A stretch of DNA of 64,000 nt, from positions 14,540,441 to 14,604,440 of the forward strand of contig NC_134838.1 in NCBI RefSeq assembly GCF_965363235.1. The letters run 5' to 3'. The position numbers and the translations under genes are program-made. Source of the stretch: Mytilus galloprovincialis (lineage: Eukaryota; Mollusca; Bivalvia; Mytilida; Mytilidae). The notes beneath the pieces are model-generated. The model was not told where the DNA came from. It made no database searches and saw nothing but the letters and a program-made list of their open reading frames with translations. Every line of letters begins with the position of its first letter. Positions within the stretch are counted from its first letter, which is position 1. This document shows positions 1 to 64,000 of the stretch, piece by piece.

Positions 1-142
1 ATTTCTGAGTTCTTTTTTTCTTTTAATATGAAAATGGGTAAAATTTATTATGACACTTTTTATTTGTAGATTAAATACAACATGAATAGATGTTATACCT
101 TCCTCCACATATATATAGTTTATTTAAAGTCATATATTTTAA

Positions 143-405
143 AATTGAGAATGAAAATTATGAATTTATCAAGGGGACAACAACCTGACTAAAGAGCATA
201 AAACAGCCAATGGTCACTAATGGGTCTTTAACACAGCGGGAAATTGGGAAATCCATCACCCAGAGGTGGGCCTCAGCTGACCCCTAAATAATAAATTGTA
301 CTAGTTCAGTGAAAATGGATGTCATCTTTGGTGACCGTCTGCTGTTGTCTGTTCTATGGTTGGTTTGGTGTTTCTTTGACACATTCCCCATTTCCATTCT
401 CAATT
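143..405. repeat. Inverted pair of the 'ccattctcaatttta' mussel repeat
   Basis: The left part reads 'aaattgagaatg' followed by a 'gggacaacaacc' segment, and the right part ends 'cattctcaatttta'. These are opposite orientations of one interspersed family facing each other. Other copies occur at 11800-12062, 18905-18977, 21823-21961 and (reversed) 26367-26460. Confidence 0.6.
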
Positions 406-2508
406 TTATACTAAACTCTTAAACATATGCTAACTTTGAACATCAAAACAATAAAACCTTAATGTCTCTTCATAACTCTATAAAATTGACTATCAAATTA
501 GGGTGTATCAGAAGTTTTACAGACTAATAATCTATATGTATATCAAGCTCAATAATCTTATTTACACCTATGTGTAGGAATTATTTTCATTTAAATGTGT
601 ATGATACATGCATGCTTTTTTTTACTGGGCCTGATTTTGTTTATCTGAATTATTTTTGCAAAAAATTTCTCACAAAAATGTCTAACTGTTTTAAAATACT
701 TTAACAATGACATCATCAATATTTTCAAATCATATACATGAAATACACTAAATTCTTGCACAATGCACAATTTGAAACTGAGTAACTTTGTTTGGTTTTC
801 TTGCAAATGTTCATGGATAGTAACTGTATACTTTAGAATGTTGTGCTCAATAGACCATGTTGTTTTTTAATATCAAAAAAGTTGTGATAAAATCTGTAAA
901 ATATGAATGTAATCTTTACCCCTTAAAAAACTATAATAAATGAGAGTCAATGAGCTTATTCAGAAAATTAAGGTTCCAATACATGCATGTTCCACTATTG
1001 CTGGTAATATTTTGAAGCATACATGTATGTACATGTATATGTTCTGTTTTTATAAATTGTGTACATGTTGAAGGTCATTAACATTAGTCTGATTTAGAAA
1101 CTAGCCCCTATATATAAATCATGATTTTGTACTTATTAGTTAAATTTATTTGAAGGAAAATATTCTTTATAGGTTACCAGACCAACAATGCACCGAACAT
1201 GAGGACAATTAGTTACAAGGACCTTCAGGCAAGGTGATGTGATCTACATTTCTGTAAATGTCAACTCCACAGGCATTTTAACAAACTTTCACTTATTTAA
1301 CAAACTTAATGATAAAACATTCTATAAACATGGTAATTTCCTTTTAAAGAATACATGTTTTCTAAAAATAAATCTATACATGGTTTTCTTAAAAGCTTTT
1401 AACTAGTAGGAAATCTAAGATTCAGTATATATTTAAAACCTGATTTTATTCATGTAAATTCATGGCTGACACTGAAAATTATTGATTTGAATTATAAAAA
1501 GTTTCATCTCCATGACTCCATGTACATTATTTAAAACACAGTCAGTCCAATCTTTAAATGGATATTAGTTTTTCTATGCATGTGTGTTCCAAATTCCAAA
1601 TACTGTTTTTAAAAACACTAGGCAATGATATAAATGGAGTTTTTTTTTAAACTAATTCCAATTCATTCTAATATAAAACAGATTATATTTCATAATTCAT
1701 GTATATTATCATGATCATACATGTCAAAAGTATTACTCATAAATCATGAATATTGCATAGCTAAAAGCTGAATAAAAAATTATCTGATAAATTTCTTGAA
1801 AAAATCAATATGTAAACAGACAGAAATTGGAATGAACTTTGTATAAATGCCAGTATTACTTCTGATATGACCATCAGACTATAGATAAGAATGAAATGAA
1901 ATATTACATTGTATAGTATCACATTCTCCCATAGAAGGTAACTAATACAAGTATCCAATCCTAATTGATAAAGTAACATAAAACTCTCTTGCGGAACATA
2001 ACCAATATTAGCATGTTATAATCCCCAGTAAAAATATCAATAGGAATAGGATTGAAGGAAAGCCTGTCATTCTTATCTTTACTGTTCAGTTTTACTGGAT
2101 CACCACACAGATACATCGTTAATCATTATAGTCCCCTTCCTTTTAATATCATTCCCCCCTTGTTTTAGAGATATTCAGCTCAATTGGACTGAGATTTCTG
2201 ATAACACCCAGCATATCAACTTATTCCTCTTTTCAACATGTTCTCCTCATGCTCAAACGAAAGCTGAATTAAATTGGAAGCATTTACAAACAATATGAAG
2301 AATAGTCCCTCTACTATCACTTCCATTTTTTATCAAAAAAGTTATCTTAGGAAATTTAAATTATTTGGTCTGAAACACAATATTGAATTATTCTATTAAA
2401 TGCTTCTAATAGAATTTTTCCTGCATCATTACCAGTCTTTCCAGCTGTATGACCTTACTGAATACATCCTAAAATTTTATTTCAGAATCCGTGTTTTAGA
2501 ACATTATA

Positions 2509-2664
2509 CAGTCTTCACGCTGAACCACAGGCACAGTAGCCCAGGTTTGTAAAATTACTGTTGGGCCTGTAAAAATCATCCCCACAAGCCAACAGAGTCC
2601 AACTAAAATTTTCAACAATTAAAATTCCGGGGCCTGTAGATTTGAAAGTTTATTGTGAAGACTG
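2509..2664. mobile_element. 156-bp inverted-repeat element with 6-bp target duplication
   Basis: It begins CAGTCTTCAC and ends GTGAAGACTG, a 10-bp inverted repeat, and is bounded on both sides by ATTATA (2503-2508 and 2665-2670). It has no coding capacity, so it is a MITE. The superfamily is not certain; the CAG...CTG ends are hAT-like. Confidence 0.55.
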
Positions 2665-5623
2665 ATTATATGTATTAGTCAAAGCTTTTTGAACATACTA
2701 GACAGTAGCAATAATTGTTAATACATGTACTAACTAATTTAAAAGACTTATCGTAAATATTTTTACTCTTTCCAAATTTAACTTTAAGTGACAAAATAGA
2801 TTTGAAAAACTTTTGTCATTTTGAAAACTATTTGGTAAATGGTGAACATGATGCAAAACAATGAGTGCCAGTTAAATCACTGCAATAGAGAGACAGATGT
2901 AAAACAATTTCTTGCAAACTTCTCATAATCTACTTTGGGAATTTTATAAGACATTGTAAGAAAGAGGAATAAATGAATCTCTTGCAGTTACATTTGTACT
3001 TCATTGTAAATGTTTATATCGTACATGTATTTATACCTAATACTTTGAATTAGTATAAATGAATATATATGTGTGTGCTTAAGTGCCATTTTAATTCCCA
3101 TGAATATCTGTTCTGAGTTAATACATGAAGGTTTGTATAATTGAGTATTTCAGAAGTCAGGTTTACACCTCTGGGAGAGTTTGGAAAAGATCTGGAAAGT
3201 TAGAAGGTCTACACATAAATGATAATTCATCACATATATATATATATAGCTAGTACAGTGCAAAATTCATAAACATATATGCATTTATTAAAGTTGAGAT
3301 TGCATGTATTTCTAATTGTGTAAATAAAACATGTGAGTGTGTGACTTTCTTAGTGGTCATTTATTGGTTTAAATTTTAAATAAAGTTTGTGTTTAAAATA
3401 TCTGATATTTCGGAATGGTCAATATTTGTCATTAAACATTTTTTAAATGTAAATATATTGATCATGAGTATGATGATATAATACAGGTTTTTGTTTCATT
3501 AAATCATTTCAAAAAATCAAATATATTTTAAGTAGACAAGAAAATATAGTGAAATGTTTGTGAAGGACAACTGACCGAGCTGCTACCATTTGTCCAAAAA
3601 AAAAAATCAAAATGCCTTTGGCTACTAATCATGAGGCTTTAGATAACATGTAAAAATCAATGTAACAGCAGGAAGCTAGGCACATGTAAATTGTAGTACA
3701 TGTTGTATATTTATGCCTTTTATCTTCAAGTTAACAGGTGTTTCAAAAATAAACAATACAAATCACCTGGAGGCAAGCAAAGGTGATTATCAGTATATTA
3801 TATTATACTATCCCTTCCATGAGATTTGTTAGATATGATATGAAAATAACCTTTACATGTACATATATAATACTAAAATTACGAGGTCCAATTTGTCAGC
3901 CGTCATCTGGTAAAAACGACAAATCAAAGAATTCAACTCTATCTATAACTAATATAGGACAATGGTGTAGATTAAAAATTACACCACTCCAGACCCTTTT
4001 GTTTTCAGCATAATTAATATTGCCAATAATTAACAAGTTCCGGGTCGAATCCGATACCGATAAAAATAGTATATTCAGCTATTACCTTATCTGTACGTTC
4101 CGCATTTGACAGGCGCACCACCAAACGGTGTATTTAGGATTTTGCTATATACACGGGTCATAATCAAAGGACTGACACTAAAAAATTCAATCATTGTCAA
4201 ATTGTTCCCTATTGTAGTTTTATTCAGCAATCAGCAAGACTTTCTAAGATAACTAATATAGGACAATGCTGTTGATTAAAAAATACTCCATTCCTGGATA
4301 GCCAGGATCTTTTGTTTTCCAAATAATTAATATTTCCAATAACTGACAAGTTCCAGGTCGACGGGTTCAAACAGAAAGATCAGATGACAATACCAATTAC
4401 TAAAATGAGGCTTAGGCATAGTTATATACTTTAATTCAGTCACGGACCCGCGATATCACGGGTGTGTACTTGTATTATATATAATTATGTCTTATTTGTT
4501 ACAAGGATAAAGTTGATGCTTTTTACTATTCTTTAAAAATTATTGAGCCAGTAGAAATAATAACTGTATGCTCAAGGCTTTCAAATTTATTAAAGTTAAT
4601 TAACCTTTAACATTAAGAGCAAATTGTATGCATGCTTCTAGAAAATTCATAATCAAAAGACTAAGTTGCTTCTATTTTCAGTAGCAGCTCAGGTATAAAT
4701 CAGTCTTATTATGCTTTTGACTCTTGCATGGAGATTATAAAATTGTGTTTTCAAATCATGGGTTGTCTCCCTTTATTACAAAACAAAATAAGACTTTCAC
4801 AAGTCTATAATTGTTATATATGCAAAACAAATTTGAACAAGATCAAAATATTGCAAGTATTGACATCTCCAATCATGTTGATAATCTACCAAAATTAGTC
4901 CACCCTTATACATCGATTGTAAATGTTGTAATATAAAAATTCAATGGAGGACAAATCAAAATTTAGAAAAATAAACAGTGTTTGACATGGGAATTGCCAA
5001 GGAATATAAGGTTTAAATGCAATATATACAAATGTATAGATGCAATATGAACAACATATATACCGAATTCGTTACTGATTCAGTTAGGCCTAAATTAAAA
5101 TATTGTTTGTTTGCCCTTTTCCGACCCTATGTTTTGAAACAGGGTAGGTAGGTAAGTAAAATCTTTTATTTTACTTTTCCAAAAAATAACTTAGCTTGAA
5201 ATATTTTCTGTTATTGGTAGGCAGGTAGGTATAATATTTTATTTTAGAGAAACAAAATCAGCATGGTGTCCTTTTTGTTTGTATTGCTTTCGTTTAAGTA
5301 TGCTTTTACTAATAAGTTTCTGGGACCATTAGTATAATAGTCTCCAGAAGTTTTGAAAAAAGATTATCGTGTAGAATGTGAAGTTAATTCATATGCACTA
5401 CTATTTTGTTTTCAAATATCAAAATATAGGGCTGTGTGGCATATTTTCAACATTTATAAACTGGAACTTTAGCATGTTTAAGAGTTTTAACTTGTACTAA
5501 TATTCTGTACCTCCCATCATGTACTCTTACCTCGACCTAAAGGTTTTCTGTTAGAGATAACTTTATCCTGATAAAATATGTACGGGCAGACATACATTAC
5601 TAGTAGAAAAAGTCCCTAGAGTG

Positions 5624-8263
5624 CAGGCATGGGGTAATCGTAATCAGTAATCGTAATCAGCTGTAATCGATTACATTTTGCAGTGTAATCCTATGTAATC
5701 AGTAATCATGCCATTTCTGATTACAAGTAATCGTAATGTAATTGATTACATGGCAAAAAACAGGTGTAATCATGATTACTTTTCAATTACTTTAAGATTA
5801 CATTCATATGATTACTTGCTGATTACAAATCTTGTATATATATGAAAATAATTTTTGATAGACAAGATGAAAATAAGAAAATGCAAAGCTTGAATGAAAA
5901 ATCATGAAACTAGTAATCACAATGATGACGTGATCATCTATATAACAAATCTGTATAACCAAGTGTTTTATTTTGTTAACAGTTTACAAACGGAAATTTA
6001 CTCTCCAATATTATTTTGTGAGATTGAGCTCTTATGATACAAGAATATGCCTTGAAAGCATTTGTTTTCCTTTATTGAAAACTTCTGATATTACCTCCAA
6101 TTTCATATCAGTTTACCCAATATTTTTACATAAATACATTGAAATTCAAATGCAGAAAACATTTAGTTCCTATTTAACTTTGATGGTCGGCATGAATATG
6201 TAAGCCCACTTAATTTAAAATGGAAGTTAAAACCAGGTTTCATTTATTGACAAAATTGAATAAATTTTATTTTCCATAAATTCGTGTATAAAATGTGCTT
6301 TCTTATTTTTATTCTTTATTAACTTTAAGCCTGAAGGCTCACCAGTATAAACAAGTACATGTACAGTGTATACATATGGCATAATATTGCAAACAATATG
6401 CATAGTAAACAATAGGTGACGTCAGAAGTTTCATCAATACAACAAACTGTTTCTTAATATAAAGAAAAATGTATAATCTTTCCTAAGTTACAAAACTGTT
6501 TTGTGTTTTCACCTGACAATAATTCTATTAATTTCAATTAGATCAAGTATTAAAAATGTTCAAACAAATAATGACAATCAACCACTTTTAACTTTATTGA
6601 TATTGTTATTAAGACAATAAAATTTTAATACCCAAGCCCACCTATTGTTTGTTTAAAAAAATGGAAGTAGTGATTAACACCTGTAAAAACATTAATGGAT
6701 GTGTCAATTAAGTCCCAACAGACAATAAAACTATACTTAATTTTTCCTTATTTCATTTTCAGTTTTTTGTTAACAAGGCAGTTGGTTACAATTTGAAGTT
6801 AAAAATAAAGTTATATCTTTTACATAGAGAAAGACACTTGTCTATATCAAATTACACATGTTACACCGTAACTGTAACTGTCTTGTCTATAAATTCTTTT
6901 AAAAAGATGAATAAATTAAGGCTTTTAAAAAAATCACCAAAATAAGCTTTATTGTGAGGATAAAAAGTTATCAAAAAAACTTTGATATAGCAATATACAA
7001 TGTAATCATAAGTAATCTAAAGTAATCATGATTCAGGGGTGTGGAAATATTTGTTGTGAGCACTTGTCCCTGGGCAAGTAAAACAGTAAATTTCACTTGT
7101 CTGGGAAAAAAGTTACTTGCCCCGATGGTCCCAATAAATATTGAAGTATTTAATTGTTAGCTAATATCATGAATATATGATTCTTAGCACTTTTTTGCAT
7201 CACAAACAAATGAAATCCATTTGTTTATTTTGTGTAAACCTTTAGGAAAGTAGGAAATGGGTTAACATCAATGGGACAGAAACCTAACAGCAAACCAACC
7301 AATGAGATAACATAATGCAGAGGACGATTTTACAGCAGTTTTTTGTTTAAAAAAATTGTAGCCAGTAGGTACATATACTAAATAATTTAAGAGGACAGTT
7401 AGTGAACATGGTGAAGTTTTGGTGTTTCTCTCTAGTGACACACGTTTTGTTTCTTTCGTAATTGTCTCGAGGGGCAATTCAATCATCTCTTCTATTTACC
7501 ACTTTGACAACAAATGATGCTGACCTGTCTTCTATAGATGAGACAACAAATTATTTATTTTACGAATTTCCATCCAAGATAGCCAGGGCAATCTAATGTA
7601 CACTATGTCTGAAATTCTGGCTTTCGAATCTTTTTTAAAATACGTGTTCTTCTCCATCTGCGTTTTAGGTTTTCTACTCGACTCATAACTCTTTTTGTCT
7701 TGCTTAACCGGTGTCTTTAATATTTAATATTTATCAATCTGACTGTCGATACAAAAACTAAAGAAAAGTACTTCCGGTGAATAATGGATAAAACCTAATC
7801 GACAATCCCGGGTCAATGGAAAAAATCAATGCAATGTTACGCAACTCGGGTTCGCATACCTATTTTTTTATCAATTTCCTTATCAATCTATTTCGGTATT
7901 ATGTAATATTTTTCGTCATGGACATTGATGTTTATTGGTTTCTTTACATAAATTAATCATCTTTATATGTTTTGGAATTAATTCTACATTTTTGTTGGAT
8001 TTGAACTTTGTCTTGTATATTTTTTTTACTTGTCCACGGGCAACCGAGACAAAAATAATTACTTGTCCGGTTGTTCAAATGTAAGAGTCGGGCGAGTCGG
8101 GCATAGCATTTCCACACCCCTGTGATTACAATAAAGAAAAGTAATCTAATGTAATCGATTACATATGAAATAGGGTGTAATTGTAATGTAATCGATTACA
8201 TTTTATTAACAAAGTAATTGTAATTTAATCGATTACATTTTAAAGTAATCGACCCCATCCCTG
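5624..8263. mobile_element. hAT-like non-autonomous element with 8-bp target duplication
   Basis: The left end is CAGGCATGGGGT and the right end ACCCCATCCCTG. Both sides carry the exact 8-bp duplication CTAGAGTG (5616-5623 and 8264-8271). The subterminal regions are rich in short GTAATC/TAATCGATTACA repeats, as often seen in hAT elements. There is no transposase open frame. It contains the younger insertion at 7034-8122; without it the element would be about 1.5 kb. A fragment with the same start lies at about 50377-50470. Confidence 0.8.
7034..8122. mobile_element. 1.09-kb inverted-repeat element nested in the hAT-like element
   Basis: The ends are CAGGGGTGTGGAAAT and ATTTCCACACCCCTG, a perfect 15-bp inverted repeat, flanked by the 5-bp duplication TGATT (7029-7033 and 8123-8127). 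Removing it with one duplication restores a 'gtaatcatgattaca' string typical of the host element, which supports the boundaries. No protein is recognised inside. Confidence 0.8.
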
Positions 8264-8721
8264 CTAGAGTGTTTAAATTTCCGTGTGTGCCTGTGTTTCC
8301 AATAAAAATGCTACAAGACTTAAAACTCTCGCATTTATAAATGATCTGCATGGAAAATTTTTTACTGCCAAATATTGTCTACTTTACAGACCTTTGGTTC
8401 ATGTCAGATATAAATAATATATCAATGCTGGTCGAAGGCATCGTTAACATAATCATCTTGATCTACAGATCACCGAAGGCCATCCCTACAGTACATAGGA
8501 TACAAAATCTACACACGTTGATAATTTTGTATTGGACCAACTTTTGAATGACAGTAACCCTGCTCTTCAAGTTAATACACACAGAGTAACATTTGCCATA
8601 TCAGACAAATCATGATTTCAAATCTTTCAAATCAATTTCAGACAATTGCTTTGAAACTCTAATTTCAAGTGTTCATGTCAAACACTCAAGTGATACCAAA
8701 CAGGGACAAGACCTTACACGT

Positions 8722-8862
8722 CAGAGGCGGATTTAGAGGGGGGCCCAGGGAGCCCGGGCCCCCCCTTTTTGGAAAAAAATTTGGTTGCCTATTTAGGAAA
8801 TCACTGAAGCCTTAGGTCAGTCAGTGGGCCCCCACTTATGAAAATTTCTGGATCCGCCACTG
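8722..8862. mobile_element. 141-bp hAT-like MITE
   Basis: The ends are CAGAGGCGGAT and ATCCGCCACTG, with a G/C-rich 'ggggcccaggg' core that folds on the inverse 'gggccccc'. The flanks carry the 5-bp repeat CACGT (8717-8721 and 8863-8867). It is non-coding. Confidence 0.7.
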
Positions 8863-9502
8863 CACGTACAGGGAAGATAAAACCCGAGGATTCCGGTAAA
8901 AACACTTTGAGCGGGAAATACAATTATAGAATTTCTGGTAGGAACGAAAAAATAAAATAAAATCTTGCTGGTAAATAAAATACAAATAAAAGATTTTCAG
9001 GCGGAACAAATTTATAGGGTCGGTCGGTAAAGGGCAAACAAACAATATTTTAATTTAAGCCTTATTGAATTCGGAAACTATTACAGAGTAGACCACTTTC
9101 AAGTTTGTCCGTCACCAGAAAAAACTCGTCAATTATGTGAGACTTTACCAGATAAAGGGGATCGCCTGTATTCCTGCACTATAAACGTTCATCATGATCA
9201 AGCATCTTAGACAAGAAATAATATTTATTCTGTAGATACTAAATCACATTTCCCTAATGATACATGTAGTAGTGCTGAAAGACAATTATGAGGACACAAT
9301 TTGCCAAATTATTCGTGCAATTTAGCTTTATAGTTTTCCAACCACTTGCTCAACATTGGAACGGAAGTGACTACTCCACTAAACAAACGAATGATAATTA
9401 CTAAAACCAAAGTTTTTGACGAAAATGCATCGAACTTGAAATTTATATATTCAACATTAATTCGTTAACAATTAACCAATCCGGAGATTTCCAGAACTGT
9501 AC

Positions 9503-9729
9503 AGTGTACTGTAGACCGAATAATCTGTCTCTTGTGTGGGTACATTTGTCATTTCATATTTTCTTTTCATCATTTGGCTATTTATTATTTTTTTTTTTTT
9601 GTGTCCACACGTGGACACACACAAAAAAAAAAAAATAATAATAAATAGCCAAATGATGAAAAGAAAAAGAAAATATGAAATGACAAATGTACCCACACAA
9701 GAGACAGGTTATTCGGTCTAAGTGTACTG
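9503..9729. repeat. Near-perfect palindrome of about 220 bp
   Basis: The two halves are near-exact reverse complements around GTGTCCACACGTGGACAC (9601-9618). Matching arms include 'accgaataa'/'ttattcggt', 'gtgggtacatttgtcatttc' and its complement, and a T-run/A-run pair next to the centre. Open frames crossing it on both strands are by-products of the symmetry. Confidence 0.85.
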
Positions 9730-9937
9730 CTACCAGTTAATTTAAGGTTTTCCTTCAGAAACATATATCACATTAATCTATTCATTATATAACAAACGAT
9801 TTTTCCATCTGATGCATATAATTATTAAAATTGTAAACCAAAACTGCAAAAGTCTAAAGGCAAAGCAGCAATTTCACTGAGCAACTTCACTTCAGCAAGC
9901 AAAATTATGCAGATTTTTTTACAGACGACAAACTTAC

Positions 9938-10009
9938 TTGGTGACATGTTGGTAAATCTAGTTGAAAACTCGGCCCAAACAAGAACAAAATAAATGCCAA
10001 CTTCAACAT
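9938..10009 (-). CDS. Possible first coding exon of a secreted protein
   Basis: I do not recognise this gene. On the minus strand an ATG (10009-10007) opens 24 codons, of which the first 14 read MLKLAFILFLFGPS, a basic start followed by a hydrophobic stretch as in a signal peptide. The exon then ends CAA and a strong donor GTAAGT follows in phase 0. It lies head-to-head with CFAP276, 379 bp away, so the two could share a bidirectional promoter. No following exon could be identified on the minus strand down to position 1, so the gene either has small exons I missed or continues beyond the window. It could also be a chance ATG in front of a donor-like site. Confidence 0.35.
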
Positions 10010-10302
10010 TTCAATGGGCAGGTTGATGATTTTATGATGACAGTGCCCGTTATTCAACACACAGGGCTGATAGCACGTCCAAATATTGTTCTATTCCAAC
10101 GCACAATGACAATTGCACCGGAAGTTATTATGTTTACAAATTCATTTTGTATGTTTTTTTCTAAATTTTAAAATCTGTTTGCTTATCTTGGCCATCGATT
10201 ATGTTTTACATTAAAATGTTTTTGGTATAATTTTATTAATTTTTTGTATTTAAAACTTATTCTCACTCTATCGTGACCTCCAATGTGCACGCGAGATTTG
10301 GC

Positions 10303-10316
10303 GTTGCCAAGGTACA
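10303..10316 (+). promoter_or_regulatory. X-box-like RFX site upstream of CFAP276
   Basis: GTTGCCAAGGTACA lies 73-86 bp upstream of the CFAP276 ATG. The left half matches the GTTGCC half of the RFX X-box that controls many ciliary genes; the right half matches only partly. The position and the ciliary nature of the gene make it plausible, but a partial match is common by chance. Confidence 0.35.
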
Positions 10317-10388
10317 CGAACTGCAAGATTAGTACCACTTCTGTCAGACAAATAGATTTATTTGATAAGTTAAAGGCCTGGAATAAAC

Positions 10389-10478
10389 ATGGCATCTAAC
10401 ACTTTATCTTCACGGAATCCCTATCCATTTCCTAAAGTACAAAATGATGCAGACTTTTACGGTCCAACATTTTCAGAG
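10389..10478 (+). CDS. CFAP276: CFAP276 exon 1
   Basis: The ATG opens 30 codons starting MASNTLSSRNPYPFPK and ending GPTFSE, followed by donor GTAATA in phase 0. The start is chosen because it is the first ATG in this frame and gives the family-typical N-terminal length. Confidence 0.85.
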
Positions 10479-13400
10479 GTAATATTTCCATTTTAAATTA
10501 TTGTCAATGTCGTGTAAAAAAGTTTATGTGATCATGTTAACTTTATTTTCGGACAGTCAGACCGCATTAGGTATCTTAACTCTTAATTGGAAAAGTGACA
10601 GCTATCATCAAACCATTAACGAAATCAAAGGAAAAATAAAAAATTTAAATGAACATGGAATTTTAATCAACTTAAACTGGACACCAGGACATGCCAACAT
10701 AAAAGGAAATGATGAGGCAGACTCCCTGGCAAAAGAAGCTGCTAAAGAAACAGAAACACTAGCAGTTGATGACTTAGTATTTACAAAACAAGATGTAAAA
10801 AAAGCAGCTAGAAATTCAGTTACAAAAAAATGGCAACGCAGATGGGAAAACAGTAATGCTGGATGTTATTATTTCAGATTTCATCCTGAAGTTAAAAATA
10901 ACGTAAACAAAAATTTCCCGTCAAAAAGAATGTACAACATAATCAACAGTTTATGAACAGGTTATTCTAAATTAAATGCATACCAATTTACATGTATAAT
11001 AAACCAGCACATCAACTCGGAAACCTGTGATCACTGCAAACAAAAAGAAAATGTACAACACTACCTTTTTGAATGTGACCTGTATTCAGATGCCAGAGAC
11101 AAATTATTCCATCAAATATACTTCATAACAGGACAAATTCCAACAGATTTAGACAATTTATTAATCAATTTGCCAAATGCAGAAAGTATCAATCAACTAT
11201 TAGCGGAGTACATAGAGGAAACAAACCGTTTTAGTGGATAATTTAATACAAATTTCTTTTAATTTTTAATATTTTTTAATTTTTCATGCCATTTCGATAA
11301 CCTAATTAACCATTTTTTTCTTTTTTTTACTTGATACATTTATATAATTCTATAATATTTTAAAGCGCCACCTACAATATCTAAGTACAAAGGAGAAACT
11401 ACATTAGTGATAATAATTTTACAAGAGAGGATAATTCACAAGAGAGATTACTCTGTCATCACGACAAAGATTGAAGATTGAAGATTGTTAGGGTGTTCAA
11501 GTTTTTTTTTGTACCAAATTCTGTTTGATTAAATGATCTCATAATCTTTCAGAACTTTCTTTCCTGAACATTTTGAGCCTAAGTTTTTTACTGTAGGACA
11601 ACACATCTCCGAAAAATTAATGTTTGAAGGTTTAAAGTTTTGACCATTTTATGGAATTCTATCTGGTTGCATATGTCCATGTGCTGAAAAAATCTTTTGT
11701 ATTTCGAATGCATTGACTTTGAGTCTCTCAGAATTATTGGTCATCTATATTGGATCACCAATTTCTTTTCTCTGTTGTATAATCCAGCCGCATTTTTGCG
11801 CCTGTCCCAAGTCAGGAGCCTCTGGCCTTTGTTAATCTTGTATTATTTTAATTTTAGTTTCTTGTGTACAATTTGGAAATTAGTATGGGGTTCATTATCA
11901 CTGGAGTAGTATATATTTGTTTAGGGGCCAGCTGAAGGACGCCTCCGGGTGCGGGAGTTTCTCGCTACATTGAAGACCTGTTGGTGACCCTCTGCTGTTG
12001 TTTTTTATTTGGTCGGGTTGTTGTCTCTTTGACACATTCCGCATTTCCATTCTCAATTTTAACTTCTGAAGCAAATGATTAAAAGTTAAAGATATTAAAA
12101 TTTATTTGACGTATCTATAGTTTACATTTACATTACAGACATGGACATGATTGTATATGTTAATGATGACCAAGACATACTTCCCTAGGATCTCTGAATC
12201 TGAAGGAAAAAAACCTGCATTGGTTATCTTAAACAACAACATATACATTGAAATACATCAAAGTACAAAAATGCATCTTCAAAAAATAACACAATGTGTG
12301 CAGATTCATATGTTTTGGGTTTATATACAAATGTATGTCAATATTGCAATACACCTTAACGATATTCCCCTATTTCCAACTGACCCGGGAATCTGTCCTG
12401 CTTGAACTATTGTCACTTCTATACAGCCTACAAATATTTTTCATAGTACAAAATTGTACATGTATCATTTAATTTTCTTAATATAGATGATAATACACTT
12501 GTTATACATGTACTGTACATGTAGCTTAATGTTTTTGAATTACTTCAGTATTAACATTATATTTCAGAAAGAACCCTACAAACAAGCAACCCATTTAGCA
12601 CAGAATGAAGATCCATGGAATAGATTGAATTCAAAATGCACTCTTAGTTCTTCAAGAAGAGAAGTGTTTCATTTTGACCCTCAAGCACCAAAAGACAGTT
12701 TAGATTTTATACTAAAATCAGAATATGATCATCATGATGAATTTCTGAGAGCTAAAAATGAAACATTGTATCAACCTGAAAGTAAAGGTTCAGAGCATGG
12801 GTAAGATAAGAATTATACCTTAACTGTGTATTTAAAATTAAGTTTCCCCATTTAATATCGATTTGATACTGATACAAAGTAACATGTACATGTAGATATC
12901 AATTTCATTTTAAATCTTTTAAAATGCGGTCATTTAAAATTCTTTTTAAATTATTCAATCTTACAACTATCGAGGACATTATACATTATACAATAAGGCT
13001 TATAAAGCAGAATTCTGTTTGTTTATTGCTAATCTGCAAGCCAGCAAATTGTTCTTACTGAAAACAAGGACATTATACATTAAGTCTTAAAGCAGAATTA
13101 ACTGTATATTTGTTTATTGCTACCTATAGCTATAAGCCAGCGAGTTGTTCTTACTGAAAAAATTTTTGAGGTTTTATTCATATTTAAAAAAACTTAAACC
13201 ATACCTATCGCTTCGTTATTCAGGGTTTTATAGGTTTTTCTAGACATGGTTGCTGCTGTTACTATAAAACAAATCTGATAGATATTTCTTGCTACAGAAA
13301 AAAGGACTGAAAGTGTGTTTTTGTTTGTCTATTTGTATGTTTATATTTGTTTTCTTTTCTTTCAGGAGAGTGTTAAAAAACAGAGAAATAGAAATTGTTC

Positions 13401-15526
13401 CTGTCAAACCATATCTATGCCACCCTCTACATATAACTGACCAGAAAAAGAAGGATAGCATTCATACCATTGAAAATGCTATAGGTAAGATTAGATTGTT
13501 TCTTAAGAAATAGATGTTTCTTCTGCAATGAAAAATCCTTGAACCTGCATCTGAAAAAGTATAAATACACAAACACAATAAGTACCCTAGAGTAGTAAAG
13601 CATGAACAGATGCATTTTTTTTTATTCTTATGATTTCCCCCCTGTTTTGCATGACCGACCCTCCATCATACACATGTACCTGTTTGTCCTACTATAGATC
13701 CCATATTCTCAGTTTCTTTCTAATTGCAACATTTATTTTTCTGTACATGCATTCCTCAATGCTTAATTTGATATGATAGGAAATGAAAGACATGTATTCA
13801 TGATGGCTATATATTACTAAGGAATGTCATGTAGAACAGAAATTTCAGACTTTTTTATAGGGGATTCAGAGATGGTGACTGGGTCTAATTAAACTCCTTG
13901 GTTCTAATGAGGTTATCAATATTCTTAATGTGTTTTGAAATAATCATTGGTTATAAAAATTGGACAAACAATGTTCATTATTTTTTATAATACATGTAAC
14001 AGATAATTCAAACAAGCTTCCCCTCGGCTCTGGTATAAACTATTATCAGATTATAATTTTCATAGTTCATAATATTATGCTACAAATTTATAAACTAAAA
14101 TTCCAGACATTATGTTAAATCAATTAGAAAATTTGGAACTAAATAAAAAAAACATGCAATATTTTAACTTGTTATAAATTAAACATATTGACTTTTCAGA
14201 TGGGCACCACACACAGACAACAAACAAAGGGTATTCTCGTAAACCTGATGGTGGATTTTTCACAACCTAGGATTATCTCCCCTTTAAACTAAAATTATTT
14301 ATTACATGTCACTAACTATTATACATTTCAAAGTGAAAATGTTATAAAACGATGAAATGAAGAAATGTATGAAAAGAATTTTGAACTTAACTTTAATTTT
14401 GGTCAAATGTATGAAGGCTGATGTTGGTTGATTCATGTTGTATAATCTATAGCAGTTGTATTTATTTATGATACTAGTAAAGGCTAGGCTAGCTTCTATT
14501 GGTCAGATAAATATATATATTTTAATACTCATTCTTACTATAAACCTCTTGCTTATTTCTAAAGAACATGCATACTAATACTAAACAATATGTTTAAAGC
14601 ACTAACAGTATGCTTGATCTACGCTTTCATCTGTCTTCCACTAACACTTTAGTCTTTTACCATGTTTTAACATTTACACTTCTGGTATCTGCTTATTCTG
14701 GCTTGGCTTTTAATTCCTTTTTTTATTGGTGGAAGTATTTTTTTTTGGCTATTTTAAATTAATTTCAATCTAAATTTTCAACATTTGCATTTAACAGTAT
14801 TTATTACTTAGCTTTAATGATATAATCAGTATTTGAATAATGTAATCAGCATTTGATTATGATAAAAGTTGTAAAGAAAAGTTCTGACAGTACTATTTTC
14901 TCAATCCACATTTATATGGTTGAGGTATATTGTTTAAGCCTAATATATATAGACTGTAGGACTTAATTGATTTGAGCTTGAGCTCATCCATAATCTATGA
15001 CTAGTTTTTAACATTGAAGAATTTTTCATTAGTTTAGTTCTGAGATAGTTTGTTTTTCTGTGTAATGTCACATTTTATACCCATAAAACCAAACAAGTCA
15101 CATGCTTTTGGCAGAAATCAATGTAGAGTTGGATCAACAATACATTGTTTGCATGACATGTTAACTTATGGGAAATGTCACCATATCATTGGTTTCCACC
15201 TTGGTGAGTGGGTTAAAGTGTGGTTTAGTTTTTTAAGTGAATTTTGTTAAAATCATTCGAGAAATCTATTCTCTCATAGCGAAAGTGTGAAAGACTTTAG
15301 ATAGATGGATAAAAACTGTCAACGTTGAAACAGAAATTATCTTGGAACTCTTTTATTTTTGCATGTTTTTACTGACTGGACATTTTGTGAAGTTATTAGA
15401 TCATAGTATTTGCTACTAACTTTTCCCTTTTTCTCCTCTAACTTGCATCCTATAGAAAGCTCCCACAGTGATGGAACTAATGGTGGTTATTCAAGGAAAC
15501 ATGATGGAGGATTTTACTGTACATAG
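10389..15526 (+). CDS. CFAP276: CFAP276, cilia and flagella associated protein 276 (whole gene)
   Basis: Four coding exons: 10389-10478, 12568-12800, 13366-13484, then one of two last exons (14200-14270 or 15456-15526). All joins keep phase (0, 2, 1) with GT/AG sites, and either end gives 170 residues, close to the size of human C1orf194. Features that identify it are THLAQNEDPWNRLNS near residue 40, the FDPQAPKDSLDF segment, KKKDSIHTIENAI before the last junction, and a C-terminal GYSRK.DGGF.T tail. The family is a microtubule inner protein of ciliary and flagellar axonemal doublets. No catalytic domain, signal peptide or membrane segment is expected or seen. Introns contain a LINE fragment (intron 1) and a tandem duplication (intron 2). 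Confidence 0.92.
10540..11241 (+). pseudogene. 5'-truncated LINE: RNase H and C-terminal zinc-knuckle region
   Basis: The frame reads FSDSQTAL (RNase H, first catalytic Asp), then WTPGHANIKGNDEADSLAKE (end of RNase H), and after a TGA at 10954-10956 continues in the same frame into CDHCKQKENVQHYLFEC, the Cys/His knuckle seen after RNase H in many non-LTR retrotransposons. It stops at TAA 11239-11241. The endonuclease and reverse transcriptase are missing, so this is a dead 5'-truncated copy. The internal stop sits at LTGY, where a single base change from an Arg codon would explain it. It lies inside CFAP276 intron 1 in the sense direction. Confidence 0.88.
11242..11490 (+). mobile_element. 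3' tail of the LINE copy
   Basis: Non-coding sequence after the reading frame ends with a short tandem 'attgaag' repeat at about 11469-11487, the kind of simple-repeat tail left by target-primed reverse transcription. Unrelated sequence follows. Confidence 0.55.
11800..12062 (+). repeat. Interspersed mussel repeat ending 'ccattctcaatttta'
   Basis: This is the longest copy in the window, running from 'gtcccaagtcaggagcctct' through 'ggggccagctgaaggacgcc' to 'ttgacacattccgcatttcc' and 'cattctcaatttta'. Shorter relatives are at 18905-18977, 21823-21961, 143-405 and reversed at 26367-26460. It is non-coding. Confidence 0.75.
12568..12800 (+). CDS. CFAP276: CFAP276 exon 2
   Basis: Acceptor 'tatatttcag', then KEPYKQATHLAQNEDPWNRL, the most conserved block of the family. 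The exon ends in GG before donor GTAAGA, leaving phase 2. The sequence between contains FDPQAPKDSLDF and a basic/acidic stretch. Confidence 0.92.
12972..13165 (+). repeat. Tandem duplication of about 100 bp in CFAP276 intron 2
   Basis: The order 'ggacattatacatta', 'aaagcagaatt', 'tttgtttattgct', 'aagccagc', 'ttgttcttactgaaaa' occurs twice in a row with small differences. It is non-coding. Confidence 0.75.
13366..13484 (+). CDS. CFAP276: CFAP276 exon 3
   Basis: Acceptor 'tcttttctttcag', 119 nt. It encodes VLKNREIEIVPVKPYLCHPL and then KKKDSIHTIENAI, and ends in phase 1 before GTAAGA. Both alternative last exons fit this phase. Confidence 0.9.
14200..14270 (+). CDS. CFAP276: CFAP276 alternative last exon 4a
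   Basis: Acceptor 'ttgacttttcag'. The 71-nt exon completes an Asp codon and encodes GHHTQTTNKGYSRKPDGGFF-TT then TAG. It matches exon 4b at 13 of 23 residues including GYSRK.DGGF, and has identical length and phase. To be used as a terminal exon it needs its own polyadenylation site; I see no clear AATAAA soon after it, so it may be weakly used or use a variant signal. Confidence 0.75.
15456..15526 (+). CDS. CFAP276: CFAP276 alternative last exon 4b
   Basis: Acceptor 'gcatcctatag'. The 71-nt exon completes a Glu codon and encodes SSHSDGTNGGYSRKHDGGFY-CT then TAG. The TNGGYSRK.DGGF tail is closer to the vertebrate protein than exon 4a. An AATAAA at 16291-16296 could end this transcript, giving a 3' UTR of about 0.8 kb. 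Confidence 0.85.
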
Positions 15527-16290
15527 GAAGATTCTTCTGTACATAACTTACTAACACAGAGACCAGCATAAAACAGAGCAAATAACCGGCCATCTTGTTG
15601 TTTTATAATATCTTTTACCTCTAGATCTTTGTTCTTATGATGCAATGCTTTTATAATATTTATATGTAATTATGCAAATTTTCTGAATAATTGTGTGATG
15701 TAGTTTACAGTATTAATTAATCAGCATTTAAATTTATATTAGATTTATAATACCAAAATACAATTTTAGATGTGACATCGATTTACAAAATGTACATAAA
15801 ATATTATTTTTGAAAAAATTTATTCATGACAAAAATGTCCTTTTGAATATTTTATATTAAAACAGTTTTTTTCTTTTCCAAAATTTTGGAGCTTAATTGA
15901 TATAGAAAGAAAGGCAGTGAGTTCTTGTTATTTTAAACATAGATACATACTATTAGAATTTTTTTATATGCTTTTTTATTGAAGCTTTAAACCAGTGACA
16001 TTCTGTGAAATACTGTGATATTTTTAGAATTTGATCAAATTGATTTTTGTTCTGTTTCTTTATGTCATTACAATCAAAAACAAAAATCATTTGATACAAC
16101 TTCATATGCTTAATCTAGATGATTTATGGATGTATGTATCCTCATATTTTACTTTATTTTGTAGACTTCAAACGTATACAAGATGTTTGTGATGATATGC
16201 ATTGATTTGTGATATTTTATAGTTATTATTAAATTTACAATTTAGTAATTTGAAATATTTTTCTTTATTCCTCCCACAAAAAAAATCAGC

Positions 16291-16296
16291 AATAAA
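16291..16296 (+). terminator. Candidate polyadenylation signal for CFAP276
   Basis: AATAAA about 765 bp after the exon 4b stop, just before an unrelated transposon remnant. It was chosen by position only. Confidence 0.35.
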
Positions 16297-16454
16297 AGCC
16301 TGGCTTCAAAGATATTGTCTTAAGGTGGTATAAATCTACATTTGTAAAAAATCACTCTGATTGCAAACAAAATTCTCTGTAATTGACATTATCAAGGTGA
16401 TTCATCTCTTGATTGACAACATATTTGTCACATTTTGAGGACATGCTTTTTAAC

Positions 16455-17232
16455 AAAGAATCACATGGGAACAAACTGTGCTCCTCTTACTGACTTGTTC
16501 CTTTATTTATATGAGGCTCTCTTCAAACAGGACTTCTTAGGGCTTGGGTAGAAAAAAAGAAGTTAACAGTATCCTTAAACTTCACTTTTCGCTATATAGA
16601 TGACATTTTCTCACTAATTATTTCAAAATTTAGTGACTATATGAAAGGCATCTATCCTATCAAAATCGAGATAGAGTATACAACAGAAACAGTTAAATCT
16701 GCCACTTACATCTAGAAACTAACAAAGGGACGGCTTTGACTTTCCTATTGTCAACTTTCCATTGCTATGTAATGTTGTTCCAGCAGCACCTGCATACAGT
16801 GTAGATATCTCCCAGTTGATTAAAATTCTAGGCATTAATTTCTTATTCCTTGATAGTTCCAAGTGATGGAGTTGAAATCATCAATTAGTAAATTTTATGG
16901 ATGCATTTAGGATGACCATTATGGAATATCTGTTTCACAGAAGACTACAGATATGTTCCTTATGTGGTTACACAAGCTTGTTCCCAGAATGTCAGTGGAT
17001 TAGATTGATCAGAGGGTTTGTACTCACATGAGCAACACGACAGATGCCTTATGGAGCAGGATCTGCTTACCCTTCTGGAGCACCTGAGATCTCCAGATTT
17101 TGGACAGGTTCACATTGCTCAGTCTTAAGTTTTCTATGCTGTGTTTGTACTGTTGTTGGTCTTTTTTTGATTTTTTTAGCCATAGCATCGTCTGTTTATT
17201 TTTCGACAAGGTTTGGGAACCCCCTTAATTAA
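16455..17232 (+). pseudogene. Decayed reverse-transcriptase element with its 3' tail
   Basis: From about 16461 a broken frame reads MGTNCAPLLTDLFLYLYEAL and then (after a shift) YRYIDDIFS with the YIDD reverse-transcriptase box at about 16592-16620, followed by IYPIKIEIEYTTETVKSATY and stops. KFYGCI and YGISVSQ follow later. This is a retroelement type I have seen often in bivalves, possibly Penelope-like. The downstream piece 17044-17230 ('ggagcaggatctgcttaccc' and 'agccatagcatcgtctg') is the part usually found just 3' of that reading frame. Several stops and frameshifts make it a pseudogene. Confidence 0.65.
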
Positions 17233-18488
17233 TCACAGTATCTGTTAACTATGAAACTTGACACTCAGATGACTGGCAGTGTACAGAATTCATCATAATA
17301 ATATGCAATTAAAATTACAATATTATCTCAATTTGGTTGATAATGATAATGATAATCTCATACTAGTATTATAACACTTAAATGTTCATTGATGAAGTAA
17401 AAAGTAAAATCACAAAAGTACTGAACTCTGAGGAAAAATCAAAACGGAAAGACCCTAATCAAATGGAAAAATCAAAGGGTCAAACACATCAAAGGAATGG
17501 ATACTACTTTTGGATATTTATATAGAGATGAAAATAATTCATCTTTGTTTACAACAATGTATAATGACTAACAATTATGAAATCAAATGATTTATTCAAA
17601 TAAATAAATTACAATGAAACAAGCAACAGAAGTTTAGCACTTATCTTAAAATAAAATCTTTTTTTTTTTTTTTATCTTATATCAATCTAGTTGCAAATAA
17701 ACAGTATAATAATCATGTATTGTCTATTTTAACATTTCACCTAAATAAAAAAATATTGCATTTCTATCATCACTCAAATTAGATCTTCAAGTGTAAAATG
17801 TTTGATTATCTACAAATAAATGTTCATGGGTACGTCTTAAGGGAGGTACCTAGACAATGACTGTATTATGTTATATCTTTTGGTTTTTTTTGTTAGAGAG
17901 TTCAGTTTTATTGGCAGATGTTTGAAAGGTTATGTTTCAATTATTCAAAACTTTGTTTTAAACTCAACAATTTAGAGCTTGGCATTGACTTTTAAAACTT
18001 CTGTCTATTGCTGAAGATTGAAACTTGACCTCAACATAAAATAAGGATACTTGGGATGATTGCTAATGAGACAACCAGCCAGCATAAAGGTCATTGTACG
18101 GCCTTTGACAATGAGCAAAATCCTTACCACATTGCAAGCTATAAAAGGCCCAGATATAACAAGATGTTAAACAATTTAAATAAGATAACCAATAGCCTGA
18201 TTTTATACAAAAACAACTAACATGATAGAGTGATATACAGAAACAAATGTCAACCATTGCATTGTAGGCTTCTGATTTGAGATTTCTCTGACAACCTGAA
18301 TGTGGCCTTATTGTGAACACTTGGCAACTCAAAAGAATGTTTATTGTCATTTTTGGTGTTCATAGGTTCAGTGCCTTTCAAATAGATGATTCTATATATT
18401 TCCTAACATTATAATACATATCCTAATTGGCACCTTTGTATGGCCGGTCAGCTTCCATCACAGTAACAATATTCAATAAGTACAATAT
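17233..18488. other. Intergenic stretch without a gene
   Basis: AT-rich sequence between the 3' ends of CFAP276 and DSTYK. A reversed copy of the 'gttgtctcattggcaatcat' family is recognisable at about 18045-18175. Nothing else is supported. Confidence 0.5.
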
Positions 18489-19410
18489 CACTGTGTATTA
18501 TCAGTACACCGGATATAGGTACTAACCAAGCAGGCATGATCGATTTTGACCTTCCATGGTAACGAAAATCTTTGTTTTGCTTTATCAATATTCAACGTAT
18601 ATTTCTCAACATTTGAAATTCCTGCTCCCAAATAATTTTCGCATCGATTTTTTCCTATTCATAAAACAACTCTGATATTCTAATAAGAAAAATTAACTTG
18701 TACATGGGCAAATAGTTGTGAATGTCAACACCAACTTTCAATTTCGATACAGTTCTTGAGACATTTGCATGCTTTATCTGAAAGAAAGGTAATACAGGGC
18801 AAAAGTAATAGTTACCAATCATAAACCTACTTGTGATTACTCATTCTTTAAAACTTTTAGGGTAATAAACAAGTATGAAAATAAAGTTTTTGTGTACAGT
18901 GTACAACAACTGAACTATGCTCTATGGTTGGATGTTGTCTCTTTGGCATATTCCCCATTTCCATTCTCAATTTTAACGTATATAAGGATTTATGTGGTCA
19001 GCTAAACACCATACACAACGATTCTTTAGCGATAAAATATAAAAAAATAACATATGTATGAAAGATTTCAATGCCAACTATACTTATTTAACACACAATG
19101 ACCTTCTATCAGAAAAAGAGATGCAATGAATATAGAATTATATCGGATGAGACGAGGGCCAACTTCTTTGACAAGTATTTGCACATGCTTTTACAATGTT
19201 TTAGTAATCCCTCTTGTTTTGGGAAAATAATGAGACATCTGTAATCATCAATCTACAACCAAATCATTTCTTAAAACAGCACTTATGTTTAGATTTAAGT
19301 ACACATTGATATTATGTAAACAAAACAAAGATTTTCATTACCATGTAAGATCAAAATCGCTCACGCCTGCTTGGTTAGTACCTATATCCACTGTACGATG
19401 ATACACGGTG
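18489..19410. mobile_element. 922-bp inverted-repeat element with 5-bp target duplication
   Basis: The left end CACTGTGTATTATC and the right end (read inward) CACCGTGTATCATC begin inverted arms of about 100 bp sharing 'ggatataggtactaaccaag' and 'aaaatctttgttttg'. AATAT flanks both sides (18484-18488 and 19411-19415). A copy of the 'ccattctcaatttta' repeat (18905-18977) sits inside. No transposase is visible. Confidence 0.78.
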
Positions 19411-19727
19411 AATATGCATGTTCATCAAAAAAATAATTAGGTTACAAAGTAGTAATTCCAAAATTTTAACAAGAATAGACTAACAAATACATAGACATAC
19501 AAAGCACAAACACTTAATTCTTAAACATGATTATTTCAGTACATTTTGACAATTTTAGACAAATCCTTAAGTATCTGTATTTTGATTAATTAAAAATCAA
19601 GATGGCACAAGTTAGTATTTCATATAATCTCTAACATAATATCATTATTATGTTAATAAACTGAATTACAGTGAACATGTTATTCTATCAACATACATAA
19701 TAAACATGTTTTTATCAAGGACCAACC

Positions 19728-20026
19728 CACGGGGGGATCTCTTCCTATATAAAGGTATATACATATGTGCCGCTGGAATGGGTCCCTTTTTTGATCCGTC
19801 AAATATATCAATGGGGTGCAATTTTACAGAGGAAATATATCAATAGGTAGTAATTGACCGATTGTGATATATCAATGGGTGATAAATATATGAATGGGTT
19901 ATGATTTCGCTGTGAAATATATGTATAGGTAGGGATTTCACAATTATTCAATATATGAACGGGGGGTGTTTTTAAAATCCCAGCTGCACACCTGTACCCA
20001 AAATCCCATGTTGAGACCCCCCCGTG
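19728..20026. mobile_element. 299-bp hAT-like MITE with 8-bp target duplication
   Basis: The element starts CACGGGGGGATCTC and ends GAGACCCCCCCGTG. The exact duplication GACCAACC lies at 19720-19727 and 20027-20034. The interior repeats variants of 'aaatatatcaatgggt'. Non-coding. Confidence 0.85.
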
Positions 20027-21434
20027 GACCAACCAGATTTGATAGAATGCACCATACAATCAAACTTATCCACGAATACATATTCATTTCCAAATTAAGA
20101 AGTCATATACAATATTAACAATAACATGTACCCTTTTTACAATTTTGAATTAACAATGATTAAATGCAACATTAACAACTTGAACAAATGAACATACAAA
20201 ATTTGCATGACAAAATAAAATAAACTCAAGAATTGCACCACTTCTTTGTAGACACAATTTTCATTTTTATTTCGAGGTCATATATACATTGTTCTTTATA
20301 CTTGTCTCAAATTCAACATACTTAAATGATTGTGGAACTTATCAAAACTGATGGAAAATCTCATTCATAGTGGCATCAGAATCTTCCAATTAAAAAATCA
20401 AAAATCAAAGGTCATTGATAAAAAATATCTCTGCTATTATGTCTATAGAGAATGCCTTGAAATCAGTAAAACATAGTTACTTTTTCACCTTTCTTTTAGG
20501 ATTGAAAAACTATTCATCAGATTGTTTAAGTTAGCTTTTCTATTTCCAACATCAAAGAAATTAATTGTGGTAGCACATCTTTTTTATTAACTATACATAA
20601 AAGGCACACAAAAAGATAACAATATTGATGTCCCTTTTAACCCTTAGGCAAGATTAGGATAAAATTCTTAAATGTGTAAATGTAGTTATGTTACTATCAA
20701 TGATATTGGCAACATATTTAAATTGAAACAATGTATGAGCTTTCTTAGCTTTTTTTTCTTTATTTTTTTTAAGTGAAAATGAATCATGAATTTTGCTATG
20801 TTTTCCATAATTGAATAGAATATGCATTTCATCTTCTTCTACCATTCATAAAAACAGAATATGCATTCTGCAAATACTTTTTTGTTGATATGAAATAATG
20901 GATTTTCTATTTTGTTCATTGCTTTCATACTATATATCAAACATCCATTTTATCATAGGAAACACTATATATTTATGGAACTTACAATTTTTGAAATTGA
21001 GGGCAGTTTCTGATATCACATTTTTAAATAGTAAACAAAGATGCACCACAATGATACAACATGTAATAGTTCATCAATTATGAGTGTATGTTGACAAAAA
21101 AAAACAACACATTTAATCTAGTCATCTTTGAACAAAAAATAAACAGGACATAACTGAAACAAACATGTAAGAGTGAAAAATTTATTATAAATACAGTTAA
21201 TTTTCATGAATTACCAGAAAATATTGAAAATTTATTATGGGTGGAATCACCTTCAAAATCAAAATATGTTCTTAGTACATAGTAAACAACAATACACCTT
21301 TACAAAATTTATAAGTTCTAAATTTTCAATAAAAGAAGGCACATAAAATAATTTCCTCAATTATGTTTCCATTTAAATTTCTTTTACCGTAAATCAAATC
21401 AATATTAGAATGAGTATTGAAAGGCTTGTTCAAA
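20027..21434. other. Downstream flank of DSTYK, no gene seen
   Basis: AT-rich, without a plausible frame. A reverse-strand AATAAA (forward tttatt at 21181-21186) lies about 250 bp after the DSTYK stop and could serve for polyadenylation; this is positional inference. Confidence 0.45.
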
Positions 21435-21649
21435 TTAATGAATATTATATTTTGTTTTTGATGCAGCACTTTTTGGTCGGACTTCCTTTGTTGGTGGGTT
21501 GGCAGTTTTTTTGTAATAGTCATGGATTTTAACCAAACGTGTCTGTACATCTCCCAGTAGAGGGCGCTTCAATGGTTCTCCATCCCAACATTCTTGCATC
21601 AATTCCCAGCAATCTGTATCAAAAACTGCTAATCTCTCTGGACGTAAAC
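21435..21649 (-). CDS. DSTYK: DSTYK exon 13 (last)
   Basis: Acceptor 'ctattattttag'. Encodes [20 protein letters not shown] and [12 protein letters not shown], the end of the kinase C-lobe, then a short basic tail ([20 protein letters not shown]) to TAA at 21437-21435. The tail is not part of the kinase fold and is likely lineage-specific. Confidence 0.93.
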
Positions 21650-24600
21650 CTAAAATAATAGAACGAAACAGGTTGTTTAAAAAATATGTATTTGCAAAAT
21701 TAGAAATACAAGCAGCATGATGTTTTTAATTCAAGTTTTTAGATTTAGATAAAAGTTATTGAAGTCATAAGATTTCTTTTCGGGTAAAACAGAACATATT
21801 ATATCTAGTACCTAACTTTGATAAGGGGCCAGCTGAAATCCTGCTTCAGGTACAGGATTTTCTCATTGTGTTGAAGACCCATTAATGGGCTTTGGCTGTT
21901 TCTGCACTTTGGTCAGATAATTGGCTCTTTGACATATTCCCCATTTCCATTCTCAATTTTATCTTCTTTTGTACCTATATTCTTACCCTTTTTAACACCA
22001 GTCCACAAATGATCTTTGTTATCACAACGCTCGAAGGCAGTGGGCAGTTTGACATGTCCAGCACAAATATACCAAAACAATATACCAAATGCATAGACAT
22101 CAACACTGTTGTCATAGCGACCAGTGAACAATTCTGGTGCCATATGAATAGGAGTCCCAACAATGCTGCCACTCATCATAGCCTCGGGTTTGCAAAAACC
22201 CAAATCAGTGATTTTGGCTCTGTTTGATTTGTCAAGCTAAAATGTAATTAATTAATAATATCATTTCAGAAAATGGCACATGATATTTTAGAAATTGATG
22301 TTGAATTAATCGTAAAATAAAATTAATACTGATTAAAATTTCCATTACTTTCAAATGTTCACAAATAACATTCACCACTTTTAAAAAAAAATAAATTCAC
22401 TGTACAATATAACTTTAAAAGCAGTTTACTTCTAAAAAAATTTAAAGATACAATGTATTTGCTATGTATATTTAAAACTTTTATTCCCTGTATTTTCTGG
22501 CTTTTTTAGAGGCAAGGCATTTAAAAATATATTAGGCAATAAATTTAGAAATTGTTATTATTTCTTATTATTTCTTAGACTAATATAATTTTCCTACAGA
22601 TATTCATTCATTTAGTCCCGAATTTTAAATATTGAATATCCAGAGACTGAAATTTGAGTGCATGTATTTCAAATGATTGTTCCTCTTAAACATTTACAGT
22701 GATCTATTCTTATTTTTACATAATTATGAATTAAATAATACTACTAAAAATTTAAAAAGTTCTAGGAAAAAAATCAAGATCTGTTAATCAGTCAAATAAA
22801 CCATACTATATAAATTAAGTTACATATTCCTGGTAAAAACATACGTTGAGGATGGGGATTGGCTTAATGGTATAAATGAATGCCAGGATGATTGCTTGCT
22901 GATTTACATAAATAAATAAAATAGATATTTACAGCATGCATTTATGTCAATAATGATTTCAGATTTTCAATTCTAGATAATTCATTATTTCAATTTCTAT
23001 TTCAATAAATATATTCATTTTTTATTCCTAACAATTTATTCATTTTCTTTTCTTAAAAATTTATTCTTTTTCTTACTTAAAAAATTTATTCATTTTCTAT
23101 TCTTAATAATTTATTCATTTTCTATTTCAAAATATTTATTTTTTTTCTATTCTAAATTATTCATTCAATCTATCAAAATAATATGTAAATTATTTTTTGA
23201 ACAGCTCCAGTGACGATTCTATGATAATGAGGAATGTTAGTGCAAAATTAGACAGGAAAGCTCTCCTATCATGCTGGCTAGACATGCAGGATAATCGTTG
23301 TTTGATATCTTTGAATTTTTCATACATTAACAAACTGTCAGCTCAAACCACCTTTGCTGTTCTTTGTGATTTTAAGATTTTCAACAAAACTTGTGACAAA
23401 AGTGAGTCAAACCAGAGATCCCAGTTCCAAATGTCCCATGTGTAAATTAAGAAACTCTCTTTTCTTAAAGTTAAGTTTCCTTGATGTATAGTGATTTAAA
23501 GGACATAAAAAATATCCTACAAAAGATATAAATAAATGGAAGTTAAATTATTTTTAAATTCTACACTTAAAATAGAATTTCTAAAGTTCAGGTGTTCATC
23601 ACAAGTGACATAATGGCCTTCAACATGGAGCAACACCTCTCAAAGGTCATGATAGCTGTTAAAAAAGGTTATCTTTTGTATTACACATTAAACACAAAAA
23701 GTAGCATACAAAGATCAGTGTAGTTATTTTTTGTTATGAACTTTTCTTCAGAATATCAAACTAACTTTTAGATTACAGATTGTGTGAACATGCATAAAAT
23801 AATGTATATGTGTATTAAAACATTCAATGTTTTAATACACATAAAAAAGTGGGTTTTAATGTCCTTACATTGAGGGGATACCCCTAGGTGTTGTTCCCAA
23901 CCTGATAAAGGTCTTTCTTTGTGCATAATTTTAAATTAGAAAAGTCAACAATTATTTAATATCCTTACACATGAAATTAATTCCTGGTCTTGTAGCTACA
24001 TGTTCATCTTTTCTACTGATATATAATAACTAGAATCATGCAAATAAACTTTAGAAAAGGCATGTGAGCTCATCTTACAAATATGACACTTTTTCTAGAC
24101 CGCAAAACAGCACACGCAAAATAGTCGTCGCAAAGAATTGTAACCTTTGAAATTGTTGTCGCGCACTAAAACCCCCATGGGCACTTTCAAAACTTGGCAG
24201 GTATGTCATTGAATCAAATAAAAAGGGGGTAATAAAAATTTTTTTTATGAGTGGACAAACTGAAGTGTCTTACAAGCTTCATTGAATATAACTAAATATT
24301 GTAAAGTATATAACATTGATAACTGAACCATGTAATCAAGATTTAGATCAGGGTACCACTTAAAGTAACTGAGGAACTGACATCAGCATTATTTAAAGTT
24401 GAATATTGAATTAGTAAAGAGGTCAAGGTTATCTGACTCCTATCAGGACAATGATTTCAATTGACATATATTACGCTAATTACTCATAGTAAATGTGAAA
24501 CATTACAAATCAATAAATCTAATGTTGACTTATGTCAGTCACTGAACCATAACAATAAGGTCAATGTTATTTGAGATTTGATAGATAAAATAAATTTCAT

Positions 24601-27600
24601 ATTGTAGGACAATTATAAACAAAATATAAAGCTTTGTAACCACAGTTGCCAGATTTGAATAGCTATGACTTGCAGGTGAGATAAAAACAAAATAAAATAG
24701 CTCTGTAGATTGTTTTAAGTAAAAAATATCCATGCAGAAAACGAAAATTCCATGCTGGTTAGAGAATATTCAAAACAATTGTGAATATAAAAAGGGAAAT
24801 CAGAGTAGCATCCATGGGATATCTGTAAAAGGGCATGATTTAGTCAGATGCCTCAACTAAAATCCTGGACAATATGACAGTAACAACAAACTTTGAAGTG
24901 AATTTATTTATTATGAGAAAGAAATTTCAGACTGCACGCTATAAATTTTTCTAGAAATGTTGAATAATATTAAAGAGAAATTTTGTTTACAGAAGTTATA
25001 TTTTCAAAGATATCAAACAACAATACAGAGTGAAAAAGTTATGAATTTTAAACACTATACCAAAACATTTTTGAGTTTGATATCCCTGTGTACTAGTCCC
25101 TGACTGTGTAAAAATCGCATGCCTTCAACAACATCGGCTGCAACAACTAGTCTGAAATCAGATAACATAATAAATAATAATGTACCAAAACATTTTTCAC
25201 TGTGATGTCTCGATGGATTAGGCCTTCCCCATGGAGATATCGGATGCCCTCAACAACATCTATAGCTACTTGTAATCTACAAAATAAGGCACAGATATTT
25301 GAATAGGATAGCTTCAGCTAGAAGAAAATTTACTGATGTGAATTTAATAAATGAGTATGATTTAATTTCAGTATATATGAATGCGTGAGATGTGGGAATC
25401 ATGTTGTTCTGATGAGATTGCTTTAATTTGTTATATGAGGTGCCTATATAATCATTGTTAAAGATCATTCTAGTATTTACAAAAAATATTTGTCACATTT
25501 TTTTAATAAATTTTTCTTTAAACTGGAATAAATAATGCTAAACATATAGATTAAGGTGACTATAAACTTTTGTAGTTACATTTATTCCTTCCAATATGGC
25601 TTTGACTGACTATTACTTCTCATTGACTTGAGGCTACTTGAAAAGACATTAATACAAAACTTGACTAGTTATTTTTAAAATAGGTTATACAGTTTTAATT
25701 TAATAAAATCTTCTTGGACCCTTGACAATGATTCCTTCAGACATAAAATGAACGTCCATATGACCAAATTTTTTATTGGTCCAAATGACAAATAATCTAT
25801 GATAATAGATGCTAAGTCCTTTATCTTCAAGAAAAAAAATGTGATTCTTGTTTCAAATATAAGTGATTGTAATTTTGTATAAGACCATACCTGCTAATCC
25901 AATCTAAACCCTGTTTGATAGCACCATATAAATCTCTGACTAGTCTGTCCATCACCAGTAATACAGCAGGGTTTGTCCCACCTCCATAAGAGTAATCTAT
26001 CACAGAACCACGTAAAGCAACAACTCGCTCATGCTCTGGAATGTTTCTGTAGGCATAGAAAGTAAAAAAATAAAGAACAACTCACTGATGCTGAGGTATT
26101 TTTCTGAATTTATAAGAAGCTAAAATACAAAACACTTGAACATGCTGAGAAATGTTTCTGTTAACATAGAAAGTTAAATAAAAAAGATTGTGTCTAAGGA
26201 CTTGAATGCTGTGGTGGATAGTTGTCTAAATGACTATCTTATTCTGCCCCCCTCAACTTCGTAATATTCAACTTACAAGAGGCTCCCTAGAGCCTGAATT
26301 GCTCATCCAGTAAAAAAATGCATTTTTTACATTTCTTCTTTTCTTTTATTGTAATCAGTTGTTTAAATTGAGAATGGAAAAGGGGAATATATCAAAGAGA
26401 CAACAACCCGATCAAAGAGCATTGTCTGACAACAGCCAAATTTGTAGATTTTATCTAGTAGCATGTTTGTAAGTCTTGCACTCACAATGTACTGAGTAGT
26501 AGGGATAGGTCAGTGGAATAGGACACTATTGTAAGTTTTGAAATAATATATAATAAGGACAAGAAAACAAGGTTGAGGATTTCTTACTGATATTGTTAAA
26601 TAAATAAGATGTCAGTAAGAATTAAGAGATTCAAATCACAGTCAGATAATTGTCAGATCTATTTTAGTTACATGAAATAGTATAATATAGCTATAGGTTT
26701 ATTTTTTAATTAAAAATTTGTGATAGGGTATATATTTTAAAAATTTAAATATATATTAAAATGGTGGTGAACTGATGTCTCAGCTGCTGAGCCAGTAGTC
26801 AGCCCTACCAAAAAATGATGCTTATAAATCTAAATCTCTAAGGTTAACACTTTACATAGTCTTTCTTACTTCGTATAATAAAATTCTAATGCTAGATCAT
26901 TCCAGTGTTTCTCATCAGGTGGGACGACAGATTTTATTGCACATGGCTGACATCCTGCCCAGGAGTCACAGGAATACACAACACCATACTGTCCTCGACC
27001 AATTTCTCTTCCCATATGTGGCATACCTGTTAACGAGAGTGCACACGCTGAAATGTGTCGCCTTCTTTACTAATCATTGATATTATGTTGATAGTCCTAA
27101 ATATAAAGCTTTATTACAACTGTCCCATAAACTTAACCAAGAAAATAAAACATTGACCAATGAACCATGAAAATGAGGTCAAGGTCAGATGAACCATACC
27201 AGGCAGGCATCTACAGCTAACAATTCTTCCATATAACAAATTTAGTTGACCTATTAAGAAAAAAAGACCAAAACACAAAACCTAACACTGAGCAATGAAC
27301 CATGAAAATGAGGTCAAGGTCAAAAAAAATCTGCGCAACTGACATATAGATCATAAAATATTTCCATACACCAAACATAGTTGACCTATTGCATATAGTA
27401 TTACAGTGACTTGACTGTTAGTGTTGCTCTCCACCAATTGCAACTCATTCAAAATTTTGACCAAATTGCAATTTGTATTATTAAACCAAATTGTTCAACT
27501 GGTCAGAATATTGAACATTTTGTTCAGCCAAAATGTGAAAGTGCAAGGTGATAAAATAAAACATACTTACAATCCTATAAGACTTTAACTCCACTTTAAT

Positions 27601-30600
27601 GATATTGTGACAACAAATGGAAGTTTTTAACGACCTTGACTGACAAAAATCAGTCGATCAGTTTGTATATTATAATCATTTCCATGCTGAAGGGACTTTT
27701 ATTATTTTGAATAAAGTCTTTTTGAAAAAAAAAAAAAAAATGATTATCTCCCCATGGAAACTTCTTACAAACATATTGCAATTTTACATATATTTTACTG
27801 AATATGAAATGTTTTAATTCACATAATGTCTGATTCTTATGAATATAGAATACTTTTAGAAAGAAAAACTATATGAAAGCTTAGTTTGGCCTTTTTTATA
27901 GCAATTGAAAATAATAACAGTTCCTTCAGCATGGAAATGACTATAATATATCTATACAAACTGATAGACAGATTTTGTCAATACAACATTAAAGTGGAGT
28001 TAATGTGTTATAGGATTGTAAGTATGTTTTATTTTTATCACCTTACACTTTTATGACTTGGCTGTGGTTTTCTGCAGCAGTTAGTTCAATTTTCTGACCA
28101 GTTGAACAATTTGGTCAGAATTTTGAATAAGTTGCAATTGGTGGAGAGCAACACTAACAGTCAAGTCACTGTAGAAAAACAGACCAAAACTCAAAAACTG
28201 AACTTTGACCACTGAACCATAAAAATGAAGTCAAAGTCAGATGACACCTGCCCGCTTGACATGTACACCTTACAATCATTCCATACACCAAATGTAGTAG
28301 ACCAATTGCATACAGTATAAGAAAAAACAGACCATAACAATAACCACTGAACCATGAAAATGAGGTCAAGGTCAGATGACACCTGCCAGTTGATCATGTA
28401 CACCTTACAGTCCTTCCATACACTGAATATAGCAGACCTACTGCTTATAGTATCTGTGATATGAACTTGACCACCAAAACTTAACCTTGTTCACTGATCC
28501 ATGAAATGAGGTTGAGGTCAAGTGAAAACTGTTTGACGGGCATGAGCACCTTGCAAGGTACACACATACCAAATATAGTTATTCTATTACTTATAATAAG
28601 AGAGAATTTAACATTACAAAAAATCAAGTAGTCCCTTAACCATGAAAATGAGGTCAAGGACATTGGACATGTGACTTACTGAAACTTCGTAACATGAGGC
28701 ATCTATATACAAAGTATGAAGCATCCAGGTCTTCTACCTTCTAAAATATAAAGTTTTTAAGAAGTTAGCTAACGCCACCGCTGCCGCCGGATCACTATCC
28801 CTATGTCGAGCTTTCTGCGACAAAAGTCGCAGGCTCGACAAAAATACTTATTGAGAACCAAATGAAAGTTTACCACAGAGTCATCTGCTCTTGACCAAGG
28901 TATTTAAACTTTTGCAAGTTTACCTGTCCCATTGAATCAATACAATAGCTATTTGTGCTCTGTGTAGTTTATTCACTTGGACATTTAAATTTCTTCTAGG
29001 AGAAATCTATCACTCATTGATTAATTTGCCTGAACAAAAAAAAAAATCTTCTTTGTTGATCGAAATACATGTATAAACTCACATAAACTGCATGTGATAC
29101 GGTATTTATTCAATATCAATAATATATTTTCAATCTGTGCAATATATATATAAGCACTGATTTAATTATAAAAAGTTTATTTCTGATTTTTTTAAACTAC
29201 TGCATGCATTTATGTTTCAAAGAATTTGCATGTTTTTTTGTGGTAAAGAATACATTTATGAAGACCTTTATTTAAACATTATCATTTCAAGTTGTTATTT
29301 GTGAACAGACTAAAAAAGCAAATTTTAATAGGTAAAATGTTGAAATTTGATCACAAATCAACTTTTAATTTTTAAATCAGTGTTTATATCTAACAAATTG
29401 AAAATGTATTATTGATTGAATAAATACAACATCATATGCAGTTTTATAATTACTTATTTGTACATGTATTACCATCATTGACAGTTCTATTTTTTGTTCA
29501 GGTAAATTAATCAGTGAGTGATAGATTTCTCTTGCAAGAAATTTAAAGGTCCCATTGAATAAACTAAACAGAGAACAATAGCTGTTGTATTTGTTAGATG
29601 GGACAATAGAACTTACAAAAGTTTAAATGGACAGGTAACTTGCAGGTGAATCTGTGGAAAACTATGATAGGGTTCGCAATAAATGTCATACATTTTTTTA
29701 GTATGAATTTACAATGAATTTTAAAAGTAAGATTTTTTTGAGAAAGGAATCGCCGGCCTTCCTAACAAATATTTAATGTATACCTTGTATCGAATGAGGC
29801 AACATACTGCAGTGAGGTGAACATGCAAGTGTGAATAAATGTAAAGACTTTCAACATTTCAACAAAGTAACATTGCTAATACAGATGTCTTATTTTGATT
29901 GCATTACAAAGCTTTATTCTTAATTTATAAAAAAACAAAACAGTTATAATCTCACCATGTAAAATGGTATCTTTTATTGAGGTACTTTCAAGAGCTACTT
30001 TGGCAACTTTCGGCGCATGAATCTTTCTAAGTTTAAGTCTTTCCTCTTCTATCTTATCCAGACGACCAGAGTGTTTCTGTTCCAACTGGCGCAATGCGGT
30101 GGCAAAGGCATCATGGGATTTGTTCAGTCGCTCTTTTATCTGACCTGATATACTCTTCGCCAATCTAAATTTGATTAAAAATTTGTATATTAAGAGTGTC
30201 TGTAAAATTACAATATTTATTTAAGATATTTGACTTTCATTTAAGAATTGAATGCTTCTTTTTGTAAATTTATTGGGGTGTAAAAGTGTTGACCGAAGTA
30301 CATTTTGTATGAAGCGCGAAAGCTTCATTCTCAAAATGTGCGCACGGTCAACGCTTTTACAACCCCATAAAGTTACAAAAAGAAGCATTCAATACTTATA
30401 ATTACATTTTTTAGCTATGATCATGAAAACACGAATTTTATATATTTTTTTATTTAATTCACCTGTGCACTTTATTGTTGGACCACGTGTTATCATGAAG
30501 AAAAAGTTGTATTGAGCAATGCAACTACTTACAGAATAACACATGATGTGCAGTTAGCCAATCAGAATAAAGTATTATAATGAAACATACATCTAATGTA

Positions 30601-33600
30601 ATTATTACTAGAACATTTTACTTATAAGATACTTTGATGAATAAACCCCAATACTCAAGTGTTTGCACATTATTTCTCATACCTAGATACTTATATGAAA
30701 AAAACAAAACATAAAGGCTTTATAGTATCCTACAAATAAAGAGGTCCTGATTAAGAGAGTATGACTAAATTGTTTGACAAACCTTGCTTCACTGAGGTTA
30801 CTAAGTATATCTGTTGCTAATTTCTTCTTCCATTCTAAATCTATCTTTGGTTGGGAATGCCATGGCATAGACTGGACCAACTGTTAAATAAAATTAATAT
30901 GTTTCATTTTGAAATCCAGTTTACCAGTATATATTATCACCTAACTCAATGGCCTTAGTCACAAAGACATCCTATACTCCTGTTCACAATTATAAACATA
31001 GACACATTGACACATTTATTAGTACTGCTACAAAGTCCTGATTGGAGAACATGAATAACTCTTAAATTTGTGCTGCCAAAAATATGCATGTCTGAGAAGT
31101 ATATCAGTCATAAACATATATCAAATTGATAAATAACTAAAACAGGATTTTCATATTTTACTATTGCTAAATATGAAACAAAAGTTCATAAAGTACTTTA
31201 ATATATCTTTTTGACCAAGGGAGACCAGTCTTACTCAAATGTAAATCTAGATGATCAAGTTGTAACTATCCAATTAAGTTAAGTACTAATTGTTAACAAA
31301 CAGATGCCTAAATAACACCAATAGTTGGTGGTCAGATAAGCCCAAATTTGACATTTTTCTAATTTTTACATTCAAATCTTGTCATTCGAAGTTTTTCATT
31401 CATGTTTATTTCATCCTGTTCAAAGTAACTTATCATTTCTACCTGCTTCATGCGTTCAAATAATGTCCTAACAAATGACGAACTTGACTGTAAACTGATT
31501 TCTACTTGGTAAGCAGCATTCACAATCTAAAACAAAAAATAATGACATATCAAATCATATATTCTTTAAAGCAATCTGATGAGTCAAGTCTTTTTCAACT
31601 GATTTTTATAGTGTGTTCTTATGGTGTGCTGTTAAAACATTGTCCCAGGTTAGGGGAAGGTTGAGTGCTCACAAACATTCTTAATGTGCTTGGCCCAAGT
31701 CAAGAGCCTGTAGTTCGGTGCTTTAGTGGTTATCTCTGGTTCATGTCTGTCGTATTTTTTGTTGTAAATTGTTTTGCTATTAACTAAACTGTTAGTTTTC
31801 TCAATTGAGTTTTGTTTCATATTTTTAATGTCAGGGCCTTTTATAGTCGACTTTACGGTATGGATTTTTCTCATTCTTGAAGGCTTTACAATTGCCTGTA
31901 ATTGCTTACATCCACTTCATTTGAACTTTGGTAGCTAGTTAGCTAGTTGTCTCATTGGCAATCATACCAAATCTCTTTATTTTTAAACTACATAATATCT
32001 CACAAAAGTATTACAATCATGATTTATCTTAGTATGCAACAAAAAAAAAAACAGACAAACAGTTTCTGTCATAATTTCCAAAAACATCTTTTGGCTTTAT
32101 GTATGGCATTACTGTCCCTCACAAATTGCCAAGTAAAATTTTGATGTCATATTGGAAAATTTTGAACATAATAATGCACAAGTGATTGTTATATTACTAC
32201 AATAGTTTAAGTATTTAAACATCTCGGTCAAGTGTCACAGATTCCAAATAGTGATAAGGTATATACTTATCATTGTAACTTCAGAACTCTTTTGTGAATG
32301 AAAAGTGTATAAATGTGCAGACTTTAGTAGCAATAATAAAGGTTTTCTGAATAGAATTTAGATGAATAATTTGAGGTGATTCTATAAATATGATAGTATA
32401 ATGAACCTAAGTGATTTACAAGATCCAAATCTACGTTATCATTATGAAAATATCTCATAAAGGAAATCCGGTAAATACATTGAAATACATTAATTTACCT
32501 GTTTAAGAGCTTCACTTGTTGAGTTTTCATTTGCATGGTCTTTATCTATCCTTTCTAAACTTTCTAAACATCTGCTTAAAGTTCCTGAAAAATACAAAAA
32601 TATAAAGATATAATGGTGTTGGCCAACCATTGTTTCTGTATCTTTTGGAAGGAAATTCATGCATCTATTAACATTTTGGAACAAGACGTTTAAGTTTTTC
32701 TTGTTCTTGTGCTTTTATTATCCATTATACCATTACCCTGGTGTCAAAAATCTTTGCTAATCAAGTGAATAGGAGTGGTCTGGATCATAACCATTATTAG
32801 TGAAAATGGGTGTTCAGTACTTTGCTAATTTTTATTGATCATACTTTTTTGTGTATTTTGTTTGTATTACATAGCTTGATTTTAATAGGGAAGAGTTCAG
32901 ATCTAAACATTAAGTGTATATGTGTATGCCCTAAGTCAGGAACCTTATCAATTGATGCCTATCTAATGTTATAAAAACATATGTGTCAATTTTTTTTGGT
33001 CATTTCCGGATCTTTTTAAGACACTTAGTGGCTTAGAGCTTGAAATGTATAGATGCTTGAAATAAGGGTCATAGTAACTTCTGTTTGCTGAATTATGACT
33101 ACCTTCAGATACAGAGATATGAACTGGGACATAAAACTTAACCAACATGAACTTGGATGTAAACCAACCAACGTGGTTTAAACTTGAAATACAAATCAAA
33201 TAACCTTCATGCAACACAAAGGTTGTCTCCCTTAGATGTACTAAGTACCTACATAAAAAGTTACAATATTATTGCCCTACCAGTTACTGTAAATTTAGAA
33301 ATCATTGTGTGCAATGATTATTGGGATTTTCTCAATTTAGACTATGATGTGATTTTAATGATTGCGATATTGAGCAAAATCCTGTTTAATTCTTATAAAA
33401 AATTTCAAAATGTGAGTTTAAACTATTGTGATTATAACCCTGCCACATTTTTAGCAATAATAAAAACATCTCATTAATTTCTGAATTTACAGTACTAAAA
33501 TCTGGTTGTGAATGACGTTGAAAATTCAATACACACAAAGGTATTGAATGTAGTTCATTAGTTCTCCAAAAACTGCTAAGGTGAAATTTAAACGTTAGAA

Positions 33601-36600
33601 ATTAATATGGTCAGATCATATGTTTTAGTATATCATATGAATTTGTACAATTTTTGCTTTTTCAATGGAAAATATGACGTCATATCCCTTTCCTCCATGG
33701 ATTCTTTTTTTGAACATACTTGATTTGCATAGGATTTTTTCAATACAAAAAAAAAATCATCAGGTTTAAAGTATTAATGCATTGTGAAAAGGAATATTTC
33801 ATCAATGAAATTCATTGAGTCAGATATTCTCATGAATATCCTTTTCATATTGGATACAATTATTTTAAAGTCTGATGCAGACATTTTGTAGTCAAAGCGT
33901 TTTAACTGAGTTACTACACAGGCGTCATTATGGAGTAAAGGGTAGGCGTCAAAAGGCGACATTATGGAGGAAAGGGTTAATTACATCAATGTAATGTAGG
34001 GTTTTATTACGGACACATTCAACAACACAAATCCTATCAAATGTATGGGTTCCACAAAGTTTTGTAACAAGAGGCTGATAACTGGATTCTTAATAGCACT
34101 AAAAACTAGAGGCTCTAAAGAGCCTGTGTGGCTCACCTTGGTCTATGTGAATATTCAAGGACATGACAAAATTGTGTTTTGGCGACAGTGATGTGTTTGT
34201 AGATCTTACTTTACTGAACATTCTTGTTGCTTACAATTATCTCTATCTATAATGATTGACCAAGTAGTTTCAGTGGAAAAATTGTTAAAAATTGACTATA
34301 AAGGGCAATAACTCCTTAGGGGGTCAACTGACCATTTTGATCATGTTGACTTATTTTTAGGTCTTACTTTGCTGTAAATTATTGCTGTTTACAGTTTATC
34401 TCTATCTATAATAATATTCAAGATAATAACCAAAAACAGCAAAATTTCCTTAAAATTACCAGTTCAGGGGCAGCAACCTAACAACAGGTTGTCTGATTCA
34501 TCTAACAATTTCAGGGCAGATAGATCTTGACCTGATAAACAATTTTACCCCATTTCAGATTTGTTCTAAATGCTTTGGTTTTTGAGTTATATGCCAAAAA
34601 CTGCATTTTACCCCTATGTTCTATTTTTAGCCATGGCGGCCATCTTTGTTGGTTGGCCGGGTCACCGGACATAATTTTTCAACTAGATACCCTAATAATG
34701 ATTTTGGCCATGTTTGGTTAAATTTGGCCCAGTAGTTTTAGGAGAAGATTTTTGTAAAAGTTAACGACGACGGACGACAGACGACGGACGCCAAGTGATG
34801 AGAAAAGCTCACTTGGCCATCAGGCCAGGTGAGTTAAAAACTTGACTCTGAGGAGGATATCTGTGTAATAACCTTGTGATAAAATAATGATTTGTGTTTC
34901 ATACACTTGGCACTTAAGAGGGTGGTAAAGGGGGGATGTAAACACGGAAACACTTTAAATAAAAATCACAAAAACGTTGCAAGGAAAATATAAGAATCAG
35001 GAAAAACGAAGCACGACATATAAAATTGTAATAGGAAGGAAAAGCACTAAAAGTTATTACTCAACCGTCTTGGAGATCATGTAGTTATTATAAAGGGACA
35101 CTACGACCCTGCGGTCACCTTTTAGTGTCTGCTTATTGCGTCTGATTTGAAAAAAATAAATTATTCATAGTAACTTAATAGCCATTAATATCCTGGGAAC
35201 ACATAATTTAAAACAATCTGCGGACTGACTTTGAATTTAGAACTGGATTAATTTTTAGTCAAATGCGGGACAAGCACGAGAAATTTAAAGTACTGACACG
35301 AAACACAGAAAATAAATGTGGTGAAACATGAAACACGCACATCTTACCAAATATGAGAAAAAGAGAAATAAAAGGGGCAGAAAAAGTTTCAAGATAATAA
35401 CCCTTTACCACTCTCACTTAATTATCACATACTTAAGTACTATTGTTACTTATGAAGGATAAAGTTAATTAATTGAGAAATTAAATGAGGTACTTCAGTT
35501 CAAGCATGGATGTTATTGTAATTTAATATGGCCTTGTTTTGATGGTACTTAGGTCAGGATTATATAAAGAACTCTAAAAATACTTCTTTGTCAACTCCTG
35601 AATTCATTGTTCTATATTTATACAAAATTGCTTGAGATCTAAATTCAATTATCAAAATGGAAATTTCTTGTCAGAATTAGAAAAAAGCTTGATAAACCAC
35701 TAGGTCACACAATAATGCAAGAATGCAGCAAGATGACATTAAACATTTTAAAAGTCAATACAAATAAAAAATATTAATTTTACAGGAAGTTTTTAGACAA
35801 CAAATCGATTACGTGTTCTTGTTAGGAAGAAGGAAATTAATATCACAAAACAATAAATAAACAAAAAATAATCAAACATCTCTACATAGTCAATAATAGT
35901 AAAAAAAACAAACATATACATTGATTTATAAAGTTTTGAAATATATGTTATTCATGAAGTTTTCAAGCAGAATATCTACACATGAAGCCATAAATTATCC
36001 CATCCTATGTACATACACTGAGAATATTCTATATGTGTGTTGTGTGCTTTATATTTTTTTGGTGTTGTATATGTGCTTTGTTACAATGATTTAGATGTAT
36101 GTGTTGCATCCATTGTACATGACTGATTGTTCAATGTGAGCTTATGTTATATTAATACTAATCTTTCCGTAAATAACTAAACTTACTGTAAATTCAGAAA
36201 TTATTGTGTGCATTTATTATTTCAATTTTGTCATTTTAGACTTAAATGCGATTTTATATTTTACAATTTTAAGAAAACTCCTGTTTAATTCATAAAAAGC
36301 TTTTCAAAATGCAAGTTTAAATTATTGCGCTTACAACTCTATCGCATTTTTCGCCATAATAAAAACCTTGCAACAATTTCTAAATTTACAGTATCTGATA
36401 TTTCATTTGAAACAGACCAAATGTGGTATATTTCCCTCTGATTTCATTAAGTTCAGAGATCAATCTCAGCTTACCTCTAAGTGACTTATCATGTTTCATA
36501 TATATATATAAGGTCAACAATCAGGAAATGATGAGATGTCAATCAATAACAATAGGTCACTAGCTTGATTTATTGTTGGTATTTAACACCACTTTCAGCA

Positions 36601-39600
36601 CTATTAGCTATTTCACAGTGGCCAGATTTTATTGGTTGAGAAAAATAGAGTGCATGAGAGAACTACTGATATTTAATTAAACAGGAAAACTTGCATTCCT
36701 TAGTCCACTAGACCCATGCCTACTAATTTTTAGTAAAGGACAAAGCCTTTTTCTAGTCAGATTAGTCCTCATTTTATGCTTAACATTTGTATCTAATGAT
36801 TTAAATTTCTTTTGAATTTGTATATTATTTTTACTTATTACATTATCAACTAATGATAGATTGATTGTTTGTTGATTTATGTCCAGTGGCAAATATTTCA
36901 TACATGTTCAAGCTGTGTAAAACAGAAAACACTATCAGGCCCTTGACATCTTAATCCTTAATACCAGATTGACGTAAATGTCCAAAAATGAAATCAATGT
37001 GACTTATCAAATTAATCTTCATCACATTTTGTTTATCACTGTGTGCTATTGATACCATGATTCAAATATCTAATATTTTTAAAATAATTAATCCACAATA
37101 TCTCTCAATATGTTGTATTCACATAAAATGAAGTATTGAAATGACCACACCATGTACACACATGAAAACAAATTCGAAAATGAAAACTGACAATTTTTGG
37201 GAGGAAGTGTCTAGGTTCTTTCTAAGATTGACCAAAACACAAACTCAATTATGAAAAGCATTGTTATACCTTTTGAACCAAAAATTAGATCATAATCTGC
37301 TGACACACCAGAAAAGTTAAAACACCTGTTGTTTTTATGAGGGGGGGAAATGGGTTAAATGATATGCTCTGGCTTCTTTCAAAAGGAGATGCGGTTACCT
37401 AAATGAGACAGTTTATATTCATGACATTTGTGTAAGATCAAACTATCATTAAGTCTGAATTGAAGTCTTATACATAAAAGTATTTAAGATATTTTGGTTC
37501 TAGTTTTTCAGAACTTTCTTAAATTCACATTTAGGCTGCTCTTAAAAAATCTTATTAATTATGTCATGTATGTGGAAATGGTTAAAGAATAATAACAAAT
37601 TTAGGTGGAGTAATTATATATAAAATATGTATCGTGGTTTATTTAACCTTAAAAACCACAGGTAGATAGTTTGATGACAGGGAACATCCTTAATCTATTA
37701 CTCTCTTCCTACACACTATTCATCATGCTTCATAACGCAAAAGTTAATCAAATGAAATAGTCAACTATATTTCTTCAAATATAAGGAAAGTTTTAGGTGA
37801 AGTGAAAGTGAATGCACAATGAAACAGATTTATTATCTAAAATTTGGCAATCATCTCTGGCATGAAGAACTTTTATCAAATGTTGGAACAAAATAATGCA
37901 TTAATAATCATGATTGAACAAAAGTTTGGGAAATTGTACAAAGCCGAGATGAAATATTGGCAAAATATTCTTGCAACTGACTTGAAATTTTGATTTTTTC
38001 AAAAACTGATCCAAGACCCCTTCATGTTATGCTGTTGCTATTGTTTTTCGTTAACATAACTACTGTTATAAGCATTATACAATATATTACAATTGTTATC
38101 CATTCGTTTGATGTGTTTGAGCTTTTGATTTTTGCTATTTGCAATGATTTGATTAGGGACTTTCCATTTTTAATTTTCCTTAGAGTTAGTATTTTTCTTA
38201 TTTTACTTTTTAGCAGCTAATTTGAAATATTTGTAAATTCACTGAAGCATGACCATGGAGCAGAGCCAAATATATTCCTTGTGACTGCATGAATACCGTA
38301 CAGCATGAAATACAAATGGGTCATTTAACATGTCTAAAAATCACATCAAATGAGTTAAGCTTACAAAGCTTAAATTTTTAAGACTGAATTTTAAGTCATC
38401 TATTTTGTCCTAAAGTAAAGTTCTCATCTAACCCTAACTGTCAATTTTTTAATGAAAGTAAAAAGTAGGAGTCAGACCTTAATGAATCAATAGTATCCGT
38501 TATTTAAAGTTCATTGGGAGAGAATTTTAGCTGACTATGCGGTATGGGCTTTGCTTATTGTTGAAGGCCGTATGTTGACCTATATTTGTTAATTTCTGTG
38601 TCATTTGGTATCTTGTGGAGAGTTGTCTCATTGGCAATCATACCATATCTTCTTTTTTATATTATCTATACAGCCACCAAAATAGGAATTACTCAATGAG
38701 AGGACAAGATCTATATAGCATAGAGTGAAAAAAATCCCTAAATATATTCTATCTCACATACTGGAACATGACAATAAAGGAACAAGTTGGCAACAAAAGT
38801 AGCACTTTTTGTTCTAAAAGGGATGCCAACAGTTTGTTTTATATGTAGATAACCACATTCCAATGTATAAAAAAGAAAATTTAAATATTCTTACAGCAGC
38901 ATTGTGAATTAAATACATTAAGGGTCTGCATGGGTTTTACAGAATATAAAGTAATGAGTCATACTACAGAAAAATGGTCAAAAACATAAAGATAAGAGAA
39001 AAATAGACCAAACACTAAAGAATAGTAGGGTGCTAAGATATAAAGAATAGAGAAAAATGAAAATAAAATGTTTCGCTGAGCGCAGCCTGATATGACTGCA
39101 GAGGTTGAACCCTGAACAGCTGGGGCAAATTTGGACACAATATTTAAGCTTGATACTGTCTGAATTTGGATTGTGATCAAATTTTTGACATAATATAAGT
39201 TTCTGACACAAAATAAATGTGGTCAAAGATCTTATAACTATATTGCGCAATTGAAGATTTCATCTTGAAACTTTTCAAAAATTTGCTTTTCCAGTATGAG
39301 GATAAAATGAGCTCAAATTAAATATGGGTCTCTTAATTTGCACAATTTTATTTAAGCTGTAGTTTATATATCTTATCCAAATAATGTTGCCTGTTCTGAA
39401 CATGTTTCAAAAGAACAAAAAATTGCAAATCAAAAATTCTTCTAGTAAATGTTATCAACTATCCTTGTAAGACATAAAATCTAGACCAACAGCAGAGAAA
39501 TTTAAAGTGTCAACAAAAATAATCTAAAAATGTTGTTTTGGGGCATTTTGTAAGTTGAAAAAAAGAGGTTCTATGACTTTGCAGATAAAAAGTTGAAGAG

Positions 39601-42600
39601 TGCCTTTTGATAATTTTTTTAAAGTATTTTTCTGCACAGGGCATTGAAAATGTACTTTTTCAACGTACTAAACAAATTAAAAAACTTATTTTTATAGAAA
39701 TATGGATATTTCTTGATTGCAAAAATATATATTTAAAAATTTCTAATAAAAATTCAAATGACTAATATAGACATAATGATTGATGGGGAATAAACTAATA
39801 AACAATGGTTTGTTATAATTAAAAGTTTTTAAATTTTAAAACTGTTTCAAGCCAATACCTGATAAAAAAAAAAGTGAACTAATCTAAGTTGTTGATTAAT
39901 TACAGATGATTATTGGAAATTTATCACTGAGGTTGACATGTAATCATGGTAATGTGGTCAATTTGATTGACAGTTTAGGAGGTTGGGCATTGTAATTAAA
40001 AGTCTACCTTGTCTCTAATTGTTTAGATAATGACAGTTGTCAATCATACTATTATTGTATCAATACCCAATTACCTAATCAGAATGTTTTAAAAAAAAGC
40101 CTGCACATCAACACACCTTAATGACGTACAGTCTTGAATTAACTGCTCCAATAATATACCCATTTTTTTCAGTTTATATGTGCATTATGTGCACAAACAT
40201 GAGAACCATAGGGAACTATGTTTCAGTGTGAATACATTTACTAACAGAAGCTAACCTGTCCTGTTGTTAGGGAGGCCAGTGCCTTAGTAAAGATTTAGAA
40301 CAAGTTCTAATCTTTCCAAAAAAATATGAACCGTCCTTAAAACAAATTGTAAATCAAAAAATACCCCCCCCCCTACTAATTGAAACCCTTCTTGTAACAA
40401 TAACCCCAAAACTCGATTCCAGCATTTCCTTTGCAGTATGGAACCTTGTAGTACAATTTCAGAGATCCATACACTTAAACACAAGTTATTGTCTGGAAAC
40501 TAGAAAAATGCTTCTTTTGGCCCTTTTTTGGCACTTAATTCCTACATGTTTGAGGCAATTAACCCTGAACTCAATCTCAGCCCATTCATAAAAAAAAATT
40601 TGCGGTTGTATAAAATTAATTATAAAGAATTGAGAAAAATGGCTTAAAAAATTAAAGGTTACAGAATTGAAGGACTCCATCCCAACCTTCAAACATACTC
40701 AGTCTCAACATGCTCTAACCACTTCAAAACAATTTTGATCAAATATCTACATGTTTTGTCATAAGAGATGTTTAGACAAGTTTAGAGAGCCTTTACCATG
40801 ATGTCAACATGGTTTTTATAAAAACAAACCAATGATTTACAATTTTTAAATGCAATCTATCAATTATTTTTTCAAATCATCATTTGTATCTGACTAAGAC
40901 ATTATCGTTTTATTTTAACCATGCTTATAACATGAATATGGTAAACAAACGTACATGTATTGATAAAATTTGATAAATCATTGCACTTCTCTTCACAGAT
41001 TTATCTCATTTATCTACACACATTTATGTGTATTTATGATTCATTTGTGATAAAAGTTAAAGATGTGTCCAAATTTGATGTCCATTCAGTGTAATTACAT
41101 TGATTTAACTTTTAATCTACTGTCTAATACTCTGTTTTGAGACTGTCCCAAAAACAGAGCATCTGATGATGTAGGAAGTTTTGGACTATCCCTACCTTGG
41201 ACTATTATACTTAAGTATACTGTTAGTAAAATAGTCTTAGTCCCTCTTTAAAACCAAAACAAAGCAATTTTGTATTTTTTTTTCATTACTGCATGTACTG
41301 TAATGCAAAAACAATTCATTGACTTGGTGACATTCCCAGCAATAAGAACTCACATTCTGACGTGTCTGAAATTGATTATCATGAAACATACATATTTTTG
41401 TGCAGATTTTTGTTATAAATTGCAATAGTTACATGCATTAATTGCACATTTTTGTCCATATTTTAACCAGATGCTCCGCAGGGCGTAGCTTTATACGACC
41501 GCAGAGGTTGAACCCTGAACGGTTGGGGCAAGTATGGACACAACATTCAAGCTGGATTCAGCTCTAAATTTGGATTGTGATTAAATAGTTGACACAGCAT
41601 AGGTTTCTGACACAGAATGAATGTGTTCTAATGAACTTAAAATTTTTGTTTTCTCTTAGAGCAATTCACTATGCTGTTGAATATTAATCCTCTCAAAACA
41701 AGAATGTGTCCTCAGTACACGAATGCCCCACTCGCACTATCATTTTCCATGTTCAGTGGACCGTGAAATTGGGGTAAAAACTCTAATTTGGCATTAAAAT
41801 TAGAAAGATCATATCATAGGGGACATGTGTACTAAGTTTGAAGTCGATTGGACTTAAACTTCATCAAAAACTACCTTGACCAAAAACTTTAACCTGAAGC
41901 GGGACAGACGGACGGACAAACGGACGGACGAACGAACGGACAGACGGACGGACGGATGCACAGACCAGAAAACATAATGCCCCTCTACTATCGTAGGTGG
42001 GGCATAAAAATGTTTGAAGAAATTTTCTTTTTTATTTATGAAATTTCAAATGAGAAAAATTGAACCCAATTTTTTTAATCACATCCCCCTTTCCCTTATT
42101 CCAAAACTAATCTCAATTAAAATTTCTAATGGAGTTTGCAACAATAACTACTCATTTAAATACATCATAAAATATTAAGATGTAAAAAAAACTGCTTGTT
42201 ATCACTGAATGTTATTTATTATAATTTATCAGTTGGTAGTAAAAAGTGAATATACATTGTATATTGTATATAACAAAGATTTAAGTTGATTCTGGACAAA
42301 GAAAGATAACTCCAATTAAAAAAAAATCTTGCTATTGCACAATATTGTGCAATTAGATATTTCTTGCTTACTATTCTGGACAAAGAAAGATAACTCTAAT
42401 TAAAAAAAATTTGCTATTTCACAATATTGTGCAATTAGATATTTCTTGCCATTGTGCAATACTGTGCAATTGAAAAGACTTGCTATTGCACAATACTTAA
42501 TATAATAATTTTAGATCCTGATTTGGACCAACTTGAAAACTGGGCCCATAATAAAAAATCTAAGTACATTTTTGGATTCAGCATATCAAAGAACCCCAAG

Positions 42601-45600
42601 ATTTCAATTTTTGTTGAAATCAGACTAAGTTTAATTTTGGACCCTTTGGACTTTAGTGTAGACCAATTTGAAAACAGGACCAAAAATGAAGAATCTACAT
42701 ACACAGTTAGATTTGGTATATCAAAGAACCCCATTTATTCAATTTTTGATGAAATCAAACAAAGTTTAATTTTGGACCCCGATTTGGACCAACTTGAAAA
42801 CTGGGCCAATAAATCAAGAATCTAAGTACATTTTTAGATTCAGCATATCAAAGAACCTAACTGATTCATTTTTTGTCAAAATCAAACTAAGTTTAATTTT
42901 GGACCCTTTGGACCTTAATGTAGACCAATTTGAAAACGGGACCAAAAGTTAAGAATCTACATACACAGTCATGACAGTTAGATTCGGCATATCAAAGAAC
43001 CCCAATTATTCAATTTTGATGAAATCAAACAAAGTTTAATTTTGGACCCTTTGGGCCCCTTATTCTGTTGGGACCAAAACTCCCAAAATCAATACCAACC
43101 TTCCTTTTGTAGTCATTAACATTGTGTTTAAATTTCATTGATTTCTATTTACTTAAACTAAAGTTATTGTGCGAAAACCAAGAATAATGCTTATTTGGGC
43201 CCTTTTTTGGCCCCTAATTCCTAAACTGTTGAAACCTAAACTCCCAAAATCAATCCCAACCGTTCTTTTGTGGTCATAAACCTTGTGTCAAAATTTCATA
43301 GATTTCTATTAACTTAAACTAAAGTTATAGTGCGAAAACCAAGAAAATGCTTATTTGGGCCCTTTTTGGCCCCTAATTCCTAAAATGTTGGGACCAAAAC
43401 TCCCAAAATCAATACCAACCTTCCTTTTGTGGTCATAAACCTTGTGTTAAAATTTCATAGATTTCCATTCACTTTTACTAAAGTTAGAGTGCGAAAACTA
43501 AAAGTATTCGGACGCCGGACGACGACGACGACGACGACGACGACGACAACGCCGATGCCAACGTGATAGCAATATACGACGAAAAATTTTTCAAATTTTG
43601 CGGTCGTATAAAAATGTAAGGAATAAGTTCTGAGTTTAGAAAATTATATTGTATCTAATTCTACAAAAATTATTACAAAATGGATATTACTAAGATCCAT
43701 AGCCATGATAGAAAACCCTTTTGTCAATACAGATATATTGAGGGTGTATATTTAAGAACTGAATGCTTCTTTTTGGAAATTTATTGGGGTGTAAAAGTGT
43801 TGACCGAAGTACATTTTGTATGAAGCGCGGAAGCGCTTCATTCTAAAAATGTACGCACGGTCAACGCTTTTACAACCCTATAAAGTTACAAAAAGAAGCA
43901 TTCAATACTTATAATTACATTTTTTAGCTATGATTATGAAAACACAAATTTTATATATTTTATTATTTAATTCACCTGTGCACTTTATTGTTGGAGCACG
44001 TGTTATCATGAATGAAAAGTTGTATTGAGCAATGCAACTGCTTACGGAATAACACGTGATGTGCAGTTAGCCAATCAGAATAAAATATTATAATGAAACA
44101 TACATCTAATGTAATTATTCATATATAAAACATCTTTTATAATACCTGTATAAGAGTCCCTAAGTATATTGACTGATTTGACTAGTTTTCCTGCTATAGA
44201 CTGATTTAAGGCACCAAGCACCAATTCTTGAAGTTGATAAGTACATATTTTAAGGCCTTTATGTGTCATGATTGCTCCATCTTCATTGAATTCAACACCT
44301 GTATGAATATAACGTCATAAAATAATAACAATTACAATATATCCATCTTAAAAATGTTCAGTCTAACTACACCTAAGCTTGTACAAAAAAAATGGTATTC
44401 AGAATTTGACACATACCATGGTCATGATGGTTTGAATCAATAAACCATCATGATGTTATATACTAAACTTTAAGGTGTAATAATCATGAAAATCCCTAAA
44501 TCCAACCTGATAGTTCATAAAACAATATTGAAAACCAATTTTCTCAATGACAATTAATACTTTTTTTATGATTTTTTTTTTTTATATAAGTTTCTCAAAA
44601 GGGTTGGTTCAATCATGTCAATATTCTAAATTCTTAGAATTGCATATTTTCAAAAAGTTGACCATTTGAGACTCTCATAGGAAAATAAGACCCTTTAAAT
44701 CCTTTAGTGATCATGGTATTATTTTATAAACTAAAATTAGGCCATGAAATATAAAGTATTTGAAATTGTAGAATTTAACATTGACAGTAATTGGACTGCA
44801 TTAGTGGTTTATTCTTAAAGGCTGATCATGACAGAAAACAGGATTACTATGTCTACAAATCAGAACTTTTATCATGTTTATTGCAGGCAAAAAAAAAACG
44901 TCGGTTTGGTTTACTGGGTTGGAGAGACATTCCCATATATACAAATTCCCAAACATAAACTAGATTGTTTGACGATAAGTGTTGCTTCTTGTTTATGACA
45001 TGTGAGAGTTCCAGTTATTTATTTAATAAATATTTTATGTTCGTTTAAGTGAAACGAATTAGAACATAAATGTATTTAGTTTTTGTCTTGAATTTCTTAA
45101 TTGTTTTGTTTAAAGAGTTAGGCATGATGACCAATATGTTTTACAGAATTACTCTATCAATAGTATATCACTTTATGTATTCACTGATCATGCTGATAAA
45201 CAAATGTTCATCATGTTCTATAAAATATGGACCTTAATTTGAAACAGACAAAACAATGCAAAATGTATACATTGGAGATAACCTTATAAGTTGCTCCACA
45301 ATGAATAAAAGGTCAGTTACCCAAACGTTGCAAACATGTTTTGTGATATAATCTAGAGGCTCTAAAGAGCCTGTGTCGCTCACCTTGGTCTATGTGAATA
45401 TTAAACAAAGGAAGCAGATGGATTCATGACAAAATTGTGTTTTGGTGATGGTGATGTGTTTGTACGTCTTACTTTACTGAACATTATTGCTGATTACAGT
45501 TATCTCTATCTATAATGAACTTGGCCCAGTAGTTTCTGTGGAAAATGTTAGTAAAAATTTACAAATTTTATAAAAATTGTTAAAAATTGACTATAAAGGA

Positions 45601-48600
45601 CAATAACTCCTTAGGGGGTCAATTGACCTTTTCAGTCATGTTGACTTATTTGTAAATCTTACTTTGCTGTACATTATTGCTGTTTAAAGTTTATCTCTAT
45701 CTATAATAATATTCAAGATAATAACCCAAAACAGTAAAATTTCCTTAAAATTACCAATTTAGGGGCAGCAACCCAACAACGGGTTGTTCGATTCATCTGA
45801 AAATTTCAGGGCAGATAGATCTTGACCTGATAAACAATTTTACTCAGGTCTGATTTGCTCTAAATGCTTTGGTTTTTGAGTTATAAGCCAAAAACTGCAT
45901 TTTACCCCTATGTTCTATTTTTAGCCATGGCGGCCATCTTGGTTGGATGTCCGGGTCACCGGACACATTTTTTAAACTAGATACCCCAATGATGATTGTG
46001 GCCAAGTTTAGTTTAATTTGGCTCAGTAGTTTCAGAGGAGAAGATTTTTGTAAAAGTTAACGACGGACGACGGATGCCGGACGCAAAGTGATGGGAAAAG
46101 CTTTGGGCCAGGTGAGCTAAAAAAGGTTATGAAAGGTTACTAAGAAATAAACTCTGTATATACATTTTATCTATAATACAACCTGTAGAAAATCCAAAAT
46201 GTAATCAGAGTGTCAAGTGTGAAATGTACTGAAGGTCATACATATGATCAAATAATAGATAAAATCTACAGCATTCATCCAGGAGTTTAAGTGTTTTCAT
46301 ATATAGCATTTTTGTAAACTAAATACATTTGTATCTGGGTTTTTTAGACGAGTTATACCTTTATTTTTTTACCATGTTAATTTGAACAGATCAACATGAT
46401 CAAAGCTAAAAGGATTTATTTTACTTTATAAAATGCATGTTTTCTTTTAAATTTATTTGGAAAAACAGAAAACAGTGTATACTTCAATTACTCTTTGAGA
46501 CTGTCAATTTAAATTCTGTTTTGACAACTTTGATAATACTTAAATGTTGAAGACTGTATGTGCATGGCCACCACAATGTTGTTTTGCAATTTTTGTCAAT
46601 GGATTGCTGTCAAATTGACAATTCAAACAAGAAAACTAAAGAACATGACGGACTGCTGTCTGTACAAACTAGAGGCTCTAAAGAGCCTGTGTCGCTCACC
46701 TTGGTCTTGTGCATACTAAACAATGGACACGGATCAATTCATGACATAATTGTGTTTTGGTGATAGTGATGTGTTTGTAGATCTTACTTTACTGAACATT
46801 CTTGTTGCTACAATTATCTCTATCTATAATGAACTTGGCCCAGTAATTGCAGTGGAAAATATTTTCTAAAAATTTACAAAAATTTATGAAAAATGTTGAA
46901 AATTAACTATAAAGGGCAATAACTCCTTAAGGGGTCAATTGACTATTTTGGTCATGTAAACTTATTTGTAGATCTTATTTTGCTGAACGTTATTGCTTTT
47001 ACAGTTTATCTCTATCTATAATAATATTCAAGATAATAACAAAAAACGGCAAAATTTCCTTAAAATTACCAATTCAGGACAGTAACCTAACAACGGGTTG
47101 TCTGATCCATGTGAAAACATCAGGGCAGATAGATCTTGACCTGATAAACAATTAAACCCTGTCAGATTTTCTCTTAATACTTTGTTTTTTGAGTTATAAG
47201 CCAAAAACTGCATTTTACCCCCATGTTCTATTATTAGCCGTGGCAGCCATTTTGGTTGATTGGCCAGGTCACGCCACACAATTTTTAAACAAGTTACCCC
47301 AATGATGATTGTGGCCAAGTTTAGTTTAATTTGGCCCAGTAGTTTCAGAGAAGAAGATTTTTGTAAAAGATTACTAAGATTTACGAAAAAATGGTTGACT
47401 ATAAAGGGCAATAACTCCTTCAGGGGTCAACTACCATTTTGGTCATGCTGACTTATTTGTAAATCCAACTTTGCTGAACATTATTGCTGTTTAAGTTTAT
47501 CTCTATCTATAATAATATTCAAGATAATAACCAAAAACAGCAAAATTTCCTTAAAATTACCAATTCAGGGGCAGCAACCCAACAACAGGTTATCCGATTC
47601 ATCTGAAAATTTCAGGACAGATAGATGTTGACCTGATAAACACTTTTAGCACATGTCAGATTTGCTCTAAATGCTTTGGTTTTTAAGTTATAAGCCAAAA
47701 ACTGCATTTTACCCCTATGTTCTATTTTTAGCCATGGCGGCCATCTTGGTTGGTTGGCCGGGTCACGCCACACATTTTTTAAACTAGATATCCCAAAGAT
47801 GATTGTGGCCAAGTTTGGATTAATTTGGCCCAGTAGTTTCAGAGGAGAAGATTTTTGTAAAAGATTACTAAGATTTACGAAAAATGGTTAAAAATTGACT
47901 ATAAAGGTCAATAACTCCTAAAGGGGTCAACTGACCATTTTGGTCATATTGACTTATTTGTAAATCTTACTTTGCTGAACATTATTGCTGTTTAAGTTTA
48001 TCTCTATCTGTAATAATATTCAAGATAATAACCAAAAACAGCAAAATTTCCTTAAAATTACCAATTCAGGGGCAGCAACCCAACAACAGGTTATCCGATT
48101 CATCTGAAAATTTCAGGACAGATAGATGTTGACCTGATAAACACTTTTACCACATGTCAGATTTGCTCTAAATGTTTTGGTTTTTGAGTTATAAGCCAAA
48201 AACTGTATTTTACCCCTATGTTCTATTTTTAGCCATGGCGGCCATCTTGGTTAGTTGGCCGGGTCACGCCACACATTTTTTAAACTAGATATCCCAAAGA
48301 TGATTGTGGCCAAGTTTGGATTAATTTGGCCCAGTAGTTTCAGAGGAGAAGATTTTTGTAAAAGATTACTAAGATTTACGAAAAATGGTTAAAAATTGAC
48401 TATAAAGGTCAATAACTCCTAAAGGGGTCAACTGACCATTTTGGTCATGTTGACTTATTTGTAAATCCAACTTTGCTGAACATTATTGCTGTTTACAGTT
48501 TATCTCTATCTATAATAATATTCAAGATAATAGCCAAAAACAGCAAAAATTCCCTAAAATTACCAGTTCAGGGGCAGCAACCCAATAACGGGTTATCGGA

Positions 48601-51600
48601 TTCATCTGAAAATTTGAGGGCAGATAGATCTTGACCTGATAAACAATTTTACCCCACGTCAGATTTGCTCTAAATGCTTTGGTTTTTGAGTTATAAGCCA
48701 AAAACTGCATTTTACCCCTATGTTCTATTTTTAGCCATGGCGGCCATCTTGGTTGGTTGGCCGGGTCACGCCACACAATTTTTAAACTAGATACCCCAAT
48801 GATGATTGTGGCCAAGTTTGGTTCAATTTGGGCTAGTAGTTTCAGAGGAGAAGATTTTTGTAAAAGTTAACGACGACGGACGACGACGACGGACGACGGA
48901 CGCCAAGTGATGGGAAAAGCTCACTTGGCCCTTCAGGCCAGGTGAGCTAAAAATGAATAATATGAGTAAACGAAAAATAAATAGCGACTAACAACAACCA
49001 CTATATTACAGTCTTCTAATTTGGGACAGGTGCATACACAATGTAGCAGGGTTAAACACGTTTGTAGACTACCAACCCTCCCCTAACCTGGGATATTAAT
49101 GTTACAGCCTAAAAAGAGACCAGACTATAAAATTCAATGGAAAAGGCTTGAGTCATCAGATCGACATGAAACAAACAAAAATAAAACAAGTAACAAGTAA
49201 CAATGAACAAACATGATAAATGAACTTCACAGACACAAAGTACAGATCTTAGACTACTAACAAGTGTACCCCAACATCCAAATTAATATAAATGTAAATT
49301 GGTTTTTTTAACTACATGTATGTTTAAAGAAGTCATGTATACATAGATTTTTATACAATAGTAAAAGCCTACCTAGAAATTCATAATCAGCAGCTTTTTG
49401 TACCAACATTTCTGTATTTTCTGCTATGGTAAATCCTATCATTTCTCTGATCTCATTTGTTTTGGCCACACTTATTCTCATTAAAGATTTATACAGTTCC
49501 ACTTCTTTTTCTCGTGCAAACGTCAATTTCTTTGGTGTAATTAACATGTCTCTTGCCATATCAAAAGCAGACATGATAAACATACTTAGACACCGTGAAT
49601 GAGAGTTATTCAAAACTGTAGAGGAGTTTACTAAGTATCTCTGTAATGTCTGCTGAACGAACATATTGAAACGATAAGAATGGCTTTCAAAATTGTCAAT
49701 TAGGTCACTTTCAGTTTCATAATAGTCAGACAAAAATGATCGTCTAGTGTTCCGACATGTTGGGTTCTCATTTAAGTATCCTAAATCACATAGCTGTTCG
49801 TAAACTTTGGTATTCTTAAGAATGGTCATTTTGTTCTTTCCTATAAGTGAATGATTTTGTGATCGTGAATTTCCATTAACTCTATCTAAAGTTCTTTCTA
49901 TCCTCCTTGATGGTAAACTAGACACATTGTCCCTTTCAGTGTCCATTGTTGAATTTGTTGAATTGTTATTTGGGTTTTCCCCATTCATTAAATGTTGCCT
50001 ACATTTTGGAACACGTATGAAGCATACAGATTCATACTGGGATATTTCTTGAAGATTTTGTAGTGTCTCAATCTCCTGTTTATTAAATTAAAAGAATATA
50101 ATTTAAAGAAATCACAATACACATACCTTTTTTTTCTTTGATTTTTGTAAGTCCTTAATTTACTTGTTTAGAATTCGAATGTTTAGTAATTTTGCACTAG
50201 TCATGCTAGTTCTCTTTGTTCAAGTTCAGGGTTTAACCCATCAATTAATGTGCCTGTACAAAGTCATAACTACAGCACAGTATTTTGTTGACCTTTCTCT
50301 TGTACATGCATATATAGATATAGGTTAGTCACTAGTCAGTATGCAGAATTTCTCTTAATACTGCAGTGTACATACATCAGGAATGGGGTAATTGTAATCA
50401 GTATTTGTAATCCATTGTAATTGATTACATTTTTTTCAAAGTAATAGTCTATAATCAGTAATTGTCAAATCTTTTTATTACATTTCAAAGGATAACAGCA
50501 AACTTTTTTATTGCATTTAAGTTGAATAGTTTGACAAACTAAAACCTAGATGAAATTCAGGCAACTGCATGTATACTTCATTTTACATGGTATATGGTAC
50601 AGATAAAAACGAATGCATAAATATGACTGGAGATTTTTACGAGTTGTCTTATCATATGCTTATCTCAAAGCTGCTTAATTTTTAACCAGATGTACTGACA
50701 TATTAACTTTATTTCCTGCTTTTAAAACAAATTCATGACTTACAATGCTTGAAAATACTTAACGTTTAAAAATTGAAAATAGAAAAAAGCTTAGGTTAAG
50801 CATGTTAAGTGCTGTACTATATTTGAACTTAAACATTTAACAGGAAAACCTTGATCATGTTAAAATAACAGTAATCAAATGATCAATAAGATACAAGTTT
50901 TTGGCTTGGAAAAGATAAACATTTGATCTATCTTAATAATATGATATAAGGATTAAGAAAAGGTAACTGTCAGTCTTCTTGACAATGAACCAATACAATC
51001 ATATTCTCATTCAGTAAAAGATGCGTGTACATGTACATTTTTGTACATTGTATAAATTTGTATCCTATTTTTAACTCAAAATAAAATAGTGTTTATCAAT
51101 TTAAATAAAGTAAAAAGAATTCTCAACTGCCCTCTTCTACATGCTTTAATTTCATTCACCGAAAACAAAAATTTGTTGTCTAATTAATCTAGACCAGAAC
51201 AAGGATATTTTATGAAAAAAATACAAAAATTCTAAGTAAAATGCAAATTATTTGAACATGTTTAAAGCTATATAATATTATTCATATTTTGACAAACTTG
51301 CATTACATCTGAATAAAGCCTTTAGTATTTAAGTGTATTTCCTTTTTTCTTTTGTTGAATTCTTATTTTTTTCTATTTCTTTTCCTTCTTTCTTACATTC
51401 TTTCTTAATCACATAATTATTTATTCATTCCTGTTCTAACTTCTATATATCATTATAACGTTGCATGCTATATATATGTATATGAAATGGTTAAGTGGAG
51501 TTTGTATTTCAAGAAAAACAGATAAATACAAGCTGTATAAGCATTATGGGCTCTGCTTATTGTTGAGGGCTGTACAGTAACCTATAGCTGTTAATTTCCG

Positions 51601-54051
51601 TGCCATTTGGTCTCTAGTGGAGAGCAGGGGTTTAATTATCTTTCATGTTGACTGGTACTTTCCACGTTTCTAGGTGGTACTTTTCAATTTATTCCATGAA
51701 TATCTTATATAAAAATTCCTACATTTAGGCGGTACTTGTCAATAGCATAGGAGGGTAAAAGTACCGGGTACCGCCTCCTAATGAATGGCCTGGGAGAGTT
51801 GTCTCAAAGGCAATCATACAACATCTTCTGATTTTTAAGTGTGCAGCTTGTCCTTAAAAATTATCAGTGTATTTTTGTTTAATACGATCAGATGTGGCAG
51901 ATAATATCATATTTGTAAAGATCACGGATAAATATAATTAAACCAATTAGTCTAGAAAACAAGTTCAATATTTAATCATATATATATCCTCTTTAAATTT
52001 TATTTAATCCTCTTTCATGGAAAATTCCAAAAAATTCTACCATATGTTTAGAATGTTATTTAAGTGTCAATCAAAAACAAAATTTGTAAATTAGTAAAAA
52101 AAATCTTAAATTGGACATGTAATATTCACTGTGACATTATAGAACAAGAACATTTATGTACTTGATCTAAAGTTATAAGTTTCTATCCACAATCCATTAA
52201 AATGGTAAATTGGTAAATACATCTATAGATGTACAAGATTTATTCACTGTGAAGATAACAAAAGTCACAAAGCTTCATCTCAACTTCATTTTTTTTTATA
52301 TAAATGAGACCGGTAGTTTTCTTGTTTGAATTGTTTTACATTGTCATTTCAGGGCCTTTTATAACTGACTTTATAATGCGGTATGGGCTTTGCTCATTGT
52401 TGAAGGCGTACAGTGACCTATAGTTGTTAATTTCTGTGTCATTTTGGTCTCTTGTGGAGAGTTGTCTCCTTGGCAATCATACCACATCTTTTTTATATTA
52501 AATATAAACTAACCTCATCTGACAAATCCTCTGAAAAAGAATAAACCAGAATTGGAGAAACACTCTCTGTACATGTCTTATACACTTTGCTGATGTCTCC
52601 GAGGGAAGGTGCAACAATAATCTGAGCCCCCTGTCTGAGTATAACATGATTATAAGAAATTTCCAAAATGGCTGAATCTGATGCCTTGTCAGCAGAATGA
52701 ATCTGTAAATCCTTTAGTGGTACAGTTTTGGATTGTTCTTTATAAGCATCTAAGTGATCAACAATTTCATAGTCGTCTGGCAGTGCTAGACTGTAAGAGA
52801 GACTCTCGCCATGTTTAAATCGCACCATACGAAACGGTAAATCATCATGCCCTGCAGAGTTAATAATGGGGAATATCCCATTGTTGAATATTTCATTTAC
52901 AATCTTGAATTTTGAATAAGAGTTTTGTCCCAAAATTACAATTCCTGGAGGTCTTTGTGCAATATCCAAAATCTCTTGTTCCTCTTCTCGTAATAGTTCT
53001 GCTTTAAACAGTGACCCTGAAAAAAACATGAAATAGACAATTTTATCATTTACTTAGCATTGATATGATAGCTTTTGCATATATGTGTAATGAGCAGAAG
53101 TACACAAGCCATAATTTCCCACCCGGGCTGATAACCCATATCAGGTGCATCTCGTGCATAAAACCCATAATAGTGCCTGTCGTGCAAGTTACTTCCGGTG
53201 TTTCCGGTATCGGTTGTTTACTTTACCATTGTGACGTCAGATATTTTTTATGACAACGTCAAATTTACAGGAACTTTTGTGGGGAATGCCATTGACAATT
53301 ATGAATCATTTTATAGTACAACAAACCTGGAGTAATAATGATCATAAAACTCTTTCAAAATGTTTCAAAATGCCTCTATAGGAAATGTTACCATACATAC
53401 ATGTATATATGGAGGTAGTGATGCTGTTGTTGGACAATTATAGTATATTTGATTCAAAATTTAACTTCTATATAAAGTTTTTGACTGTTTTGGTTATTGC
53501 ATTTGTTTATTTTCTTACATAAAACTATTGTCGGAAGTATATGATAAAGCGATTAATACCTGGCCTGTTCCATATCAGCCTGGGTATCATCCCTTGACCC
53601 ATATCAGCATATGGGGGTCTCGGGATGATACCCAGGCTGATATGGAGAAGGCCAGGTATTAATCTCTATGTATCTCAAGACATGTAGAATGTATACAAAT
53701 ATAAGACAAAGTTTCATAGTCCCATAGAATTATCAGCACTGATATATATATACATGTATCATAAAGATTCTAAATTTTAATTGACAACATATTTTACACA
53801 TTTGAATAGTGTTCTTTTAAACAGACAGTGACACCAGCCACTTTGTGGGAACCAGCTCTTCTCCCTTTGTCGCTTTGTCCTTCATACAGGAACTTCTCAA
53901 GAAGAATGAAAAGAAAATAGAAGTTTTTATTTTTTTATTTTACTGTCTTTTTTTTACATTGAATCTATGGGAAAATTCTGACCCTAACAGTGACAGACAG
54001 ACAGACAGACAGACAGACGGACAGACGGACGGACGGACGGACAGACAGATG

Positions 54052-54117
<66 letters not shown>

Positions 54118-54905
54118 TGTACAGACAGACAGACAGACAGACAGACAAAGACAGACAGACAGACATGTTTTTGTTGTTGTTCAAACACAGCTAGTCACAG
54201 ACATCTAGAATTAAATCTATTACAAATGTATGGACTGAAATGACAAAGGCAAGGCTAAACTGTTCTCTGGCCGAAATAATATCTGGCCAAGCTGGTTATG
54301 GCCAAAACTACCCGAAGCCTCATCAGGTAGCAACTGTATCATTTAATATTTCAAATAAAGATAAGAAGATGTGGTATGAGTGTCAATGAGACAACTCTCC
54401 ATCCAGGTCACAGAAAAGATGCTGTCCAAGTATATACACCTAATCGCTATTTTGAAATCTGTCCTGATTGACCGCAGAATCTGCCCCGCTTGAACTTTTT
54501 ACATCATACAACAATCACTTTTCCATTGTGGTGTCATGTGTTCTCTAATATGACGTCAAAATTTTACGGGAACTTTTGTGCTGTCCAGTAAATGGCAAAC
54601 AAATAGCCATAAAGGTGTATTAAATAAGTAAATTCAGCTATGGTAACTGCATAATAATAGTTTGCTGACCATGGACATAAAATATCACACGGTCAAGGAC
54701 CACAAGAGCTACGATTACACAGCTACTTATGTTTCCCACCTTCATACAATATTCAATAATCAGAATGAAAAAAAAAATAGTTACCAAGTTCAGAGTTTCC
54801 TGATTCGTTTATGTCATCAAAACAGCTCTTTGTCTCATCTAAAATCTGCTTTGTTCTTTTTGAAAACTCACAAAACCGATTCAGCTCAGCACTTAAACTT
54901 GTCAT
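21435..54905 (-). CDS. DSTYK: DSTYK, dual serine/threonine and tyrosine protein kinase (whole gene)
   Basis: Thirteen coding exons per transcript (one of two exon 11 versions) join in frame over 33.5 kb to 2826 nt, 941 residues, close to the 929 of the human protein. The first ~650 residues form the family-specific N-terminal region, including [11 protein letters not shown], the CLESLER segment and a charged helical part (exon 8). The kinase domain follows: glycine loop GRGQYGVV (662-669), ATP-binding Lys684 in CAIK, catalytic Asp780 in HRD, Asn785, DLG at 798-800 (DLG rather than DFG is normal for this family), and APE at 820-822. DSTYK is linked to FGF/ERK signalling and cell death control in vertebrates (RIPK5 in older naming). 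It shares a 191-bp head-to-head interval with GSAP. No break was found in the frame. Confidence 0.96.
21823..21961 (+). repeat. Interspersed repeat just beyond the exon 12 donor
   Basis: Copy of the 'ggggccagctgaa ... ccattctcaatttta' family in DSTYK intron 12. Its 'cattctcaatttta' end is 25 bp from the exon 12 boundary, in antisense orientation to the gene. Confidence 0.75.
21987..22236 (-). CDS. DSTYK: DSTYK exon 12 (activation segment and C-lobe)
   Basis: Enters in phase 0 with [20 protein letters not shown], the metal-binding DLG and activation segment, then [20 protein letters not shown] and [15 protein letters not shown]. Ends in phase 1 before GTAAGA. This is the most strongly conserved exon and settles the identity of the gene. 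Confidence 0.96.
22237..25060. other. DSTYK intron between exons 11b and 12
   Basis: About 2.8 kb without a recognised gene. It includes a degenerate ~30-bp tandem 'aatttattcattttctattc' repeat at about 23010-23165 (roughly six units). An open frame at 23197-23445 does not resemble any family and has no supporting splice sites. Confidence 0.55.
23010..23165. repeat. Tandem repeat, ~30-bp unit
   Basis: About six degenerate units of 'tttattcattttctattc' with short A-rich spacers, in a DSTYK intron. Confidence 0.75.
25061..25151 (-). CDS. DSTYK: DSTYK exon 11b, canonical catalytic loop
   Basis: Acceptor 'tctgatttcag', donor GTATAG, 91 nt, phase 2 in and 0 out. Encodes (R)[18 protein letters not shown] and [12 protein letters not shown], kinase subdomain VIb with the catalytic Asp, the loop Lys and the metal-binding Asn. 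The [16 protein letters not shown] segment is the standard DSTYK form. Codes for residues 757-787. Its acceptor lies only 34 nt from the end of exon 11a. Confidence 0.93.
25186..25276 (-). CDS. DSTYK: DSTYK exon 11a, variant catalytic loop (HRDITVKN)
   Basis: Acceptor 'ccttattttgtag', donor GTACAT, 91 nt, with the same phases and length as 11b. Encodes (R)[18 protein letters not shown] and [12 protein letters not shown]. It keeps His-Arg-Asp and Asn but has Thr at the position of the catalytic-loop Lys (residue 782). It matches 11b at 22 of 31 residues; there is no stop or frameshift, and differences are mostly conservative, so it looks maintained rather than decayed. Using both exons would put 11b in the wrong frame and hit TGA after eight codons. 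It is therefore an alternative to 11b rather than an addition. Confidence 0.87.
25891..26046 (-). CDS. DSTYK: DSTYK exon 10 (kinase N-lobe to hinge)
   Basis: Acceptor 'ctatgcctacag', phase 2 to 2, 156 nt. Encodes [20 protein letters not shown], then [20 protein letters not shown], the beta4-beta5-hinge-alphaD region, and ends in the WISR that leads into either exon 11. Confidence 0.94.
26047..26185 (-). pseudogene. Two decayed copies of the exon 10 5' edge
   Basis: Just upstream (in transcript sense) of exon 10 the sequence 'ctttctatg..acag' plus 'aaacatt.c..agcatg' recurs. The copy at about 26130-26175 keeps a gttaacag acceptor and the look of NI(P/S)(E/Q)H; a weaker one lies at about 26070-26110. 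Neither continues as the full exon. They look like remnants of tandem exon duplication. Confidence 0.5.
26870..27026 (-). CDS. DSTYK: DSTYK exon 9 (glycine loop and ATP-binding Lys)
   Basis: Acceptor 'ctcgttaacag', phase 1 to 2, 157 nt. Encodes [20 protein letters not shown] and [20 protein letters not shown]. The GRGQYGVV loop and Lys684 mark the start of the kinase domain. Confidence 0.95.
27080..28740. repeat. Tandem array of ~135-145-bp units in DSTYK intron 8
   Basis: The marker 'accatgaaaatgaggtcaag' recurs, with variants, at about 27166, 27300, 28217, 28352, 28498 and 28640. The array is interrupted by the element at 27404-28171. Open frames on the minus strand here are by-products of the repeat. 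Confidence 0.75.
27404..28171. mobile_element. 768-bp mariner-type foldback element
   Basis: The ends CAGTGACTTGACTGTTAGTG and the reverse complement begin inverted arms of 60 bp or more, and inner parts ('tttccatgctgaaggga' and its complement) are also inverted. TA flanks both ends (27402-27403 and 28172-28173), as for Tc1/mariner insertion. It split one unit of the surrounding tandem array. There is no transposase frame. Confidence 0.82.
28858..29670. mobile_element. Foldback element with ~180-bp inverted arms
   Basis: The left arm 28858-29040 and right arm 29495-29670 are reverse complements with some divergence: 'gataaatttcttct..gaga', 'tcactcattgattaattt', 'cctgtcccattgaat'. An AT-rich interior of about 450 bp has no coding sequence. 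It lies in DSTYK intron 8. Confidence 0.72.
29956..30164 (-). CDS. DSTYK: DSTYK exon 8
   Basis: Phase 2 to 1, 209 nt. Encodes [20 protein letters not shown] and [20 protein letters not shown], a charged, probably helical stretch, then [13 protein letters not shown] and the LHG that joins the kinase domain. This is the family's typical segment just before the catalytic domain. Confidence 0.93.
30242..30608. mobile_element. Hairpin repeat, copy 1 (intron 7)
   Basis: Its first ~145 bp are one long hairpin: 'gaatgcttctttttgtaaat' pairs with 'acaaaaagaagcattc', and 'gtaaaagtgttgaccg' with 'cggtcaacgcttttac'; the loop is itself palindromic ('tgaagcgcgaaagcttca'). A non-palindromic part ending 'catctaatgtaattatt' follows. 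Closely similar over its whole length to the copy at 43752-44119. Confidence 0.85.
30783..30880 (-). CDS. DSTYK: DSTYK exon 7
   Basis: Acceptor 'tttatttaacag', phase 0 to 2, 98 nt. Encodes [20 protein letters not shown] and [12 protein letters not shown]. Confidence 0.92.
31443..31526 (-). CDS. DSTYK: DSTYK exon 6
   Basis: 28 codons, phase 0 to 0: [20 protein letters not shown] then TLFERMKQ. The NAAY.VE segment is recognisable from the family. Confidence 0.92.
31620..31975 (+). repeat. Long copy of the 'ttgtctcattggcaatcatacc' mussel repeat
   Basis: Runs from 'tcccaggttaggggaagg' to 'ttgtctcattggcaatcat' in DSTYK intron 5. Other copies: + strand about 38520-38660, 51545-51830, 52320-52492; reversed about 18045-18175, 54365-54402, 61668-61760, 62637-62790 and 63714-63880. 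Confidence 0.75.
32499..32584 (-). CDS. DSTYK: DSTYK exon 5
   Basis: Acceptor 'gtatttttcag', phase 1 to 0, 86 nt. Encodes (G)[19 protein letters not shown] and [16 protein letters not shown] is a family hallmark. Confidence 0.93.
33286..33494. mobile_element. ~210-bp MITE, copy 1
   Basis: Ends CTGTAAATTTAGAAAT... and ...AATTTACAG, flanked by TA on both sides. The second copy is at 36184-36393 in the same DSTYK intron. Non-coding and mariner-like in its TA target. Confidence 0.7.
34105..34837 (+). repeat. 'ggctctaaagagcc' repeat element, single-unit copy
   Basis: Starts 'ctagaggctctaaagagcct' (with the palindrome GGCTCTAAAGAGCC), contains 'gccatggcggccatcttt', and ends in a 'gacgacggacg' stretch and 'ggccaggtgag'. 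It lies in DSTYK intron 4. Relatives at 45353-46122, 46669-48950 and (reversed) 56541-57260. Confidence 0.85.
34838..39069. other. DSTYK intron 4 interior
   Basis: Apart from the MITE copy at 36184-36393 and a short copy of the 'ggcaatcatacc' family at about 38520-38660, no gene or clear element is seen. Confidence 0.5.
36184..36393. mobile_element. ~210-bp MITE, copy 2
   Basis: CTGTAAATTCAGAAATTATTG at the left and TTTCTAAATTTACAG at the right, flanked by TA. Internal sequence matches copy 1 at 33286-33494, e.g. 'ctgtttaattc' and 'caaaatg.(g/a)agttta'. Confidence 0.72.
39070..40614. repeat. Degenerate copy of the 'tatacgaccgca' element
   Basis: Begins with 'gcagaggttgaaccctgaac' and ends 'ttgcggttgtataaaa', matching the start and end of the better copy at 41490-43612, with strong divergence between. 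Confidence 0.6.
41490..43612. mobile_element. Element with terminal repeats TTTATACGACCGCA, internally repetitive
   Basis: TTTATACGACCGCA at 41490-41503 is exactly inverted at 43599-43612. Inside, short segments are tandemly amplified: 'ttgtgcaattagatatttct' (42300-42470), 'ttggaccaacttgaaaactg' with 'catatcaaagaacccc' (42510-43040), and 'gcgaaaaccaagaa' blocks (43080-43500), then a (GAC)n stretch at 43509-43545. A second element is inserted at 41699-42006. The open frame at 42454-42825 reflects the tandem repeat. Confidence 0.75.
41699..42006. mobile_element. 'atgccccac...gtggggcat' element nested in the previous one
   Basis: Starts 'caagaatgtgtcctcagtac' and 'gaatgccccactcgcac', ends 'ctactatcgtaggtggggca', with a 'gacggacggac' stretch near the end. 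It splits the host element between 'cctctcaaaa' and 'tgtttgaaga'. Confidence 0.65.
43752..44119. mobile_element. Hairpin repeat, copy 2 (intron 4)
   Basis: Same structure and orientation as 30242-30608: hairpin arms 'gaatgcttctttttg'/'caaaaagaagcattc' and the 'tgttgaccg'/'cggtcaacg' pair. Ends 26 bp from the DSTYK exon 4 donor. Confidence 0.85.
44146..44298 (-). CDS. DSTYK: DSTYK exon 4
   Basis: Acceptor 'tattcatacag', phase 1 to 1, 153 nt. Encodes [20 protein letters not shown], then [20 protein letters not shown] and SVNILRDSY. The [16 protein letters not shown] block matches the family. Confidence 0.93.
45353..46122 (+). repeat. 'ggctctaaagagcc' element, second single-unit copy
   Basis: Same boundaries and internal markers as 34105-34837, in DSTYK intron 3, antisense to the gene. 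Confidence 0.85.
46669..48950 (+). repeat. 'ggctctaaagagcc' element with four tandem internal units
   Basis: The ~500-bp internal unit is present four times; its 'gccatggcggccatct' marker (first copy diverged) lies at about 47237, 47731, 48231 and 48736. Unit junctions are marked by 'aaagattactaagattta'. Only the last unit is followed by the 'gacgacggacgacg' tail and 'ggccaggtgagctaaaa'. Minus-strand frames at 47028-47411, 47612-47812 and 48522-48815 are the same repeat read as protein. Confidence 0.88.
49010..49250. repeat. Interspersed repeat ('acaaccactatattacag' type)
   Basis: Contains 'ccaaccctcccctaacctgg' and 'aaaggcttgagtcatcaga'. A related, diverged copy lies at about 62865-63075. 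Non-coding, inside DSTYK intron 3 next to exon 3. Confidence 0.55.
49373..50075 (-). CDS. DSTYK: DSTYK exon 3
   Basis: The longest exon (703 nt), phase 0 to 1, acceptor 'tttaataaacag'. Begins [20 protein letters not shown], has a polar Asn/Ser-rich part (PNNNSTNST) that is probably disordered, then [25 protein letters not shown] and [20 protein letters not shown]. Part of the N-terminal regulatory region (residues about 209-442). Confidence 0.94.
50377..50470 (+). mobile_element. Fragment of the 5624-8263 hAT-like family
   Basis: 'caggaatggggtaattgtaa' followed by TAATC/GATTACA runs matches the left end of the complete element. No right end was found. Confidence 0.55.
50471..51544. other. 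DSTYK intron 2 interior, nothing recognised
   Basis: AT-rich, low-complexity in places (T/C-rich at 51340-51420); no gene or clear element seen. Confidence 0.5.
51625..51792. mobile_element. 168-bp element inserted in an older repeat, 6-bp duplication
   Basis: CAGGGGTTTAATTA at the left and TAATGAATGGCCTG at the right, flanked by GGAGAG (51619-51624 and 51793-51798). Removing it restores the 'gtggagagttgtctc' of the host 'ggcaatcatac' repeat, so the boundaries are well supported. Confidence 0.75.
52514..53016 (-). CDS. DSTYK: DSTYK exon 2
   Basis: Acceptor 'catgtttttttcag', phase 1 to 0, 503 nt. Encodes [51 protein letters not shown], and later [14 protein letters not shown]. The [18 protein letters not shown] stretch has the look of a nucleotide-binding-like N-terminal fold noted for this family, but no complete P-loop is seen. 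Confidence 0.94.
53552..53662. repeat. 111-bp foldback palindrome
   Basis: 'attaatacctggcct', 'ccatatcagcctgggtatca' and 'tcatccc' pair with 'gggatga', 'tgatacccaggctgatatgg' and 'aggccaggtattaat', leaving a loop of roughly 25 bases. It is in DSTYK intron 1. Confidence 0.85.
53987..54168. repeat. (GACA)n microsatellite
   Basis: About 180 bp of GACA units with GACG variants. The Thr-Asp-Arg-Gln and Cys-Leu-Ser-Val open frames across it are by-products of the repeat. Confidence 0.97.
54785..54905 (-). CDS. DSTYK: DSTYK exon 1
   Basis: The ATG at 54905-54903 starts [20 protein letters not shown], then [20 protein letters not shown], ending phase 1 before GTAACT. The [14 protein letters not shown] segment matches the N-terminus of the family and supports this start. 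Confidence 0.9.
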
Positions 54906-55096
54906 TGCGATTATCAAATAAAAAATAGGATATTTTTTAGTTTCATTTTATACACTATGAACCATTCGACCGAAGTTTCTATATCCGGGTCGTGGAATAA
55001 GAAGCGAGTATTATTGACTTTTCCATTGAAATTAATGTAAAAGTCCAAAACCATCCGCATGAATTGACTTCTGCACCAAAAACCGAAAAAGGCAAA
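54906..55096. promoter_or_regulatory. Probable bidirectional promoter, DSTYK / GSAP
   Basis: 191 bp separate the two divergent start codons, so both transcripts must begin in or near this interval. I see no TATA box in a clear position. The call rests on gene arrangement. Confidence 0.5.
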
Positions 55097-55205
55097 ATGA
55101 TAGAGCTGGTAAAAGTACAAAACTTGTTATTAAATGCTGCTAAATTTGTCGAGAAGAGGAGAAGAGAACTGCATCTTCCAGTAAAACAAGCAGACGAATT
55201 TACAG
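55097..55205 (+). CDS. GSAP: Probable GSAP exon 1
   Basis: The ATG opens 36 codons, MIELVKVQNLLLNAAKFVEK followed by RRRELHLPVKQADEFT, then a single G before donor GTTGCA (phase 1), exactly the phase exon 2 needs. N-terminal spacing to ENLKILN fits GSAP. Alternatively, LLLNAAKFVEKRRRE looks like the SIN3-interaction helix of MXD/MXI1 proteins; no bHLH exon was found downstream to support that. The GTTGCA donor is weak; another GT (GTAAAA after LHLP) would be phase 0 and would not fit exon 2. Confidence 0.5.
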
Positions 55206-58200
55206 GTTGCATATACAACCAATATATTAACAAAAAATACCTAATACTAGTACAAGAAATAATCAAATATGATATGTCTGAATCAAAGTCACAAGACACG
55301 GATCATCGGATGTTTCAAGTGTTATTTTGTTCATCAGACTAATTTGTAATTACATCTATGTTCTCATTTGTTCCTCAACCAAACATTAATTATTAATCCT
55401 TAAACCACAACACTGAGGCGAGTGCATATATAACAAGAACACCATATGACATATGATTATTTTATGGCAGTGTCTGTGCGTACCCGCATGCGGGTACGAA
55501 TAGTCAAATTGCCATTCGTAGGCTACGCGTACCCACATCCGGTTTTATAATAGAATGCCATCGGATCGGGAATAAGACGTAAAATATATACTGGATTTGT
55601 CGCAATTAGTGAATAAATTGATTTTAAACTACATGTACTCATAAGTTTTATATATATATTTATATATAGATAATTGAACAGTTTTTCTCAGTTAATAAAT
55701 ATTCTTAAAATGGAAGAGAGTGATTTACATGTGGGGAAGACATTTCAAAGTTATAATGAATTTGATTTAATTTGCAAAGTTTTTAATGTATCATTATCTA
55801 TAATTTAAAAACATTTTGAAAATATTATTTTTCATACTCTTTACTCGTTTTACACGAAATCCCCATATTATCGATAATTTCCGTATATATATCACGTTTT
55901 ATTCCCAATCTGAAGGCATCTAAATATTAAAACGGATGTGGGTACGCGTAGCCTACGAATGCCAATTTGACTACATGTACCCGCATGCGGGTACGCGCAG
56001 ACACTGCCTTATTTTATCTGAGCTTACCAGGTCAACAGCAAATGAAAGGGCAGTTGTTCAGCTAAGGTAAAGAAATTTAGGCAGTGTATGCGTGACCCAT
56101 CCAAAAGTTGATGAATAGCCAACAGGGGTCAAAATTAGTGCTGGTCTGGTGGTCCGAGACCAGTAGAATTTCCTTCCGACCAGTAGATTTTGTCAGCTGG
56201 TGGTCCGGCGGACCAGTAGAAATTTGTCAATAAAATTCACTGATTGCATCATGATCTCGGTTTTTTTTTACAAAAAAATGTACCTGTGAAATCAATATTA
56301 CATGGTTATGGGGGTTCTAAGTATTACAATTGATCAAGTTTAATTCTGTACTTGCTCATGAACAATCAGAACTGCACAAAACAACTACGAGAAGAAAGGA
56401 GAAGAAAGCACCCGAGGAGTTAAAGTAGGGAAAATCATTCTAACTATAAATCAAAATATTTTCAAAAGGTTGGTGAACATATTTGAAATGTAATTTTTGC
56501 AAGACCAGTAGGTTTGGAGTCGGACCAGTAGATTTTTCAGTAAATCTTAGTAATCTTTTACAAAAATCTTCTCTTCTGAAACTATTGGGCCAAATTTATC
56601 CAAACTTGGCCACAATCATCTTTGGGGTATCTTGTTTAAAAAATGTGTGGTGTGAACGGGCCAACCAACCAAGATGGCCGCCATGGCTAAAAATAGAACA
56701 TAGGGGTAAAATGCAGTTTTTGGCTTATAACTGAAAAACCAAAGCATTTAGAGCAAATCTGACATGGTATAAAATTGTTTATCAGGTCAAGATCTACCTG
56801 CCCTGAAATTTCAGATGAATCAGACAACCTGTTGTTGGGTTGCTGCCCCTGAATTGGTAATTTTAAGGAAATTTTGCTGTTTTTGGTTATTATCTTGAAT
56901 ATTTTTATAGATAGAGATAAACTGTAAACAGCAATAATGTACAGCAAAGTAAGACCTAAAATTAAGTCAAACATGACCAAAATGGTCAATTGACCCCCAA
57001 AGGAGTTATTGTCCTGTATAGTCAATTTTTAACAATTTTCATAAAATTTGTAAATTTTTACTAACATTTTCCACTGAAACTACTGAACCAAGTTCATTAT
57101 AGATAGAGATAATTGTAAGCAGCAAGAATGTTCAGTAAAGTAAGATGTACAAACACATCACCATCACCAAAACACAATTTTGTCATGAATCCATCTGCTT
57201 CCTTTGTTTAATATTCACATAGACCAAGGTGAGCGACACAGGCTCTTTAGAGCCTCTAGTTTTTCCTTTATCTATGGACAGGATAAAACTTTACTCATAC
57301 CAAGTATTTCTTTATTTGAAACAAAGATAAATTCTGCTTAATTTGATTAAGATGCCAATTTAACAAAGACTGAATAGGGAAAACAATGTTAATATAATTT
57401 CTACAATGCATTTGTAACGGGAGATTACTTTTGAGTGAATTTTCTGGTAAATGGGAGATAATTCAATTTATAAAGAAGACTTTTTGGTTGAATAAACTGA
57501 ATGTGATTGTTTTCTTTGTAATACTGGTTAGTTCAAGCATTACTGTCAAGTTTTGTCATAATTAGTTCAAAAGTTTAAGAAAAATGTAGTACATTTTTGT
57601 ATACATAATGTAAGGCAACATCTACATCGATTCAAACAATATTTCTTCAAAAAATCCTATTCAAGCAACATGATGGTAGATTATATAAGTGATCAAATAT
57701 TTATGTCATCTGCCTACAAACTTTTAATTATTATACAAAAGATGACTTAAGATTGATAAATACCATTAATGGACCACTTTGTATTCAATTTAATGTCCCT
57801 TTTTGGTCCATTTATACCTCTCATTTTCTCCAAATTTCAACTTTTTAGACCAATATTTACAAATTTTGGGGTTTATACCCCTCACAATCAAGTTGCCAGA
57901 GGGTTTAATGTTTTTGACCCATCCATCAGTCATTCTGTCCGTCAGTCAGTCCATCAGTCCTGTTCTTGTCATCGCAACTTCTCTGAAACCACTCAACAGA
58001 ATTTCATGAAACTTTTTTAGATAATAAGGACATACTATGTAGATGTGCATATCGACAGGAAATTATGATTCAATTTTTTTTCCAGGAGTTATGCTCCTTT
58101 GAACTTATTTGCCCCAATAAACTACTGCAACAGTTTGTCATTGCAACTCCTCTGAAACCACACAACAGAATTTCATGAAACTTAGTAGTTAATAAGGATA

Positions 58201-61200
58201 TACTATGTAGATGTGCATATCGACAGTAAATTATGATTCAAATTTTTTTCTATGAGTTATTCCCCTATAAACTTATTTGCCTCAATATACTTCTGCAACA
58301 GTTTGTCATCAAAACTCCTCTGAAACATCACAACAGAATTTCATGAATCTTTGTAGATAATGACATACTATGTTGATGTGCTTATCGACAGGAAATTATG
58401 ATTCAATTTCTTTTCTTAGAGTTATTTTATTTGTCCAGTGACAATGTGGAGGCATGGGTTATGTGAGGGCGCTCACTAAGGTTCTTTAATTTTCACTCAT
58501 TTATGAAAGAAATGTGATAATAAAAGAGTAATTGAAGTGTTCAAGCTGAATGAACTATCCATATAAAAGTTTACCGACTCCATGGAGGTAACAATTAGTC
58601 ATTACGTGAAACTCAAATACCTTAGCTTTCATTGGGCTGAAATAAGAAATCAACATACCTTAAGTTCCATAATTGAACAAACTGGCTCCTTCAACAGGTA
58701 CCAAAACAGGTAAACTTTTTAAAATTTCATGCAATTTTGTTATTAATCAAAATTATAAGTCAAAAAGTGTTATGCAATATTATTTAAAATTATCAGTCAA
58801 AAAGTGTTTTGCAATATTATTTAAACTTATCAGTCAAAAAGTGTTTTGCAATATTATTCAAGATTATCAGTCTAAAAGTGTTTTGCAATATTATTCAAAA
58901 TTATCAGTCAAAAAGTGTTTTGTATTGGTTACCAGTTATTCAGTTTTAGTTTGGTAACATAACTACCAAAATATATATTTCATATTTTTAAAGTTACATC
59001 TGTGCTTTGGAACTTTTTTGTTTTAAATATATACATGTACTTCTTTCTCAAGTATGCTCTTTCAGACTGGGTTTGAATTAGTGGTGTTGCACCTATTTGA
59101 ATGCATTTTTTGTCTAATATATTAAGAATAGACAACAGTTGTTGTGAATTCTTTATTTTAAACTGTTACTGTTTTGGAAGGCTTTAACTAATATAAATAT
59201 GACATGTATGACACCATGAGCAACCCTTTGTACAATGTTAGTGATATATTTAGGTTATGTTTATAGGTTATCAATTAAAGCATGTTGATTTGACCATATC
59301 AGTAAATAAAAGTACCTAAATAAATTTGGTGTATGAGACAAGTTTGATCAGATATAATCAAAGTCCAGATCTATCATGTCTACATGTTGAGTTTGTTGAC
59401 ATTTAAGTAAATTTTATGAGGAAGTTCACAATTTGTTTTTCTTGATTTTTTCATCTCTGTCTTTATTACATTAGTTCAATGCATTCATGCTAGATTAATT
59501 TTAATTAAAATATCACTTTAATTTTTTATACACTCCTATGATGTAGAATATGCATTCCTGAATACACATATAAATAAGAAACAGAAAAATGAAAATATGG
59601 CAATATAAAATGGTTTATAAAATTACAAAAATGTGAATATTTACAGTACATCAGTTGTATTACGATTGTTATTGTTATTCTTTAGATTTAATTTGTAGTT
59701 TATGAATTTTGGCATTATCTGTTGTTGATGCACATCCAATGAGCAATGTTTCATTCTGGATTATAGCCATACTAACTGGTCGGTAAATATCAAGTGGTGT
59801 TAGTCCGATGCAGTTTATGACATTCCCTTTGGAATTCAGTATATGCAGATTTTCATTTGAAAAATCACATGTGATTATACTGTCATGTGATGTAGTAACT
59901 AGATCCCAAGGATCAAAGCATTGTTTTTGTTTCGGAATTTCAAGACCAGTATAATCCCACTTAATGTTTCCTTCATTGTCTATTGATCTCAGTCTTCCAT
60001 TTCCCTTTGGTGGCCTATCAATGACGATTATATCTCCGTTTGTATTTGATGTTATTCTATGAGGAACAGTGAAAAGGGCCTCTTTATTTGAATCGAAATC
60101 GTAAACATGATCTTTTTTGCCATCTTCTGTAAGAACCACAACTTGACCTGAAATATTTTCTCCTTCTGATTGGTCTTTGACTTCAGTTGTACCCACAGCT
60201 ACTTTGTTGTTATTAAGGACATGCACTGCTGTTGGAAATACTTTTGCGTAAAGCCAAGATTTGTCCATATTATAAAAATTCTCCATTTTCTTTTGACCCT
60301 TTTTCAGAATCTTGATGATGGGATCATTGACAAGTACAAGCAGCAGTTCTACTGATTTTAAAGCTACCATATCCCTTACTTGAATATCTTTGACCTCCTC
60401 CTCGCCACGGATTTCATTTGCTAGATTTATCTCTTGTAAAATTGCTTGTTTTGTGTTTTTTATCCAAATTGTGTTTTCTCCAGTTGTAATTTTTCCTATG
60501 AGATTTAGATTTGTTGAATAACTTGATTTTTCAGAGGCAAATTCAACATGGTCTGCATTTGTAAGGAGGCCTGGCTCAAGTTTCCCAAATATGTTTTGTA
60601 ATTCACAAACATTGTAACTTTCTTCTTTAAATGTTAAAGTTGAGAATGGTAATGGATGTCTTTCAATTACAAATTCTTGAACATAATTCTGGATTCCATC
60701 AGAAATATGACATACATTTTTGATATTGTTGTGTTTACTATATTCCTCTGTTAGAGTAGCACTGCTTTTCAATTCTTTAATTTTTTCTTGTAATAAAGAG
60801 ATATTTTGCTCAATATTTTCTTTAGCCATCAAGTAATCCTTTTCCTTTTCTCCAAGAAGTAAACTTGTTCGTTTTGAAATTTCATCCTTCAATTTCCTAT
60901 CTTTTTCAGTTATTTTCTCCCTTTCACTTTCATAACTGACTGTATGCAAGGAAAGCAGTTCTTCAAACTTCGACTTTTCTGACAAAACAAATGGTAAAAA
61001 CTTGCTATATATTTGATCTCTTTGATTGGTTAAATCTTTAAGCTTTTCATTGTGAATGACAGCTATGTCACACATAGAATGATGCTGATGAGAATCAGTT
61101 AAACATTTTGAACAAATTAATCCATGGCAATCACGACAAAATAGTATCAAATCATAAGTTGGATGACTTACACATGAAATAGTCTGAAGCTTATGTGATG

Positions 61201-63424
61201 GCAGATTTATGTGTTCTTGTGCTCCCAAGTACTGGTCATCTTTTTCGTTGTGTTCAGCCATTATGTAACTAAATAAAAAATAACCTTACATAAAGCAAGA
61301 TTAAGCAATCCTTTGAAATTTTTTTTATCTTGCCGACTTAACCATAGTTATAAATAACTAATTTTTCATTGGTTTTTATCTATGTTTACTTCCTTTTTGT
61401 TAGTGTTTATCTATATTTTTATTATTCCTTCAGTACAAATGTGCACGAGCAGTTTTTATCTGTCTAATAAAGGATAATAAACAGTCATTAGGGTTGAAAT
61501 TTATATAGATTTAGATTTGTTTTACAAATATTTTTAGACTTTAATATTTCTTGCCTCCTTCTTCCACTCAAAGTTATCTTTCTGACTATGTACCTATGTA
61601 TCTACTGTTTTGTGACCATGACTTCATTTATAACGGAGTGTTTTCTTTATGATAGAAATAAGAAGATGTGGTATGAGTGCCAATGAGACAACTCTCCATC
61701 CAAGTCACATTGCATAAAAAGTAAACATTTATAGGTCAAAGTATGGCCTTCATAATGAGTTTTTTAAGACCAGAAGAACATTTATTTAATTTTTCTTTTT
61801 TTATCTTTTCAGAGAATTTAAAGATACTGAATCAAGAAAAGGATGGATGTATACTGTTTACCTGGGATGATGTGTCTGATAAAACTAATGCAAGTCAGAT
61901 GGTTTTTTTTTCCAGTTTTAAAAAATAACTTTTTCTATTTGATCATGGAAAACTTGAAATTAGCTATATTATTTTCTGTAATAAGTACTCTGTAATTACA
62001 AATGATTTTTTTTACACATAATATATCTTATCTATAATAATATTTTTTGAAAACTGCAATGAATTTAAAAGAGACAACAATGCCCAAACCAAATAATGTA
62101 ACACTAAAGTACATGAGGTTCATGTGAGATTACAGAAAGGCGTTTGGGATTCAATTTATATATCAAAACAAAATGAAATAAACCCAAACCCAAAGATATT
62201 TCCTTAGCCTGTCAATTCATATCTATCAAATGACTATTTTCATTCTGTTAATTATAGGGAGACATTGTTACCCACATTGGAATGTATGATCCTGCTAAAC
62301 AGTCATACCAGGTACTTATACTATTTATTGATAGCTTTTATAGATTCATTTTCCTCAGATATGTTTGTAAAAAAAACATATTTTTAAATTCTTGCAGCAC
62401 GTCACAATTCTGATACATCCCAGTAGGTTCAATGTTGTCATTTAGGCTAATTGACCACTGGTCAACCTGTGTGACTCATTCATCAAAAACATTTCAAGAT
62501 TTGTCTATATTTATGACAAGACTTGAATCTATAGTAGTCTGTGTTAAGAGCTCTGTCTGAAGACTCATAACTAAATGAAAAACTTGTTTTTATAAAATGT
62601 TAAATGCATCAGGTCATCTTTAAATATCAATATAAAAAAAGTAGATGTGGTATGATGAGATAACATCCACCAAATTTTAAATGAAGTTGATGTAAGCAAT
62701 TATAGGCAACTGTATGGCCTTAAAAAATGAGGAAGACCCATACTTTGTAGTCAGCTTTGAGAGGCCCAAACATAGGCAAAATAAAACAATTCAATTGAAA
62801 AAAAACTAATGGCCTTATTTGAAACAAAACGTTTTATGAAAAACAAATATGACAGACATGAACCAATGACAACCACTGTACTGTGGCCTCATATAGAGTG
62901 TGGGAGGGTAAAATATGTTTGATGGAAAACTCTCACCTAGCATGGGACAGTGGTGTTACACTACAAAAAATGTAAGAACAAACAACAAAAATCAACAAAA
63001 AAAGCTGAACCAATCAGATCAAGGCAAAGCAGAAAAATATCTAATAGAAACACAGACAGGAAGTGACAGATCTCTAAAAATAAAAAAAGACACCAACAAC
63101 AGATCTAAAAGTTCTAGAGAGAAGTAATCCATGCATTTATCGTTAGAAATTCATGTGAGTCAAACAGAAATATAACAAGAATGTAATTTCACAACAATTT
63201 AATTATTTTTTGGCAAACTTCAATTATTCATGTTGGCTGTTGTTTTCTCCTACTATCATATATTTCACATATTAACTGAGTTGTGTTTTATAGTAGCAAA
63301 TAGGTCCAATTGCTTTTTAAAAATTATTTCTTATTTGTATATTTTTTCTTGTAGTTATTGTATACATACACTCAAAGAGTAAAAGTAGTTTCCTGTTCTG
63401 TGAATGAAGGCAGATCTTTAATTG
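55097..63424 (+). CDS. GSAP: GSAP, gamma-secretase activating protein (5' part, runs off the window)
   Basis: Four exons are proposed: 55097-55205, 61813-61901, 62258-62311, 63355-63424, with phases 1, 0, 0 and 1 out; further exons lie to the right of the window. The joined protein includes ENLKILNQEKDGCILFTWDD, GDIVTHIGMYDPAKQSYQ and LLYTYTQRVKVVSCSVNEGR, which resembles the N-terminal beta-propeller-like region of GSAP (the LLYT....VSCSVN..R.L pattern). GSAP is known from mammals as a regulator of gamma-secretase cleavage of APP. Exons 2-4 are fairly secure; exon 1 is assigned by phase, strand and weak similarity. If correct, intron 1 is 6.6 kb and contains a TRIM-like gene on the other strand. 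Confidence 0.75.
55466..56008. mobile_element. 543-bp element with ~100-bp inverted ends
   Basis: GGCAGTGTCTGTGCGTACCC at the left and its near-complement at the right; each end contains the palindrome GTACCCGCATGCGGGTAC. TTAT flanks both sides (55462-55465 and 56009-56012). The AT-rich centre is non-coding. It lies in GSAP intron 1. Confidence 0.8.
56541..57260 (-). repeat. 'ggctctaaagagcc' element, reversed copy
   Basis: Ends 'aggctctttagagcctctag' at the right and begins 'taaatcttagtaatctttta' at the left, the reverse of the copies in DSTYK introns. The left end lacks the GAC-rich tail, so it is truncated or starts from an internal unit boundary. The neighbouring 'gaccagtaga' sequence (56140-56540) belongs to another, unnamed repeat. 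Confidence 0.83.
57965..58435 (+). repeat. Tandem repeat, three ~169-bp units
   Basis: 'tctgaaaccactcaacagaa', 'tttcatgaaact', 'gatgtgcatatcgacagg' and 'aaattatgattcaa' recur in order three times (units near 57977, 58147 and 58315). Non-coding. Confidence 0.82.
58720..58925 (+). repeat. Tandem repeat, five ~41-bp units
   Basis: 'tatcagtcaaaaagtgtttt' plus 'gcaatattattcaa' repeated about five times. The open frame across it (58673-58957) is a repeat by-product. Confidence 0.85.
59675..61261 (-). CDS. TRIM-like protein: B-box, coiled coil, beta-propeller-like C-terminus
   Basis: One uninterrupted exon of 528 codons. Cys30, His33, Cys42, Cys45, Cys50, Cys53, His58 and His61 form a B-box type 2 zinc finger (FCRDCHGLICSKCLTDSH). 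Residues about 70-175 are a charged coiled coil (KITEKDRKLKDEISKRTS...). Residues about 235-525 contain repeated beta-rich segments (GQVVVLTEDGKK, GDIIVIDRPPKGNGRLRSID, NLHILNSKGNVI) like the NHL-type propeller of TRIM2/3/71 relatives. There is no RING finger, so ubiquitin-ligase activity is not supported. Such RING-less TRIM-like genes are expanded in bivalves. The ATG lies 7 bp after an acceptor-like 'tttttatttag', so a non-coding first exon may exist upstream. It is nested in GSAP intron 1 on the opposite strand. Confidence 0.9.
   Translation of the reverse strand: MAEHNEKDDQYLGAQEHINLPSHKLQTISCVSHPTYDLILFCRDCHGLICSKCLTDSHQHHSMCDIAVIHNEKLKDLTNQRDQIYSKFLPFVLSEKSKFEELLSLHTVSYESEREKITEKDRKLKDEISKRTSLLLGEKEKDYLMAKENIEQNISLLQEKIKELKSSATLTEEYSKHNNIKNVCHISDGIQNYVQEFVIERHPLPFSTLTFKEESYNVCELQNIFGKLEPGLLTNADHVEFASEKSSYSTNLNLIGKITTGENTIWIKNTKQAILQEINLANEIRGEEEVKDIQVRDMVALKSVELLLVLVNDPIIKILKKGQKKMENFYNMDKSWLYAKVFPTAVHVLNNNKVAVGTTEVKDQSEGENISGQVVVLTEDGKKDHVYDFDSNKEALFTVPHRITSNTNGDIIVIDRPPKGNGRLRSIDNEGNIKWDYTGLEIPKQKQCFDPWDLVTTSHDSIITCDFSNENLHILNSKGNVINCIGLTPLDIYRPVSMAIIQNETLLIGCASTTDNAKIHKLQIKSKE
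61813..61901 (+). CDS. GSAP: GSAP exon 2
   Basis: Acceptor 'tttatcttttcag'; phase 1 in. Encodes (E)NLKILNQEKDGCILFTWDD and VSDKTNASQM. To join exon 3 in phase 0 the donor must be ATG/GTTTTT at 61902, which is weak; an earlier GTCAGA would break the frame. The 3' boundary is therefore less certain than the rest. Confidence 0.75.
62258..62311 (+). CDS. GSAP: GSAP exon 3
   Basis: 18 codons, GDIVTHIGMYDPAKQSYQ, phase 0 to 0, acceptor 'gttaattatag', donor GTACTT. Confidence 0.82.
62637..62790 (-). repeat. Reversed copy of the 'ggcaatcatacc' mussel repeat
   Basis: 'agatgtggtatgatgagata' through 'ggcctt..aaaatga' in a GSAP intron; related copies at 61668-61760 and 63714-63880. Confidence 0.6.
63355..63424 (+). 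CDS. GSAP: GSAP exon 4
   Basis: Acceptor 'ttttttcttgtag', phase 0 to 1, strong donor GTAAGG. Encodes LLYTYTQRVKVVSCSVNEGR then SLI. This is the exon that best identifies GSAP. Confidence 0.85.
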
Positions 63425-63713
63425 GTAAGGTTTGTAAGCTTCTAGTCCGCATTTATTTTATATCCTAAATCAGATATAACTCGTACAGCTATTGACTTAA
63501 ACAAAGCTTTTATTTTAGAAAAGAGTACGTTTCAAAACTGCACTGTTTACTTTACCTTTTGAACAGTAGCTCTTCTAGGTCATTATGATAGTTTTGACAA
63601 TTGGCAACTTGTCTGCAAATTGTCAAAACATATCCTAGTACCTAAGAGGTACAGTTCCACAGCTATGTTTACTAGGATCTTGAATCCTTTTACTTCCATT
63701 CTTAAGTAAATAT

Positions 63714-63880
63714 AAAAAAGAAGATGTGGTACGATTGCCAATGAGACAACTCTCCATAAGAGACCAAATTGACACAGAAATTAACAACTATAGGGCAGCG
63801 TACGGCCTTCAATAATGAGCAAAGCCGATGCGGCAAAGTCAGCTATAAAAGGCCCCAAAATGACAATGTAAAACAATTCA
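63714..63880 (-). repeat. Reversed copy of the 'ggcaatcatacc' mussel repeat
   Basis: 'agatgtggtacgattgccaa', 'gagacaactctccataagag' and 'tacggccttcaataatgagc' match the family in reverse orientation. The rest of the window end shows no gene. Confidence 0.75.
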
Positions 63881-64000
63881 AATGCTGGTTTGTTTATTTC
63901 AAATGTATTGTGGAAATGGCAAAATTTTGTGTTATCAAAATGATAGTAATCGTGTGCTGTTGTTAACTGAGAAACTACAGTATAATTTCCCATTTGTAAT

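Follow-up and report, generated by a model that had tools for sequence, protein, structure and literature searches.

A probable mutually exclusive exon pair exchanges the catalytic loop of the DSTYK kinase in Mytilus galloprovincialis

Mutually exclusive exons are known above all for adjusting binding surfaces, channels, or linkers. A locus of the mussel Mytilus galloprovincialis raises the question of whether splicing could also choose the catalytic loop of a protein kinase, and with which consequence for the enzyme. In the window, a stretch of 64,000 nucleotides (contig NC_134838.1, positions 14,540,441 to 14,604,440), two adjacent exons of the DSTYK gene each encode this loop, and an original prediction made from the letters alone had proposed that they are used in a mutually exclusive way. 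Here, the gene was rebuilt and searched against protein, contig, and structure collections, and the possible meanings of the exchange were weighed against each other.

The complete DSTYK gene, as rebuilt from the sequence, lies on the minus strand and has 13 exons between a presumed ATG at 54905 and a stop at 21435, with GT/AG at every internal boundary. The reconstruction places exon 1, counted from the presumed ATG, at 54785..54905 (the N-terminus was aligned in two transcript-size sequences, P0003 and P0001), followed by exon 2 at 52514..53016, exon 3 at 49373..50075, exon 4 at 44146..44298, exon 5 at 32499..32584, exon 6 at 31443..31526, exon 7 at 30783..30880, and exon 8 at 29956..30164. 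The kinase domain starts in exon 9 (26870..27026), which holds the glycine loop and the AIK lysine and is supported by Pfam as well as by the reconstruction. Exon 10 (25891..26046) is the 5' partner of either copy of exon 11, exon 12 (21987..22236), with the DLG motif and the activation segment, is the 3' partner of either copy, and exon 13 (21435..21649) contains the end of the kinase domain and the stop. With either copy of exon 11 the translation is an intact protein of 941 aa with no internal stop. Upstream of the gene, at 59675-61285 on the minus strand, a 536-aa ORF encodes a B-box zinc finger, matches the NHL repeat weakly, and marks a TRIM-like gene. On the plus strand, an RNase H-like ORF (10483-10956, Pfam PF00075) is followed in the same frame by a further ORF up to 11241, and this segment (10483-11241) is probably a retroelement remnant. 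A dispersed repeat, recognised by its similar translated frames, occurs in the DSTYK introns and beyond (34511-34678, 45844-46056, 47028-47426, 47612-47887, 48522-48866, and 56477-56734).

The two copies of exon 11, 11a (25186..25276, minus strand) and 11b (25061..25151, minus strand), are both 91 nt long, enter after the 'AG' of exon 10 in phase 2, and exit in phase 0. Reading from 25276 to 25186, the boundaries of 11a are TTTTGTAG/ATTACAAG on entry and GTTTTG/GTACAT on exit, while those of 11b, from 25151 to 25061, are GATTTCAG/ACTAGTTG and GTTTTG/GTATAG. Exon 11a encodes helix alpha-E and a variant catalytic loop, HRDITVKN, with derived residues that are common to five other sequences (P0001, P0141, and P0162-P0164); 11b encodes the canonical loop HRDIKLKN, is identical in P0003, and shares its loop with P0002 of M. 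coruscus and P0161 of M. edulis. The copies agree at 21 of 30 residues and 62 of 91 nucleotides, leaving the isoforms 9 residues apart, in helix alpha-E and the catalytic loop. Adjacent homologous exons of equal length and equal phases are what characterises mutually exclusive exons, and 11a and 11b have this arrangement. A tblastn search of the 64-kb window with exons 10, 11a, 11b, and 12 revealed no third exon 11 (other matches had E values of at least 0.24). Coordinates, 91-nt lengths, phases (2 and 0), and GT/AG sites were all re-derived as originally predicted, and both loop sequences were confirmed by translation.

The exons are separated by an intron of only 34 nt (25152..25185, minus strand), in a gene whose other introns range from 337 to 11561 nt. 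This intron, which the original prediction did not mention, appears too short for the donor of 11a to be spliced to the acceptor of 11b, and we count it as the strongest mechanical argument for mutual exclusion. A survey of human mutually exclusive exons treats a distance of <50 nt between donor and branch point as potential steric interference (PMC5740500, accessible text), and by this criterion of the human survey the whole 11a-11b intron is below the limit wherever the branch point sits. Joining 11a to 11b is sterically improbable because the intron between them measures only 34 nt. Since the sole CTGAT-like branch site in the intron has its A six bases before the intron end, the branch point of 11b may lie inside exon 11a; wherever it is, the two exons should not be joined. 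The frame points in the same direction. In silico translation with both exons gave a frameshift and a stop after eight codons (TSCCSRCC and stop), just as had been predicted, and inclusion of neither exon led to a frameshift and a stop as well. The donors of 11a and 11b, matching the consensus at 5/9 and 4/9 positions, are the weakest of the gene (6-8 in the other eleven). Weak donors are common in regulated exons.

That the gene encodes a DSTYK follows from full-length similarity to named DSTYK proteins together with a C-terminal kinase domain (Pfam Pkinase and PK_Tyr_Ser-Thr). The 11b protein is 99% identical over aligned columns to P0003 (a 941-aa ORF on a 3056-nt contig) and 93% identical over aligned columns to the DSTYK of M. 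coruscus (P0002), for which BLASTP gives a lower value (87%) as its gene model contains a gap and ends in a different C-terminus. The M. edulis DSTYK (P0161, an incomplete model of 328 aa), which carries 11b, is 99.5% identical over the last 186 residues, and the DSTYK-like protein of Pecten (P0008) reaches 66-67% identity with the mussel protein. The deposited P0161 lacks several exons and P0002 is without the portion encoded by exon 4 and has a different C-terminus; both show only 11b. The whole protein and the 11b loop resemble DSTYK (dusty kinase, RIPK5) of other animals, from which the 11a-type loop differs: the family pattern HRD[I/V]K[L/M]KN is found in the 11b isoform and not in the 11a isoform (HRDITVKN). 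With the rest of the protein unchanged, the 11a isoform, judged by its sequence, is a DSTYK with a variant loop and not a member of another family. Membership in the LIMK/TESK family was rejected, since the named full-length kinase matches among those listed were DSTYK, and the 60 best PDB matches to the kinase domain with 11a included no LIMK; the comparison with LIMK made below concerns function only. Elsewhere in the family, isoforms X2 of the nemerteans Tubulanus and Lineus (P0072, P0004) have an extra in-frame copy of the exon-10 segment (~52 residues) that Tubulanus isoform X6 (P0057) is without; this duplication in the same kinase domain is an independent one and seems to serve as a cassette exon.

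The 11a type recurs in other sequences. A search with the full-length 11a isoform (region 741-815; 702 candidates, 690 passing, 120 listed) had as its best match P0001, a 933-aa ORF on a 3036-nt contig that is ~80% identical to the mussel protein over aligned columns. This sequence must be spliced, because the same exons span 33 kb here and the contig has only 3036 nt, a reading under which a retrocopy of a spliced message would look alike. Its exon 11 is of the 11a type, being identical to window 11a at 26/30 residues and to window 11b at 19/30, while 209/227 residues of the kinase domain outside exon 11 are identical to the window protein. The other 119 proteins among the 120 listed of 690 have HRD[I/V]K[L/M]KN. 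A 75-aa query (33/71 candidates passing) added P0141, an ORF with an 11a-type loop, and P0125, a predicted protein in which 11b comes after an 11a sequence that extends to HRDITV. A 251-aa query (region 58-108; 12/13 candidates passing) further returned P0162, P0163, and P0164, ORFs that begin before 11a, continue across a short intron, and enter 11b out of frame. For P0164, an inferred intron of 28 nt makes 30/30 codons compatible with the 11b of P0125 and 28/30 with window 11b, versus 10/30 in the other frame; for P0162 and P0163, an inferred intron of 33 nt makes 24/30 codons compatible with window 11b, versus 11 or 12/30, and the value rises to 26/30 if TGA is read as Trp, with codons 10-30 all compatible, in a test that is permissive, each residue set holding up to eight letters.

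Among the 165 proteins fetched, 156 have a K-type loop, 5 a T-type loop (P0001, P0141, P0162, P0163, and P0164), and 4 are exon-10 pieces without the loop; P0125, which has a partial T-type loop as well, is tallied as K-type on account of its 11b. Shared flanks group P0125 with P0164, and P0141 with P0162 and P0163. Beyond the window, the 11a type is present in three sequence groups, and in two of these 11b adjoins it at a distance too short to splice; by their similarity, all three groups appear to be mytilid-like. Within the 165 proteins fetched, the 11a-type loop occurs only in mytilid-like ones; we do not conclude that it is absent outside mytilids, as clustering of the protein database at 90% conceals second isoforms and keeps these counts from measuring the prevalence of 11a, and as 120 of the 690 matches were listed. 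Among bacterial and archaeal contigs two bacterial loci matched, one of which (L001) is a bacterial kinase with HRDIKPSN, and viral contigs gave no match. The transcript-size contigs carry 11b in P0003 and 11a in P0001, which come from different species, and no 11b was observed to go with P0001. Exon 11b is the copy present in both annotated Mytilus proteins (P0002 and P0161) and in P0003, the closely similar transcript-size sequence, so that 11a may be uncommon or of restricted use. A chance ORF or an assembly artefact was rejected as the source of 11a, given that the type recurs in other sequences. The original prediction had named two outcomes that would undo it, 11a never being spliced and 11a being broken in relatives; the in-frame, spliced 11a type of P0001 speaks against both, though for another species. 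It had also suggested a search for the pair in other mollusc DSTYK loci, and 11a and 11b do recur together in two mytilid-like groups, at inferred spacings of 28 and 33 nt. With the 34-nt intron and a double inclusion that breaks the frame, this recurrence at inferred 28/33 nt leaves the mutually exclusive reading well supported.

The direction of change was examined by comparing 11a and 11b rows with chosen outgroups. T25, V26, and I20 are fixed in 5 11a rows and found in 0/4 11b rows and 0/23 chosen outgroup rows, where P0141 equals P0162 and P0003 equals window 11b, so that not all rows are independent. Relative to the outgroups, 11b is distinguished mainly by residue 5 (A or V); its M at residue 11 also occurs in some outgroups. 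On average, 11a-type sequences differ by 2.6 residues among themselves, by 9.95 from 11b, and by 7.8 from the outgroups; for 11b versus the outgroups the value is 4.2. A Nei-Gojobori comparison of 11a with 11b in the window (30 codons) counts differences at 16 of 21.8 synonymous sites and at 13 of 68.2 non-synonymous sites, corresponding to pN 0.19 vs. pS 0.73, with synonymous sites near saturation and 30 codons only. We read these values as an old duplication in which one copy was remodelled and then held. The few non-synonymous differences and the recurrence of the 11a type elsewhere indicate that the pair is more than chance.

In our view, 11a and 11b are very probably a genuine and old mutually exclusive exon pair of the mytilid DSTYK gene, a judgement that covers the exon-pair reading, the functional explanations discussed below being alternatives within it. 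We hold with high confidence that the pair is real and recurring, built for steric exclusion, and that it swaps the catalytic loop. Exon 11 would have been duplicated in tandem before the sampled mytilid-like lineages split. The resulting intron of 28-34 nt would be too short for removal, with any branch point no more than about 30 nt from the 11a donor, and exclusion in vivo would be steric. Transcripts with both exons or neither would have a broken frame and should be degraded, and each isoform would be a complete kinase. Exon 11b would retain the ancestral HRDIKLKN, and replacements (K to T, L to V, V to I) would have reshaped 11a, which stayed fixed thereafter. This mussel species would include 11a in its transcripts, with regulated use of the pair and both isoforms in one animal. 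The 11a isoform would have a changed activity, its loop retuning catalysis or acceptor choice with Asp and Asn kept, rather than abolishing activity.

What the exchange does depends on the loop. Both isoforms keep the catalytic Asp and the metal-binding Asn of HRDxxxxN, the AIK Lys, and the DLG Asp, and the three loop positions read TVK in 11a vs. KLK in 11b, with T at the position of the loop Lys. In Ser/Thr kinases this Lys contacts the gamma-phosphate. Departures from it are known in kinases such as TESK1, whose loop is DLTSKN; no TESK was present among the 60 kinase rows listed, which included LIMK and others. Ser/Thr kinases have HRDLKPEN and tyrosine kinases HRDLAARN, in which the AAR arginine binds the tyrosine hydroxyl (PMC4771162, accessible text). 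LIMK1 has the loop HRDLNSHN (PDB 3s95), without a Ser/Thr-type Lys, and under equal conditions phosphorylated 80% of cofilin (Ser3), 50% of S3Y, and none of S3T (PMC6835155, accessible text). A kinase without the loop Lys can therefore be active and dual-specific, as LIMK1 phosphorylates both Ser and Tyr. The original prediction took the loop Lys to be a Ser/Thr signature, in which the accessible text of PMC4771162 bears it out, and its suggestion that the loss could make the protein a scaffold becomes less compelling, as LIMK1 (3s95; PMC6835155, accessible text) shows that the loss need not have this effect.

One possible, if doubtful, reading of the exchange is an on/off switch, in which 11a gives a weak or dead DSTYK that acts as a scaffold or dominant negative and 11b the active kinase. 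The Lys that 11a replaces is nearly invariant in DSTYK (P0001 column 774 of a 40-row alignment, at least 90%), with only P0001 departing from it in the DSTYK rows compared, and the Pfam Pkinase score falls from 122.1 bits with 11b to 114.9 with 11a. The PK_Tyr_Ser-Thr score, however, is not lowered (112.5 with 11a vs. 112.2 with 11b), all four key residues listed above are retained, LIMK1 is active on Ser and Tyr without the Lys (3s95; PMC6835155, accessible text), and there is no obvious reason why a dead loop should keep T and V.

A shift of acceptor choice toward tyrosine is about as plausible as a dead scaffold for 11a. Here TVK (small, small, basic) would stand where tyrosine kinases have AAR, while the KLK of 11b keeps the Ser/Thr-type Lys. 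The two loop classes and the role of the AAR arginine (PMC4771162, accessible text), the LIMK precedent, and the pattern of Pfam scores between 11a and 11b are consistent with such a shift. Its basis, however, is sequence resemblance; the AAR motif, unique to tyrosine kinases and unseen in TKL kinases according to the accessible text of PMC4771162, is itself absent from 11a, whose TVK resembles it in size and charge only, and the tyrosine kinase loop HRDLAARN was accordingly rejected as an assignment. We put forward only tentatively that the acceptor-residue class or catalytic mode of mytilid DSTYK is chosen by splicing, between a Ser/Thr-type KLK and a tyrosine-kinase-like TVK in a sterically enforced pair that exchanges helix alpha-E along with the HRD loop. 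Considering both readings, it seems more likely that 11a retunes the kinase than that it kills it.

Structure models were rejected as evidence for a change of specificity, since the Foldseek neighbours (50 listed) are mostly tyrosine kinases for 11a-type and 11b-type models alike. In the AlphaFold2 model of P0001, the exon (residues 750-779) takes in the greater part of helix 746-765 (alpha-E), then the catalytic loop, and finally the beginning of strand 778-780. Model confidence is 89-92 over residues 741-760 and drops to 80 (761-770) and 72 (771-780). The P0003 model has poor confidence there (64, 53, 43, and 31 by tens over residues 771-810), and because it collapses from about residue 771 the loops of the two models are not comparable. 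In another part of the protein, the best PDB Foldseek match of the P0003 model is the bacterial dynamin-like protein BDLP (2j69; E 4.8e-11, 752 columns), a match of weak geometry (TM 0.26/0.34, rmsd 40 A) with GIVILGQ near the P-loop position; BDLP (2j69) is not among the 50 Foldseek rows listed for P0001. This match raises the possibility that in DSTYK a kinase is fused to a degenerate dynamin-like protein, which would occupy residues ~1-650 (window 54905-29956).

It is unlikely that the pair mainly sets the amount of protein, with errors of choice leading to degraded, frameshifted messages and the two proteins being equivalent. The early stops of the both-in and both-out forms would suit this explanation, which leaves the fixed and specific changes of the 11a loop unexplained, and the 34-nt intron would hinder double inclusion in the first place. 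Very unlikely is that 11a is a relic, a decaying duplicate spliced rarely or never so that only 11b matters: P0002, P0161, and P0003 all carry 11b and the 11a donor matches only 5/9 consensus positions, but the 11b donor is weaker still (4/9), the frame and splice sites of 11a are intact, its derived residues are fixed in the other 11a rows, and a spliced 11a-type contig exists (P0001).

Among kinases, the mutually exclusive exon pairs of JNK (6a/6b) and p38alpha lie in the lower lobe and change substrate or regulation. To our knowledge, none of the FYN, JNK, and p38 pairs replaces the HRD catalytic loop. FYN likewise has mutually exclusive homologous exons inside the kinase that alter substrate or regulation, but its exons encode the linker between the SH2 and kinase domains together with the N-terminal portion that holds the ATP-binding site (PMC9741552, accessible text), while the DSTYK pair covers the HRD loop. 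The human mutually exclusive tandem exons of the accessible survey text (PMC5740500) are alike in being adjacent homologues that break the frame together and have donor and branch point too close; in mussel DSTYK the whole intron is 34 nt and the swapped exon holds a kinase catalytic loop. LIMK1 and LIMK2 (HRDLNSHN) have loops without the Ser/Thr Lys, as 11a does, and LIMK1 is active and dual-specific (PMC6835155, accessible text), but they are separate genes with a fixed loop, whereas the 11a loop is a splice choice. No report of a DSTYK exon pair was found among the titles and abstract openings listed from the accessible open-licence full-text literature, a body to which subscription journals are largely external, and a search there for mutually exclusive exons in connection with the kinase domain and its catalytic loop gave no match. 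A study of alternative splicing in macrophages reportedly mentions DSTYK once. The accessible text of PMC9573974, a paper matched for DSTYK and invertebrates, makes no mention of exon, isoform, mollusc, or oyster. Mutually exclusive exons as a mechanism are known, the DSTYK catalytic-loop pair appears to be new, and the catalytic switch itself is what we infer from it.

In this gene the exchange affects a kinase's catalytic loop: Asp and Asn stay in place, the Lys typical of Ser/Thr kinases gives way to Thr, and the arrangement recurs in mytilid-like sequences. The gene models of M. coruscus and M. edulis, which have 11b only, may miss a conserved isoform. Two kinases that are otherwise identical and stand 9 residues apart offer a handle on the role of the loop in acceptor choice, and also on what DSTYK, a poorly understood kinase, does. 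If true, an acceptor class chosen by splicing would amount to an experiment of nature, confined to one exon, on the determinants of dual specificity in kinases.
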